Positions 1 through 64,000 of a stretch of 64,000 nt of DNA are shown one piece after another. The stretch's first letter is position 1, and the number at the start of each line of letters is the position of its first letter. Origin of the DNA: Loripinus fragilis. Lineage: Eukaryota; Mollusca; Bivalvia; Lucinida; Lucinidae. A program made the position numbers and the translations under genes. The stretch spans positions 83,648,279 through 83,712,278 of the forward strand of contig OZ026525.1 in the NCBI GenBank assembly GCA_964019695.1. Direction: 5' to 3'. Below the pieces are notes generated by a model. The model was not told the origin of the DNA, searched no databases, and saw only the letters and a program-made list of their open reading frames with translations.

Positions 1-1500
1 GCTAAGGTTATAATCCTGTAAGATTGTAATGAATTCCATCTAACACTGTAGGTGATATGGCCCAGACATAGAAGCGTGTCAAGCAAAAGTATAGTTCGCA
101 AAACGTATTCAATCTACAGAACAATGTGTATTTCTCCATTAAACATATTTTAATAGTCTTAATCCCATTGAAGACATGTGCGGATCCAGAGAGGGCGCCA
201 GGGGTCCTTACCCCGCCCCCTGAAAAATTACTAAGCTATACGATTCATAAGCAATACTGGTCCGGAACCCCTGGAGAATCACAAAGCATTCAATGTTGGG
301 CCATGCTCAACCCGCCAGCGAAAGGCCATAACGCCATTTAAATGGTGTTTTGCTGACAGGCCGATGATGGCTCACTTGAAATGGTATTGGGATCATCAAC
401 TGAAAAAAAATGCCAGATTTGGAGCCGTTTGACCCCCTTTCTGGATGCACATGGTGGAGGTACCCACAGTATATTTAGAAGACGGCTGTATGTCATACAT
501 TTGATAAACGCATATCTGTCTTCAAACAATAAAGCCAAATCTATCAATATGTATTAAAAGGAAAAACCTTGTCACAAAATGCACTTACATCCAGACACCA
601 CGATCTTTTTCATGAAATTTGGAACTTAGCACAAAGCGAGCGAAGAAGGCTCAGACGAGTCAGTGAACATGTGGAATCTCGATAGAGCCTTCTCAGAGGT
701 TGGACGCCGATGGAAATTCAGATATTTGGCTTTTAGACAAACTAAATATTGCAGATGGTTCATCCCTAAGATGAAGATGGTCATATACTATTTACATGCA
801 ATGACTTTAATTCAAACTATTGACAATTTGAAGAAAAAGTCCAGCGTGCGCAGATTAAGATTTTTTTCAGAGGGGTCCAACTCTGCCATTTTTTTATAGT
901 TGACGAGGAGAGAGAGGAGCCAAATACCAATAAATGTGGTTCATAATTGACCCTCCAACGAAACGCCGTTTAAATCGCCAGCAAAACGCCATTTAAATGG
1001 CGTTTCGCTGGTGGACCAATGGTGGCCGAACATCAAGAATGCTGGCTTGGAAGTTTTGTGATATCCAGAGGTGACCAGTATTGCTAAGGAACCGTATAAC
1101 TGTCTGATTTTACAGGGGGCTCAGACAGCTGTCCCTTACCCCCTACCCCCCCCCCCCCCTCAAACTACCGAGAATGGACCCTGTTTCTGGAGCCTAATGA
1201 GCCTGCACATAAGATTTTGGATTCATTTTGTACGTGTCGCATTTACGAGCACCAAAGACACAGCCTCACCGTATATCTTTAAGAGAAGTTTCGTTTCCAT
1301 GCCCATTCATTGTTGGTATTGTTTCTTTTATTTATTATGTCTAACTTATTTTACAGAGGGGGGGGGGGGGGTGGGCGGGTTCCAATTTGTTTATTTTAAA
1401 AGAAGCTAAGAAAAATTATATGGGCCGGTTAATTTTTTCCAGGGGGGGGGGTCTATTTGCTTATTCTTAAACTTTTTGTGGCTTTCCCTGGGTAGTAACC
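1..1500. repeat. Repeat-derived intergenic DNA with ATTTAAAT palindromes
   Basis: No gene is supported here. The segment at about 175-345 (starting near a 'gatccagagaggg' string and ending in a 'cgccatttaaatgg' palindrome) recurs in diverged form at about 33,722-33,890 inside VPS33A intron 1, so it is a dispersed repeat. A cleaner palindrome centred on ATTTAAAT lies at 975-1015. C- and G-homopolymers of 14 occur at 1146-1159 and 1358-1371. Short open frames here are fragmentary and unrecognised. Confidence 0.5.
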
Positions 1501-1534
1501 AGTACCGCCGTGAGGGTTTATGATTTGTGTGTTT

Positions 1535-1655
1535 ATTATATGGCGGGAGCACCCGAAGGCTCACCGAAAATGGTTTTATGGAGAAGCCGGGAAACGAACC
1601 TGCTATCCCTGGTTTACAAGGCATAGCGCTTATCCACTACACCACGGGCTTATTC
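1535..1655 (-). mobile_element. tRNA-derived SINE fragment
   Basis: Read on the minus strand, the sequence has a box-A-like stretch (TGGTGTAGTGGATAAGCGC) followed about 30 bases later by a box-B-like stretch (CAGGTTCGTTTCCC). These are the two internal RNA polymerase III promoter blocks of a tRNA. The cloverleaf is imperfect and the tail continues into non-tRNA sequence, so a tRNA-derived SINE is more likely than a functional tRNA. Confidence 0.5.
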
Positions 1656-1989
1656 CTATGCCAAAAAATACACAATACCTCGGTAGCTACATTTAATATT
1701 ATGGCAATTACTATATCGTTTAAATAATTATGATTTTTCAAATATTATGAGTTGACTGAGATGACACATTTTTTTCTCATTTCGTTGAAACGTCCTTTCT
1801 TTCATGCAGATTAATCGTCAATGAAGTTGTAAAAAAAAAACCTTTATGAATGCATCAGCTCTTATAACAACATGAAAAAATAGATAATTTTGAAAATTAA
1901 AGGGAGGTAAAGTTAGTCAAGACAAGTATGGATATATATAAATATGTGGTATCATTTCGTACAACCACTGACCCAGTAAATACATGAAA

Positions 1990-2235
1990 TCGAGCCGTGC
2001 CATGAAATTTCCAACACTGTGGTATGTGCGATCAGCAAGGCTCAGACCAGCAAGCGCATATGGACAGTCTGGTCAGAGCCTTTGCTAGTTGCTTGAATAT
2101 TCTACGTCTGTTAAGCTACTGATCAAACATCACTAGAACTGCCTAAGCTTAAAATGAGGATACACAGTCAGGCTCATCTGAGTCTATTCATGTCAAAACG
2201 CCCTATTGTTGGAAATCACGTGTTGCAGCTCATAT
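1990..2235 (+). mobile_element. MITE family 1, copy i (about 245 bp)
   Basis: The ends form imperfect terminal inverted repeats of about 25 bp containing TTTCCAACA and its complement TGTTGGAAA. An internal hairpin reads 'ggctcagaccagc...ctggtcagagcc'. Two further copies lie at 40,864-41,104 (opposite orientation) and 42,577-42,820 inside VPS33A introns. Shared ends, constant size and absence of coding capacity fit a non-autonomous DNA transposon; the superfamily is not determined. Confidence 0.7.
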
Positions 2236-2239
2236 ATTG

Positions 2240-4850
2240 ATGTGTCCATGCTTGGCAGGAGTCCATGCGCAGAATCAGGAATTTTATTCAGGGGGGGGGG
2301 GGGGGGGGGGGTCCAGGTCCGACGGCCGGAAAACAGTCTGGACAACGTTTGTTTTTTTTTTTCATTGTTTTTTTTATAGTCCTGAACTTATTTTACAGTT
2401 AGCAGAGGGGGTCCAATGGTTTTATTACAGAGAAAACTATACTTTTCTAAGGATCCAGAGGGGGTCCAGAATTTTCCAGGGGGAGGGGGTCTAACTTTTT
2501 CCTTATGTTAATTTCTAAAGAAACCCATATAACTTGTGATTTTCCAGGGGATCCCGACCCCCTTTCCCCCCTCTGGATCCGCACATGCCTGAGGATGTGA
2601 GGCAGGAAGGGTCAAAGATTTCATAGATTATTCATAGGGAGAATTTCTTGGTAGGAAAAATCATCCACAACACCGTTTGTATCGAGTGCTACTTGCACGG
2701 GAGAAACTATTATTTCCGATAAAATATGTGCGCCCTCTGGCGTCAAAATTTTTAGCATATTCACATTCGTATTATGACAACCTAGTTCTGTCTTTTTACA
2801 ACTTAGTATTGTCTTTTCACAATCTAGTTATGCCTTTTGAAAACCAAGAAATGACATGTTCTGAATGAAACTACTAGTAAATAAAAATTGGTATGATATA
2901 ATGACACAATTAACAAAATAAAACTAGACTACTGACTTAAAAAGTCTAACATGTATGCAAAGAATTTTGTCGCATAATCCCTTCCATACGTCCCTTTGTC
3001 AAATCCTTTGTAAAAGTCCCTGCCATTGGAGATCTTCTGCTATATAAAAATCCACGGTCTGAGAAAAAGAATGTTGGCAGTATTTGCCAGAGCATTATCT
3101 AAGTAGTAGTTTAATATATAACACCAAAAATATCTTATTCAGTATAATAAACAGCCTATATGCTCAGTATGACATTCTTGCTATACAAAAACACAGTGCT
3201 GTTTTCCGCTGTTTTGGCGGGAATTAAAAATCCAGTAAGCAGGAAGCGAAATCGTCACTTTAAGAGAAGCCCCCATTGTGAAAAAGGCGTTCTGCTAATT
3301 TCAGTTGTCTCTTTGATTGGATTAGCTATTTTACCATTCTATCCAGCGTCTACGCTACTGATACATGTTGCTCTGAAAAAGCCCACAAGCCCTGAGACAC
3401 CACATGAGATTGTTTGTACGTTACACATTTTTAAAACTAGCAACGAAAGCTCAGACAAGTCTGTGGATTGAAATGTGCAGACTTGTCAAAGCCTTTGCCG
3501 CTAGCAAACTCAAATACAGACACATACAAAGACCCACACCAAATTTTGGCCCCAAGATCCGCCAGTAGGTGCGTACATATGAGACCCTGTACCGTAACTA
3601 ATGTAAGAGTCAATGCCTTTCTGTTTTTGAATGTTGCAATGCAGTATTTAATACTTATTAGGATACATGGCCCACATGGCTAAAACTGTGTGATCAACTT
3701 GATCACCTTCTACAACCCCCCCCCCCCTCATAACTAATTCCCTTTATGCATAGCTACCCCCCCCCCTCCCTTCATAGTATACCGATCATTCTTCTATTAC
3801 AGGCAAATAATGACACATTTTTATTATTAATCATAACAAAGTCATAGGAAAGAATCGGTTTAACGCGGTATTTTTTTATGCTGAAAATTTACAACCCGAC
3901 ATAAAAATACACACACTGCATACACGTCAACACTGATTTCAAAGCACAGCAAATGCTTCCAACCGATAGGCTGCAGGTATTTGATCTTGAGTCATTAGCC
4001 CATCGAATAGCATTCTCTGATTTTTGATCTCTTAAAATGCGAATAATTGATTACAGAACACGAGAACTAGCTGTTTCTTACAGGAATAGTCCCACTTCTG
4101 CATAGTACTAAGCTCATGAATTTATTATCATTCATTTTACGATGAAGGAGCTGGATTGGTGGCCGTGCAATATATTGAATTGATTTCTTATTCCTCATGA
4201 TGAATAATTTTCTCAGTTGGTCAGCTGAAAGAACAGAGCTTCTTAAAGCTGCATATTCTGTAACTATGAACATTTTTCGAAAAAAATTATTTTCTTTTTA
4301 AATCATTTGTAAAAGTAGAATTAAGCTATGTTTTCACAATAAAAATGTTCAGTACAGCTGAAAACTGCATGGAAATGTGAATTATCTTATCAAATAGGTG
4401 TATTTTTCTCTTGTTGGTAATTATTTGCGTCCCTCCAATAATTATAGACCGTTGAATTTTAACATAAATGCAGTTGTTTTGATAGTGATAACTTGTTAAG
4501 ATTTACGAAAATGGTAAAATGTTTACCTGAATTTGAGTATATTAACTGCGTTCTTGAAAAATAAAAACATTATTTTTAAAACTAGAAGATCAAAAGTTAC
4601 AGACTATGCAGCTTTAAGCCACAGATAACATGAAGGTATAGAAGCTTCACCTATAAACGAATTTTGAAGATTACTCAGTATTTTAATCACAGATTGGCAA
4701 AGCATAGTCAAATTATAATAAATGCATTGACCTACCATGACTTGTACAGGTAGAATAAAGACATTAACATCCCTTTGATTCCGAGAAAGGGCCCATTTAC
4801 TAAGATCAAATTAAAGAAATTCTGATGAAATCCATGCTATTGTGTTAATG
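2240..4850. other. Intergenic DNA without a supported gene
   Basis: The interval has a 21-base G run at 2291-2311, fragments of the 'ggatccagaggggg' repeat at 2450-2580, and C runs near 3715-3727 and 3761-3770. A 103-codon open frame at 3160-3471 contains a hydrophobic stretch in its middle, but it has no recognisable relative, no splice context and no conserved motif, so I do not call it a gene. Confidence 0.4.
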
Positions 4851-4860
4851 ATGACCTTAA

Positions 4861-5102
4861 CCCTTAAAGCGCCAATAGCAACAAAAGTCGTCTGCTTTTC
4901 TCTTCTGCTGAAATGTTTTAAAAGCCTCTATGACAAACAGTTTGGACCCAGATCAGACTGCTCCTATAGGAGCAGTCTGATCCGGGTCCACCCTGTTTGC
5001 TTCTATATAAAAATTTGTAAGAAATATTTGGCAATTATTTGCAGCAGACGACTTCAGAAGACGTCATTTTTCAAATGCATTTCTTTCTTGGCGCTTTAAG
5101 GG
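4861..5102. mobile_element. piggyBac-like MITE, copy 1 (242 bp, TTAA target)
   Basis: The element begins CCCTTAAAGCGCC and ends GGCGCTTTAAGGG, and is flanked on both sides by TTAA (4857-4860 and 5103-5106). CCC-starting inverted repeats at a duplicated TTAA are the signature of the piggyBac superfamily. The centre holds a 32 bp perfect palindrome at about 4951-4982 (CTGCTCCTATAGGAGCAG core). A second copy lies at 42,839-43,079 in VPS33A intron 3. It encodes nothing. Confidence 0.75.
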
Positions 5103-5977
5103 TTAATTGACCGATGAACTTAGGCTGGCCCCACTCCAGAAAATTAATATGCAACATTTGATTACCGCTTACTGATATGGTACGCAAAGGTAGACTGGTC
5201 TCAGTCCTGAAACATTGTTAGGATATACCCATATATCAGATATATCTTCATACTCTTACTTAAACGTGACTGTCCACAGATATGGTTTTAATGAGTACTT
5301 GTCAAAGATTACATGTACATGTATTTAAAATTTAAAGATATGTCCTTTTTTCTTGGCCATAGACTCAAAGTGAACTGGTGAGCATAGAATAGGATAAAGA
5401 CATGATGCGAAGGGCTGCGGGATGTCAATGGTGAAGTTCTCCCAATCAAACAAACTTTTACACAGTTTAACATATAAACACATTTGTCCTACTGACACAA
5501 AGTTCTACATGTATTACAAAAGAACTGTTATCAGGTAGGGATCACACGGAATTCCGCGGCTAGCCTTTGTCACGGAAGTCCGCGACTTTGCAACGAATAC
5601 CTACTTTTCCGTTTTCCCATATTATCTATCTTAAGAGTTATGAAAATCAAAAGTTTCTTGGTATGTGTGCCAGTAGCCAATCCTTTGATGACGTAAGATA
5701 AAGTTTTCAGCCGGGTGATTTCAAAACACTGGGAAGGAAAATATGTGGTCGGAAGGAGCTGGAGACGCTGGTAAAGATGACAGTATATTGCTGTTAAAAT
5801 TCAATTTTTTCTAACAGGACAATAACGACTGCATAAAATACTGCCTTTAGCTTCAACTTAACGTCGAGTTGTTCAGGTTACTCGGCATTTATATGGAGTT
5901 ACTCACTATCAAAAACTTGTGATTTTCTAAGTTTTGAAACGCGAGTCACGGATTTCCGTGACCTTGAAGTTTTCAAT

Positions 5978-6200
5978 TGTAACGGCTTCCCGTCACCTTA
6001 CACATTTTTGTAGAGGCTATGGATATCCGTGACTTTGATTTTTGACAGGAAGCGGTTGTTGAGTTCAGGCTGTATACAGGTACATTGATTGTAACGGCTT
6101 CCCGTCACCTTAAACATTTTTGTAGAGGCTATGGATATCGGTGAATTTGATTTTTGACAGAGAGCGGTTGTTGAGTATAGGCAGTGTACAGGTACATTAT
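5978..6200. repeat. Tandem duplication, about 110 bp x2
   Basis: Two direct copies of a unit beginning 'gtaacggcttcccgtcacc' (about 5980-6088 and 6091-6200) differ at a few positions. The unit contains the 'ggatatccgtgac' motif also found near the other end of the 5532-16,414 interval. Confidence 0.7.
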
Positions 6201-6321
6201 CTAACAACTTACAATAATCGAATACTTGAGCATAGGTTACATAGCCAACTCGGATTTCTTATTCGGGTCTACGTTTCAGACTATGAACATGCATAGAGAC
6301 TTATCAACTTACAATGGTGAT

Positions 6322-6584
6322 CAGGGCCCGGAATTACAATGCCTCCTTAGAGTTAAGGAAGACTTGAGTTACGTATTGATATTTCAACATGCAATATTAA
6401 TTGCTAAATAACTTGCCTGGATCGATGTGGTATTTGAGGTCAAAGATATTAATGTGATCTATAGAAAAAATTAAAACTATTTTGAATTTAATCAATTTTA
6501 AACGTTATTTTTCGCATCCTGAAAAATCAATACTTAACTTAAGTCTTCCTTAGCTCCAAGGAGGCATTGTAATCCCGGGCCCTG
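6322..6584. mobile_element. hAT-like MITE with about 70 bp inverted arms
   Basis: The ends are CAGGGCCCGGAATTACAATG and the near-perfect reverse complement, with arms running to about 6392 and from about 6515. CAGGG-type termini suggest the hAT superfamily. I do not see a clean 8 bp target duplication, so the assignment is tentative. Confidence 0.55.
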
Positions 6585-6949
6585 ACCCATACTTATACAA
6601 TCGTACCAATTGCATATGCGAGCAGCGAAGGAGCATACAGGTATTATTAAAAGCCTTCGCTTCTCGCATTTACATACACACAGCAAAAGCAAAGCCTGAT
6701 GATGCAGGTTCAGACCGATATCTAGGCGTCTTGCTCCCCACCCTGAACCCGTAGATATAAGAATTAATGCTTTTCTCGAATAAGTTCTAAATACAGTGCG
6801 AATGTGTGTTACAACTTTGACTTTCATAATAAACTGCCAGTGAGCATTCGGATGCTCCTGGACATAAAACCACCACTCGAGCAGTACTGGTTATAGCCAA
6901 GGGACACGACCACAAACATTAAACAACAAAAAAAGAAAAACAGTCGGTA

Positions 6950-7205
6950 TGGTGTATTCGACTTGTACCCAGGGGTCCCGAGTCTGATCCTCTTCTCCAC
7001 ATGAGTGTTACAGTATCGGATGAGACTTTAAGCTGTGGCCCTGCGCTCCTAGTCATACTAAAGTTAAACACAACAATAAACACTCTCAGCTAAGTACTAT
7101 ACTAGTACAGTTACGGAGCAGCCATAAGAAAAACTTCCGTGGCGTAGTGATTAAGTCGCTCGCCTTGTACAAAACGGCTATGTACTGACACAGATACGGA
7201 GCAAT
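6950..7205 (+). mobile_element. SINE-like fragment
   Basis: A box-A-like run (TGGCGTAGTGATTAAGTCGC) lies at about 7139-7158, without a convincing box B after it. The preceding 150 bp resemble SINE body sequence. The call is weak. Confidence 0.3.
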
Positions 7206-7659
7206 CACAACAAAAGCTTTGTCTCCGAGTAGGTGGGGGGGACTCTCATGTTTTCTTCATACTTAGGCCCGACCCCGGCATCTATCGTTCACTCCAAAAA
7301 TATCACGAATTTCAAGCACCCAAAATAATATTTGAAGTTTTACCAACTCAAATAAATATCCCCATGCTGTACATTGACCTTAAGAAAAGACCGTAATATG
7401 CCTAGAAATGACCCTTAAATATAGTTCAATTTTGAAATGACCCCCTAACATATTCAAAAAAATCTTCATACCCAAAAAGTCATGTTTCTGAAAACCACAA
7501 AAATAATGGAATTCAAAATTTCGAACGCCAAAAAATGACCAGAGCCTATGTGTATTTGTATATCAAAGAACCCCCTGGGACGGCTCTGTTTTTAAGTTTC
7601 CTACCCGTGGTTGATGGAATCTTGAACTGGAAATGCATTTTTACAGTATGGGTTTAAAG

Positions 7660-7860
7660 GGAGCGCAGTGGCTCAGTGGTAGAATGCTTGACTCGAGACC
7701 GAGGGTTCGAGCCTCACCGGCGTCACTGAGTTGTGTCCTTAAGCAAGAACATTAATCCTAGCTTAGTACTGGTTCAACCCAGGAAGACTCGTCCCTTTAT
7801 AACTGAAAGATTGTTGATGGGATGTAAAGAATCAAATCAAACAAAAACAACAACAAAAGT
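7660..7860 (+). mobile_element. tRNA-derived SINE family I, copy 1
   Basis: Box A (TGGCTCAGTGGTAGAATGC) and box B (GGGTTCGAGCCTC) are followed by a body containing 'cttagtactggttcaaccc' and an A/C-rich 3' end (caaatcaaacaaaaac). The same body recurs at 29,553, 38,642 (5'-truncated), 46,397 and 58,540. The head resembles a tRNA; the conserved body and several copies identify a SINE. Confidence 0.85.
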
Positions 7861-8474
7861 ATGAGTTTAAAAGCTGTACCCATGTATCTTTTTTTTCTAT
7901 ATGATTGTCTGCACAAAGAAGACAATTTCCACTGCTTTGTCCACACTATCTACATAAGATGGCATAGCTGGAGTTAAACAACCAAGTATATTAAGCAGTC
8001 TAAGGGAAAATGGGCATAGTCAAGCATGGAAACTTATGCTACTGCGAATACCAGAATAAGTTTAAGCTCAATGTATGATGTCTGTTAAACAGACATGCAT
8101 GATCGAATGCCTTTTATATACTTGACAAATTAAACCATTATTAGTTCCCTCAACGCAACCGACTCCCAAATCACTGCACTGCTGTGTACCCTGGATTTTG
8201 GCTTAAAAAAATTGAAGGCCTATGATATCAGAGATCAACATTTTATTAAGAACCTTAAAGTCACAAGACCTTGTTGGCCGTCGTGCTAACATAGCGTAAA
8301 CCCCTATAAAGATACTCTTCAGAACCGGATGGGACTTTGTATATTGTATTTGGGATATGGATCCAAAAAATTGTTCAAAATAATGATGATTCTAGCTAGG
8401 TTGAATCTGGCCGTCTTTGTGACAATGTCAAATGTCTTTCCTAATACACTATATGAAATTTATCTTGATGTGTT

Positions 8475-8700
8475 AGTTATTGGTGAAGTCTAAAAGTAAT
8501 CGAGTATGATCAGGAAATACCACTATCTCACACTGCAAACCAGCCCATGGCACCGCGAGGAAGAGCCACAGAACATATAAAATGGCAAGACATGGGTGAG
8601 ACAATAAAAACAAAATCTTCCTCTTCAAGATGATTGGAACACGAGAAAGGACACAAAGTAATGCAAACCAAAACAAAGACAAACACAGAACACCACACAC
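8475..8700 (-). repeat. 3' tail of the Penelope-like element family
   Basis: Read on the minus strand this matches the 3' tails at about 14,815-15,090, 22,890-23,025 and 27,465-27,730, including 'gtggtatttcctgat' near the end. It is a 5'-truncated insertion with no reverse transcriptase sequence left. Confidence 0.6.
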
Positions 8701-8799
8701 ACACACAAACAGTGGGAGTACATAAACAATTGATCACCTACAACAGAACCATCTTGGACGTATCCATAACGAATGACATAGTAGACGGATGGCTGAGAA

Positions 8800-10350
8800 T
8801 GGGTTTGCTTCCCCCTCTAGGGAGTTTTGCAGACATATCCTGTCTTGTAGAGAATTTAAAGTCGAGTCTTTTAAGAAATGTTTGCACTCTATGCATTGGG
8901 GCGTTAGTCTGTAAGAGCCTGTAACATATGTTACTTTATCAAATTAAGAAAAAGTAAATTGAAAGTTTGGGCTACAAATTAAAGACATTAAATATTTATT
9001 TTTAAAAGTCATTCATATAGTCTGCATACTGGATATCTTAACTACGTATGACAGCCATTTGAACAAAATTGCGGCTTCCTAAGGTGTCATATGCGTTACA
9101 TAAATCAGATAATCCATTAAAATTTGCAAGTGTGGCTAACATCATTTACATTCACAATCTCTCTTTGTGTTTTGCAAAATGTTTTAACCATGTCAGACTA
9201 GCTTATGCAATTAGCTAACAGAAAAATTAAAGTTTGTTTCCCTATCTTAAATATTTTTTCTGGAATTAGCAATAAAAGAACCCTACCCCTACCCAGTTTT
9301 AAGGTAAAAATTTGGTATTAAAACTAGAGTAAAATAGTTAAAAATAATTGTAGTCGATGATTATCTTTCATTGTTTGGGATTTATTTGCTTATATGATAA
9401 GACTCATAAATCTGCAGGTTTTTTGCAAAATGTCTAATATCAGAGGCTGTAACATATCTTACCTGATGTAATAAATGGTCAAGCTCATTGTCTTTGTGTA
9501 AGCTATGCCTAAAAATGTTTGAGGGAATTTTGCAGACACATTCCTTCTAGAAGTACAACTCAAGCTGCATTGAATAAAGGATGTTTGTACTCTATAAGTT
9601 GGGGCGTTAGTCTGAAACAGCCTGTTACATGCGTTACTATATCAAATAAAGAAAATGTAATTTGAAAGTTTTGGCTAAAACTGTGAAAAAACCTGCATGT
9701 TAAGGGAATTTAACCTGGCTCGTATGATAAAGACTTATAGATCTGCAAGTTGTCACCAAGTTTTAAAGATCAGAGAGCGTTACATATGTTACATGGCATA
9801 ACGAGTGAGCAAGAGTCTTTACTTAAGAGATACTGTTTCTGAAAGAATGAATATATTTTACATGTTTCACTATTTAACTACTGTCATTGGTGCCTACACC
9901 TTAGCAATTATATTAAGTGCATGCTATCAAACATATAGATATTTATTACACATGCTATAAATAAACTTACTTTCATATATTTCTTAATATGTAAAATGCT
10001 AATATAGGGACAATAACAGAGAAGATTGTTTCACATTTGAACAGGGCAGTTTATAAATATTCTAAATCAATCATCATCTGAGTCTACTTCATACACAACA
10101 TCCACCATTGTGTCTGCTTCAGTGTCATCATCATCATCGTAATAAGTAAAATCATCAAACAGTATTTTGACTTAAAGCTAAGTAAGGGCCTGCTCCATCC
10201 CAATCCCTTTGGAATTCTGCAGACATATTACATCTTATATAACCATTCAAGGTGCATTGAATAAAACTGTTTACACTCTGTAAGTTGGGCCGTTAACCTC
10301 CAACAGCTTGTTACATATGTTACTATATCAATTTGAGAATAAGAAAGAGC
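8800..10350. repeat. Dispersed repeat with GTAACATATGTTAC palindromes
   Basis: Related blocks at about 8810-8960, 9440-9660, 9720-9840 and 10,190-10,345 share 'ggggcgttagtctg', 'agcctgttacat' and a palindrome close to GTAACATATGTTAC. Inverted relatives lie at about 13,320-13,960. No coding capacity is seen. Confidence 0.6.
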
Positions 10351-10363
10351 TACGTGCGTTATG

Positions 10364-11016
10364 GTGCTGTCACATATTACCGGATAAGGGTAACTGACGC
10401 CTAACAGACAGAAAAAATGCAAAAAAGGTTTAATCGGTGATGGAAGTCATCTCAGTGGCAGTGAAGATCATCGCGGAAGTTGTAAGGTGCGCATATGTAC
10501 AGAACAAGTAACTGACAAAGAACGGTCAATAAACGTACGTGTAACAGATGTATAATGGACACAATGAATATGTACCGTATAAGAAACGGACAAAACGTTG
10601 ACTGAACGATCACAGAATGAACATGCCGTACTCGTCCTGGACACTCTTTTACCTGTCATGCAGTTGACCATTCATAACTCAGGTCGAACGGACATCAACG
10701 GATGCATACAGGATACCTACAGGATGCAGCACGCATGAGAACCGGACAAACCACACGGGAACCGGACAAACCGCATACCAACGCATGGGTTACGTTCACC
10801 CACCGTTCATATATATCTGGTGGCGTCCATTCGAAGTTTTGAACATGCCCAAAACTTTCGAACGGATAGGACCGGACAAAACGGATATCACCTGACAAGG
10901 GACGCATTCCCAGCATGAGGAACGGACACATAACACATGCAAACGGACAGGAACGGACAGAAAAATTTACTGTCCGTTACACGTCCGTTAGCGCTATTCG
11001 GTAATGTGTGACAGTC
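10364..11016. mobile_element. MITE-like element (about 650 bp) with ACGGACA repeats
   Basis: The left end (GTGCTGTCACATATTACCGG) and right end (complement of GTGACTGTCACACATTACCG) form imperfect inverted repeats. The interior is a degenerate array of 'acggaca'/'aacggac' words in place of coding sequence, suggesting repeated protein-binding sites or slippage-driven growth. Confidence 0.6.
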
Positions 11017-11147
11017 ACTTTAAGGGGCAAATTTGCCCACCTCTGGAGCCAAAAACTGAAAGTTGTGTTTCATTAATTTCATCCAATTAGTTTGTTAGAA
11101 GAATAACCAAAGCGTAATATCCAGGCTTTTATTTTACTTTTACCGTT

Positions 11148-11446
11148 GTTTTGGTAACAAAAAATGGCGGACGAAATAGGCTAAAAATAGAAAATTGCCA
11201 TTTTGTGCCAATTTTAAGGCTTTATGAGACCGTTTTTTAAGAATTAGGTATCAGCACAAGCGAAAACCAAACAAACCTTTTAATATATTGTGTGCTGTGA
11301 TAATTCTCATCATCTGTTAAATATCTATTTGGTATTTGCTTGTGCTCTATATTAATTCCTCTGTTACATGTCTCATATTTGCTCCAAAATGGTCATTTTC
11401 TAATTTTCAGCCTATTTTGGCGGACCGTTTTTGTTACCATAGCAAA
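11148..11446. repeat. Inverted repeat, arms about 60 bp
   Basis: The segment 'ggtaacaaaaaatggcgg...' at 11,152-11,207 is nearly the reverse complement of 11,385-11,446. The arms enclose about 180 bp. A small foldback element is likely; its termini are not sharply defined. Confidence 0.55.
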
Positions 11447-11574
11447 CGTACTTGTCGAATCAATACCAGACTTTTACACTTTGTCTATTTTTCTAATAAA
11501 CTTATTAGAAGAAACTTGTGAAAAGCAACTTCTATTTTTTGACTTCATAGGGGGCCAAAACAGCCTCTTAAAGC

Positions 11575-13135
11575 TAAGGAAAATCAAGACAAAGTTCCTA
11601 CGTTGTACTGGTTACCTAAACTCCATGAAAAAACCCTATAAAGCAAGATTTATTGCTAATTCTAGTTCTTGTATGGTAACAGAACTTTCTAAATTGTTAA
11701 CCTCGTGTCTTACAGCTGTTAAAAACATGTTATCAAGTATTGTGAAAAGGTATATGAGAGATCCGGTAAAAACCTATTTGGGTCTATTAAAAATTCAGGT
11801 GAACTTTTAGATAAACTTAAAGCTAGAGATTTTAATGCGACCAGTTTGTCTACTTATGATTTTTAACCTTCCAGAGAGAAGGCTCTCCTTACCTTGAATG
11901 TAATGACAGAAATGCACTTTTTACTTCAGAAAAATCTAAAAAATATCATGCATGGTCGTGTCGAAATGTATGTGGTGCGCTGACCTTTTTGTTGGACAAC
12001 ATTATTATTCGATTTGGCACCAAGCTGTATAGACAAGTAGTTGGGATTCCTATGGGCACTAATTGTGCTCCCCTGGTTGCAGATTTATTCCTGTTTTGTT
12101 TTTAGAGGGACTTTATGATGTCTCTTTCTGATGTTAAGCAGGCTGATGTTGTTGGTGCGTTTAACACTACATCCAGCTATTTGGGCGATATTTTAAATAT
12201 TTATAATGTTTATTTTGACAATATGGCTAGTCAAATATACGCTTCAAGGCTCCAACTGAATAAAGCCAATACCTCTGGTACCGAAGCCGCATTTTTAGAC
12301 TTGCATTTGTCAATTTCTAATGATATTGTTTCTACCAAAATTTATGATAAACGCGACGACTTTGATTTTGATATTGTCAATTTCCCATCTTTAGATGGTG
12401 ATGTTCCTCGTTCTACATCATATGGAGTCTATATCTCTCAACGCATTCGTTTTGCTAGAGCATCTAGCTATGTTGCTGACTTCAACACTCGCAATAAATT
12501 GTTAACTCAGAACCTTCTTAAACAGGGCTATCGGTATCAAGGCCTTTCGGAACCTGATTTCTATAGTGACTTGGTGAATAAATTGAAGAAGATTGTTGGC
12601 TCTAATAATTTTTCAGCGCAGTTCATTAAAATAAGTTCTCATTATAAAAAAGATTGGCTATAACATTAATGTATTGCAGCAGACTGCATGCTTGGTGGTC
12701 AACTCATTCACGGTTGGCAACTTTGCTTTCCTCTTTAATTGCACGCCGGTGGGTCGGACTTCAGACTCTATGATGGTTCCGACTTAAAGACTTATCTATT
12801 GATGAGATGGTAGGGCCCACTGGGGGTTACCTGTTGGATTTCTTTTGCTAGGGTATTCAGTTTTATTTACTGTTGAGTCCTTCCTTATCTTTGCTTTATC
12901 TCCTTGTTATATCTTGATTATGTTCTAGGAGATGATGCATTGATAAGTTCGGGGTCTTTCATGCATACCAAATATCTATGTGTCTTGATCCACATCTGAA
13001 TTAAGGGTGAGGTTGGCGCAGTTAAACCGGTTTAAGCCCTCCAGTAAAATATTTTACTGACCATTCCAAGGCGGTACTTCTTTTGTGGATCTTTTATGTT
13101 TTTGTTCTGTCTTGCGTTTGCTATGTCGTATTATA
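11575..13135 (+). mobile_element. Penelope-like retroelement, copy A (decayed)
   Basis: Fragments of one reverse transcriptase run in order across frames: a 'tLYWLPKLH' block near 11,605, then after an internal deletion at about 11,865 the RT core with GIPMGTNCAPL near 12,042-12,074, and the C-terminal part to 12,663. An in-frame stop near 12,102 and frameshifts break the gene. The catalytic YxDD box reads YLGD (12,178-12,189), which would abolish polymerase activity. The tail to 13,135 matches repeats at 17,485, 23,098 and 44,412. Assignment to Penelope-like elements rests on the RT motifs; no GIY-YIG endonuclease is visible. Confidence 0.7.
12115..12663 (+). pseudogene. Reverse transcriptase C-terminal fragment (copy A)
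   Basis: This 182-codon open frame covers the RT palm end and thumb-like region. It includes the altered active site YLGD and the conserved KIYDKRDDFDF segment near 12,340-12,370. It aligns along its length with the frame at 26,071-26,664 and with the frame of copy B. It starts just after a stop that separates it from the rest of the RT, so it is a remnant. Confidence 0.75.
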
Positions 13136-13319
13136 GACATTAGGAAATATGTGATAAAAAAGATTATATATAACATCTGTATCACAAGTCCATGGGCTTG
13201 TTATCAGCAATGACTATAATTACTAAGACTAAGGCACCAGAGGCTAGAGATTAATAGGAAAACTAGTGAAATAGTATTTTTTCTGAAATATCATCTTTTA
13301 CTCCCAAGACAATTTCCTT

Positions 13320-13960
13320 GCTCATTCATTATGCCATGTAACATACGTTACATACTTTAATAAGTACTCTGATCCTGATGTCAAACTTGCAAATGTATGA
13401 TTCTTTATTGCATTAGCATGACAGTCCCAAAAATGTAAGATATCCACCAGTGTCAAATATTTTCATATATTTTTCTTCAATAATAGATATCAAAATTGGA
13501 TACTTAAAATTAGGGGGTAGAGTTGTTTAATAGCTCATATAAAACAATTGATTTGAGATAGAAAAGCAAAACTTTGTTTTTTCTATTAGTCGAATAAGTA
13601 TTTTAGCAAACTTAGATTAAAAACACTTGAAAAAATGCACAAATCGGCTGTAAAATTAAATGATGTTAGTCACGATTTCAATTTTCAAAGGAAAATTTAA
13701 GCTATGTAAAGCATATAACACCATTTGAATCTGTAATTTTGTTGAAAATGCTGCTTTTATGTAGCTTAGGCATCCAGATTGCAAACTACATAAGAAATTT
13801 GAATAATTAGATAGTTTAATGTCTTCTTTCTGTAGCACAAACTTTTATTTTGCTTTTTTCCTTAGTTTGTTACCGTAATATATGTAACAGGCTGTCAGAG
13901 ACTAACGCCCCGGCGCACAGAGTGCAAACATCTCTTAAAAGATGCGGCTTTAAATTTTCT
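13320..13960 (-). repeat. Inverted relatives of the 8.8-10.3 kb repeat
   Basis: GTAACATACGTTAC at about 13,338 and 'cagcctg'-type sequence near 13,880-13,930 are in reverse orientation relative to the 8.8-10.3 kb blocks, including the 'gagtgcaaacatc' string. No gene is seen. Confidence 0.5.
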
Positions 13961-13969
13961 TTAAGAAAG

Positions 13970-15095
13970 GATAAGCTTTAAGTCTAATGATTTTGATTTT
14001 GAAATCGTAAATTTCCCATTTCTTGATGGAGATTTTCCTCGCTCCACTTCCTATGGTGTATATATTTTGCAACTTATTCGTTTTGCGAGAGTTTGTTCTA
14101 ATATTGATGATTTCAACAACAGAATCCTATTTTTGACTGCTAAGTTATTAAAACAAGGTTATAGATATCATAAAATTCGAAAAGCATTTTCTAAACTCTA
14201 CCACAGACACTCAGGGTTAATTGTTAAATACAATATTGGTTTAAAAAACTCTTCTGCAACAGGGCATATCAGAACCTATATTTTATGGTGATTTAGTTTA
14301 TAAATTCAAAATAATTGTTGGAAACCCTAATTTTAGTGATCAATTCAAAAAGATTATCAAACGTTATAAAAAAAAGTTGGATATAACTTGGATACCCTGC
14401 GAAAGTCTGCATGCTTGGTTGTAAACCCAATCACGGTTTTTAGCCTTGGTTTCCTCTTCAATTGCACGACGGTGGGTCAGGCCTCAGACTCATTGACGTC
14501 TCTGACGTAAAGCTTTAATCGATGGGTTGGTGCCTGATGCTTAGCTATAGCTGGGCCCACCGTGGCTCAACTTGAGGTTTTCTTTAGCTCTGACTATCTG
14601 AGAGTCGTGAGCCCTTTTCTCTGTTCCACCACAGTGCGTTAATTTGATTGCTTGTCTCTTCCATGATGCACTGTACTAGTTAAGAATCCTCCATGCGAGC
14701 TTAAAATTTTTGTGCTTCAACAACAGCAGAATCTAGGGCAAAGATTTTGTACCAGAAAAAAATTATGTAAGCCCCCCACCCCTCCCCCAGTGGCTTTGGC
14801 TGATGTCCATTCTAAGTCGGTGGTTCTGTTGTTGTTGATTCGTTGTTGATTGTTACTCCCATTGCGGGATTCTGTAATTGTTCTATGTTTTGTTGTGCGT
14901 TACTTTGTGTACATTCTAGTTTTGCACTCATCTCGATGGGGAATAGAGAGCTGGTTGCTTTGCTTTGTTCGTCTTCCTGGTGTCTCGTGTTTGTTGTGTG
15001 GCTCTTCCTCACGATGTCACGGGTTGTCTGCAGTTTGTGATTGTGGTATTTCCTGATGCTACTCACTTACTGTTTTGTTTTAGAACGGACATCAG
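13970..15095 (+). mobile_element. Penelope-like retroelement, copy B (5'-truncated)
   Basis: Only the C-terminal third of the RT is present (about 13,985-14,390), entered after the catalytic box and broken by frameshifts. The 3' tail runs to about 15,095. It is close to copy C (26,655-27,730) over about 1.1 kb. 5' truncation is usual for target-primed retroelements. Confidence 0.75.
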
Positions 15096-15189
15096 CCTTA
15101 GCTAAGGGGGACTTAAATGCATTTTACAGCCGCCAATTCTTCACCCTAGATTTTGTTGTTGTTAAAACGCAAAACTGTTTAGCTCGCAT

Positions 15190-16110
15190 TTAGGCTTCCT
15201 TTCTAATGCAATTTATCGCCACAGAGAAGCTAGAATTGTTTTTCTACGCAAAAAAATGTCTCCCCTTTTAGGACTCAAAAAATCACAAAAATGTGTTAAA
15301 AGAGGAATAATTTGAAAATATACATGTAAGAGTTATGGTTCTTGTGAATTACACATCGTCTGAATGCGCATTACAAATGTATGAAGTTTCCATGAAATAC
15401 CTCAAACAGTTATCAAGTTATGGAGCAGACACGAAATGGCATTGCAAATGATCTAAGGGAAATAACTCCAAAAATATCTAAAGCAGAGTTACGGTTCTTG
15501 TGCTTTACACATTGTCTTATTGTACCCTAGAAATGTAAGTGTTCAACTTACAGAGCGGACAAAAAATGCAATTAGTTATGATACAAGGGGAATAATTTGA
15601 AGAATAAACATGCAAGAGTTATGGTTCTTGTGCAAGACACGTCGCCTGAATGTGATTTACAAATATATGAAGTTTCGTTGAAATATCTCTAACGGTTACC
15701 AAGTTATAGAGGGGTCACAAAATAGCATTGCAAATGATCAAAGGGCAATAACTTCAAAACATCCAAAGCAGAGTTATCATTCTTGTACATGACGAATTGT
15801 CTCATTGTGCTCTAGAAGTGTATGGAGTTTCAACGAGATAGTTTTAACAGTGTTCAACTTACAGAGTGGACAAAATGCCCTTATTTATGTTACAAGGGGA
15901 ATATTTTGATAAATAAAAGTGCAAGAGTTATGGTTCTTGTGCATGACACGTCGTCTGAATGTGCTTAACAAATGTATGAAGTTTCGTAGAAATATCTCTA
16001 ATGGTAATCAAGTTATAGAGCAGACAGGATTTTGTGACGGACAGACAGACGCAAGGGGAAACAATATATATATCACCCGACCCTTCCAGGGGGAGGCATA
16101 ATAACACATT
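15190..16110. repeat. Tandem repeat, about 150 bp unit, five copies
   Basis: The phrase 'aagagttatggttcttgt' or a close variant appears at about 15,333, 15,489, 15,628, 15,775 and 15,924, each with 'acacgtcgtctgaatgtg' and 'tgaagtttc' downstream. Units are diverged, and alternate units are more alike, suggesting a 300 bp dimer. Confidence 0.7.
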
Positions 16111-16664
16111 AAAATGAAACAAAGAAAATGGCTCATTTCTCACAGATGTCAGAGCTAAAGCAAACCTCAAGTTGCTCTAAGGTTTACGACGATACAACAA
16201 ATACCATGCGTGCACAAACTTAAAATAGTAGATATTTATAAAGGATGTCATGGATTTCCGTGACGGTTATTAAACTTACAAAAAATAACTGCTCCCCAAT
16301 GAGATAAATTTAGCGTTTTCTAAAGTCACGGAAAACCACTACCTTCCAAAAAATTCAATGTCGTGGAAATCCGCTACAAAGGCTAGCCGCGGAATTCCGT
16401 GTGATCCCTACCTGGTTATGCCACAATCAAATACAATAAATTTGCCAAGCCAAACCCATTGGCGGCTTTTTAAAAGCAGCCAACTTGTTTGACTGCCCCT
16501 CAAAGAACGGAGAATGCTGAGAAAACGAGATTATCAAGGTAGGTTGTCTTTTCACTTTTTTGATAGGTGAATGACAGCTCTTGCCACTCACAGGCAGAAA
16601 AAAGTCCAAGCAATGTCCTGAAAAAATTTGCAGATGCTGGAATCTGCTTTTTTACATGGAGTTG

Positions 16665-17150
16665 AATGGGACCGATTAATTGTCACAGTATCGATTCACT
16701 GTGCGCCTAAAATGAGTGAAATCGACTGTATCGGTAGAATCGAGAGTTGTTGGCCTAAATTTGTGAGGGGGTGGTAAGTATTTTGGCATGTTTTCTTATA
16801 GTTAGATTTGTCCTTCCGACGTGGATCTCGTTATATTTCTTTGATATATGCATACATGTCATAATATCGTGCAAAAACAAAGACAGTGTATCGTGGGAGC
16901 GCAAGAAACGCATTCTTTTAGAGGGATAGTTGTCAAAAAAGCGAAAATCCACAGCTTTTTATCTTCCCGTTTCGAATTTAAACAACTTAGCTAGAAATGA
17001 TTTTCACCAGAAGTTCGAGAGGCTTATGATCCTACAATACCAGAAATCTCAGACTGATCCGTTTTTTCGATTTTGAGATATTCAGCTATATATGACTGAA
17101 CCCCCTAATAGCGGTGAATTAGAAACTGTATCGATAGAATCGACTGCTAT
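16665..17150 (-). mobile_element. Inverted copy of the element at 30,005-31,770
   Basis: About 450 bp match the reverse complement of 30,005-30,440 with high identity, and the last 35 bp match 31,743-31,765 beyond the nested insertion. The motif ACTGTATCGRTAGAATCGA occurs near both ends. Because this copy lacks the nested insertion it serves as the empty-site reference for it. Confidence 0.85.
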
Positions 17151-17283
17151 TTATTTAATGTACGAAGTAAAAACTACCGACTGCACGAAGTGAAAGCAAA
17201 TGTTGGTCATAAATCTTCGAATTTAGAGCAGAAAGTAGGCTATTTATTTCACACTGTGTATACCATTGGCTTCGAAATGTGTA

Positions 17284-17362
17284 CTTTGGCAGACAGTGAA
17301 GACCCAAATATAATGCCGCATCATATGGCATTTCATCTGGGTCTTCACTGTTTATTTATACA
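17284..17362. repeat. Hairpin element (AGTGAAGACCC family)
   Basis: Arms 'cagtgaagaccca' and 'tgggtcttcactg' enclose 'atgccgcatcatatggcat'. The same design recurs at 40,444-40,513 and, with a GGACCCAGATCAG stem, at many intronic places. Confidence 0.75.
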
Positions 17363-17484
17363 AATATGATGTTCATAGAAAGAAATGCAACTTTTTTTAA
17401 TAAAAACCTGTGACCAGCAATATATATATTGTACCACCCCAGGTTTATTGTATAACCAGTAGGCAGAATTCAATTAGTTAAGGG

Positions 17485-17612
17485 CTGACCTCTTGGCTCT
17501 CGTTTGTGGTGACTAACTGTGAGTTTGTCACTTTCCCATTGGTATCCTGGGTCGGGTGTGGTACTTGATTGAATCGATTCCTGATCTTTGCACCCTTACT
17601 TACTTTAACAAT
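17485..17612 (+). repeat. Dispersed repeat, retroelement tail type b
   Basis: Contains 'ggctgacctcttggctctcg' and 'cctgatctttgcacccttac'. Other copies are at 23,098-23,345 and 44,412-44,668, and the upstream half is at 13,045-13,135, the tail of retroelement copy A. Confidence 0.7.
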
Positions 17613-17619
17613 ACGTCAA

Positions 17620-18545
17620 TCTGTATCACTTTTTTCAGTCTGTTAGAGACTCCCTCATCTGCTGTCTGTGTGTAGGTTTGTAGGCTTGCATTTCAATAAT
17701 TTCATTCTGCTTTAAACAGCTGTATGGTAAGATGAAATGGCAGTGGAAAGTACATTTCATAAGACTCACTGTGGCAAACCCTTTAATAAGGCTTTTTTGC
17801 GCCCAGCGAGCAATCAGATTACATCGAGTGCCAAAGACACGAGAGGGGGGATTAATCCCCCTCTTGACAGAGGGGTTAAGGGGGTCACCCCAATTTTTTA
17901 AAATTTGGGCACTTCTATGTGCGTTTTAATGGGTTTTTATGCATTTGGGACCAGATTTCAGTCCTTTTGGTCACAATCTTTTGCTAGAAAGGATATTTCT
18001 TGTCACGCGAGAAACTGAATGCTGGACAAAATTGTTTTCAGACAGTCACGATTTTTTTACTTTTTTCTACAGCATGTTTCTTTGACATTATTTCACCTAT
18101 GTCCACGCAGATTTGGAAAGTACTTTTAGCACTGATCCTTGGTGGTCCTTCAAAGAGTTGTGTTTTCGAATAGATATACGCTTATTCTTTTCAACAACAT
18201 GTAGAACACCCATAAAGTATGCAGGCTTCATCTAGATTTTGGCTTCGGTAGGCATAAGATGAGATCTTTGGCTTCATAGTAATGGAGCCAGGGCCTTCTG
18301 TCGAACCACGACGGCTAAACGCTTCTCTGCTCAGGCTTCTTAAAGTCGAATGAACGTTGGTGGAACCAAAAAAGTCTTGGGCTGAATTGGAACAGGCGGA
18401 ACCTGTATATCTGTAACAGAATGCATTGTAACAACACAGGCTCATGGTGCTCATATATGTAAAGTCAACACGTTTTAAACATACTTTATCGCTCGACATG
18501 TTAATTAGAAGAAGAAAAAACAAATTGTCAATTTAAGGGATCATA
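17620..18545. other. Intergenic DNA; one unrecognised minus-strand open frame
   Basis: A 110-codon open frame lies at 18,191-18,523 on the minus strand. Part of it is Ser/Arg-rich and an acceptor-like 'ctgttacag' precedes it internally. I recognise no domain. It may be chance or a terminal exon of an unknown gene, and nothing else in the interval helps. Confidence 0.25.
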
Positions 18546-18553
18546 GAATTATC

Positions 18554-18787
18554 TGGACCTCAACAAGAAGACCTGTCTTCGAGGTTTCTGACAATGCAAG
18601 ACTCAAACCAACCTACTCAGTTACAAAGATTAGCTAGAATGCTGGAATTTTGAGTGTAGCAAGTTTACAATTATACTTTCCAAGAGCGAATAACAAAGGC
18701 GCTGATCAGACCGCGCGGATGTGCAGGCTGGTCTGTGCCTTTGACGTTCGCATGCAGCTACGTCGGTTTTTCTCTCGACACGGTCCA
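18554..18787. mobile_element. MITE family 2, copy (about 235 bp)
   Basis: Contains the internal block 'gcgaataacaaaggcgctga' and the hairpin 'gatcagaccgcgc...gcaggctggtctg', also found at 29,163-29,310, 47,902-48,136 and 59,170-59,372. Terminal repeats start GGACC and carry 'aagacctgtcttc'. Confidence 0.6.
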
Positions 18788-19318
18788 TAAGTATGAAAAC
18801 GTCCATTAAGACCATCTGATTATGAAATTAATTAAGCAGGTGTCATTATAATTGTTCAATGTTTTCACACGCGCAACGCGCGTTATTGATAATTGCATCA
18901 ATAAATGGTAAGCACAGAGTAAAGTGAGCCAAAACCAGCAAAAGGGACATAGCGGAGAGCATACTCGGCCAAAAAAGTGGTCGGGCGCTCGACAGACCTG
19001 GCGGACCGGTGATAACGGCCTTGTGTACAGGTAACATGCTACTGTAAACATAGCATTTGTAATCCACCATTTTCTAATTGCATGGTGTTATGCTCCACTG
19101 AATGGGTAGTATAATATACAGGTAAGTTCACGTCGTGCTATACTTCCACAATGCTTTGAGGCGTGACTGTCATGGTAAATGCATTGAATGAATCGAGGGT
19201 CATTACTTAGAGGTCGTGGTAGAAGTATACATGTATCGCTTTGTTACATGAATATTTATGAAGGTTGGAAGTTTACAAAAATAGGTTTGTGAATTTTCGT
19301 TACAGCATCTTGACAATA

Positions 19319-19390
19319 ACACACACACACACACACAAACGCACACTCTCACGCACGCACGCACACACGCGCGCGCACACCACATGCACG
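19319..19390. repeat. (CA)n-rich microsatellite
   Basis: An AC/GC-rich dinucleotide run with 'acgc' interruptions. Open frames on both strands across it are low-complexity artefacts. Confidence 0.9.
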
Positions 19391-19439
19391 TGCAACCATC
19401 GCAAAAAATCAACTGACAAACCTATCAACAAACTAGCGA

Positions 19440-20400
19440 ACAAAAATTATCTTTATTGTTTTGGGCTTGTCCGTCCATCCATCTGTCTGTCCGTTGCCGT
19501 GGTCACTCTAATTTTGTCATTTTTAATTGGATTTTTTCCAAATTTCATATCATCAAACTCTCATTCAAGTTTGAATACAGTTTTGATTCTGTCAAACGAT
19601 AAGCAAGAAGGCTGTAAAAATGGCCGCCACGACAGGTCTCTCTAACTTAGTCATTATAATCGGTTTTCTTCCAAATTTATATTTGGATTGCTTCCATCAA
19701 ACTCTCGTTTAATATGTTCTTAAAAATGTTATCCTTTGGAAGCAAAGAATGCACCAAAGAACTGAAACTAGAGTGTGCAAATTTTCTGCGCCAGACTAGC
19801 TAGTTTCGGCTATTTAGGCCACATCAGTGACCCTCCAATAGTTTCAAATTCCACAATGAAACACATGATCCCGAAGGACAAGAAAATAAAATCTAGACTA
19901 TAGTTAAGGGCATGGAGACGTTCTACAACCGCCACAAAGTCCCAATCACCAGCTGTAGTGAAGTCAAATATGTTCTTAAATAGTTATCCTTTGGAAGCAA
20001 AGAATGCACTAAAGAACTGAAATTAGAGTGTTCAAATTATCTTGGCCGGACTAGCTAGTTTCGGCAATTTAGGCCTCATCAGTGACCCTCTGATAGTTTT
20101 TAAGTTCCACAATGAAACCAATGATCCCAAAGGACAAGAAAATAAAATCTACACTAAAGTGAAGGGCAGGGAGACGTTCTGCCACCGCCACATAGTCCCA
20201 ATCACCAGCTGTAGCGAAGTCAAATGTGTTCTTAAAAAGGTTATCCTATGGAAGCAAAGAATGCACCAAAAAACTGAAACAAGAGTGTGCAAATTTTCTG
20301 GGCCTCATCAGTTACCATCTAATAGTTTCAAAGTTCCACAATAAAACCCATGATCCCAAAGGACAAGAAAATAAAAGTTTGAATACGTTTTTTTTATCTG
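19440..20400. repeat. Tandem triplication, about 257 bp unit
   Basis: Units starting near 'ttcttaaaaatgttatcc' begin at about 19,713, 19,970 and 20,228 (the last partial). Each holds 'ggaagcaaagaatgcacc' and 'tgatcccgaaggacaag'. The flanking 'atggccgccac' sequence recurs at 22,460-22,630. Confidence 0.7.
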
Positions 20401-20499
20401 TTGAACAATTAGCAAGATGGTCAAAAAATGGCCAACGCCAATCAGTGTCCACTACTTCATTTTTATACCCCCAAAGGAACTTTGTAAGGCATATAGTAA

Positions 20500-22290
20500 T
20501 CGCACTGTCCGTCCGTCCGTCTGTCCGTCTGCCCGTCCCACTTCATGCCCAGTGCATATCTCTTATATTCTTTGAGGTAGGAATTCCAAATTTGGTGTGT
20601 GTATGCATCTTGGGGTGATGGAGTGTCGCGTACCATTTTCGGGTCACTGTGACCTTGACCTCTGACTTAGTTTTTAGAATAATCGTGTCCGGAGCATATC
20701 TCTTATATTATTTGAGTTAGGAATCTCAAATTTGGTGTGTGAATGCGTCTTGGGATGATAAATTGTCGCGTAACATAATTTGGTCACTGTGACCTTGAAA
20801 CTGACCTCTGACCTAGTTTCTAAAAACTGCATTGAGTCTGGTGCATATCTCCTACATTCTACGAGATAGGAATTCCATATTTGGTGTGTAAAAGCATCTT
20901 GGGATGGCGGAGTGTCACTAACCATTTTCGGGTCACTGTGACCTTCACCTTAAACTCTGACCTAGTTATCAGAATAATCGTGTCCGGAGCATATCTCTAA
21001 AAATATTTGAGCTAGGAATCTCAAATTTGGTGTGAGGATTCATCTTAAGATGACAAAGTGTTGCATACCATAATTGGGTTACTTTGACCTTGAACTTGAC
21101 CTATGACCTAGTTTTTAGAATTATCGTGTCCGGAGCATATCTCTTATATTATTTGAGGTAGGAATCTCAAATTTGGTGTGTGAATGCATCTTGAGATGGG
21201 AAAGTGTTGCATATCATAATATGGTCACTGTGACCTTGAACTTGACCTCTGACCTAATTTCTAGAAACTGCATTGTGTCTGGTGCATATCTCCTATATTG
21301 TTTTAGATAAGAATTCCAAATTTGGTGTCTAAATGCATCTTTAGATGACGGAGTGTCACACATACCATTTCGGGTCACTGTGACCTTGACCTCTGACCTA
21401 GTTTTAAGAATTTTTGTGTTCGGAGCATATCTCTTATATTCTTTGAGGTAGGAATTCCAAATTTGGTGTGTATATGCATCTTGGGATGGTGGAGTCTCAC
21501 ATATTATTTTCTGGGCACTGTGACCTTGACCTCTGACCTAGTTTTAATAATAATTGTGTCAGAAACATATCTCTTATATTATTTGAGAAGGGAATCCAAA
21601 ATTCGGTGTGTGAATGCATCTTGGGATGGTTGAGTGTCTTGTACCATTTACGGGTCACTGTGACCTTGACCTCTGACCTAGTTTTAATAATAATTGTTTT
21701 AGGAGCATATCTCTTTTATTATTTGAGATAGGTATCCCAAATTTGGTGTGTGAATGCATCTTGGGATGGTGGAGTGTCTTGTACCATGTACAAGTCACTG
21801 TGACCTTGACCTTTGGCCTAGTGTTTAGAAAAATCATGTCCAGAGCATGTCTCTTATATTATTAAAGGTAGGAATCACAAATTTTGTGGGTGGATGCAAC
21901 TTTGGATGGTAGAGTGTCACATACAATTTTTGGGTCACTTTGACCTTGACCTCTGACCTAGTTTGTAGAATAATCGTGTCCAGAACATATCTCTTATATT
22001 ATTTGAGATGGGAATCCCAAATTTGCATTATGGATACATCTTTAGATGCTGATGTGTTGCGTACCATTTTTAGGTCACTGTGATCTTGACCTATGACCTA
22101 GTTTCTAGAATAATCGTGTTTGGAGCATATCTCCTATATTATTTGATGTAGGAATCCCAAATTTGGTATTGATTCCTCTTGGGATGGCGGAGTGGTGCGT
22201 ACCATTTTGGGTCACTTTGACCTTGACATTGACTTCTGGCCTCATTTCTAGGTTTTATCGTGTCTGGAGCATATCTCCTATATTACAGCT
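20500..22290. repeat. Satellite (about 145 bp x12) with nuclear-receptor half-sites
   Basis: About twelve diverged units carry 'ggtcactgtgaccttgac', 'ctgacctagtt', 'gagcatatctc' and 'aaatttggtgtgtga'. On the opposite strand the central block reads AGGTCAGAGGTCAAGGTCA, three copies of the nuclear-receptor half-site AGGTCA. There is no coding capacity. Confidence 0.85.
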
Positions 22291-22890
22291 AACTTTCCTC
22301 GAATGTGTTTTATGCTTAACCAATTCCTTTGGGGGCATTCGTCACGTGACTGTGACATTTCTTGTTTTATCAGAGTTTTTCCAAATTTCATATATGGATT
22401 GCTTCCATAAAACTCTCGTTAAAGTTTGAATACGAGTTTTGTCCTACGAAAGTTAACCAAGATGGCCAACGAAATGGCCGCCACCTATTAGCTTGCACTT
22501 ATAGACACTCTACTTTAGTCATTTATTACCCGATTGCTGCCATTTCACATATATATTACTTTTATCAATCTCTCACCTAAGTTTGAATATGGGCTTTGTC
22601 CGATAACCAAGATGGCTGCCAAATGGCCGCCACCTGTCAGTTTACACTTGTGGACACTACTTAGATGTGCGAGTGGTCTTCGATATTTTAAAGTGTTTCC
22701 TGAATGAGTGACAATGGAGTGTTTTATGACTGTATCAAATTCAGAATAGAGAGGGCAGTTGTAGCATTTGTATCCTAGATTTTCCATTGTGCTATAGAAA
22801 ATCACGAGTGTTGGTTTACTGAAACGAAAATGTTTCAGAAGTGAGACTATATTTAACGAATTTAATGATGTTATGTGGCTTAGGCTGCTG
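22290..22890. other. Intergenic repeat DNA
   Basis: Copies of the 'ccaaatttcatatatggatt...atggccgccacc' repeat also present at 19,500-19,700 occupy 22,370-22,660. No gene is supported. Confidence 0.5.
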
Positions 22891-23345
22891 TACATTCTAA
22901 GGCAGTGATTCTGTTGTTGATTCGTTGTTGACTGTTGCTCCTGATGTGGGTTCTGTGTTTGTTCTATGGTTTGCTATGCATTGTTTTGTGTCTTTTCTAG
23001 GTTTGCATTAATCTTGATGTTGGTGAGTGCTACGAGTATGTGGGAAAGGAGACTTGCACCCTCACTTACTTTGACTTAAAAGTATATGTATTTTTAATGA
23101 CCATTCCATGGCGGTGCTTCTTTTGTGGATCTTTTTTGTTACTTATGTTTCTTGTTTGTCATGCTATCTTGTCGTCTTTTTATTGCAGTATTGTGGTCAC
23201 CTGCTTGGAAAGGGCTGACCTCTTGGCTCTCTTGTATATGGTGATTTATTGTGTTTTATCACTTCCCGATGGGGTGTCCTGGGTCAAATGTGGTACTTGG
23301 GTGTATCGGTTGCTGATCTTTGCGTCCTTTCTTACTTTAAGGAAT
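22890..23345 (+). repeat. Two retroelement 3' tails in tandem (types a and b)
   Basis: Bases 22,890-23,025 match the tail of copies B and C ('gtgattctgttgttgattcg'). Bases 23,098-23,345 match tail type b, with 'aagggctgacctcttggctc'. No RT sequence remains. Confidence 0.65.
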
Positions 23346-24105
23346 GAAAGTAAAATAATTTTGTGTTTCAAACGGTGACCCAAGAATTGCTGCTTGGCTC
23401 ATATGCGTAGGAAGCTTTTCAATAATGTGGGGGGGGGGGGAAGCCAGCGATGCCAACTTCAATACTTGTGGAGGGATATTGCAAAAATGCACATACACGC
23501 ATGCATGCGCACACACATCAATGTACATATGAAAACACATGTACATGCTCCTAAATGTTCATACTCCCATGCATGCATGCACACACGTATGTATGCATGC
23601 ATGCACATGCAGATACATCAAAACATTTATATATTTACATTCTTACATGAAAATCAAAGCTAGCTCTTTGTGATATAGAATTCCGAGAATAGGATGTGTC
23701 GCCTGTCAGAACAGAAGTCAAACAAGGAAAATTTGTCAAATATATATTTTCCCGGCGAAGGGTTATTTTAGAGAAACTAATAAATCACAAATCATAAATC
23801 CCATTTCTCCAACCCCTAAGTTCTCCTTTGGTATCATACAGATCAAGGTTAAAAGCCTATCAACTAGTTTTCAGTGGTTAGTTCAATACAAAATAAACTT
23901 ATCTGTCTGACTTCGACCTGACCTAGAGGTCAGGGGTGTGTGTAAGGTCGAAGGGTTTGCTTCTATGTAAGTCTATACTTCTTTCCCCTTAATTTATATA
24001 CAACACGATCACATTCAGAATCTATTTTATGTTATAATCCAACCTACAGTTGAGTGTGAGTGTAAGGAGAGAATATGTGTTTGCATGGTGCCCTATGCCC
24101 CATTC
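23345..24105. other. Intergenic DNA with G run and catg/cacac simple repeats
   Basis: An approximately 12-base G run lies near 23,428-23,440. ATGC/CACA-rich simple sequence fills 23,480-23,620. The rest shows no recognisable structure. Confidence 0.5.
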
Positions 24106-25663
24106 CCTTTAATTTGATATGCAACATGACCATGGGGGCGGGGTCTGCAGGTAAAATATTTGCTACAACGCTGCTGCATTTGTGATTCCCTTTAATTTGA
24201 TATGCAACACGACCATGTTCTGAACAGGTTGACTTTTGACCACAGGGTCAGAGGGGCGGGGAGAGGGGATTTGCGGCCAAAATATTTGCATGTCACTGCT
24301 TTCGCGATTCTATTTGATTTCATATGCAACAAAACCGTGTTCTCAATAAGTTGAATTTTGACCTTTAACCCCACACCCAAGGTCGAGTGGGGTAAGGAGA
24401 AGGGGCGTTGGTAGAATATTTGCTGCCATGTTTCTGAATTCGAGAATTTATTTAATTTGATATGATAATATTCTGTAAAGATTTAATTTTGACCTTTTGA
24501 CCCCCAGGGTTAGAGGGGGTGGGAGGGGGTTCCCGGCCAAAATATTTTCTACCATATTGCTGCATCGGTGATTCCCTTTAATTTGATTTGCAACATGACC
24601 ACGTTTTAAAAAAATGAATTTTGATATTTTGATCCCATCACCTAAGTCCACCCAAGGGGTCAGGCACAGGTCTTAGATCCAAAATCACGTTTGATATGTT
24701 TCATATTTATTGTACCTCTGTCTGCAGTTGCTACCATGTTGCTGCATTCACGATTCCTTTGATGTGTAGCATGACCATGTTCTGAAAAAGTTGAATTTGA
24801 TCTCCTGAGGGGAGAGGGGGCTGCAGGCAAAACATTTGCTACCATGTTGCTGCATTTGCGATTCCCTTTAATTTGATATGCAACATGATCATGTTCTGCA
24901 AAAGTTAAATTTGACCTTTTGACCCTAGGGTCGAGGGGAGGGGGGATGCGGGCAAAATATTTGCTACCATGTTACTGCATTCGTGATTGCCTTTAATTTT
25001 ATATGCAATATGACCATGTTCTGAAAAAGTTTAATTTTAACCTTTTGACCCCCAGGGTCGGGGGGAGGGGGGGCTTCGGGCATACTATTTGCTACCATGT
25101 TGCATGTTGCTGCGCCTGTGATTCCCTTTAATTTGATATGCAACATGACCATGTTCTGAAAAAGTTTAATTTTACCTTTGACCCCACCCCCTAAGTCCAC
25201 CCAGGGGTCGGACACAGGCCTTCGATCAAAGCTTAGCTTGATATGGGGTCGGACACAGGCCTTCGATCAAATCAGGCTTGATATGTTTCTTATTTATTGT
25301 ACCTCTGTCTGCATTTGCTACCATGTTGCTGCATTCACAATTCCCTTTGATATGCAACATGACAATGTTCTGAAAAAGTTTAATTTTAACCTTTTGACCC
25401 CCAGGGCCCTGAGGGGTCTGCGGGGGAAAAATTTGCTACCATGTGGCTGCATTTGTGATTCCATTTATGTTGATATGCAACATGATTATGTTTTGAAAAA
25501 GTTAATTTTGACATTTTGACCCCACCCCCAGGGTCGGGTTGGGGTAGGAGGGGGTCTGCGGGCAAAATGTATGCTACCACGTTTCCGCATTCGTGATTCT
25601 ATTTAATTTGGTATGCAATCTGACCATGTTCTGGAAAAGTTGAATTTTGACCTTTTGACCCCA
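24105..25663. repeat. Minisatellite, roughly 130 bp unit
   Basis: About eleven units share 'tgctaccatgttgctgcatt', 'tttaatttgatatgcaac', 'catgttctgaaaaagtt' and 'ttttgaccccagggtc' followed by a G-rich stretch. The array resumes at 27,738-27,900, so retroelement copy C has split it. Confidence 0.85.
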
Positions 25664-27735
25664 GCAACCCCAGTTGAAAAAGATACTATATTAACACCCT
25701 AAAGCAAGACCTTAGCACCTCAAAAACATATGAGCATAACAGGCTAGATGAGATGTCTATCGTTGATAGGCATCGATGCCATATGGCAGCTAAGTTTGGG
25801 TTGTTTGTTGATGAGGACTATAGCAAGCTTCCTACGTTATACTGGTTACCTTAACTTCATAAACGGCCCTATAAGTCACGTTTTATTGCTAATTCTAGTG
25901 CATGTACAACTACTGGGTTGTCTATTCTTTTGACATCTTGTCTCACTGCAATTAAAAACCATGTCATTAAATATTGCACAACAGTTTATGAAAGAAATGG
26001 TAAAAATTTATTTTGGTCTATTAAAAATTCAAGTGAAATTCTTAATAAATGAGGTTTTCTAGCATCTAGTTTGTCTACATATGATTTCTCTACTCTCTAT
26101 ACTACATTGCCTCATAATCTAATAAAAGAAAAACTAACAGAATTAATTGAACAATTATTTAACAGAGAGGGCTCACTTTATTTGGCTTGTAATGATAAAA
26201 ATGCCTTTTTTACTTCTGAACAACCTAAACGATATAAATTGTGGTCATGTCAGAAAATGTGTGATGCGCTCCATTATCTTTTGGACAATATATTTATAAG
26301 ATTTGGCTCAAAATTATATAGACAAATTGTCGGTATTCCAATGGGTACTAATTGTGCTCCTCTTGTTGCAGATTTGTTTTTGTTTTGTTATGAGAGAGAC
26401 TTTATGTTGTCTCTGTCAGACAATAATCAATTTGATATTATGGAAGCTTTTAACTCTACCTCCAGATATTTAGATGACTTAATTAATATTGATAATCCTT
26501 ATTTTGAACAAATAGTAGGTCAGATATATCCCACTGAACTTCAGTTAAATAAGGCGAATTCTTCTGATACTGAAGCTCTGTTTTTGGACTTGAACTTGTC
26601 AATAACAAATGGCATAGTTTCTTCTAAAATTTATGATAAACGGGATGATGTTAATTTGAAATAGTAAATTTCCCATTTCTTGATGGAGATGTTCCTCCCT
26701 CTCCTTCCTATGGTGTATATATTTTTCAGCTTATTCGTTTTGCTAGAGTTTGTTCTAATATTGATGACTTCAACAACAGAAACTTATTTTTAACTGCTAA
26801 ATTATTAAAACAAGGTTATAGATATCATAAAATTCGACAAACATTTTCTAAATTCTACCACAGACACTCAGAGTTAATTGTTAAATACAACATGGGGTTA
26901 AAAACTCTTCTGCAAAAAGGCATATCAGAGCCTATATTTTATGGTGATTTGGTCTATAGGTTCAGGCGAGTTGTTGGAAGGCCTGGTTTTAGTGATCGGT
27001 TCAAGGAGATAGTTGAACGTTATGTGAGGGTTGGGTGTGGCTTGGATGTCGTGCGGCGGTCTGCGTGCCTGGTTTTGGGCCCGGTCACGGTTTGTGGCTG
27101 TGGTTTCCTCTTTGGTTGCGCGGCGGTGGGTCAGGCCTCAGACTATATGACGGCTCTGACGTAAAGCTTTAATCGGTGGGTTGGTGCCTGATGCGTATCT
27201 GTGGCTAGACCCATCGTGGCTCAACTTGAGGTTTTCTTTAGCTCTGACTGTCTGTGAGTCATGAGCCCTTTTCTTTGTTTCATCGTGGTGTGGTGGTTTG
27301 GTTAGAGTGTTTTTCCATTATGATACATTGCATTAGTCAGATGGCCTCCATGCGAGCTGAACATTTCTTGAACTTCAGCAACAGCAGAATCTGGGGCGAA
27401 GATTTGGTGCCGGTGGGGTGCATTTGGGCCCCCCGGTGGCTTGGGCTGCTGTCCGTTCTGGGGCGGTGGTTCTGTTGTTGTTGACTTTTTGTTTATTGTT
27501 GCTCCCGTTGTGGGGGTCTGTGGTTGTTCTATGTTTTGTTGTACGTTGCTTTATGTCCATTCTGGTGTTGCAATCGTCTTGGTGGGGAGGGGGGGGGGCT
27601 GGTTGCTTTGCTTGGTTTGTCTTCCTGGTGTCTTGTTGTGGTTGGGCGGCTCTGCCTCACGGTGCCACTGGGTTGTCTTCAGTTAGTGATTGTGGTATTT
27701 CCTGATCATACTCATTTACTATTTTTAGGGGATCA
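25664..27735 (+). mobile_element. Penelope-like retroelement, copy C (most complete)
   Basis: About 2.07 kb inserted in the minisatellite. The RT begins near 25,770, with the YW block near 25,838 followed by an in-frame stop. A second stop precedes the long frame at 26,071-26,664, and a one-base loss near 26,655 shifts the C-terminal part. The active site is intact here (YLDD, 26,467-26,478), as is GIPMGTNCAPL (26,332 on). The 3' tail runs to about 27,735. It is inactive by frame but younger-looking than copies A and B. Confidence 0.75.
26071..26664 (+). pseudogene. Reverse transcriptase core (copy C)
   Basis: A 197-codon open segment holds the RT fingers and palm: an FSTLYTTLPH block at its start, GIPMGTNC and the catalytic YLDD. 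These match the 'LYTxIP' and 'G.PMG...L' patterns seen in Penelope-like RTs. The frame closes where a base is missing in the KRDD segment, and homology continues in another frame to about 27,165. RNA-dependent DNA polymerase activity is inferred from family only. Confidence 0.75.
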
Positions 27736-27737
27736 GG

Positions 27738-27960
27738 GTGAGCGGGGCTTGGCAGGCAAACTATTTGCTACCATGTTGCTGCATTCATGTTTCCTTTTAA
27801 TGTGATATGCAACATGATCATGTTCCGAAAAAAGTTGAATTTTGACGTTTTGACCCCACCCACTAAGTCCACCCAGGGGGTCTGGCACAGGCCTTCGATC
27901 AAAAATCGCGTTTGATATGTTTCTTATTTATTGTAACTCTGTCTGCATGCGAAATTTCTG
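27738..27960. repeat. Resumption of the 24.1-25.7 kb minisatellite
   Basis: 'ttgctaccatgttgctgcat', 'gtgatatgcaacatgatc' and 'ttgaccccacccactaag' continue the interrupted array, giving the right flank of retroelement copy C. Confidence 0.8.
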
Positions 27961-28480
27961 TAAAAAATAATGACAACTGACTGAGTTAAGGCGAAATTTA
28001 CATATTTGACCTTTGATCTCACTGGGAGGAGGGGCGGTAAATTTTTAATCACTGTTATGCTAATCTACAGGCACTGGGTAATCATTGCCTATAGTGAGAA
28101 GTTGTAAGATATAATAGTTATGGAGAAATGTGATGTTTATTCTACAAAAATTCAATATAGCTTTTGCATTAGCCTAAACCTTAGTCATAAAAAGGCCAAA
28201 ACTCAGTCAAAAATTGGCGAATTACCTCCAAATTCGAACTTGGCCTGTATTTTATAATGCTTTATCAGTGTTAAATTTGAATGACATTGTTGCATCCCTC
28301 CAAAAGTAATTGATTGTAAACCACAATTTAGCCAAAATCTAAGTCAAAAAGGGCAATAACTCTTTAATAAGTTTGTGGATAACTACCACTTTCAAACTTA
28401 ACCTGTATAATTGATGCTTTACCCTTCTGCAAAGTTTGATGGATGATTAAATTGATGAATCCCTTCAAAAGTTATCGATT
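27960..28480. other. Intergenic repeat-like DNA
   Basis: Related 'gccaaaactcagtcaaaaa' and 'gccaaaatctaagtcaaaaa' blocks about 140 bp apart indicate a short diverged tandem repeat. No gene is seen. Confidence 0.4.
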
Positions 28481-28482
28481 AA

Positions 28483-28654
28483 GAAATAGATCAGCTCCAG
28501 CAGTGAATTGTTGAGTAATAATTCACTGTTTGGAGGTCAGTTGTAAAGAAGATCAAATCATGAGCGCGCAGCGCGAGTGATTTATCGTCGTACAACTGAC
28601 CGACAAACAGTGAATTATTACTCAACAATTCACGCACTGGAGCTGATCTATTTC
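28483..28654. repeat. Foldback, arms about 65 bp
   Basis: The segment beginning 'gaaatagatcagctccag' is mirrored by one ending 'ctggagctgatctatttc', with 'gtgaattattactcaacaa' within both arms. The loop contains 'gagcgcgcagcgcgag'. A weaker relative occurs at 49,400-49,505 in intron 8. Confidence 0.8.
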
Positions 28655-29162
28655 GATTCTAACACACAGTAAACGACGAAAACACATTCGAAGTCTTCAG
28701 CTTCTTCAAACTATCCGCCATTGCACTGAAGAACTCCCGCCAATTCTTAGACTACGTCGCATTCCTTTACGTGTAATTGTAACGTCTTTCAAGCGTAAAA
28801 AAGACGTTACACCGTCTAACGCCATGAGTGACGTCATTTTCTAGTTACGTCAGCTATCACACACTTTAGCAGTGAATTATTGTGCGATATATCACAGTTT
28901 GTTACCGTTGGCTCTATAGGCGAGGTGTGTTAGAATCGCAAACCAAAAGTGTGACAAAGCGGAATACGATGACGACGAGGCAGCAGACGCCGATGGACAC
29001 ATGATTCTTATGTGTTGATTATGCGACTCAAAAAGTGGGTACGTTTATTTGAGGAAGGGGCCACAATGCAACGAATATATATACATGGGGTCTTCGCCAC
29101 TATAAAGAATTATCTATTGTCATTATACTGTGTTAGGGTTTTAAAGCCCTTTCGTATATCTC

Positions 29163-29310
29163 ACATCAAACATGGGCCTCTGTCATGAAAGAACCTGACT
29201 CTGTCACATGTGAACAACAAAGGTGCAGATCAGTCTGCGCATCCGGCCAGTCTGATGCGTGCCTTTGTAACTTGCTTCCTGGAAAGTATATAGCTAAGCA
29301 GCTGAACTTG
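29163..29310. mobile_element. MITE family 2, partial copy
   Basis: Contains 'gaacaacaaaggtgcagatc' and a hairpin with a 'cagtctg' arm, as in the 18,554 and 47,902 copies. Confidence 0.5.
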
Positions 29311-29552
29311 GCCCACTAAAAGCTTTACGCTCTGTTAATAACAAGGCTGATTTTAGCAAGATCTGGTTCCAAACCCTGAAGAAATTAGACGCAGCACATA
29401 TTGAGCCCACTCATTATCCTTACCAAACTGTTACTATTCAAGCTGATCGAAGGCACTTTCGTGCTACATGTACATAATTGTTAATATTTTGCCAGTTACT
29501 GACAGCCAACCCTTTAAAATCAACTGAAGGAGAAGAATGGCCAAAAGCATTT

Positions 29553-29765
29553 CATGGAGGGTGCACAGTGGCTTTGTCGTACAATGCTTGACTCGATACC
29601 AAGGAGCTCCCTGGTATACCCCCATCTGCGTCACTGCGTTATGTGTTTGACAAAGACACATTAATACTTGCCTACTACTGGTTCAACCCATGAAGAACCA
29701 TCCCGACATAACTGTAAACGTGTTGACTGGGACGTAAAGAATTAAATCAAGCAAACAAACAAGTA
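29553..29765 (+). mobile_element. tRNA-derived SINE family I, diverged copy
   Basis: The head is mutated in box A and box B. The body ('actggttcaaccca', 'ttgactgggacgtaaagaat') and A/C-rich tail are conserved with the other family I copies. Confidence 0.7.
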
Positions 29766-30444
29766 TTTTCATCCAAAAAATTTTAAGAATGTGCCAAGCG
29801 TGTATTTGTTTACAAACTGAAGTTTTTGACAAGCTTTTATTATATTTTTTATCGCACAAAGGTTGTGCGTTTGATGCGCAAAGTTTACGTATATTTTAGT
29901 CCTACTTGCGTTTGAAATTGGCCCAGAATAGACGAAACTGTCTTCATTGTTTCCTTTCACTGGGCACAGTACCTCTTATGAGTATCGGCATTACTTCGTT
30001 CAGTGCGTCGATTCTACCGATACAGTTTCTAATTCACCGCTATTAGAGGGTTCAGTCATATATGGCTGAATATCTCAAAATCGAAAAAACGGATCAGTCT
30101 GAGATTTCTGGTATTGTAGTATCGTAAGCCTCTCGAACTTCTGGTGAAGATCATTCTTAGCTAAGTTGTTAAAATTCGAAACGGGAAGATAAAAAGCTGT
30201 GGATTTTCGCTTTTTTGACAACTATCCCTCTAAAAGAATGCGTTTCTTGCGCTCCCACGATACACTGTCGTTGTTTTTGCACGATATTATGACATGTATG
30301 CATATATCAAAGAAATATAATGAGATCCACGGCGGAAGGACATGTCGAACTATAATAAAACATGCCAAAATACTTACCACCCCCTCACAAATTTAGGCCA
30401 AAAACTCTCGATTCTACCGATACAGTCGATTTCACTCATTTCAG

Positions 30445-31734
30445 AGGGTCTAGATGGGGTAAAATGATTAGTGATTAATGGCCCTTTTTTATAATGAATA
30501 ATGAATAATGAGCCAAAAAAATAATGAATAGTGAGATCCTAAAAAATAATGAATAGGGGAGACTGGGGCAAAATGATCCACTTTTTTAAAATATTTTTTT
30601 CCTGCTTTTATGACTGGATATATCTCATTGCTTTTAAATGTATAATGCACAGTCAAATATTAGCTACAACTTGAGAGAAAGAAAAACAGGCATAAAGTGA
30701 GATTATTGCTTGAAATCAAGCATTCAAAATGTGTGGTCAGCTGTATCATTTTGCCCCGTGCACGGGGCAAAATGATACAGTAAGACTTTTCTCATCTCAG
30801 ATTCAAATATTTAAGACGTAGCACAGAAATAACTATAAACACAATTAAACAATTTATAATGCTATATATCGCCACGGAAATATGATTGAACACGATCAGT
30901 TTTCTGAATTTTCTGCGTCACATTTGTTACCATTCATGTTATATGTTTTGCCGTGGGGCAAAATGATACAGTTGACCACCCATTTTTAACATTCTGAAAG
31001 ATAAAATGGTACTTTTCTTACATAGCAGTATCATTTAATTTTCTAGTGATAGGAATAGACAGTTTCGATAAAAAGTATCTTGAAAATGCTTTGAAACAGA
31101 GTCAAATTAGATTATTTCAGACTGTATCACTTTGCCCCAACCACGCTGTATCATTTTGCCCCAGTGACCTCTTGTTTACTGTTCTCGTAACAATTTGAAA
31201 ATACGACACCCCACAATAGTTCTGATTATTTGGAGACATATCAGTATCTATAGAGTTCAATTTACACGATACAAGTAAAGTATATATCTACCACATTTTT
31301 CACATTCATAAAATAACTGATACCTTCGAAATTTACTCGGGGTGCCTCAAAAGTCAATTGTTTATATAAAAAGTTTAACTTTGCTCTGTTTTGGCTGAGC
31401 CTTTCTTATAATATGGCAGATTTCAAAATGCGCATTCAGTTTGAATAAGAGACGTCATATATGGCATCATCGTTTGAAAATCGCGCTGTTTCATTTTGCC
31501 CCGTGTAGCATTTTGCCCCGGTCTCCCCTAATCCTATTTTTTAATGAATTGAAGAAAAAAGTAATGAATTGTGAATAATCAGATTTCTTTGCCACCGTTC
31601 TTACCTATAATGAATAATTGGTCCTATTTTAATTAATAACCCAACATTTTAACGAGATGAATAATGGGCTAAATTTTTAATGAATAGTGAATACCAGACT
31701 CCCCCCCCCCCCCCCCCCCCCCCATCCAGACCCT
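30445..31734. mobile_element. 1.29 kb DNA transposon-like insertion with 8 bp target duplication
   Basis: Flanked by CATTTCAG on both sides (30,437-30,444 and 31,735-31,742). The ends are inverted repeats starting AGGGTCTRGATGG. Copy 16,665-17,150 shows the uninterrupted site. An 8 bp duplication fits hAT-like elements, although the termini are not the classic hAT sequence. The flanks of the inner insertion are AT-rich 'taatgaataatg' sequence, and a 23-base C run lies at 31,701-31,723. Confidence 0.75.
30556..31528. mobile_element. Inner 973 bp element at a TA target
   Basis: The ends are GGGGAGACTGGGGCAAAATG and the reverse complement of a one-base variant, with TA on each side (30,554-30,555 and 31,529-31,530). 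The word GGGGCAAAATGATACAG or its complement occurs near 30,745-30,780, 30,955, 31,125-31,160 and 31,490. A TA duplication suggests Tc1/mariner-type or related transposition. No transposase is encoded. Confidence 0.7.
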
Positions 31735-31742
31735 CATTTCAG

Positions 31743-31813
31743 GCGCACAGTGAATCGATACTGTGAATTGTGCACCGAACCCTTTCGTTCCATTTCGGTG
31801 AGTATCAAGAAAA
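31743..31813 (+). promoter_or_regulatory. Inferred VPS33A 5' leader/promoter region
   Basis: Only about 70 bp separate the nested transposon from the start codon, and about 25 of those still match the outer element. No TATA box is evident. The core promoter must therefore lie in or overlap transposon-derived DNA, unless an upstream untranslated exon exists. Confidence 0.35.
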
Positions 31814-31924
31814 ATGGCCGCTTCCAGTGGTCATCTCGGAAGCGGAAAAATAAATTTAGGTTTTTTAAGAGATTACTACAGACGAGAGCTTCTCGAATGC
31901 CTAGACAAATGTCATGGAACCAAG
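31814..31924 (+). CDS. VPS33A: VPS33A exon 1 (codons 1-37)
   Basis: Starts at the ATG in 'aaaaatggccgc' and ends in an [19 protein letters not shown] segment that matches the family N terminus (RREL..FLDKC). The donor is AAG|GTTATT, a weak consensus. It is chosen because splicing here joins TK to ALVWDD of exon 2 as in relatives. The frame stays open to 32,062, but the extra residues have no family similarity. Confidence 0.85.
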
Positions 31925-34900
31925 GTTATTGTTTTACAAGTCAACAGTCGATACTGTCACTATTTAACTGTTGATTTATGCGAGTCAGGAAGTGGGATGT
32001 GTTTTTCCCCACAACAAGTACTGGCTTTCAGCAGGACGGTCACTGGACATTTCGGCCCATAACAATTTCGGCCCATGTCAATTTCGGCCCATAACCAAAT
32101 CGGCCTATACAATATCGGCCCACAGGTATAATAATGTATAATTTGTATGTTTGTCTATAATTGGTATAATAAGATCGGCTTACCTGTAATTATCGGATCT
32201 ACACAAACATAATAATTAATAAGAATGGTTCGTTTTAATTGATTAGGAGTTTGTATGTTAGACTAGAGGTCATCACATAGGCAACGAGCAGCCAAGGCTC
32301 AGACGAGCCTGTGCATTTGCGCATTCTAGCCAGAGTGTTTCCTGCTCGCATCTGAAACGCAAGCGATTTTTTCTTAATCCAATTATTCAGTTTAACACAC
32401 TGAACAAGTTGTATTTGCTAAGGCACTGTCTCCGGGTCCGGTACCGGACCCCTAGACTGAAGGGCTAGGGGTCCGGTACCAGACACCGAGCCACGCCTAT
32501 GAGGAATGTCTCGGGGTCCGGTAGTTTGTGAAACAACTACTGACAAGTATAGGGATACGGGGATGCGGGTCGGTTCCTGCAAGTATATGTACTAACAGTT
32601 ATTTTACCAACAAAAAACTCGTGTAGAGTTTCACTTTGCTTCGTCTGCCATCTTTGATCTTTCTTTCTTTCTCTATATACTGCCTGACGCTCGCTTTCGA
32701 GCATTATCGGCAGGTGTACATTGTACACTCCGGGTTGCAGGATGAAAGCCTACAAGTAACCATATCGAAATTACCGTAGGGTTCTTTAACCTGCACAGGG
32801 GGTGACTTTCCCTGCACAGGGGACATCCAGTTAACGTCCCGATCCGAAGGACGATGCACTTATCTAGTGTCATCCCTGCAAATGACACTAGAGAAAGCGT
32901 GTTCGGACACCGAAATTTTTCTCGCCGCGAGCGGGAATCGAACCTGGGACCTCTAGCACCAGAGGCAAGTGCCTAACCACTGAGCTACCACGCTTTCTGA
33001 TCATCTGTATTTACTGTCACACTATTTAAACAAGTATAAGCTTACACAAAAGGTAGAAGAATTTTAACGCAAAAGAGTGAATAAGGCCATGAATAAAGGT
33101 AATTCATGTCACAGAAGAACTTACTACCGCATCAGTGAATTGGCAGAGGGTTTGAGGTTCTTTAATTGATGTTTATCTCAGTGTTCTTATAAATTTATTG
33201 TTATCAGTCTATTTGATTATTAACCAATTTGCACTTTCATTGATGTAAGCAAACGGCGATTGCAGGTGCATTGTTTAATTGATTTCATACCAGCTAATTG
33301 GTCATCTATCTATCTGTCTATCTATCTGTCTGTCTGTTTGTCTGTCTGCCTGCCTGCCTGCCTGTCGGTCGGTCCGCCCGCCATCCATCCACCGCCACCA
33401 GTAAAACGCATGGGCCGATGGTGATTTGAAATTATTCAAAATAAAACAGCTAAAAGCGTGGGCTGATTTTAGCCCGATATAACATGTTAGCACGGGTAGT
33501 TATTCACAGCACCGTCCACCAATGAGACGGTTCTTTTGAGCACCCAAAAGCTTAAGACCAAATAAGAACACAAAATTAGACCACTGTCGAAAACTAGCCA
33601 AACGCATGGGGCGATGGTGGCCCGATAAAAGCATGCTGGCGCAGAACGTTATTCACAACAAAACAGCCATAAATGACTATTTAGCTCTATGATAGCGATC
33701 TAACATCAGTTAGGCGTATTCATGCGCAAATCCAGAGAGGGTGGGGCATGGGCTCCAGACCTCCCCCCTGAAAAATCATAGGGTTTCTTAGCAATACTGG
33801 TCAGGATCCCCTGAAAAATTACAAAGCTACTAAGCCAGCAATGTTGGGCCATTATTAGCACGCTAGCGAAACGCCATTTATGTTCTGCTAGTTTATATCA
33901 GACCAGTCTTCGTAGCAAATAGTGTGGACCCAGATTAAGCTGCTCTCCTAAGAGCAGTCTGATCCAGGTCCATAATGTTTGTCTGTACGGAGAAATTAGC
34001 CATTGACGTAAGCATAAGTTGCATTTTCCTTACATAACGACCCATATGTCGTCTGCTAGTTCGTTACTGAAAGAGGTTTTTGTAGCAATCAATGTGGACC
34101 CAGATCTCCAAGGAGCAGTCTGACGCGGGTCCCAAATGTTTGTCTGTACAGCATTAGTTGCATTTCCCTGACATAACGACCCACAAGCCGTCTTTGTAGC
34201 AAACAGTGTGAACCTGTATCAAACTACTAGGAGCAGCCTGTACCGGGTTCACAATGTTTGTCTGTCTGTAAGACGTCTTTGTAGCAAACAGTGTGGAACC
34301 AAATCTGACTGCTCTCCTACGAACAGTCTGATCAGGGTCCACAGTGAAATTAGCCGTTGGCGTAAGCATTTACAAGTAGCAGATGACTCTAGCAGACGTA
34401 CATTTTAGATGCATTTCCGCAATCGAGTCGATAAACCTATGTAAATCCATTTGTAACGTCTCAGTAGCAAATAGAGTGGACCGAGATCAGACTGTTATCA
34501 TAGGAGCAGTCTGATCTAGTCCAACACTGTTTGTCTTTATTTTCGATGCATTTCCGCGACCGAGTCTTTCAACCTAAAGATATCCATTTTTATCGTCTCT
34601 AAAGAAAACAATGTGGATCCAGATCAGACTGTTATCATAGGAGCATTCTGATCTTGTTCAACTCTGTTTGTCTTTATGCTAAAAAGTCATTTCCTTGTTG
34701 TTATAAAAAGAGTCTCTTTGAAAGCCATAGTTAAATAATGAATCTACACTACAGACTATGTGAGCTTATTTGACACTGCTCACTCATCTCACTCATCAGC
34801 TGCCAACGAGTAGTTTAATTGGTTCCTTTAATTGAAGATGAGAAGATAATTGATTTGTTACAGGTGAGTTATGTTCTTTTTTTTACTTTACCGTTTTATA

Positions 34901-37900
34901 CCTTTTTTATAATTGCAACTTAATTGTTTGAATAGTGTGACGCATGACAGTAAATACAGATTAGTTTCCCTTTGAGGATCAAAGATGGCGGATGAAGCAA
35001 AGCGGAACTTCAACGTGAGTTTTTGTTGGTAAAATAACTGTTACTACATATACGTGCAGGTACGGACCCGTATCCCTATACTTGTCAGTAGTTGTTTCAC
35101 AAACTACCGGACTCCGAGACATTCCTCATAGACGAGGCTCGGGGTCCGGTACCAGACCCCTAGAATCAGTGTCTAGGGTCCGGTACCGGACACGTAGCCC
35201 CGCAGTCTAGGGGTCCGGTATCGGACCCGGAGACAGTGTCATTTGCTAATGAAAAATATATGTGTGATTTATGATACCAGTCTAAGCGTTTTTCTAGTCT
35301 TTACTAGTTTGTACAGTCAATCTATTTTCTGTTGTTTTTTTTTCTCAATATAGCTCTTATATATCAATTTATCAATCTCTTCTGCAGAAATCCAGGTTGA
35401 CAAATTTATGGGCCGAAATTGACATGGGCCGATTTTGTTATGGGCCAAAATGACCCGGAACCAGCAGGACTTTAGCGTTTGTTCAGTGTCTGTCTCTGAT
35501 TCTAAGCTTATCTTTCTTTCTATGCATACTGACATGCTCCATGAACATAATGTCAGGGTGTGCTAATTCACAGGTGAAAGACGCGATGAATTTGTTGTTC
35601 ATAAAAAATTTGAGACAGTATATCCTGCAATTTACTGTCGGAAATAGTTTGACATCATTAATTATGTCACATTTCGTTTGATGACGTGCTGCTTTATGTC
35701 GCTTCCAACGCTCCAATTTGAGACAAAACTGCAGAAGTGCATTAGAATGGGGATAACCATATTCAAAATTTTCACTTGTGGAGATATACATTCAGAAATT
35801 GTGATTTATCCCCTAAATATATCCCCTCTCACAGAATAGCAAATAAATTTGTGAATTAGAAGGGAGACATCAAGTAATTTAAATTCGGAAATGTTGGCGA
35901 TAATTTTATTTTCCGGAATAGCTTTAAAAGACATATTTGCAACATTAAAAATGTGCAACAGGGAATGATTTACCTATATCTGCGAAGTGAATGACAGAGC
36001 GATTTAGCGAGGATTTTATTTTCACGAAACTTTGCATATGTGAAGTAAATAAAACCCTCGCGAAAATTGTCCTAATTTACAGTAATTAAAGTTAGTGCCA
36101 GTGTGGGGACCAGTCCTGTCCTTCAGGGTAAATCTGGATAATAATGCTATAAAGATTCAAATTGCAGGCTGCCATTCCCGCCAAAATTAAATTGCCATTT
36201 TTCTACACTAAAAATATGATGTTAGGGCTTTAGATAAGCCTGCGTACCCTGACCACGTAAATTACGAAAATATTTAACAGGATACCCATTTTTTTAAATT
36301 CTTGTGCCAGACATGATACATGTACGAAAATCAAAAAAAGCATTACACAATTAATATTTTTCAGAGCGTAATGTCGGAAATGTTATATTTCGTTTCTTGT
36401 TTACACGTTAGGAAAAAGGTAGAGGAAATCAGAATTAGTTTCCCTTCCCTTCGGGCATGTTTGTTTTATTACAGAGATATTGCAAATCTTCGTAACCGAA
36501 TTCTAAATATAGATCAGTTAGAAATGAAACAAGCGTTAGTCTCCGGTGGATCAATAGTGAAGCTTGCAGAAACAATCAGAAACCGCCTACTTTGTTTTAC
36601 TTACTGTTTCACAACTCGCTGTCTGCAGAATGTTATAAACATTTAAGCCATTCAGGCACTTTGCTTTCTTGCAAGATAGTACAGTAATTACCCTAAAGCA
36701 TCTCTGAAGTCCAGCGGCTTTTTCTTTTTGGAAAAGTTATTAGACAGGTGACGGGTTAGGTGTTGCGAGAATTTACACAAAATCCAAACAAGAACTGGCT
36801 TATACAAAAGTCGGTCCTATCGTATTTCGGTCTGTCTAATGATTTATGAGAATAGAATCATTCAGATCAGGTTTTTCTTGAACTTTTAAGTAGCACCTAG
36901 TTCACATTCTATATTTTGATGATTTCCACACAACCCTTCACTCACTGACCCCTCCCAAAGCGTACAAAAGTCACCAAAATGGGACACGGAATACTCCAAT
37001 TGGCACCTTATTTCCCAAACATTCTTCTCCTCCAACACCCCCATCTCCCCACTGTGGCTTTGTTGTATTTCTGCAAAACCAAAAACCTACTATGCCAAAA
37101 AGAAATTCAATTCATTATCTTTACTGTTTGCTTTCTTGTTAATAAACAGCCTAGGAAAACAAGCAGTAAGCCCAGGCTCAATTAACCAGTGTAGCTTTGT
37201 CGTTTCTTTGTGTATGTTTTTAAGACAAACAGTCAGTACTCCTTAAAATATCGCGTTACTCCTTTTTTACAAAATGGACCAGTACTGTACTCTTTTGAAA
37301 ATAAAGCTTATCTAAAGCCCTGGATGTACAAAATTGCCATATGGTATCAGACCAAGAGATAAGGGTGCGTATAAAAATAATAATAATTCAGCGTTTTTAT
37401 TTGGGATATTGGGAAGCTACCTTTTCCTTCACATTTGGGAAAATATATCATAAAAAATGGGAAAATAAGTACTAAAATACATGAAATTGGGAAAATAAAG
37501 GCCATTTTTGGATCGGAAATGGCTCCCATATAAGGTGTTAAAAATGGCCAAATAAAATCAGTGCAATTAAAAATTATTTTTCTTATGATATTTCTCGACA
37601 AAAACATATGTTGTGGGTACTCAAAAGAACCGTCTCAAAAGAATCGTCTCTGAGTCTAAAAAAACCTGTCTCATTGAGACAGTTCTTTTGAGCACCCAAA
37701 ACAAATGTTTAAACTGATGGGTAGGAAAATATTCACAATTTTACTCCTAAAAATTTGGTTTATCTAGACCGTTGGGTATATTTCCAACCTTTACAATGGT
37801 GCAGTCAAATCCAGATGCACTTTTTAAATACTTTCAAGAATGAGCTGACAACATGTTAAAAAAAATGTTTTGAAATGAACATGATTGGTAATTTGCTATT

Positions 37901-40900
37901 AGACATGCATGAAATTATTCTAGTTAATGACTTGAGATATAATTATTGTAAGCTCTCTCAGCCTCATGTAATGCACACCAATTTAGAAACATTATATTTC
38001 ATAAGCATCGACAATTTTACAGAGTCAGATTCTGAGAGCTTAATAGTTTTTAAAATGTAAGAACAAATTGAAAAAAGTAACTTTAGTAACTTACCATTCA
38101 CATCTCGTACAAAATATGAAACCTGTGCAAATTGCACAGGTTTCATATTTTGTACATGCCGGGCCGCGTAGCGCAGTAGGTAACGTGTCTGGCTACAGAT
38201 GCGTGTCTGACTGCAGATCCAGGGGTCGCGAGTTCGATCCCGGTCCGGTCCCATACTTTCGTGGAGATTGATCATGAAATGATTTCTACGGTCATTCTCC
38301 TCCCTTCCGCTGATTCATTCAAGAAGGGTTGTTGTCAGTTACAAGCGAAAGTATGTGCACGAATTACTGGTTAACCGCTTGTTCAAGCCTGCCCAGGAAA
38401 AAGTGCGGTTAGGTGAAATGACCGTCCCGCAATGACCATAGCTGTTGACTTGGGACGTAAAGCAACAAAACCAACCAAAAATATTTTGTACATTTCACAT
38501 GGTTATATCCCTTAAAGGATGACCCTATGACCTTGACTGGTTATATTTCAGGCTCTAGTGTGGGATGATGCTCTGACTGGGCCATTTGGGTTGATTGCTG
38601 AATATTCTCTTCTTAAGGTAGGTAATTGAAACCTTATACACATGGGCTCCTCACCGGCATCACTGTGTTGTGGTCCTTGAGCAAGACACATTTATCCTAG
38701 CTTAGTACTGGTTCAACCCTGGTCACCCAGGAAGACCCGTCCCTGTTTAACTGAAAGATTGTTGATTGGACGTAAATATTCAAATCAAACACATGGGCCC
38801 AGATATGTAACCTTTTTCATGCTCAACTCATATGAGCATGAAAACTGTTATCTTCATAAATGTCAAAGTACACGTACAAACAAATGAGATATTTTTCTTC
38901 TTTTTTTGCTCAGAACTGAGGACCATGTCTTTTGTTGCAGCCATAAATTTTAAAATGCCAATTGTTGGCATTTTAAAATTCATGACAGAAATAAATTTCA
39001 AGCTCAAGTGAGATAAGCCTGAAAAAAGTTTCATATCCATGGAGCCTGACTATTTAATGCAATGAATAGCTAGTCTGATTGATGGTCTATTAGTCTAACT
39101 TCAATGTATTGGGAAATGTGTCATGAGTTTGAGCCCCAGTCTGTTCATGTACATGTATAATTGAACTTTTTGATTACTGTAAAGGCGGCACGCCATGAAT
39201 GCGTAAATAGGACTGGTCTACTTGAGACATGGGGAAAGCTGAAAATGAGGTGTGTTTTTATTCGAAAGTAACTGTATCATTGTACCATAACACCTTAGTA
39301 AAGACAGTAATTATTTAAACTTTAAAACACCAGCAAAATAACTACATTTGAAAGTGTCTGTTTATTGTTTAACATAAGTATAGATGCAAACAGTGTGGAC
39401 CCAAAGAGGCTTCAAAATGTTACAGCAGACAACAAAAACATACGACTTTTTGTGATATGCGTTTAAAGGGTTAATACATGTGAGGTCAGTGTATATACGG
39501 TCAGGACTTTCATGAAATGCATGCACGTTTGTGCTGCCCAAAAAGCTTATTAACTTTTTTACAAATTATAAATAAAACCTGATTTCCCTTCCTTAGCAGA
39601 TGTAATAGCCAAACCAAGCCCAGATATGAATATTAAAGTTGCTGCCTTTACTGTAAGCGAAAAGTCTATTAATACTTTTGTAGAGATTATTCTGATCCAA
39701 GTAAGGTAGCTACTGATGCAAGAATGTATTATTACTATTATATACACTTAATATTACAGGCACATTTAAAAAGATTAGTAAAAATAGTGTTGTTGAAAAC
39801 GATATTATAACCCAGACCAACAGAAATGTAATCTTTATACACATTTTTTAAAATATGAAAGTAACCCCATTGTGATAGGATGTCCGTTACAACACTGCAA
39901 ATTTTCTTGTAAATAAACAAGATTTGAAGGCGATAAAATCACATTTAAAAGGTCATATGATAAACAGAATCTTACACTTGTGATCATTTCATATGAAATG
40001 ATCACTTGTGTCTGAGCCTCTATATATTTTAATGTCAAACAAGAGTTGCTGATTGATAAATTGTGAAATATTGTTCAAAAGAGAAAATACTTTTTTCCTA
40101 ATATTCACATTCAAGAAAGCAAAGTGTTCAATGCAAATAGAGGAGATTCAATATGTTACAAGGTTCTGTGATCTCCATGGTCCCTCAGCAATCTACAGTG
40201 AAGTCCCTTTATAATGCTATATTTGGGGTTCATAGGAAAGGACCATGTTATAGACTAATTGTATTATAAAGGGAACGAATAACAGGAAAACTAACATTTA
40301 ATGGCCATTTTCCTTTAATTCTATTGTAAAACTCAACTGTAATAAAAATTTGGAACCACAACATGACCATGCTATATCCAAATCAGTGTTATAATGAGGT
40401 GTTTAAGCCTTTGTGGAACCAAAACCCCCCTAAACGGGTCCTTTGGCAAACAGTGAAGACCCTGAGGAAATGCCACATAATGTGGCATTTCATCAGGGTC
40501 TGCACTGTTTGCTAAAACAAAATCGATCTTCAGAGAAATGAATACAATATTTATTTGGAAATTATGACCTGTGACCCCTCAATATATACAATGGACCATC
40601 CCAAGTGTTTTGTATAAAACCAGGAGGAAGAATACATGGGTGCACAAAGGGTTAATAAAGGGACATACTGCACTAGTATCGAGTAAGACGTATTTATCTG
40701 CATAATAATTCTTTCTCCACAGGAGCATGATGTTGAGAAGATGTTCCCCCTTAGGGCTCAGCCCCTGCCACCTAGCAATGTACAAAATGTTATATTTGTC
40801 ACAAGACCGAAGCTGGACCTGATGGATCAGATTGCCCAGAACCTACTCAAGTAAGTTGTAAAATGAGTCGTGACATGTGATTTCCAACAATGTGGCATTT

Positions 40901-43900
40901 TGACAAGTGTAGACTCAAACGAGCCTGTGCAGCCTACTTTTAAGCTTAGAAACTCCAACTGGTGTTCGGTCAGAAGCTTAACACTCATAGAATATTCAAG
41001 CAACTAGCAAAGGCTCTGATCAGACTGTGCGTATGCACAGGCTGATCTGAGGCTTTGCTGGTTGCACATACCACATTGTTGGAAATCTTATGTCACGGCT
41101 CAAAATGTAGACAGGCAGTGGCAAGGTTTCACTCTTTAACTACTAGTATCATCTGCTAATAACCTTTGCAAACAGTTTGGACCCAGATCAGGCCGGACAA
41201 AATGTAGGGCCTAATCTGGATTTACCTACTAGTATTGTCCGCTGATAACCTTTGCAAACAGTTTGGACCCAGATCAGGCCCGACAAAACGTCAGGCCTAA
41301 TCTGGATCCAAACTGTTTGACATTATGATTGTATTTCTGAAATATTTTTTCACATACATGTCCATCTCAATAAGAATAGATACCCTGCTTTAAGGTCATA
41401 TGCTACTAAATACTTCCCACATTGAAATCTCTTCAATACTTTCCATACAGTTTGTTTTATGCATGGACTGTCAATTTATGAAATAAAAAGGATATGTGAC
41501 TGTGCTCAATTTTTCATAATCGCATGTGCAAGTTTTTAGCCTTTGATCAATTTTCTGAACAAATTAAAGAATAACCTAAGTTCTAAACATCAAGCTAAAA
41601 TAGCAGTAATATTCACCTAGCTTCTTTATTTTAATTATTGCTTATGGCCTCAAGCCTTCTAGCAATTTTAAAAATGTATTTGTAATACCAAGCCATGACA
41701 AGATACTGCATGATGTATTTTGGTAATTCGCCAAAACGTTAGATTTGTTTTTTGAGTGATTATATATTAAAAAATCTGACATTGATAATCTTAATATTTT
41801 GCTTTTATGCCATGGACTATCATAATACCTTTTAGAATTTTTTTTCAAAATGGGGGTCATCGTACTAATTATCTTTCAGGAGCGCCAAATTTACCCCCAC
41901 CCCACAGATTTTGTGCATAATTCAATATAAAACGTAAATGAGTGGACATATTTGTCATTTATATAATTCCTTATTATTTGTATGAAGTAAATCTGCATAA
42001 AAAGCTAAAAAAGAAAAACACTGTAATTTATGTGCCCACCCAGGAACTGACCCCAGTCCACCCGTTCCCCAGTCTGAGACGCTAACCACTAGGCTAGGAG
42101 GGCAAGTTGTTTGCGGCTCGTAATAATCATACATCAAGAATAGATAAATTATTTCTGCCTTAACCGACGCAGAAATGATGCGCATGGGATTTACCAACAT
42201 ATGTCTTTAAGGTCAAGGCCAAAGAAGGAGGTCAAAGGTCACATATACAGAATTTGTGACTACAGATTTTCTGTCAGCTCCATACCTCGTGAGCCCATTG
42301 TCAGATTGTGAAAATAGTTCACAAACATGCTCACCTTATTAGGGCAATGTGCAGAACCAAGGTTTCAGACAACCTGCTTCAAGGTCATAGTGAGAGGTCA
42401 AAGCAAATGATTTAGATCTCCATGCCTCCTGAAACCCTGCGCCAATTCATAAAACATTTCACAAACATATCCACCTCTATGAGGCGACATGCAAAACAAA
42501 GGTTTCTGACTCTGTTTCAAGGTCAAGGTCATAGCGTAAGGTCACATGAACATACATGTAGTTTGTGACCACTCCATATGAGCTGTGACATGAGATTTCC
42601 AACAATGTGTTGTGTGCGACTTGCAAAGCCTCAGATCAGCCTGTGCATACGCGCAGTCTGATCAGAGCCTTTGCTAGTCCCTTGCGTATTTTATGAGTGT
42701 TGAGCTACTGACTGAACATCATCTGGAGATTCTAAGCTTATAAGGAGACGACACAGGCTCGTCTGAGTCTACACTTGTCAAAATACCACATTGTTGGTAA
42801 TCACATGTCACGGCTCATATCTCCTGTCTGATTTTGAACCCTTAAAGCGCCAATCGCAACAAAAGTCGTCTGCTTTTCTCGTCTGCTGAAATGTTTAGGA
42901 AGCCTCTTTTACAAATAGTGTGGACCCAGATCAGACTGCTCCTATAGGAGCAGTCTGATCTGGGTCCACCCTGTTTGCTTCTATACTTGAATAAGTCAGT
43001 AATGTTAGGCAATTATTTGCAGCAGACGACTTCAGGAGACGACATTTTCAGATGCATCTTTTGCTTGGTGCTTAAAAGGTTAAAATATTTCATACATGTC
43101 CACCTCAACTAGATGATGTACAGAGTGAAGGTTTCATACACCTTGCTTCAAGGTCTAAGGGAGATGTCAGAGGTCACATGATGTACAGACTTTGTCTGCT
43201 CCATATCCCATGAACCCCTTCTCTGAATTCAAAAAGTATTTTGCGCATATGTCTAGTGCAATAAGACAATATGCTCAGTCTTTCCAACTATCAGGTAACA
43301 TTCATTGGAGGAGGTCAAAGGTTTCACATACAGAATGGGAGTATGCTTGATAGTACATGTACTTGTCTTTTAATTGACCAGTACAGTTGCTGTTCAGGGA
43401 TATCAAATAAGCAATGCATTAAACTTTTTCATTTTCATTGTAACTGAAACTCATTTAAAAGCTATTTTTAACTGTTGATCTTGAGTTAATCCATGCAAGC
43501 CTAGTGTCTTTTTTGTGAAACATACACAAACAATAGAGACCCAGATCAGACGTGTAAAATGCAGCATCTGATCAGGGTCTCCACTGTTTGCTTACAAAAT
43601 GTTCAACTAAAATTTTGATGAAATGAAAAATATGACTCGGCAACCCTTAAAAAGAAACTGACTGGTCCAATTGATAAGAGTGGGAAATTCCAATTGGCTC
43701 AAATGTGTTCATAACAGTTGAGTCTATTTGTTTACAGGGAGGACCAGAAGGGAGGATTCAGGAAGGAATATCATATCATATTTGTGCCCAGAAAGAGTCT
43801 GTTATGTGAGAAAAAGTTAAAGGTATTATTATCACTTGACCCTTTGTAGACTAGAAACCCCTAAAAGGGTACTTTGGCAAACAGTGAAGACCCAGATGAA

Positions 43901-46900
43901 ATGCAGCATCTACAGGCCTAGGGTATCTTAAAACGGGGACCTTTTTTCAAATTGCAATAATCCCTTTATAAAATGTTAAAACCTTTTGATTTTTTTTTGT
44001 GGCTGTAGCAAAGTGATATCCTTTCCTCTGATGATGTTTCACCACCAGATGGCAATTCAAGAAGAAGTGACATCATGATGCCATCATAATGTAATCATGA
44101 CATCATTTATTTGTTGTCTGCATGTTTGCTGTTGTTAAAATGACTTCCAGTGAAAATTCCCTCATGTCAGAGCATTCTCAGGCTTACATATTTAGGAAAC
44201 AAGAAAAATGGAAATTCTTTATAAATCAAAGAACTGGTCCAGGTGATAAAATGGTCTGTTTGTGGTGAAACTGGAGAATTAAGCTGCAGAAAGGGAAGTG
44301 GTAGGCCAATAAATCTGTATTTATGGTCAAACAATAAGAAAATTTTCACAATTAATTTTAAGTATATACACCCGTAGTCCCTTTTCTCGACCTTTGAAAT
44401 TGGATAATAAGAAGGTATTTTACTGGCCTTTCCAAGGCGGTACTTCTTTTGTGGATCTTTTATGTTTTTGTTCTGTCTTGTGTTTGCTATGTCTTTGTAC
44501 GCATCTGTTTATATGTGCTTTGTGGTCACCTGCTGGGAAAGGGCTGACCTCTTGGCTCTCGTTTGTGGTGTCTAACTGTGAGTTTGTCACTTTCCCATTG
44601 GTATCCTGGGTCAGGTGTGGTACTTGATTGTATTGATTCCTGATCTTTGCACCCTTACTTACTTTTCTTAGTTGGTAAACAAACTAATAATGAGTGCAAC
44701 TGTAGAACCCTGTTGGCATCCATAAAGCTGCAAAAATAATGGTGAAAAAACAAGCCGGCTGCCTTGTGATTTTTCTACAACAAGTAAAATACAATGTTCA
44801 AAATTGTCTTATTGCTGGTATCCGTTTTACAAGTAGATATACCTTTCTGTACAATTTAGCAGTGGAAAACCAGATACACTCAAAAAATCCCTTCAAGAAT
44901 GAGCTGACAACATGCTATAAACTTACAGTAAATGTTCTAAAATTGTGAACAATATAAATTGCCTGCCCAAATCCCTATACAAACAGTGCAGACCCAGACC
45001 TGAAGAAGCAGTCTGGTCAGGGTCTTCCCTGTTTGCTATTCTGGAAGCAGTCTGGTCAGGGTCTCCTCTGTTTGCTATTCTGACAAGCATTTTGTGGATT
45101 CCAGCCCTGAGATTCAAACAATTTATTTGAGAACAGAAAGCGAAAAGTGTTCGAAATTTTAGAACATTTACCAGGCCCCCAGATAAGAGTGCATAACTGA
45201 AAATTATTTTTTTTATTTCTCATCCAAAACATATGTTGTGGTTGCTCAAAAGAACCGTCTCGATGAGACGGTTCTTTTGAGCACCCAAAACACGTGTTTA
45301 AACTTATAATTAAGAAAGTAATCACAATTATATGCTAATTTTTTTTAGCTTAACTGGCCCTATGATATACTGAAATGTACATGATAGTAAATTGTTGTCT
45401 TTTCTGCTACAATCGTAGGAAATGTAGGACATATGAAACTACAAAATGCACCCTTTTCATATTCTGAACATTTTGTGTGGTTGTACACCTAAGTGACATT
45501 TGATTTCGGTCCATTTATCTTGTGTTTTGCTTTTGTCCAACATTCCATTATTTATAATATGTATGTTTCCTCATGGGCTTTATAGCCTTTTGGACTTTTT
45601 AAATAAACCGATCTTATCATTTTCAGGAAGCCGGAGTTCATGGATCGCTGACAAATATTGAGGAGTTTAGTTTGACCCTGATACCATTTGACAGTGATAT
45701 TTTATCTATGGAGATAGAGAATTCATTTAGGGTAAGACTACAGTATTTAGCTATGAGGCAGGGTTTTATGCTTAAAAAGTTGCCAGAAATCTGTATCTGT
45801 ACACTATCTGCATTACAAAACAAACATAGATACCATTTTCTACTTCATTATGTGCACATATAAGCACACATTGAGTACAATAAGTGTTCCAGTATAATTT
45901 AGATCACTAGTTGCCTGCCAAAAAGGTCTAGACAAACTGTAACAATGATGGGTTAACATTTTCATATTTGACCACATCAACAAGGAGCTCGCTTTTCTCT
46001 GACAAAGCAGATGAAAATTGTTCTCTTTGATTTAAAGTGTGTCTGTGGGGGGAGGGGGTGAAATTTGAAGTTTCAGAAGAAGGAAAACTGTTCCTTTTAG
46101 ATAATCTGATGGCTATTTCAGTGCAGTCCCTTTATGACACTATTTTTGGGGTCCATAGAAATGGACCATGTTATAAGTGAATTGTGCTAAAAAGGGACAA
46201 TTTTACAAAAGAATTATAGGAAAATGACCATTCCATGGTCATTTTCTTATAATTCCTTTGTAAAATTTCTTGGTAAAAGTATTTGGCAGTCACAACATGA
46301 CAGTGTTTTATCCAAATCTGCGTTTTAATGTGGTGTGTAATAAAGGGACTGCACTTTACCTTCTTTAAATATTTGTTATACAGTCATTTATGTTGTAGGG
46401 AGCGCAGTTGCTCAGTGGTAGAGTGCTTGACTCGAGACCTTGGGACGGCGGGTTTGAGCCTCACCATCGTCACTGCATTGTGTTCTTGAACAAGACACAT
46501 TAATCCTAGCTTAGTACTGGTACAACCCAGGAAGACCCGTCCCTACATAACTGATAGATTGTTGATTGGACGTAAAGAATCAAATCAAACAAACACAATC
46601 ATTAATGTTGTTTTATAGGAATGTTACCTGGAGAATGACAACACCACTATGTTCTATGCAGCCCAGTCACTAGTCATGTTACAGACACTGTATGGAATCA
46701 TCCCCAACATCCACGGGAAAGGAGAATGTGCAAAGGTTGGTGGTTGGACATTACTTAAAACAGGCCTCCAGATCTAGATAAGAGTGCATACAGGAAGATA
46801 ATTTTCTTATTTCTCAACCAAAACATATGTTGTGGGTGCTCAAAAGAACCGTCTCAATGAGACGGTTCTTTTGAGCACCCAAAACACATGTTTAAATTGA

Positions 46901-49900
46901 TGGGTAAGGAAATAAAAGCAATTTTAGGTGCACAAACTGTCTTTATCTGGACCTTAGACTGGTTCCAGTCCTTAAAACAATTTTATATCAATGTGTCATA
47001 TCATATGTGTAGCCAGTCTAACTCTGGTGGCTCTGTTTTTAAAACAGAGCCATCAGAGTTAGACTGGCTACAAGTATATGATATGACACATTGATGAAAA
47101 ATTGTTTTAAGGACTGGAGCCAGTCTATCTGGACCTATGTTAAAATGTATGGTTGATCACTGGCTAAATCAAATGACAAATATAAGATTCAATCACGGGG
47201 TTTTAGATGCTAAGGCTGGCTTTGGCCCGAGGCTGATTTTAACGCACAACGCGAGAGCGCATAATTATTTACCATGGTTGACATCAAATGTTGATCACTG
47301 AATACTCTTGGTTGATTGTTATTCTTACACACTATTCCTTTGCTTATTTTCACTTAATCATTTTTCTCATCCTTATATAGAGACAAGAGAATTGTTACTT
47401 GTTTAAAATCAGCATGTGCGTTTAGTGTTCGCTCATGTCAGTAAAAGGGAAACTTTGCTTAGCTGTCTCCAGATTCCTCAAGTTAGACTGGAAAGGCAGT
47501 TGCTGATTGCTATATCTACTGCTCTCAGCGGGGCTTTTGTGTAAAAAAAGTTGTGTAAAACATCTGGCCTCAAGTTTTTAAAACATTTTTCATGCTTAAC
47601 TCAATTGAGCATGAAATGTAAACTCATAAAAACTAACATGCTGAAAATAAAGTCTTATCATGATTTCAAACTCTCAGATGTTGTATGTATCATGCTAATA
47701 AATGTTAAAATGCCAACAATTGTTGGCATTTTAACATAAATGAGCATGATAAAGTTCATGCTCAGCTCAGTTGTGCATGAAAAACGTTTTATAACCTACA
47801 GTCCTTGCTATAGAAAAAATTTTCTGACCAAGAATTATTTGTCATGAGAAATGCCATGTTAATATCTAAAGTCTTGTATTGTCTCATTAGAAATGTAATC
47901 TGGGCCTGGACACGAGAAAACCTGTCTTCTGGTTTGCGAACAACAAAGGCTCAGACCAGCCTGCGTATCCCCGCAGACTGATCAGCGCCTTTGTTATTCA
48001 CTTTTTTGTAAGTATCACATGTAAACTTGCTACAAGCGAAATTTCAATTTTCTAGCTAGTCTCTGTAGCTGAGGTGACTGGTTTGAACCTTCATTTATCA
48101 GAAACACTGAAGACAGGTTTTGTCGCGTTGAGGCCCATATTTTAAGCAATAATAACCTAAGCTTATGGCACTATAAATTTTTTGGGGCTGCCATAGTGAC
48201 AAAGCATGGACCACTTGATTGATATATTGACATGAGCTATAGACCCTAGCCTGAGGGCTGCCCATAAACCGCAGAAGTGCAGGAAATTTAGGTTCCTATT
48301 ACTTGTAGTGCATTGGAAAATGCTCAATTTTAGAATTTGATACTAATATTTTTGCAGCATGTAGTTGACATGATGTTACACATATTTCTTTGCAGCATGT
48401 AGTTGACATGATCTTACACATATTTGTTTGTAGCATGTAGTTGACATGATGTTACACATGCGTCGAGAGTTGGAAGGCCAGGAACCCCAGATAACACCAC
48501 AGATTGACAATCTATTTATACTAGACAGAACTGTTGATATGCTCACACCCATGTTGACACAATTAACATACGAGGGCCTTATTGATGAGACATTTGGAAT
48601 AAATAACAGTAAGTTGATATACTAAAGAGCCTCAGTGCTCCAGATAAGGTCAATGATTTATTTGAGGTTTCTGGTGACATGAAATTTTGTTGGAAAATAT
48701 TTTATTATTTTATCAACCTAGAAAGTTGAAGAGATACCATTTTGGCATTGTAAAGTTATGTAATGACGGTCATAATAAAATAGGACATTTATGGCCAAAT
48801 TTTGAGATTTGCACGCCAAAATCATGATTACAAAGTTTTTTTTAGAGTAGTATGATAAAAAGAATCTAACATTCATGCTCCTGAATTTTATATTGAATTT
48901 ATTAAACTCATTGTGAAAAAGAGATAAATGCTCTGCAAGCTCCACATTTTATCTCTTTTCCTTAGCTCATTTAATAAATTCAATAATATATGAGCACTTA
49001 TTTATTTTCAGCATCAGCAAAAATGCCCCCAGAGAAGTTTGTGGCCAACAAGGACCGGGATATGGGCCCTTCTGAACCCTTGGAACCAAAGACCCTGATC
49101 CTGAACTCAGCTGATGAGCTGTACTCAGAGTTAAGAGACAAGAACTTCAGTGCTGTTGGTCAGGCTGTCAGTAGGAAGGCAAAGATTATAACAGCTCAGT
49201 TTGATGTAAGTTCAACTCTTGCATGTTAGATAATTTAGCATTTTTTTTTGTGGTTTGTTGATTTTATTCAGAATTATCTTTTTTTTAACAAAATACTTAA
49301 AGAACACAAGACCTTTGCAAGCCAGGCTGCCAAGTTCACTTGTGTCATAAATTACGTATTTCTTAGTGACATATTTATTCTCCACATATTTTGTTTAAGA
49401 AATAGATTCACTCTGGCAGTGATTTGTTGCTTGATATGTCACTTGCTAAAAGTTGATTAATCACGAGCGTGAAGCCCAGTGATTTATACACTTACCACTG
49501 ACTGACAGGTAAAAGTGCATAGTTTAAAATTTATTTCTCAACCAGGGAAAAAGACTAACAGGGGCCCAGTAGCCCAGTGCCCCTAAATTTTGGCCTGGGC
49601 CCCTAAAACTAAATGTTTAGGGGCCCAGCTTGTCCCTGAAAAAAGGACAGTACGTAAAGGTATGAAGTCTTGTCAAATCTGACACTAGCTGTTGGAAGTT
49701 TACAAATTTTCATTCAGCTGGTTCCAAACACTGTTAATATGGTAAATAATTAATATGAATGCAGAGTATAAGGATCTCTGACTACAATTATGAGTAAAGC
49801 GAATCCTGGGCCCCTTAGTTTTGGGCTGGGCCCCCAATCATTTTGTTTTAGGGGCCCAGCTTGCTCCTGTCGAAAACAGGTTAGTCTGTTTCCCTGTTAA

Positions 49901-52900
49901 CCAAAATATATGTTGTGGGTACTCAAAAGAACCATCTAATTGAGACAAATTCTTTTGAGCTTCCAAAACACAAGTTTAAACTGATGGGTAAGAAAATAAT
50001 TATGATTATGATTTTACGCTCCAAAAAGTTTGCTCATCAGGACCTAAGATGAATGATCTTTGGATATATGGCAGTATCTTATTGTTACAGGAAAGACATG
50101 CTGCCAAGACAGTAGGAGATATGAAACAGTTTGTTACTAAGCTGCCTCACTTACAGCAGGCCAGAACATCACTAGCCACATGTGTATATATATGGCAGTA
50201 TCTTATTGTTACAGGAAAGACATGCTGCCAAGACAGTAGGAGATATGAAACAGTTTGTTACTAAGCTGCCTCACTTACAGCAAACCAGAACATCACTAGC
50301 CACACATGTATATATGGCAGTATCTTATTGTTACAGGAAAGACATGCTGCTAAGACAGTAGGAGATATGAAACAGTTTGTTACTAAGCTGCCTCACTTAC
50401 AGCAAACCAGAACATCACTAGCCACACATGTATATATGGCAGTATCTTATTGTTACAGGAAAGACATGCTGCTAAGACAGTAGGAGATATGAAACAGTTT
50501 GTTACTAAGCTGCCTCACTTACAGCAGGCCAGAACATCACTAGCCACACATGTATATATGGCAGTATTTTATCATTACAGGAAAGACATGCTGCCAAGAC
50601 AGTAGGAGATATGAAACAGTTTGTTACTAAGCTGCCTCACTTACAGCAGGCCAGAACATCACTAGCCACACACATATATATATATGGCAGTATCTTATCA
50701 TTACAGGAAAGACATGCTGCCAAGACAGTAGGAGATATGAAACAGTTTGTTACTAAGCTGCCTCACTTACAGCAGGCCAGAACATCACTAGCCACACATG
50801 TATATATATGGCAGTATCTTATTGTTACAGGAAAGACATGCTGCCAAGACAGTAGGAGATATGAAACAGTTTGTTACTAAGCTGCCTCACTTACAGCAGG
50901 CCAGAACATCACTAGCCACACACATATATATATATGGCAGTATCTTATTGTTACAGGAAAGACATGCTGCCAAGACAGTAGGAGATATGAAACAGTTTGT
51001 TACTAAGCTGCCTCACTTACAGCAGGCCAGAACATCACTAGCCACACATGTATATATATGGCAGTATCTTATCATTACAGGAAAGACATGCTGCCAAGAC
51101 AGTAGGAGATATGAAACAGTTTGTTACTAAGCTGCCTCACTTACAGCAGGCCAGAACATCACTAGCCACACACATATATATATATGGCAGTATCTTATCA
51201 TTACAGGAAAGACATGCTGCCAAGACAGTAGGAGATATGTAACAGTTTGTAACTAATCTGCCTCACTTACAGCAGGCCAGAACATCACTAGCCACACATG
51301 TATATATGGCAGTATTTTATCATTACAGGAAAGACACGCTGCCAAGACAGTAGGAGATATGAAACAGTTTGTTACTAAGCTGCCTCACTTACAGCAAACC
51401 AGAACATCACTAGCCACACATGTATATATGGCAGTATCTTATCATTACAGGAAAGACACGCTGCCAAGACAGTAGGAGATATGAAACAGTTTGTTACTAA
51501 GCTGCCTCACTTACAGCAGGCCAGAACATCACTAGCCACACACATATATATATATGGCAGTATCTTATCATTACAGGAAAGACATGCTGCCAAGACAGTA
51601 GGAGATATGTAACAGTTTGTAACTAATCTGCCTCACTTACAGCAGGCCAGAACATCACTAGCCACACATGTATATATGGCAGTATCTTATCATTACAGGA
51701 AAGACATGCTGCCAAGACAGTAGGAGATATGTAACAGTTTGTTACTAAGCTGCCTCACTTACAGCAGGCCAGAACATCACTAGCCACACATGTATATATG
51801 GCAGTATTTTATCATTACAGGAAAGACACGCTGCCAAGACAGTAGGAGATATGAAACAGTTTGTTACTAAGCTGCCTCACTTACAGCAGGCCAGAACATC
51901 ACTAGCCACACACATATATATATATGGCAGTATCTTATCATTACAGGAAAGACATGCTGCCAAGACAGTAGGAGATATGTAACAGTTTGTAACTAATCTG
52001 CCTCACTTACAGCAGGCCAGAACATCACTAGCCACACATGTATATATGGCAGTATCTTATCATTACAGGAAAGACATGCTGCCAAGACAGTAGGAGATAT
52101 GTAACAGTTTGTAACTAATCTGCCTCACTTACAGCAAACCAGAACATCACTAGCCACACATGTATATATGGCAGTATCTTATCATTACAGGAAAGACATG
52201 CTGCCAAGACAGTAGGAGATATGAAACAGTTTGTTACTAAGCTGCCTCACTTACAGCAAACCAGAACATCACTAGCCACACATGTATATATGGCAGTATC
52301 TTATTGTTACAGGAAAGACATGCTGCCAAGACAGTAGGAGATATGTAACAGTTTGTAACTAATCTGCCTCACTTACAGCAGGCCAGAACATCACTAGCCA
52401 CACATGTATATATGGCAGTATCTTATCATTACAGGAAAGACACGCTGCCAAGACAGTAGGAGATATGTAACAGTTTGTTACTAAGCTGCCTCACTTACAG
52501 CAGGCCAGAACATCACTAGCCACACATGTATATATGGCAGTATTTTATCATTACAGGAAAGACACGCTGCCAAGACAGTAGGAGATATGAAACAGTTTGT
52601 TACTAAGCTGCCTCACTTACAGCAGGCCAGAACATCACAAGCCACACATGTATATATGGCAGTATCTTATCATTACAGGAAAGACACGCTGCCAAGACAG
52701 TAGGAGATATGAAACAGTTTGTTACTAAGCTGCCTCACTTACAGCAGGCCAGAACATCACTAGCCACACATGTATATATGGCAGTATCTTATCATTACAG
52801 GAAAGACACGCTTCCAAGACAGTAGGAGATATGAAACAGTTTGTTACTAAGCTGCCTCACTTACAGCAGGCCAGAACATCACTAGCCACACATGTATATA

Positions 52901-55900
52901 TGGCAGTATCTTATCATTACAGGAAAGACATGCTGCCAAGACAGTAGGAGATATGAAACAGTTTGTTACTAAGCTGCCTCACTTACAGCAGGCCAGAACA
53001 TCACTAGCCACACATGTATATATGGCAGTATTTTATCATTACAGGAAAGACACGCTGCCAAGACAGTAGGAGATATGTAACAGTTTGTTACTAAGCTGCC
53101 TCACTTACAGCAGGCCAGAACATCACTAGCCACACATGTATATATGGCAGTATCTTATCATTACAGGAAAGACATGCTGCCAAGACAGTAGGAGATATGA
53201 AACAGTTTGTTACTAAGCTGCCTCACTTACAGCAGGCCAGAACATCACTAGCCACACACACATATATATATGGCAGTATCTTAACATTACAGGAAAGACA
53301 TGCTGCCAAGACAGTAGGAGATATGTAACAGTTTGTTACTAAGCTGCCTCACTTACAGCAGGCCAGAACATCACTAGCCACACACATATATATATATATG
53401 GCAGTATCTTATCATTACAGGAAAGACATGCTGCTAAGACAGTAGGAGATATGTAACAGTTTGTTACTAAGCTGCCTCACTTACAGCAGGCCAGAACATC
53501 ACTAGCCACACATGTATATATGGCAGTATTTTATCATTACAGGAAAGACATGCTGCTAAGACAGTAGGAGATATGAAACAGTTTGTTACTAAGCTGCCTC
53601 ACTTACAGCAAACCAGAACATCACTAGCCACACATGTATATATGGCAGTATCTTATTGTTACAGGAAAGACATGCTGCCAAGACAGTAGGAGATATGAAA
53701 CAGTTTGTTACTAAGCTGCCTCACTTACAACAGGCCAGAACATCACTAGCCACACGTAAGTCTTGCTCAAATGTTATACATCTTTCTTCATGCTCAACTC
53801 AACTGAGCATGAACTTTATTTTGCTCATAAATGTTAAAATGCCAACAATTTTTGGCATTTGAACATTTATTAGCATGACAAATATAACATCTGAGTGTTT
53901 GCAAGCAAGAAAAGTATTTATTTTTTAGCATTTTAGTTTTTATGAGGGTAAATTTCATTCTCAGTTGTGCATGAAATATTTTATACCTCTGGGCCTTGAT
54001 TCAATAGCTCAACTATTCTTATGCTGTTAAAATGACAGTTATATTTTCATGCATTCTACTTGTATATACTTCGACAGGTAAGCTTCACTTTGTAATGAGA
54101 TTATCTATTTCTGACTATTGGCTGGCCCCATTCGTAAAATTGTACCAGGGAGTGCCAATTTTGAAATTTTGGGAAAAAAACCCTTTGGCTGTGTTTTTGA
54201 CTAAATGAGAAGTGCCCTTATCTCCCCTGTGATCTGACCACAGAAGGAGACAGACTATTCCAGTGTGAAATAGTTCAAGAAAAAAAGAAATTCTTTATGG
54301 CATCACTGTATGTCTGTAATCTACACTATTGAGCACTATGTGATGACCTGGTAGTTTTCAAACTGTGAGCAAGGGTCAAGTACTTGTCTTTTTCAATAGA
54401 CAAAGTAATACAATGAATCTTGTGAAATAGAAGCAGCGAGGACTGATCCCTACAATTAGAGCGTAGGCTCCTCATTTTCATAATACAGTATACAGATAAC
54501 ATTGTTATTAAATCCATAGAAGCAGTATTTTCACTTGGCATTATGTCCCCTCACCAACATATTGTTTTTGGTGCCAATCCCATCAGTGACAGTATGACTC
54601 TTGTGGGCAAGGTATCTCGTGAACTAGTCGGCAGATTGGAACCAAATTTGCATGGATACAACATTGGGGAATGATTAAGACTTGATAAGGTTTTGGAGAT
54701 CTTGGCCTGAATTTTCAAGGTCACAGCAGAGCAAATAGGTCACTTTTTTAAAAGTATTTGTGGAGACATCTGTTTTCTCAGAATACAATACTAGTTAGCA
54801 TTGGTTTGTAAACAATAACCATAGAGAGGATCATACATGAGTGGTTGTTTCATATGTAATTTATGGAAACAAGCTTTAGCATAACATTTGAAATGACTAC
54901 TTTTTATATGTCCCTCTTTTCAATGAAAACCCTCTTTTCAAAAATTCCTCACCGAATTTTAGTGTTTTAGTTACATTTTAGAAACATCTGTGGCAGGCTG
55001 TTCAAGATGGCAAATGATGCCAATGAGTATATGCTGATAACTTTTGCAAACAATTTGGACCCAGATCAGGACAGACAAAATGTCAGTCCTGATCTGGATC
55101 CAAACGGTTTGACACTCTGTTATTATTAGCTAATATCCTGTGAGGTTTAAATAGCATGAAATGCTCTATTTTTTTTATTCAATCTATTCAACTTGTGTAC
55201 AGCATTCCATGTATAAGCATGTAAATTAGGTGTACACATGACCAATACTGTTTTGTTTTTGTATAAATCATTAGGATAGACTAGAAACTAATTGAGCGTG
55301 GATCTGGGAAAAGGGTCCTTAAGGCATTTCAACAACTATTACATAAGAGACATTTGAAAAACAACTAATATCACAAAATTCACAATCCTTTATATTACCA
55401 CAAAAATGTTTCTATGGCTTGATGTCACCAAAGTATCAAACGTTTCTGCCTATATTTAAAGTTACGTATGAGTGATGTTGCCATGGCAACAATGAGACCA
55501 TAACACCTACAAGCACCCAAAATGAAGGATGGGTCACTTTTATTGCATATAAAACGACTTGGAAACTATATTTTCATAAAATTTCATTTGCATTTACATT
55601 GTAACATAGATATTGCTTGTGCATACATTATATTTGTTATGTGTTTATACTGAGCCAAACATAACCAACAAGCAACTAGAGAATAGCACTTTGACATCAT
55701 AGTAGGGTTAACACTCTTCTTAATTTCACGTTTCAAGCCTGATTACATATGTCGCTTCTAACATCAATATATACATCAATATTAAAGACAATTGCTTAAA
55801 ATTTTCAGCAAAACGCCAGAAAGAGGTAGTACTTTACAAACTTAATATTAGCTAGATTTTGACTATCACAACCATAAGGTACCTTTTGTCATATCCAGGC

Positions 55901-58900
55901 CCAATTGTATAGTTTATGTCTAATAAAATTCTGTTCTGTTCTGTTCTATTAGTACTTGTGCTTTTGTAACTACCGGCCTTTGATCCTATACTGGCCAATA
56001 TTGTACATTTGAGTTTATGCTGATAATCTTTGCAAACAGTTAGAACCAGATAAGGACTGACAGCACTTGTAGGCTCATCCAATGAGGTATTTATAGCATG
56101 AAATGTTGTATTGGTACTTGCCTTGCTGTAACTACCGGTTTATGATTCTATGTACATTTCAGACACATCTGTAGCAGAGCTAATCAAGGAGGCAACTGAC
56201 GCCGACGAGTTTATGGACTCTCTGAGATGTCAACAAGGTAGGTACATGTGAAATGCTTATTGAAACTATTGGCATGCTGGGTATTTTCACATAATGTTGT
56301 TATTGCAGATTTGTATGCCCCTTGTATCTTATGTTGTCGTATTAATTTTGGTCAATGTGTGTGTGTGTGTGGGTATCCCAATTGAACATTGGCCATAACA
56401 TGCAAGAAATGTTACTCCCCATTTCTTCATGTTTGAATTATCTCCATGGAATGAACTTAAAAGGGGAAACCTTGTATACTAATAACTTTCATACCCTATA
56501 ATATCAAGGGTAACAACCTACGTCATAGCATTGATGTTTTAAACACGTAGTGCGGCGCCATCTTTGATTTACAAGGTCAGTTTTCCCCTTCGTAAAATTA
56601 AACAAATGAGTGTCTGTACAAACAAAGCAGTGCAGGCGGTGCCTAACATCACACTTGAACAGAATATATAACGGCCACGCCCCGATATGCCGTTGCCTTT
56701 GTAATCATTCACCCACAAGAATCGAAGCGGGAGACACGAGTATAATTTTAGCAGTCACCCACTTCGATTTTTGTGGGTGAATGTTTACAAAGGCAACGGC
56801 ATTTCTGGACGTGACCATTGTATATTCTGTTCAAGTGTGATGTTAGGCACCGCCTGCACTGCTTAGTTTTGACAGACACTAATTTGTACGACATTTACGA
56901 AGGGAAAAACTAACCTTGCAAATCAAAGATGGCGTCATACTACATGTTTGCAACACCCACGCTATGACGTAGGTTGTTACCCCTGAATATATTTTGGTGA
57001 TATTTGGAAGGAATATATATCATGTCAAGTGCAAGAATGGTTGCTCTCCCTTTCAATTTCAGTTTTCTCACATGTACAAATTTTTAAGGCAACCACTTTC
57101 ATACCTTTTGAGATTCTTTAATGATATTTGGTAGGAGTATATTTTAGTTGAAGATGGATCTTCTTGTGCTAGAAATGTTGCCTACATGTACGGGTCCAAC
57201 CATAAACACAGGACTGTTCTGTTGTAGCCTGATTCTATGTTTTCAGATTTCTTTAAAGGGGAGGAGACAGACAAGGTCAGTCCATACATAGAGGACTGTA
57301 TAGGAAGACAAGAACCTTTATTGAAGGTGAGATTTTAACCAACTGCTAAAAGCGTTAATGCCGTGTCAGATCTAGAGGAGGTTCAGGGTGTTGAACCTCC
57401 CTCCCCCCGTTTTTAAATATCCTATGAAAATTAAATAATTTGGTCTCAGTGAGACCAAATTATTTCATTTTCAAGGGATATTTAAGAAAAATTACATAAA
57501 ATCAGCAAAGCATACCCCCCACACCTTTATACTTATGAACCCCCTTTCCAGAAGCCTTGGATCCGCCCCTGTGCTGCTTTATGTCCCATTTAACATTTTT
57601 TTACATTTTATCAGGATGTTTCCTGGACTGAACCAGTAGTAAACAGAAGATAAAGTGTTTTGTAATATGACTGGAGAGAATCCTGTCTCCTGATTGGCCC
57701 AATTTGTCTTCATAAATCTCTATGTCTACCTGGAAACTGGTCTGGACCGGTCCACAAGTTAATATTGCATGAAAACCAGCTCGAACTAGTTTCGAGAAGT
57801 TAATATTTTTGACACTTCTGCAATATTACCCTCTAGAGAGCTAAAAGCATGATGAGTGTGAAACTAGCATGTGCTGCATGAAATTGAAATTGACATGATT
57901 TGCTGTTTCACCTCCCAACAGGTAAATTAAAGACTTTCATGAATTTTTACAACAGTTTTGTTTTGTTTTCTTTGCTTATTTATCTTTGTTTGAATAAACA
58001 AACTGTAAAAGCCATTTTATGCTAACATTTTATATTCCCCATTAAGAGAATTAATATACATTTGAAAATGCAAAATACTAAATTATAATACTTTGATAAA
58101 AGTTGCTAAAACTTGTGAGAAAGTCCTTAGATGTCTTTAACAATAAAAGTGAAAGTAGCAAAATTTTCATTCTAAAATGAAAAGTCATATAACAAAACAG
58201 TTATTGACTTCAATTTCGGTAGACATAAGGATTTATCTATCCTTAAAAGTGATATTCACCGAGGCCTAACGGCCTCGGTGAATTATCACTTTTTCAGGTA
58301 GATAAATCCTTATGTCTACCTAAATTGAAGTCAATAATTGTATATTGCTGAAGGACAAAGCAGTGATATTATGAGCAAAGTGGCGTGTTCGATCCTGGCC
58401 CAGTGCCATACTTTTGTGGAGATTGGTCATGAAATAATTTCTACCGTCATTCTCCTCCTTCTGCTGATTCAAGAAGAGCTGTTGTCAGTTACAAGCAAAA
58501 ATATGTGCACAAAGTAATGGTTAACCACTTAGTCAGTCAGGGAGCACAGTGGCTCAGTGGTAGAGTGCTTGACTTGAGACCGAAGGGCCGCGGGTTCCAG
58601 CCTCACCGGCGTCACTGCGTTGTGGTCCTTGAGCAAGACACATTTATCCTAGCCTAGTACTGGTTCAACCCGGGAAGACCCGTCTCTAAATAACTGAAAA
58701 ATTGTTGATGGGACGTAAAGAATTAAATAAAAAAAAAACTTAGTCAGTCAAGCATGCCCAGGAAAAAAGTGTGGTTGGGTGAACATGACTTTAGCTGTTG
58801 ACTGGGATGTAAAACCTCAAAAGTGGTAGTTTAAAAATTAAAATTTTGTGAAATGACAGCCATTCAGTTACATGTATATACAATTTGCTATATATAGGAA

Positions 58901-61900
58901 CAGGACAAGAACCTTAATACTGACTGACAGCTTAGCACAATGTAGAGGCAAATACATTGGATACAATACTTGATTTGGTGTAATTGACAAAATAATCTGG
59001 AATTAAAGAGGTGAACAGAACTTACAACCAGCAACAGTTAGGGTGACTCTATATTGAAAGATCAACATGTTGAGGATAATTCTCATGAGTCCCCCTGTTT
59101 TATGAACAGAGATAGATCTTTTTATGTACAATGAAATGGGCCGCAATTCGAATAAACCTATTTAAGGGGTTTCCGACAAAGTGAGATTCAGCTACAGAGA
59201 CTAGCTTGAAAGTTGAAATTTCGCTCGTAGCAAGTCTAGATACGATACTTCGCAATAAGCGAATAACAAAGGTGCTAATCAGACTGTACGGATGCACAGG
59301 CTGGTCTGCACCTTTGTTGTTCGCAAACTGCAGAAGACCAGTTTTCTTGCATAGATGCCCAAATTATATCTTAAGAATTTGATTATACTCTGTTCTTCCT
59401 TCAGTCTCAATGTTCTCTTGTAGGTTTTACGTCTTATATGTACCCAGTCCTACTGCAATAACGGTCTAAAACCAAAAGTGCTGGAGCATTATAAGAGAGA
59501 AATCACACAGACCTATGGTTTCCAACATATTATCACCCTAACAAACCTAGAGAAAGCTGGTCTACTGCGACCACACATGGCCAGAAACTATCAGGTGATC
59601 AGAAAATCTCTGAGATTGACAGTGGAGGATGTGAATGAGCAGGTATGTCAGTGTTTGTGTTAATGTCGTACAGTACAACCTGTCTTAAGCGGCCACTCAC
59701 AAAGAAGACCAAAATTGGTTTTCAAGACCGATTATCGCTTTATGCAGGTCAAAAGTTTTGCAGAATGCTCCAAAAGAGCATTCTGCAATACTTTCGACCT
59801 TCATTAAGCTACCATTTGTCTTTAAGACCTATGTAAGGTCTATTTTTGAGTGACCGCTTAAGACAGGTTCTACTGTAATATTTACTTATTCGAAGCAAGC
59901 CTTTAATGAATCTTTAGATTTTTGCAACCGTTCATAGCCTCATGAATTACACAAATTTGATTGACAGCTGCCAAGCTCACTTGCCAGCGCAAATCGCTTC
60001 GAACATCGAACTCATTTGCTAGAGTTTACACTGGTGTTGTGATTGACAGCGAGCCACACCTGAGTTGCTTGTGCAAAACAAGCCTCTTGTTTGCTCCATT
60101 GGCTGTCCGTTTTCACGCTGGCTGTTCAGCTTTTCCGTTTTACACTCCAACAAACCGTTAATATGATTACCTATTAAATATAAAACTGTTTTTTTTCTAA
60201 ATTTAAATATTTTTGTATTTTAGATATTTATAATAAAATATAAATATAAGCAATAAATTCAATTTTTGGTCTGTTCATGGAATCATGAATACTTCGGGTC
60301 TCTTGCAAAGTTAACGTGAAGCCCTTTGGGCTTCACTTACTTTGCAAGAGACCCGAAGTATTCATGATTCCATTAACATTCCAAAAATTGAATTAATTTC
60401 TTAAATAATATCTAAATACGCTACGAAAATCGTTGTTATGCAAGATAGTCAAGCAGCTTGCATCCAAATAAAAGCAGTCAATTTTCAGGAGTTTAAGTCA
60501 GATATAAGACAGGTTAAATGGAATATATTTAAATAAATATGGTCAGTTAACTTTCTATTTCTTTTTCAATAGAATCCAAATGACATTTCGTATGTGTACA
60601 GTGGCTACGCACCATTGAGTGTACGACTAGCTCAGATTCTAGCACGGCCAGGCTGGAGAAGTATTACAGAAATACTGAATCTGCTGCCAGGACCAACATT
60701 TGACGAAGTTCAACAAATACCAGTGGCACTTAGAAAGAGAAGTAGGCTTTTATTTAGAATCATTTCATCAATTTGTTAACCCTTTCTCACCATTATTTTT
60801 TCCTGCAAATGTTTCCTGCAAGTGCACTTCAGACTAGATTCTTCAATGGAAGCAAATGATATGAACCCTGCTCAGACTGCTCCAAAGGGAGCAGTCTGAT
60901 CTGGCTGCATATTGTTAGCAATATTAGCAACCTAAGACCATAAACAGACAAGAGCAGCAGACAACAAGTGGTGAGCTAATAGGTACATTTTAACATTCTA
61001 AAGACAGGGAATATAATGGATTCTATCGTAGCTTGTTACCTAGATGATCATACACAACCCATTGTATGGTTTCCACTTTAATATTAGTGATTAACTCTTT
61101 GCATGCCGGTTCACTTTTCATATTTTTGTTGTCATCTGCTGACTACCAATTCCATGTTGCTTAATAAAAACTGTTGCAGCCTCTAAATACATGTCATCTG
61201 GAAAAAACATTTCTTCCCAAAGTGGAGAGAACCTACAAAATTTGAAATAGCAGACTTAGTTTCATTGACTCGAAGAGTCTGTTCATGATAATTAATGGAA
61301 ACCATACAAACACCTGATTATGAGCTGACTGTTTAATTTCTAGAAAGACAGAGAAAGGCTAACAAAATACTTTTTTAAAGCTTGTATATCCCATAATACA
61401 ACCTAGAGTAAACTACCTTGATTTTGACGATATGATTTTGATAGTTTCTAATCAAGTTTTTGTCGATATTTTCCCCCAAGATTGGAATTTTGTCATTTTT
61501 TTCTCTCCACAAATTTGGACTAGAGGCTTTTCTCTACAATACCTGGCCCCTAGGTTATTTCTCTCCACACATTTGGACTAGAGGCCTTTCTCTACAATAC
61601 CTGGCCCCTAGGTAATAAAACTTTTATGCTCTACTCTACTGAGTATAAAATATCAACTGCTCATTTTAAAAAAAAAGCTGAAAATATAGACTTTTCTTGC
61701 TTTTTTATCATGCTGATGAATGTTAAAATGCCAACAATTGTTGGCATTTTAACATTTATCAGCATGATAAATTCATTACTTGTCACTTGAGCATGAAAAA
61801 GTTATAGCCTGCGGAGAAGGGGGGCTTGGATAAAGCCCTGCATCTGTTCTTCTGGTCCCTGTTACACCTGTGTGAATGTTTTACAGGGAGTTCAGTGACA

Positions 61901-62009
61901 TCATCACATTCCAGTATAGCCGACCAAAAAGTTACGCTAGTCTTCTTCCTGGGTGGGGTAACCTTTGCCGAGATAGCAGCTCTCCGGTTCCTAGCACAGC
62001 AAGATGATG
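31814..62009 (+). CDS. VPS33A: VPS33A, Sec1/Munc18 subunit of CORVET/HOPS (last exon beyond window)
   Basis: Fourteen exons join to 579 codons plus one base, with matching splice phases and GT-AG borders at every junction. The product is a Sec1/Munc18-like protein. In the family it binds VPS16 and clasps SNARE bundles within the CORVET and HOPS tethers, promoting endosome and lysosome fusion on the cytosolic face of membranes. Recognisable blocks, in order, are [17 protein letters not shown] (exons 2-3), the [11 protein letters not shown] segment (exon 5), [12 protein letters not shown] (exon 7), PPEKF (exon 8), NLEKAGLL (exon 12), [15 protein letters not shown] (exon 13) and [17 protein letters not shown] (exon 14). 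Similarity is clearly closer to VPS33A than to VPS33B. Human VPS33A has 596 residues, so about 25 C-terminal codons are missing and should lie past 64,000. Introns are transposon-rich. Oddities are the exon 9 array and the exon 7 acceptor triplication. The model is by eye, without transcripts. Confidence 0.93.
32655..33000 (-). mobile_element. tRNA-derived SINE family III inside the left arm
   Basis: On the minus strand it begins with tRNA-like sequence (box A TAGCTCAGTGGTTAGGC, box B GGTTCGATTCCCG at 32,930-32,997). The body includes 'tgtcccctgtgcagg' and ends near 'gaaagaaagaaag'. It interrupts the left foldback arm: arm sequence is continuous across 32,655 and 33,000 when compared with the right arm. 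Confidence 0.75.
33302..33392. repeat. Tetranucleotide microsatellite (tctg/tcta/cctg)
   Basis: A compound four-base repeat grading from 'atct' through 'tctg' and 'cctg' to 'ggtc' and 'catc'. Confidence 0.9.
33895..34680. repeat. Cluster of six hairpins with GTGTGGACCCAGATCAG stems
   Basis: Hairpins at about 33,905, 34,092, 34,203, 34,285, 34,470 and 34,608 each have a 'gtgtggacc' left arm, a 'ctcctaggagcagtctgatc'-like centre and a 'tgtttgtctg' right flank. They form a diverged tandem cluster inside the intron 1 element. Confidence 0.75.
34985..35014 (+). other. Exon-like segment in right foldback arm (ATG + donor)
   Basis: 'caaagATGGCGGATG' opens ten codons ([10 protein letters not shown]) ending in AAC followed by the consensus donor GTGAGT, in phase 0. 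A mirrored, decayed version is in the left arm (about 32,625-32,655, minus strand), where the seventh codon is a stop. It faces outward. Spliced to exon 2 at 38,552 it would stay in frame and replace VPS33A residues 1-37. Transcription is not shown. Confidence 0.4.
35470..38150. other. Intron 1 DNA without supported gene
   Basis: Two open frames of about 100 codons (35,483-35,791 minus; 36,320-36,646 plus) have no recognised domain or splice logic. A GAACCGTCTC hairpin (family 3) lies at 37,610-37,700. A palindrome 'gaaacctgtgcaaattgcacaggtttc' lies near 38,120-38,146. Confidence 0.4.
37610..37750. mobile_element. Hairpin element family 3 (GAACCGTCTC), copy 1
   Basis: 'ctcaaaagaaccgtctc' is mirrored by 'gagacagttcttttgagcac', with an internal partial duplication. 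Right flank 'aaactgatgggtaggaaaat' is shared with copies at 45,244, 46,833 and 49,916. A half copy lies at 33,520. Confidence 0.7.
38152..38480 (+). mobile_element. tRNA-derived SINE family II, copy 1
   Basis: Head 'gcgtagcgcagtaggtaacg' (box A) and 'gcgagttcgatcccgg' (box B), then a body with 'tctacggtcattctcctcc' and 'ttgtcagttacaagcgaaa' and an 'aaccaaccaaaa' end. A second copy at 58,375-58,830 is split by a family I SINE. Confidence 0.8.
38552..38617 (+). CDS. VPS33A: VPS33A exon 2 (codons 38-59)
   Basis: Acceptor 'tatatttcag', donor AAG|GTAGGT, 66 bp, phase 0 at both ends. Encodes [20 protein letters not shown] plus LK, nearly identical in pattern to the SM-protein N-terminal domain of vertebrate VPS33A. 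Confidence 0.95.
38642..38795 (+). mobile_element. SINE family I, 5'-truncated copy
   Basis: Begins inside box B ('cctcaccggcatcactg') and retains the body and 'caaatcaaacac' end. It sits 25 bp after exon 2. Confidence 0.7.
38817..39020. mobile_element. MITE family 4, copy 1 (ATGCCAACAATTGTTGGCAT)
   Basis: Starts 'catgctcaactca' and ends in sequence like 'caagctcaagtgag', with an internal palindrome AAAATGCCAATTGTTGGCAT near 38,953-38,978. Other copies are at 47,585, 53,784 and 61,620. Confidence 0.7.
40195..40415. mobile_element. MITE family 6, diverged copy
   Basis: Left end 'cagtgaagtccctttata' resembles 46,119 on; internal 'ggaccatgttata' and 'ccattttcctttaattc' are shared. The right end is degenerate. 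Confidence 0.5.
40444..40513. repeat. Hairpin element (AGTGAAGACCC)
   Basis: 'caaacagtgaagacc' is mirrored by 'ggtctgcactgtttg' around 'atgccacataatgtggcat'. Confidence 0.75.
40723..40850 (+). CDS. VPS33A: VPS33A exon 3 (codons 60-101 and part of 102)
   Basis: Acceptor 'tctccacag', donor CAA|GTAAGT, 128 bp, leaving two bases of the next codon. Encodes [20 protein letters not shown] and then a [20 protein letters not shown] segment, matching the family's 'NIIFFVRPRLELMD' region. Confidence 0.95.
40864..41104 (-). mobile_element. MITE family 1, copy ii
   Basis: Opposite orientation to 1990-2235. Termini contain 'gtgacatgtgatttccaac' and its mirror near 41,085-41,104. It starts 13 bp after exon 3. 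Confidence 0.75.
41160..41330. repeat. GGACCCAGATCAG hairpin and adjacent near-duplicate
   Basis: Two tandem copies of 'cctttgcaaacagtttggac' 92 bp apart; only the second has a complete right arm ending 'tccaaactgtttgaca'. The first looks truncated by partial duplication. Confidence 0.7.
42045..42118 (-). mobile_element. tRNA-derived SINE fragment, family IV
   Basis: On the minus strand: box A 'tagcctagtggttagcgtc', box B 'ggtcagttcctggg'. Short, with no clear body, so a tRNA-like pseudogene is also possible. Confidence 0.5.
42190..42570. repeat. Tandem repeat with AGGTCA-rich blocks
   Basis: Units of about 140 bp with 'caaggtcatagtgagaggtc' and 'ctccatacctcgtgagccc' occur here and again at 43,085-43,330, separated by the two MITEs at 42,577-43,079. 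Confidence 0.6.
42577..42820 (+). mobile_element. MITE family 1, copy iii
   Basis: Best-preserved termini: 'atatgagctgtgacatgag' at the left and 'catgtcacggctcatat' at the right. Internal hairpin 'cagatcagcctgtgc...gcgcagtctgatc'. Confidence 0.8.
42839..43079. mobile_element. piggyBac-like MITE, copy 2
   Basis: CCCTTAAAGCGCC at the left and a mutated mirror at the right, followed by TTAA (43,080-43,083). The left TTAA has mutated to TGAA. The central hairpin matches copy 1. Confidence 0.75.
43527..43598. repeat. GAGACCCAGATCAG hairpin
   Basis: 'gagacccagatcag' and 'ctgatcagggtctc' arms around 'acgtgtaaaatgcagcat'; flanks 'caaacaata' and 'actgtttgc'. A half copy follows at 43,867-43,905. Confidence 0.7.
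43738..43822 (+). CDS. VPS33A: VPS33A exon 4 (codons 102-130)
   Basis: Acceptor 'ttgtttacag', donor AAG|GTATTA, 85 bp; with two bases from exon 3 it gives 29 codons. Encodes [20 protein letters not shown] and SLLCEKKLK, matching the 'FHILFVPRRSLLCEQRLK' block of relatives. Confidence 0.95.
44412..44668 (+). repeat. Retroelement tail type b in intron 4
   Basis: Nearly full-length relative of 23,098-23,345 with 'aagggctgacctcttggctc' and 'gatctttgcacccttactta'. Confidence 0.75.
44976..45078. repeat. Hairpin with duplicated right arm
   Basis: 'aaacagtgcagacccagacc' pairs with either of two tandem 'ctggtcagggtctt/cc' right arms 35 bp apart (about 45,011 and 45,048). The right arm has been tandemly copied. 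Confidence 0.7.
45244..45282. repeat. Hairpin element family 3, copy 2 core
   Basis: 'gctcaaaagaaccgtctc' mirrored perfectly through a 'gat' centre to 'gagacggttcttttgagc'. Flanks from about 45,175 to 45,340 are shared with 46,775-46,920. Confidence 0.85.
45627..45731 (+). CDS. VPS33A: VPS33A exon 5 (codons 131-165)
   Basis: Acceptor 'cattttcag', donor AGG|GTAAGA, 105 bp, phase 0. Encodes a segment with [20 protein letters not shown], the family's 'EYSLDLIPFDGDLLSME' block. Confidence 0.95.
46121..46355. mobile_element. MITE family 6 (GTGCAGTCCCTTTA)
   Basis: Inverted termini GTGCAGTCCCTTTA and TAAAGGGACTGCAC, 235 bp, with an internal palindrome 'ggaaaatgaccattccatgg'. No coding capacity. 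Confidence 0.75.
46397..46599 (+). mobile_element. SINE family I immediately upstream of exon 6
   Basis: Full-length copy with box A 'tgctcagtggtagagtgc', box B 'gggtttgagcctc', body and 'caaatcaaacaaacacaat' end. Flanked by a 12 bp near-duplication (catttatgttgt at 46,385-46,396; cattaatgttgt at 46,600-46,611). The right duplicate runs directly into the exon 6 splice acceptor. Confidence 0.85.
46619..46735 (+). CDS. VPS33A: VPS33A exon 6 (codons 166-204)
   Basis: Acceptor 'tgttttatag', donor AAG|GTTGGT, 117 bp, phase 0. Encodes ECYLEND..., a [20 protein letters not shown] end that matches the family's 'LQALYGTIPQIFGKGECAR'. Its acceptor region lies within a SINE target-site duplicate. Confidence 0.95.
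46833..46880. repeat. Hairpin element family 3, copy 3 core
   Basis: 'ctcaaaagaaccgtctc' and perfect mirror through 'aat'. Flanks shared with 45,244. Confidence 0.85.
46953..47128. repeat. Foldback, arms about 85 bp, intron 6
   Basis: 'gactggttccagtccttaaa' to 'ggctctgttttt' is mirrored by 'aaaacagagccatcag...' to 'ggactggagccagtc' with a few mismatches and a loop of only a few bases. Confidence 0.85.
47585..47790. mobile_element. MITE family 4, copy 2
   Basis: Central perfect palindrome TTAAAATGCCAACAATTG and mirror at about 47,704-47,735. Outer arms 'catgctcaactcaattgag' and 'gctcagctcagttgtgcatg'. Confidence 0.8.
47902..48136. mobile_element. MITE family 2, best-preserved copy
   Basis: Termini 'gggcctggacacgagaaaac' and 'gttttgtcgcgttgaggccc' form inverted repeats; internal hairpin 'ggctcagaccagcctgcg'. 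About 235 bp. Confidence 0.75.
48351..48433 (+). repeat. Triplicated acceptor and start of exon 7 (38 bp period)
   Basis: Exon-like starts 'cagcatgtagttgacatgat' lie at 48,358, 48,396 and 48,434, each preceded by a T-rich run and an AG. Using either upstream acceptor would add 38 or 76 bases and hit a stop after 14 codons (in-frame TAG). Confidence 0.9.
48434..48608 (+). CDS. VPS33A: VPS33A exon 7 (codons 205-262 and part of 263)
   Basis: Third copy of the triplicated acceptor ('tttgtttgtag'), donor ACA|GTAAGT, 175 bp. Encodes [16 protein letters not shown]..., [16 protein letters not shown] and [18 protein letters not shown], the most conserved domain of the family. Confidence 0.95.
49012..49205 (+). 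CDS. VPS33A: VPS33A exon 8 (codons 263-327)
   Basis: Acceptor 'ttattttcag', donor GAT|GTAAGT, 194 bp, ending in phase 0. Encodes a segment with [14 protein letters not shown] and [20 protein letters not shown], matching 'LPPEKF' and '[20 protein letters not shown]' in relatives. Confidence 0.95.
49210..50060. other. Intron 8 proximal part
   Basis: Contains a diverged relative of the 28,483 foldback (49,400-49,505), two 'aggggcccag' repeats (about 49,560-49,630 and 49,815-49,870) and a decayed family 3 hairpin (49,916-49,970). Confidence 0.5.
50064..53755 (+). repeat. Thirty-copy tandem array of acceptor + exon 9
   Basis: Each unit holds the 3' end of intron 8 ('ggcagtatcttattgttaca' and g), then all 91 bp of exon 9. 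Exon-like segments start at 50,091, 50,215, 50,337, 50,459, 50,581, 50,707 and so on to 53,543 and 53,665. Unit length is mostly 122 bp, with 124, 126 and 128 bp variants differing in an AT/CA stretch. Only the last copy is followed by GTAAGT. The others run into 'atgtatatatgg' or 'acatatatatatgg'. Ten copies (10, 13, 14, 16, 17, 19, 20, 25, 27, 28) carry TAA in place of the AAA lysine codon in 'gatatgaaacag'. Other shared variants are 'caaacc' for 'caggcc', 'cacgctg' for 'catgctg' and 'gtaactaatctg' for 'gttactaagctg'. Confidence 0.97.
53665..53755 (+). CDS. VPS33A: VPS33A exon 9 (codons 328-357 and part of 358), last array copy
   Basis: Acceptor 'tattgttacag', donor CAC|GTAAGT, 91 bp. Encodes [20 protein letters not shown] and [10 protein letters not shown], matching '[29 protein letters not shown]'. 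It is taken as the functional copy because it alone has a consensus donor and joins exon 10 in phase. Confidence 0.9.
53784..53985. mobile_element. MITE family 4, copy 3
   Basis: Begins 'catgctcaactcaactgagc' 29 bp after exon 9; central 'aatgccaacaatttttggca' palindrome; ends 'ctcagttgtgcatg'. Confidence 0.7.
53990..56160. other. Intron 9
   Basis: No gene. A GGACCCAGATCAG hairpin with a TGTCAGTCCTGATCTGG right arm lies at 55,034-55,120, a half copy at about 56,026-56,060, and a 'ctgttctgttctgttcta' run at 55,930. Confidence 0.5.
56163..56237 (+). CDS. VPS33A: VPS33A exon 10 (codons 358-382 and part of 383)
   Basis: Acceptor 'gtacatttcag', donor AAG|GTAGGT, 75 bp. The first base of codon 358 comes from exon 9. 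Encodes [20 protein letters not shown] and LRCQQ, like '[21 protein letters not shown]'. Confidence 0.95.
56508..56983. mobile_element. 476 bp foldback element, intron 10
   Basis: Inverted arms of about 225 bp begin GGGTAACAACCTACGTCATA. The arms share 'ggcgccatctttgatttaca', 'cagtgcaggcggtgcctaac' and 'caaaggcaacggc' (in one sense or the other) with few mismatches, around a loop of about 25-40 bp. No open frame. Confidence 0.9.
57247..57326 (+). CDS. VPS33A: VPS33A exon 11 (codons 383-409)
   Basis: Acceptor 'atgttttcag', donor AAG|GTGAGA, 80 bp. Encodes [20 protein letters not shown] plus RQEPLLK, corresponding to 'DTDKVNNYIEDCIAQ' in relatives. Confidence 0.95.
57418..57481. repeat. Short hairpin, intron 11
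   Basis: 'aaaattaaataatttggtct' mirrored through 'cagtgag' to 'agaccaaattatttcatttt'. Confidence 0.8.
58201..58337. repeat. Foldback, arms about 65 bp, intron 11
   Basis: 'ttattgacttcaatttcggt...' to 'ttcaccgaggc' mirrored by 'gcctcggtgaattatcac...' to 'ttgaagtcaataa', with 'ggatttatctatcc'/'ggtagataaatcc' between. Confidence 0.85.
58375..58830 (+). mobile_element. SINE family II, split by a family I SINE
   Basis: The left piece (58,375-58,539) carries 'tctaccgtcattctcctcc' and 'ttgtcagttacaagcaaaa'. The right piece (58,738-58,830) carries 'aagcatgcccaggaaaa' and 'gctgttgactgggatgtaaa'. Comparison with 38,152-38,480 shows the two pieces are adjacent in the intact element. Confidence 0.8.
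58540..58737 (+). mobile_element. SINE family I with perfect 13 bp target duplication
   Basis: Box A 'tggctcagtggtagagtgc', box B-like 'gggttccagcctc', A-rich end. The duplication ACTTAGTCAGTCA is at 58,527-58,539 and 58,738-58,750. Confidence 0.9.
59170..59372. mobile_element. MITE family 2, copy in intron 11
   Basis: Shares 'gcgaataacaaaggtgcta', 'ctggtctgcacctttgttgt' and 'gaagaccagttttctt' with the other copies, in the orientation of the 18,554 copy. Confidence 0.65.
59424..59642 (+). CDS. VPS33A: VPS33A exon 12 (codons 410-482)
   Basis: Acceptor 'ttctcttgtag', donor CAG|GTATGT, 219 bp, phase 0. Encodes [20 protein letters not shown], an [19 protein letters not shown] run, NLEKAGLL and LTVEDVNEQ, all family-conserved. 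Confidence 0.95.
59671..59875. mobile_element. pogo-like MITE (205 bp, TA target)
   Basis: Termini CAGTACAACCTGTCTTAAGC and mirror ending GGTTCTACTG, about 30 bp, flanked by TA (59,669-59,670 and 59,876-59,877). Central hairpin 'gcagaatgctccaaaagagc'. TA duplication with CAGT ends fits the pogo/Tigger branch of Tc1/mariner. It lies 28 bp after exon 12. Confidence 0.75.
60255..60395. repeat. Foldback, arms about 45-65 bp, intron 12
   Basis: 'ggaatcatgaatacttcggg' to 'gtgaagccc' is mirrored by 'gggcttcac' to 'cccgaagtattcatgattcc'. Outer 'caattttt'/'aaaaattg' extend the arms. Confidence 0.9.
60573..60741 (+). CDS. VPS33A: VPS33A exon 13 (codons 483-538 and part of 539)
   Basis: Acceptor 'tttttcaatag', donor GAA|GTAGGC, 169 bp. 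Encodes [20 protein letters not shown], a [15 protein letters not shown] run and LLPGPTFDE, close to the C-terminal region of vertebrate VPS33A. Confidence 0.95.
60850..60920. repeat. Diverged CAGACTGCTCC hairpin, intron 13
   Basis: 'ctcagactgctccaaaggga' pairs with 'gcagtctgat'. It belongs to the GGACCCAGATCAG hairpin group. Confidence 0.6.
61500..61617. repeat. 60 bp tandem duplication
   Basis: Two copies of 'tctctccacaaatttggact...acctggcccctagg' differing at three or four bases. Confidence 0.85.
61620..61806. mobile_element. MITE family 4, copy 4
   Basis: Central palindrome 'ttaaaatgccaacaattgtt' and mirror at about 61,721-61,753; outer 'atcatgctgatgaatg'/'catttatcagcatgat' extends the perfect arm. 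Confidence 0.8.
61887..62009 (+). CDS. VPS33A: VPS33A exon 14 (codons 539-579 and first base of 580)
   Basis: Acceptor 'atgttttacag', donor ATG|GTAGGA, 123 bp. Encodes [15 protein letters not shown] and [20 protein letters not shown] plus LAQQDD, the near-C-terminal '[19 protein letters not shown]' block. The donor shows that at least one more exon follows. Confidence 0.95.
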
Positions 62010-63050
62010 GTAGGATTTTCTTCTAATGTCTGATTATTGTCTTAAGGCCAAAAAAAAAATATGTATGTTTCAGGTTACATGAAATTTTGAATTAGGGACG
62101 GCAGGTAGGAAAATATTTTTATTTTGTTAAAAGTTTTTACAAGGGGAAGATGGGGCAACAAGATGGCCGACCTGGGAAATCCCTTGGAAATCCCCTAAAT
62201 ATGCTTAAAAACTTTAGGGTCAGGGCAAAGAATTAGGCACGGTCGTGTAACCTGAAACACACAATTTTTTATTTTAGGCCTAATGTAAGACAACATGTGA
62301 GAATTTCATTAGGCATCACATTTATAGACACACTTTTACGATGACATTCTGTATGTCTACAAAAAGACAATTTGAAGATTACTCTTTGCCTACTAGTGTC
62401 GTCTGCTCATAACCTTTGCAAACAGATTAGACCCAGATCAGGCCCGACATAATGTTGAAAATGTCGGGGCCTGATCTGGATCCAATGTGTTTGACACTCA
62501 GATGGTATTCCGGACATAATTTTTCGAAAAAGTTGATTTGGAAAAAAACAGCAGATGCCAAAAAAGCATGAACAATTTCCAAAGGGGCAAAGAGTTTTAA
62601 AATTTATGAAATTCCATTCAAAACTTTTGCAAAATGAACATTTAATTACCATTAATGAAATTACATCATACAACACTCATCATTTAATTTGTTCAAGCTT
62701 TGGCTTCTTTCGATATATGACTTAAAAATATCAAATAGTTCAACAAATTCAAAGAAAATTGGTACTCATTGCATATAGGACTAGTATAGGCTCAGGCCAG
62801 TCTGTGCATGTTTTAAGAATGACTTTACTTATGTGCTAAAACAGCCATTTTCTTACGAGCTGGCTTATATCAAAGAAAATAACTTGATTTATTTGCCTTG
62901 AAAGTGTAAGCAGGTGCACATGATTTTCAGTGTCTTTAGCAGTCACTCAAAGGAGACCCAAAAATATGTTTTCAAGACTGATATTTCCTTTATGCAGGTC
63001 AATTGCTCTTGGTCTAGGGGCCAAATCTCAAATTTTAAGTTCTGTTGCAC
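62010..63050. other. Start of VPS33A intron 14
   Basis: I find no exon encoding the expected C-terminal segment here. A GGACCCAGATCAG-type hairpin lies at 62,411-62,495. Confidence 0.5.
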
Positions 63051-63055
63051 CCCCT

Positions 63056-63735
63056 GGGAAGAAAAAGTTGGTTACTATTTTCAGTCAGGGACATGTCTGG
63101 GGGCCTCAGAAACCCATGTTTTACTAAGTTTTCTGTGGTCAATTATCTGTAAATGGCCTGTAATCACCGTTACCCCTAGAACATTGAAAAAAGTAGTACA
63201 CAAAATACAAGACTACTTATATATTTTATGATAGTATCAATGCATTTATTTTAGGTCTAAATGTTTAACATAGTCATAAACATCAATTGCAGACATCTGT
63301 GAGATGTATTGCAGCTCATAAGCGTAACGTATGTTACATTTTATACGAAATTGCAGATAATGACATTATAGTTTGCATATAAGAATGAACCATGTTCCCT
63401 AGCCACAGGAAGAGAAACTTGGTTACTATTTTCAGTCTGGGACATGTCTTGGGGTATTAGAAACCCATGTTTTACTATGTTTTCTTTGGTCATTTTTCTG
63501 TGAATGGCCTGTTATTAATGTTACCCTACTAACATTGAAAATAGCAGTTCACAAAATATAAGACTAATATGATATTTTCAAAAGTATTTTGAACATTACA
63601 TGTTTGAACTAGTCATAAACATCAATTGCATACATGTGTGAGATGTATTTCTGCTTGTCAGTGTTACTTATGTTACATTTTTACGAAATTGCAGAAAATG
63701 AATTTATAGATTGCATATTAGAATAAACCATTTTC
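63056..63735. repeat. Tandem duplication, about 345 bp x2
   Basis: Copies starting 'ggttactattttcagtc' at about 63,069 and 63,420 share 'aaacccatgttttacta', 'catagtcataaacatcaatt' or close variants and 'tatgttaca...acgaaattgcag'. They include the palindrome-like GTAACGTATGTTAC found at 8.8-10.3 kb. Confidence 0.85.
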
Positions 63736-64000
63736 CCCAATCTTAAATGTGTATTAAAGATCTCTATTATAATGATGAATTTCCATTTTTCCATATTTGA
63801 ATCTATTTACAACTTGTAACTGGCAATAGAGGTTGAAAAATAAATATTTAAGTATGCTTATGACCATGTCACTTCTAATATTGGCGTAGAGATTTTCTAT
63901 CTGACAATTTATATTGCATTGGAATGTACAATGTCTTCTTCACCACTTTCACAATGAAACGAAGTAACAACTATAAACAAATTCAACTACGATGGATAGT

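What the first reader, a model, noticed from the sequence alone, without database searches (positions are those of the whole stretch)
50064..53755. Exon 9 of VPS33A and its acceptor are repeated 30 times; only the last copy has a donor
Thirty units of 122-128 bp each contain intron 8's 3' end plus all 91 bp of a highly conserved exon. Only copy 30 ends in GTAAGT. Exon 8 therefore faces 30 near-identical acceptors, but exon definition should favour copy 30. In most units a GTATAT after 'cacacat' could act as a weak donor and would give a 93 bp phase-0 exon; adjacent copies are only 29 bp apart, too short for an intron, so such splicing would have to skip a unit. Units of 126 bp keep frame if unspliced. 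Ten copies carry TAA. A coding exon amplified this way in a core trafficking gene is, to my knowledge, not described.
Basis: partly seen in the sequence, partly recalled or inferred. Interest (0 to 1): 0.9.

Follow-up and report, generated by a model that had tools for sequence, protein, structure and literature searches.

The report
Exon copied thirty times, one works
In what is probably a clam genome, one exon of the trafficking gene VPS33A, together with the splice signal before it, stands about 30 times in a row; by sequence only the last copy can give the normal protein, and similar smaller repeats sit on exon edges of other genes in the same genome.

Summary
At 50064-53755 stand 30 units of 122-128 bp, each about 27 bp of the end of intron 8 plus all 91 bp of VPS33A exon 9. 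Only copy 30 is followed by GTAAGT; ten copies carry TAA. The other exons are open, and a search of the 1.99-Gb assembly found the exon nowhere else. Exon 8 joined to copy 30 gives a full VPS33A frame; joined to any of the other 29 acceptors and read on to the copy-30 donor, it gives a stop.

The claim that this is undescribed does not hold. Tandem repeats straddling intron-exon boundaries are known in amphioxus as "mirages", reported not to disturb splicing. This is a mirage in a probable bivalve, unusually long and with the whole exon in the unit.

It is not alone. Exon 7 of the same gene has a 3-copy acceptor repeat. Of 72 myosin exon matches examined, 4 have a tandem array over an edge; a kinase exon has a donor-side duplicate. 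Minisatellites cover 8.6% of 200 kb around myosin exons.

Best explanation: an unselected minisatellite that includes an exon, tolerated because exon definition picks the copy with a donor. No RNA or read evidence was available.

The parts
31814..62009 (+). VPS33A gene, exons 1-14 from the ATG (exon 15 lies outside the window at about L009:7790-7882)
   Evidence: tblastn with a recalled human VPS33A; exon borders set by hand at AG/GT, giving an open 579-aa product; exon 15; 82% identity to P0001 Mercenaria
49012..49205 (+). Exon 8, phase 0 end, donor GAT|GTAAGT: the single donor that faces 30 acceptors
50064..53755 (+). Mirage-type minisatellite: 30 units of [about 27 bp of intron 8 end + 91-bp exon 9]
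50091..50181 (+). Copy 1: keeps the original upstream intron 8 context; GTGTAT at +91 could be a very weak donor (score -1.2)
50215..53633 (+). Copies 2-29: acceptors without a good donor; 10 carry an in-frame TAA
53665..53755 (+). Copy 30: the presumed functional exon 9, acceptor TTGTTACAG, donor CAC|GTAAGT
   Evidence: only donor in the array with a positive score; only acceptor of 30 that leaves the frame open to the copy-30 donor and on
48351..48459 (+). Second, small acceptor-side repeat in the same gene: 38 bp x 2.9 over the intron 6/exon 7 acceptor (candidate acceptors before 48358, 48396, 48434; only the last continues into exon 7)
56163..56237 (+). Exon 10, phase 1 start, fits a 91-nt exon 9

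Best explanation
The array is a 'mirage'-type minisatellite. A segment made of about the last 27 bp of intron 8 and exon 9 was duplicated in tandem, with the break at the end of the exon, and grew to about 30 copies by unequal exchange or slippage. Because the unit lacks the donor, only the last copy has acceptor plus good donor, so it alone is exon 9. Copies 1-29 lie functionally inside intron 8 as acceptor-bearing pseudo-exons and are free to decay. Exon definition (U1 on the single GTAAGT pairing with the nearest acceptor upstream) joins exon 8 to copy 30. Occasional use of other acceptors would give mRNAs with premature stops. Inferred: duplication mechanism, exon definition, tolerance.
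For: Only copy 30 has a donor with positive score (3.97; next best -0.74; recalled approximate matrix). With read-through to the copy-30 donor, 29 of 29 other acceptors give a stop and only copy 30 stays open. The other exons are open, and P0001 finds no second VPS33A in the assembly (42 of 43 matches in this locus, the other a lone exon-1 copy). Exon columns are not detectably less variable than intron columns (11/91 vs 4/27, Fisher p 0.74), mean core identity is 96.8%, and units one or three apart are more alike than shuffled (p 0.004 and 0.0068; two apart p 0.38), as expected of tandem-repeat turnover. Same kind of repeat at VPS33A exon 7, 4 of 72 myosin exon matches and a kinase exon. Amphioxus precedents are reported to splice normally.
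Against: No RNA data: use of copy 30 is not shown. 13 of 30 copies, copy 30 included, still encode the identical peptide, which leaves room for some being used. Of copies 1-29, 28 have acceptors scoring 0.62 to 1.14 against 1.14 for copy 30 (one -1.45), and copy 1 is transcribed first. Exon edges lie in TRF arrays somewhat less often than the sampled sequence does (5 of 144 edges against 8.6% coverage, binomial p 0.025), so arrays on exons may not be wholly free of cost.
Confidence: 0.8

Rival explanations
1. Acceptor-decoy rheostat: the array competes with copy 30 for exon 8's donor, so that copy number sets the fraction of unproductive mRNA and thus VPS33A level.
For: Of 29 acceptors upstream of the productive one, 28 score 0.62 to 1.14 against its 1.14, and 29 of 29 give a stop when read through to the copy-30 donor.
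Against: No expression data; amphioxus mirages are reported not to disturb splicing (PMC3087553 section 16; PMC3902484 passage). No sign that the repeated acceptors are conserved more than the rest of the unit.
Confidence: 0.1
2. Cassette exons: the GT at +93 in 12 TAA-free copies (a 93-nt, phase-0 exon) lets whole copies be included by skipping units, lengthening the domain-3a hairpin by 31 aa per copy.
For: 12 of 30 copies have GT at +93 and no TAA; 93 nt keeps frame with copy 30; in the model of the Mercenaria protein the exon covers the turn between two long helices.
Against: The donor CAT|GTATAT scores -0.74. The peptide is single in 119 of the 120 listed homologues, the other lacking it. 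TAA stands in 10 of 30 copies.
Confidence: 0.03
3. Assembly artefact: one or few real copies inflated by the assembler.
For: No reads could be examined; long tandem arrays are error-prone (general knowledge).
Against: 23 distinct 118-bp core types with a three-unit pattern do not look like stutter of one copy; other boundary repeats occur in the same assembly. The exact number 30 may still be wrong or vary between animals.
Confidence: 0.05
4. Relic or pseudogene: the locus is a dead VPS33A copy and another gene works.
For: Ten TAA and a strange structure.
Against: The other exons are open with GT/AG borders; no other VPS33A found in the assembly apart from a lone exon-1 copy.
Confidence: 0.02

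Closest known systems
Amphioxus 'mirage' minisatellites (Adh3, globins BflGb6/BflGb9; troponin C, PGBD5)
   Same: Tandem minisatellite units spanning an intron-exon boundary; extra copies carry splice signals; the copy joined to the rest of the exon is the coding one; within-cluster homogenisation; found in several genes of one genome (PMC3087553 section 16; PMC3902484 passage).
   Different: Here a bivalve (inferred), about 30 units against 6 and 3 in the two BflGb6 haplotypes, and the unit holds the whole exon up to its last base, so that 30 acceptors face one good donor.
Tandem exon duplication / mutually exclusive exons
   Same: Repeated whole exons in one gene.
   Different: Those units carry both splice sites (general knowledge); here copies 1-29 lack a good donor and 10 of the 30 copies have TAA.
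Intron gain by tandem genomic duplication / human repeats at exon-intron boundaries
   Same: Tandem duplication that places extra splice signals in a gene (PMC2812944, passages; PMC4974935, listing and start of abstract only).
   Different: No new intron is needed here; the array only lengthens intron 8. The C19 myosin case (L036) looks nearer to intron gain or sliding (by eye).
Intronic VNTRs affecting splicing, e.g. ABCA7
   Same: Minisatellite inside an intron of a working gene (PMC5954066, listing and start of abstract only).
   Different: The part seen does not speak of a coding exon in the repeat unit; not read further.

Membership tests
Mirage minisatellite (amphioxus type) | Tandem repeat whose unit spans an intron-exon boundary | tested here: met
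   Unit = intron 8 end + exon 9
Mirage minisatellite (amphioxus type) | Only the copy joined to the gene's own exon and splice site is coding | tested here: met
   Only copy 30 gives an open frame with read-through to its donor; sequence level only, cassette use not excluded
Mirage minisatellite (amphioxus type) | Regular splicing of the mRNA in spite of the repeats | not testable with these tools
   No RNA data held
Mirage minisatellite (amphioxus type) | Concerted evolution inside the cluster, boundary units apart | tested here: inconclusive
   Lag-1 and lag-3 neighbours more alike than shuffled, lag-2 not. Copy 30 alone has A at exon position 66 and copy 1 alone T at 91, but their mean distance to the other units (4.38 each) lies inside the range of the rest (2.45-5.41)
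Mirage minisatellite (amphioxus type) | Length instability between haplotypes or in the soma | not testable with these tools
   One haplotype only
Mirage minisatellite (amphioxus type) | Occurs at several genes of the genome | tested here: met
   VPS33A exon 7; 4 of 72 myosin exon matches; a kinase exon
Mutually exclusive exon array | Each copy has acceptor and donor and an open frame | tested here: not met
   No donor of positive score in copies 1-29; 10 of 30 with TAA

The most novel reading that the evidence does not exclude
Mirage arrays are a recurrent feature of this bivalve genome, and the VPS33A array acts as a copy-number-dependent brake: each extra decoy acceptor diverts some pre-mRNA to stop-containing products, so natural length variation tunes expression of a core trafficking gene.
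Probability: 0.1. Interest if true: 0.8.

Novelty: new variant of a known kind. Interest (0 to 1): 0.6.

Why it matters
It takes mirage minisatellites from amphioxus to what is probably a bivalve and shows several in one genome, which suggests that animals rich in ~100-160-bp minisatellites carry such repeats on exon edges as a matter of course. The VPS33A case is also a natural experiment: one donor faces 30 acceptors, nearly all of like strength, over 3.6 kb, the first transcribed first and only the last followed by a good donor. Its cDNA would show directly whether exon definition or first-come pairing decides. It is also a practical trap for gene annotation.

Tried and rejected
Paralogue or second array elsewhere: not found (the first look of the search is lossy by its own statement). 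Protein-level evidence for extra exon-9 copies: none in the 120 listed homologues of 3082 found (119 single, P0027 lacks it). Selection on exon copies: exon columns not detectably less variable than leader columns, so no constraint could be shown. Branch-point motifs: candidate sites were listed, but no clear single site per unit emerged. Ideas of mine not established: that the first junction had a 2-bp TA microhomology and that CpG decay removed an original GT at the copies' ends. Pfam scan of three open frames that looked reverse-transcriptase-like by eye: 0 families for 3 of 3. Papers with VPS33A and bivalve: 0. Two searches for boundary repeats in molluscs or bivalves listed 4 and 3 papers, none a bivalve case by title and start of abstract (a cone-snail paper among them was not read). 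The original mirage paper (PMC117041) is not held.

Wider screen: 136 kinase matches (135 of 1075 candidates scored) and 74 myosin matches (65 of 266 candidates scored) were checked by eye for neighbours on the same profile positions; one pair each stood out (C5:1869496/1869703; C19:11382442/11383129). The kinase exon was fetched for that reason and is not part of any rate. The C19:1138 pair was not followed up as a pair; its two exons, both among the 72, showed no array over their edges. Of the 74 myosin matches 72 were examined for arrays over their edges (50, 22); two were not fetched (C3:54386743, C17:80924614). The 20 long stretches were picked to hold many matches. A fifth array (L029:6688-7075) lies 30 bp beyond an exon match and was not counted. 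By the 18-mer test with the same threshold two further edges pass without a TRF array (L039, L046), which would make 7 of 144 edges by that test; they are not counted. Match edges stand in for exon edges and can be off by some bases. With 5 of 100 edges binomial p was 0.28, with 5 of 144 it was 0.025; arrays are clustered, so both are rough.
Full report
OBSERVATION. Tandem Repeats Finder gives 50064-53755, period 122, 30.0 copies, 95% matches. A script finds 30 exon starts, 50091 to 53665, with AG before each, spaced 122 (19), 124 (3), 126 (6) and 128 (1) bp. Each unit is about 27 bp of the end of intron 8 and the 91-bp exon, with a short AT/AC-rich linker of variable length. Only copy 30 is followed by GTAAGT. 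There are 15 distinct 91-bp exon versions and 23 distinct 118-bp cores, with mean pairwise identity 96.8%. Ten copies carry TAA, and 13 of 30, copy 30 included, encode the identical 30-aa peptide.

GENE. The exon peptide hits human VPS33A structures (E 1.4e-8). Fourteen exons, borders set by hand at GT and AG, run from the ATG at 31814 to 62009 on the + strand and give an open 579-aa product; the last exon lies outside the window at about L009:7790-7882. The product is 82% identical to Mercenaria mercenaria VPS33A with 100% of the query covered, and the next seven hits are other bivalves; that the host is a bivalve is inferred from this. A model of the Mercenaria protein (best structural matches human Vps33A) places exon 9 (residues 329-358) at the end of one long helix, a turn and the start of the next. 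For C. [quoted passage not shown] That exon 9 is the tip of this hairpin is my mapping; proline 347, in exon 9, is invariant in the 42 proteins I aligned of the 120 listed.

SINGLE LOCUS. The window lies at G000:C14:83648279-83712278 of an assembly of 1,987,113,829 bases. The 91-bp exon matches 30 times, all in this array. Mercenaria VPS33A gives 43 matches, 42 of them in this locus (30 the exon-9 copies); the other is a lone exon-1 copy about 1.35 Mb away. So this appears to be the only VPS33A, with the tool's caveat that its first look is lossy.

WHAT THE ARRAY ALLOWS. With an approximate recalled donor matrix, CAC|GTAAGT at copy 30 scores 3.97 and the next best site in the array -0.74; 29 of the 30 acceptors score 0.62 to 1.14, one -1.45. 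If exon 8 were joined to acceptor k and the rest kept up to the copy-30 donor, 29 of 29 give a stop and only copy 30 stays open; skipping exon 9 also gives a stop. GT at +93 exists in 21 copies, 12 without TAA; those could in principle be 93-nt cassette exons. Copy 1 has a very weak GTGTAT at +91.

EVOLUTION OF THE ARRAY. Units one and three apart are more alike than shuffled ones (p 0.004 and 0.0068 in 5000 shuffles; two apart 0.38), and exon columns are not detectably less variable than intron columns (11/91 against 4/27, Fisher p 0.74). This fits unequal exchange or slippage without visible selection on single copies. Among the 120 listed homologues the exon-9 peptide is single in 119 and missing in one, so nothing in that list suggests repeated copies elsewhere.

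NOT ALONE. In the same gene a 38-bp repeat (2.9 copies, 48351-48459) covers the exon 7 acceptor; of 26 other exon edges tested, the ATG end of exon 1 counted, this was the only one with a repeat. I then took the 74 listed myosin-head matches of the own genome and examined 72 of them in fetched DNA (50, 22). Four have a TRF array over an edge, read by eye: L025, 4 x 109 bp on the acceptor side, only the last copy running on into the exon; L029, 4 x 98 bp on the donor side, only the first copy joined to the exon; L027, a whole exon with both splice sites about twice, the second copy with a TAG; L036, 2.4 x 124 bp, where the intron end resembles coding sequence. None of the 22 has one, though two edges there pass the 18-mer test. 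A kinase exon, noticed because its profile stretch appears twice within 320 bp, has a donor-side duplicate. Arrays with period of at least 30 bp cover 8.6% of the 200 kb sampled around myosin exons. Five of 144 edges lie in such arrays, somewhat less than that coverage (p 0.025; 5 of 100 gave p 0.28). No array of many whole-exon copies like that of VPS33A stands out among the 136 kinase and 74 myosin matches listed, which are only the best-scored part of those families.

WHAT IS KNOWN. [quoted passage not shown] BflGb9 on the 3' boundary of exon 2; Adh3 with 10-72-bp units. Adh3 data and globin RT-PCR are said to suggest that regular splicing is not disturbed, and length and somatic instability are reported (PMC3087553, section 16 read). 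PGBD5 and troponin C are named as further cases (PMC3902484, one passage). The VPS33A array has the same anatomy and logic. What differs is the host, the copy number, and that the unit takes in the whole exon. My searches (two searches showed only 15 of 42 and 10 of 937 papers) listed no bivalve case by title and start of abstract; most subscription papers are not held.

MECHANISM. Inferred: tandem growth by exchange or slippage; copy 30 chosen by exon definition; copies 1-29 intronic and decaying. A brake on expression and cassette use are not excluded. No RNA, no reads and no second haplotype were available; the number 30 is that of one assembly.

Noticed in passing
48351-48459: 38-bp x 2.9 repeat over the intron 6/exon 7 acceptor of VPS33A; only the last of three acceptors continues into exon 7.
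   Followed up: yes
L014:3130-3386 (G000:C14 ~82.327 Mb) against window 31783-32037: VPS33A exon 1 with flanks has a 98.8% identical copy on the other strand about 1.35 Mb away, near pieces matching intron 1 (35462-36516).
   Followed up: partly
L029:9225-9620; L025:3915-4350; L036:6386-6688; L027:8481-8786: Myosin genes with tandem repeats over exon edges; in L036 the intron end looks like duplicated coding sequence, a possible intron gain or shift.
   Followed up: partly
L059:364-530 (G000:C5:~1869.6 kb): Kinase exon with a duplicated 3' end and a second GGTAAGT about 160 bp downstream.
   Followed up: partly
G000:C19:11382442-11383248: Two myosin matches 687 bp apart on the same profile stretch: a tandem exon pair, perhaps alternative exons.
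   Followed up: no
26053-27164 and 12106-12663: Open frames that by eye resemble reverse transcriptase; Pfam gave 0 families for 3 of 3 pieces.
   Followed up: partly
20543-22227: Upstream of VPS33A, a 140-bp x 11.8 minisatellite, not examined for genes.
   Followed up: no
P0027 (Mya arenaria, database protein): A VPS33A-like prediction that lacks the exon-9 stretch and repeats its C-terminal part: probably a faulty gene model.
   Followed up: no
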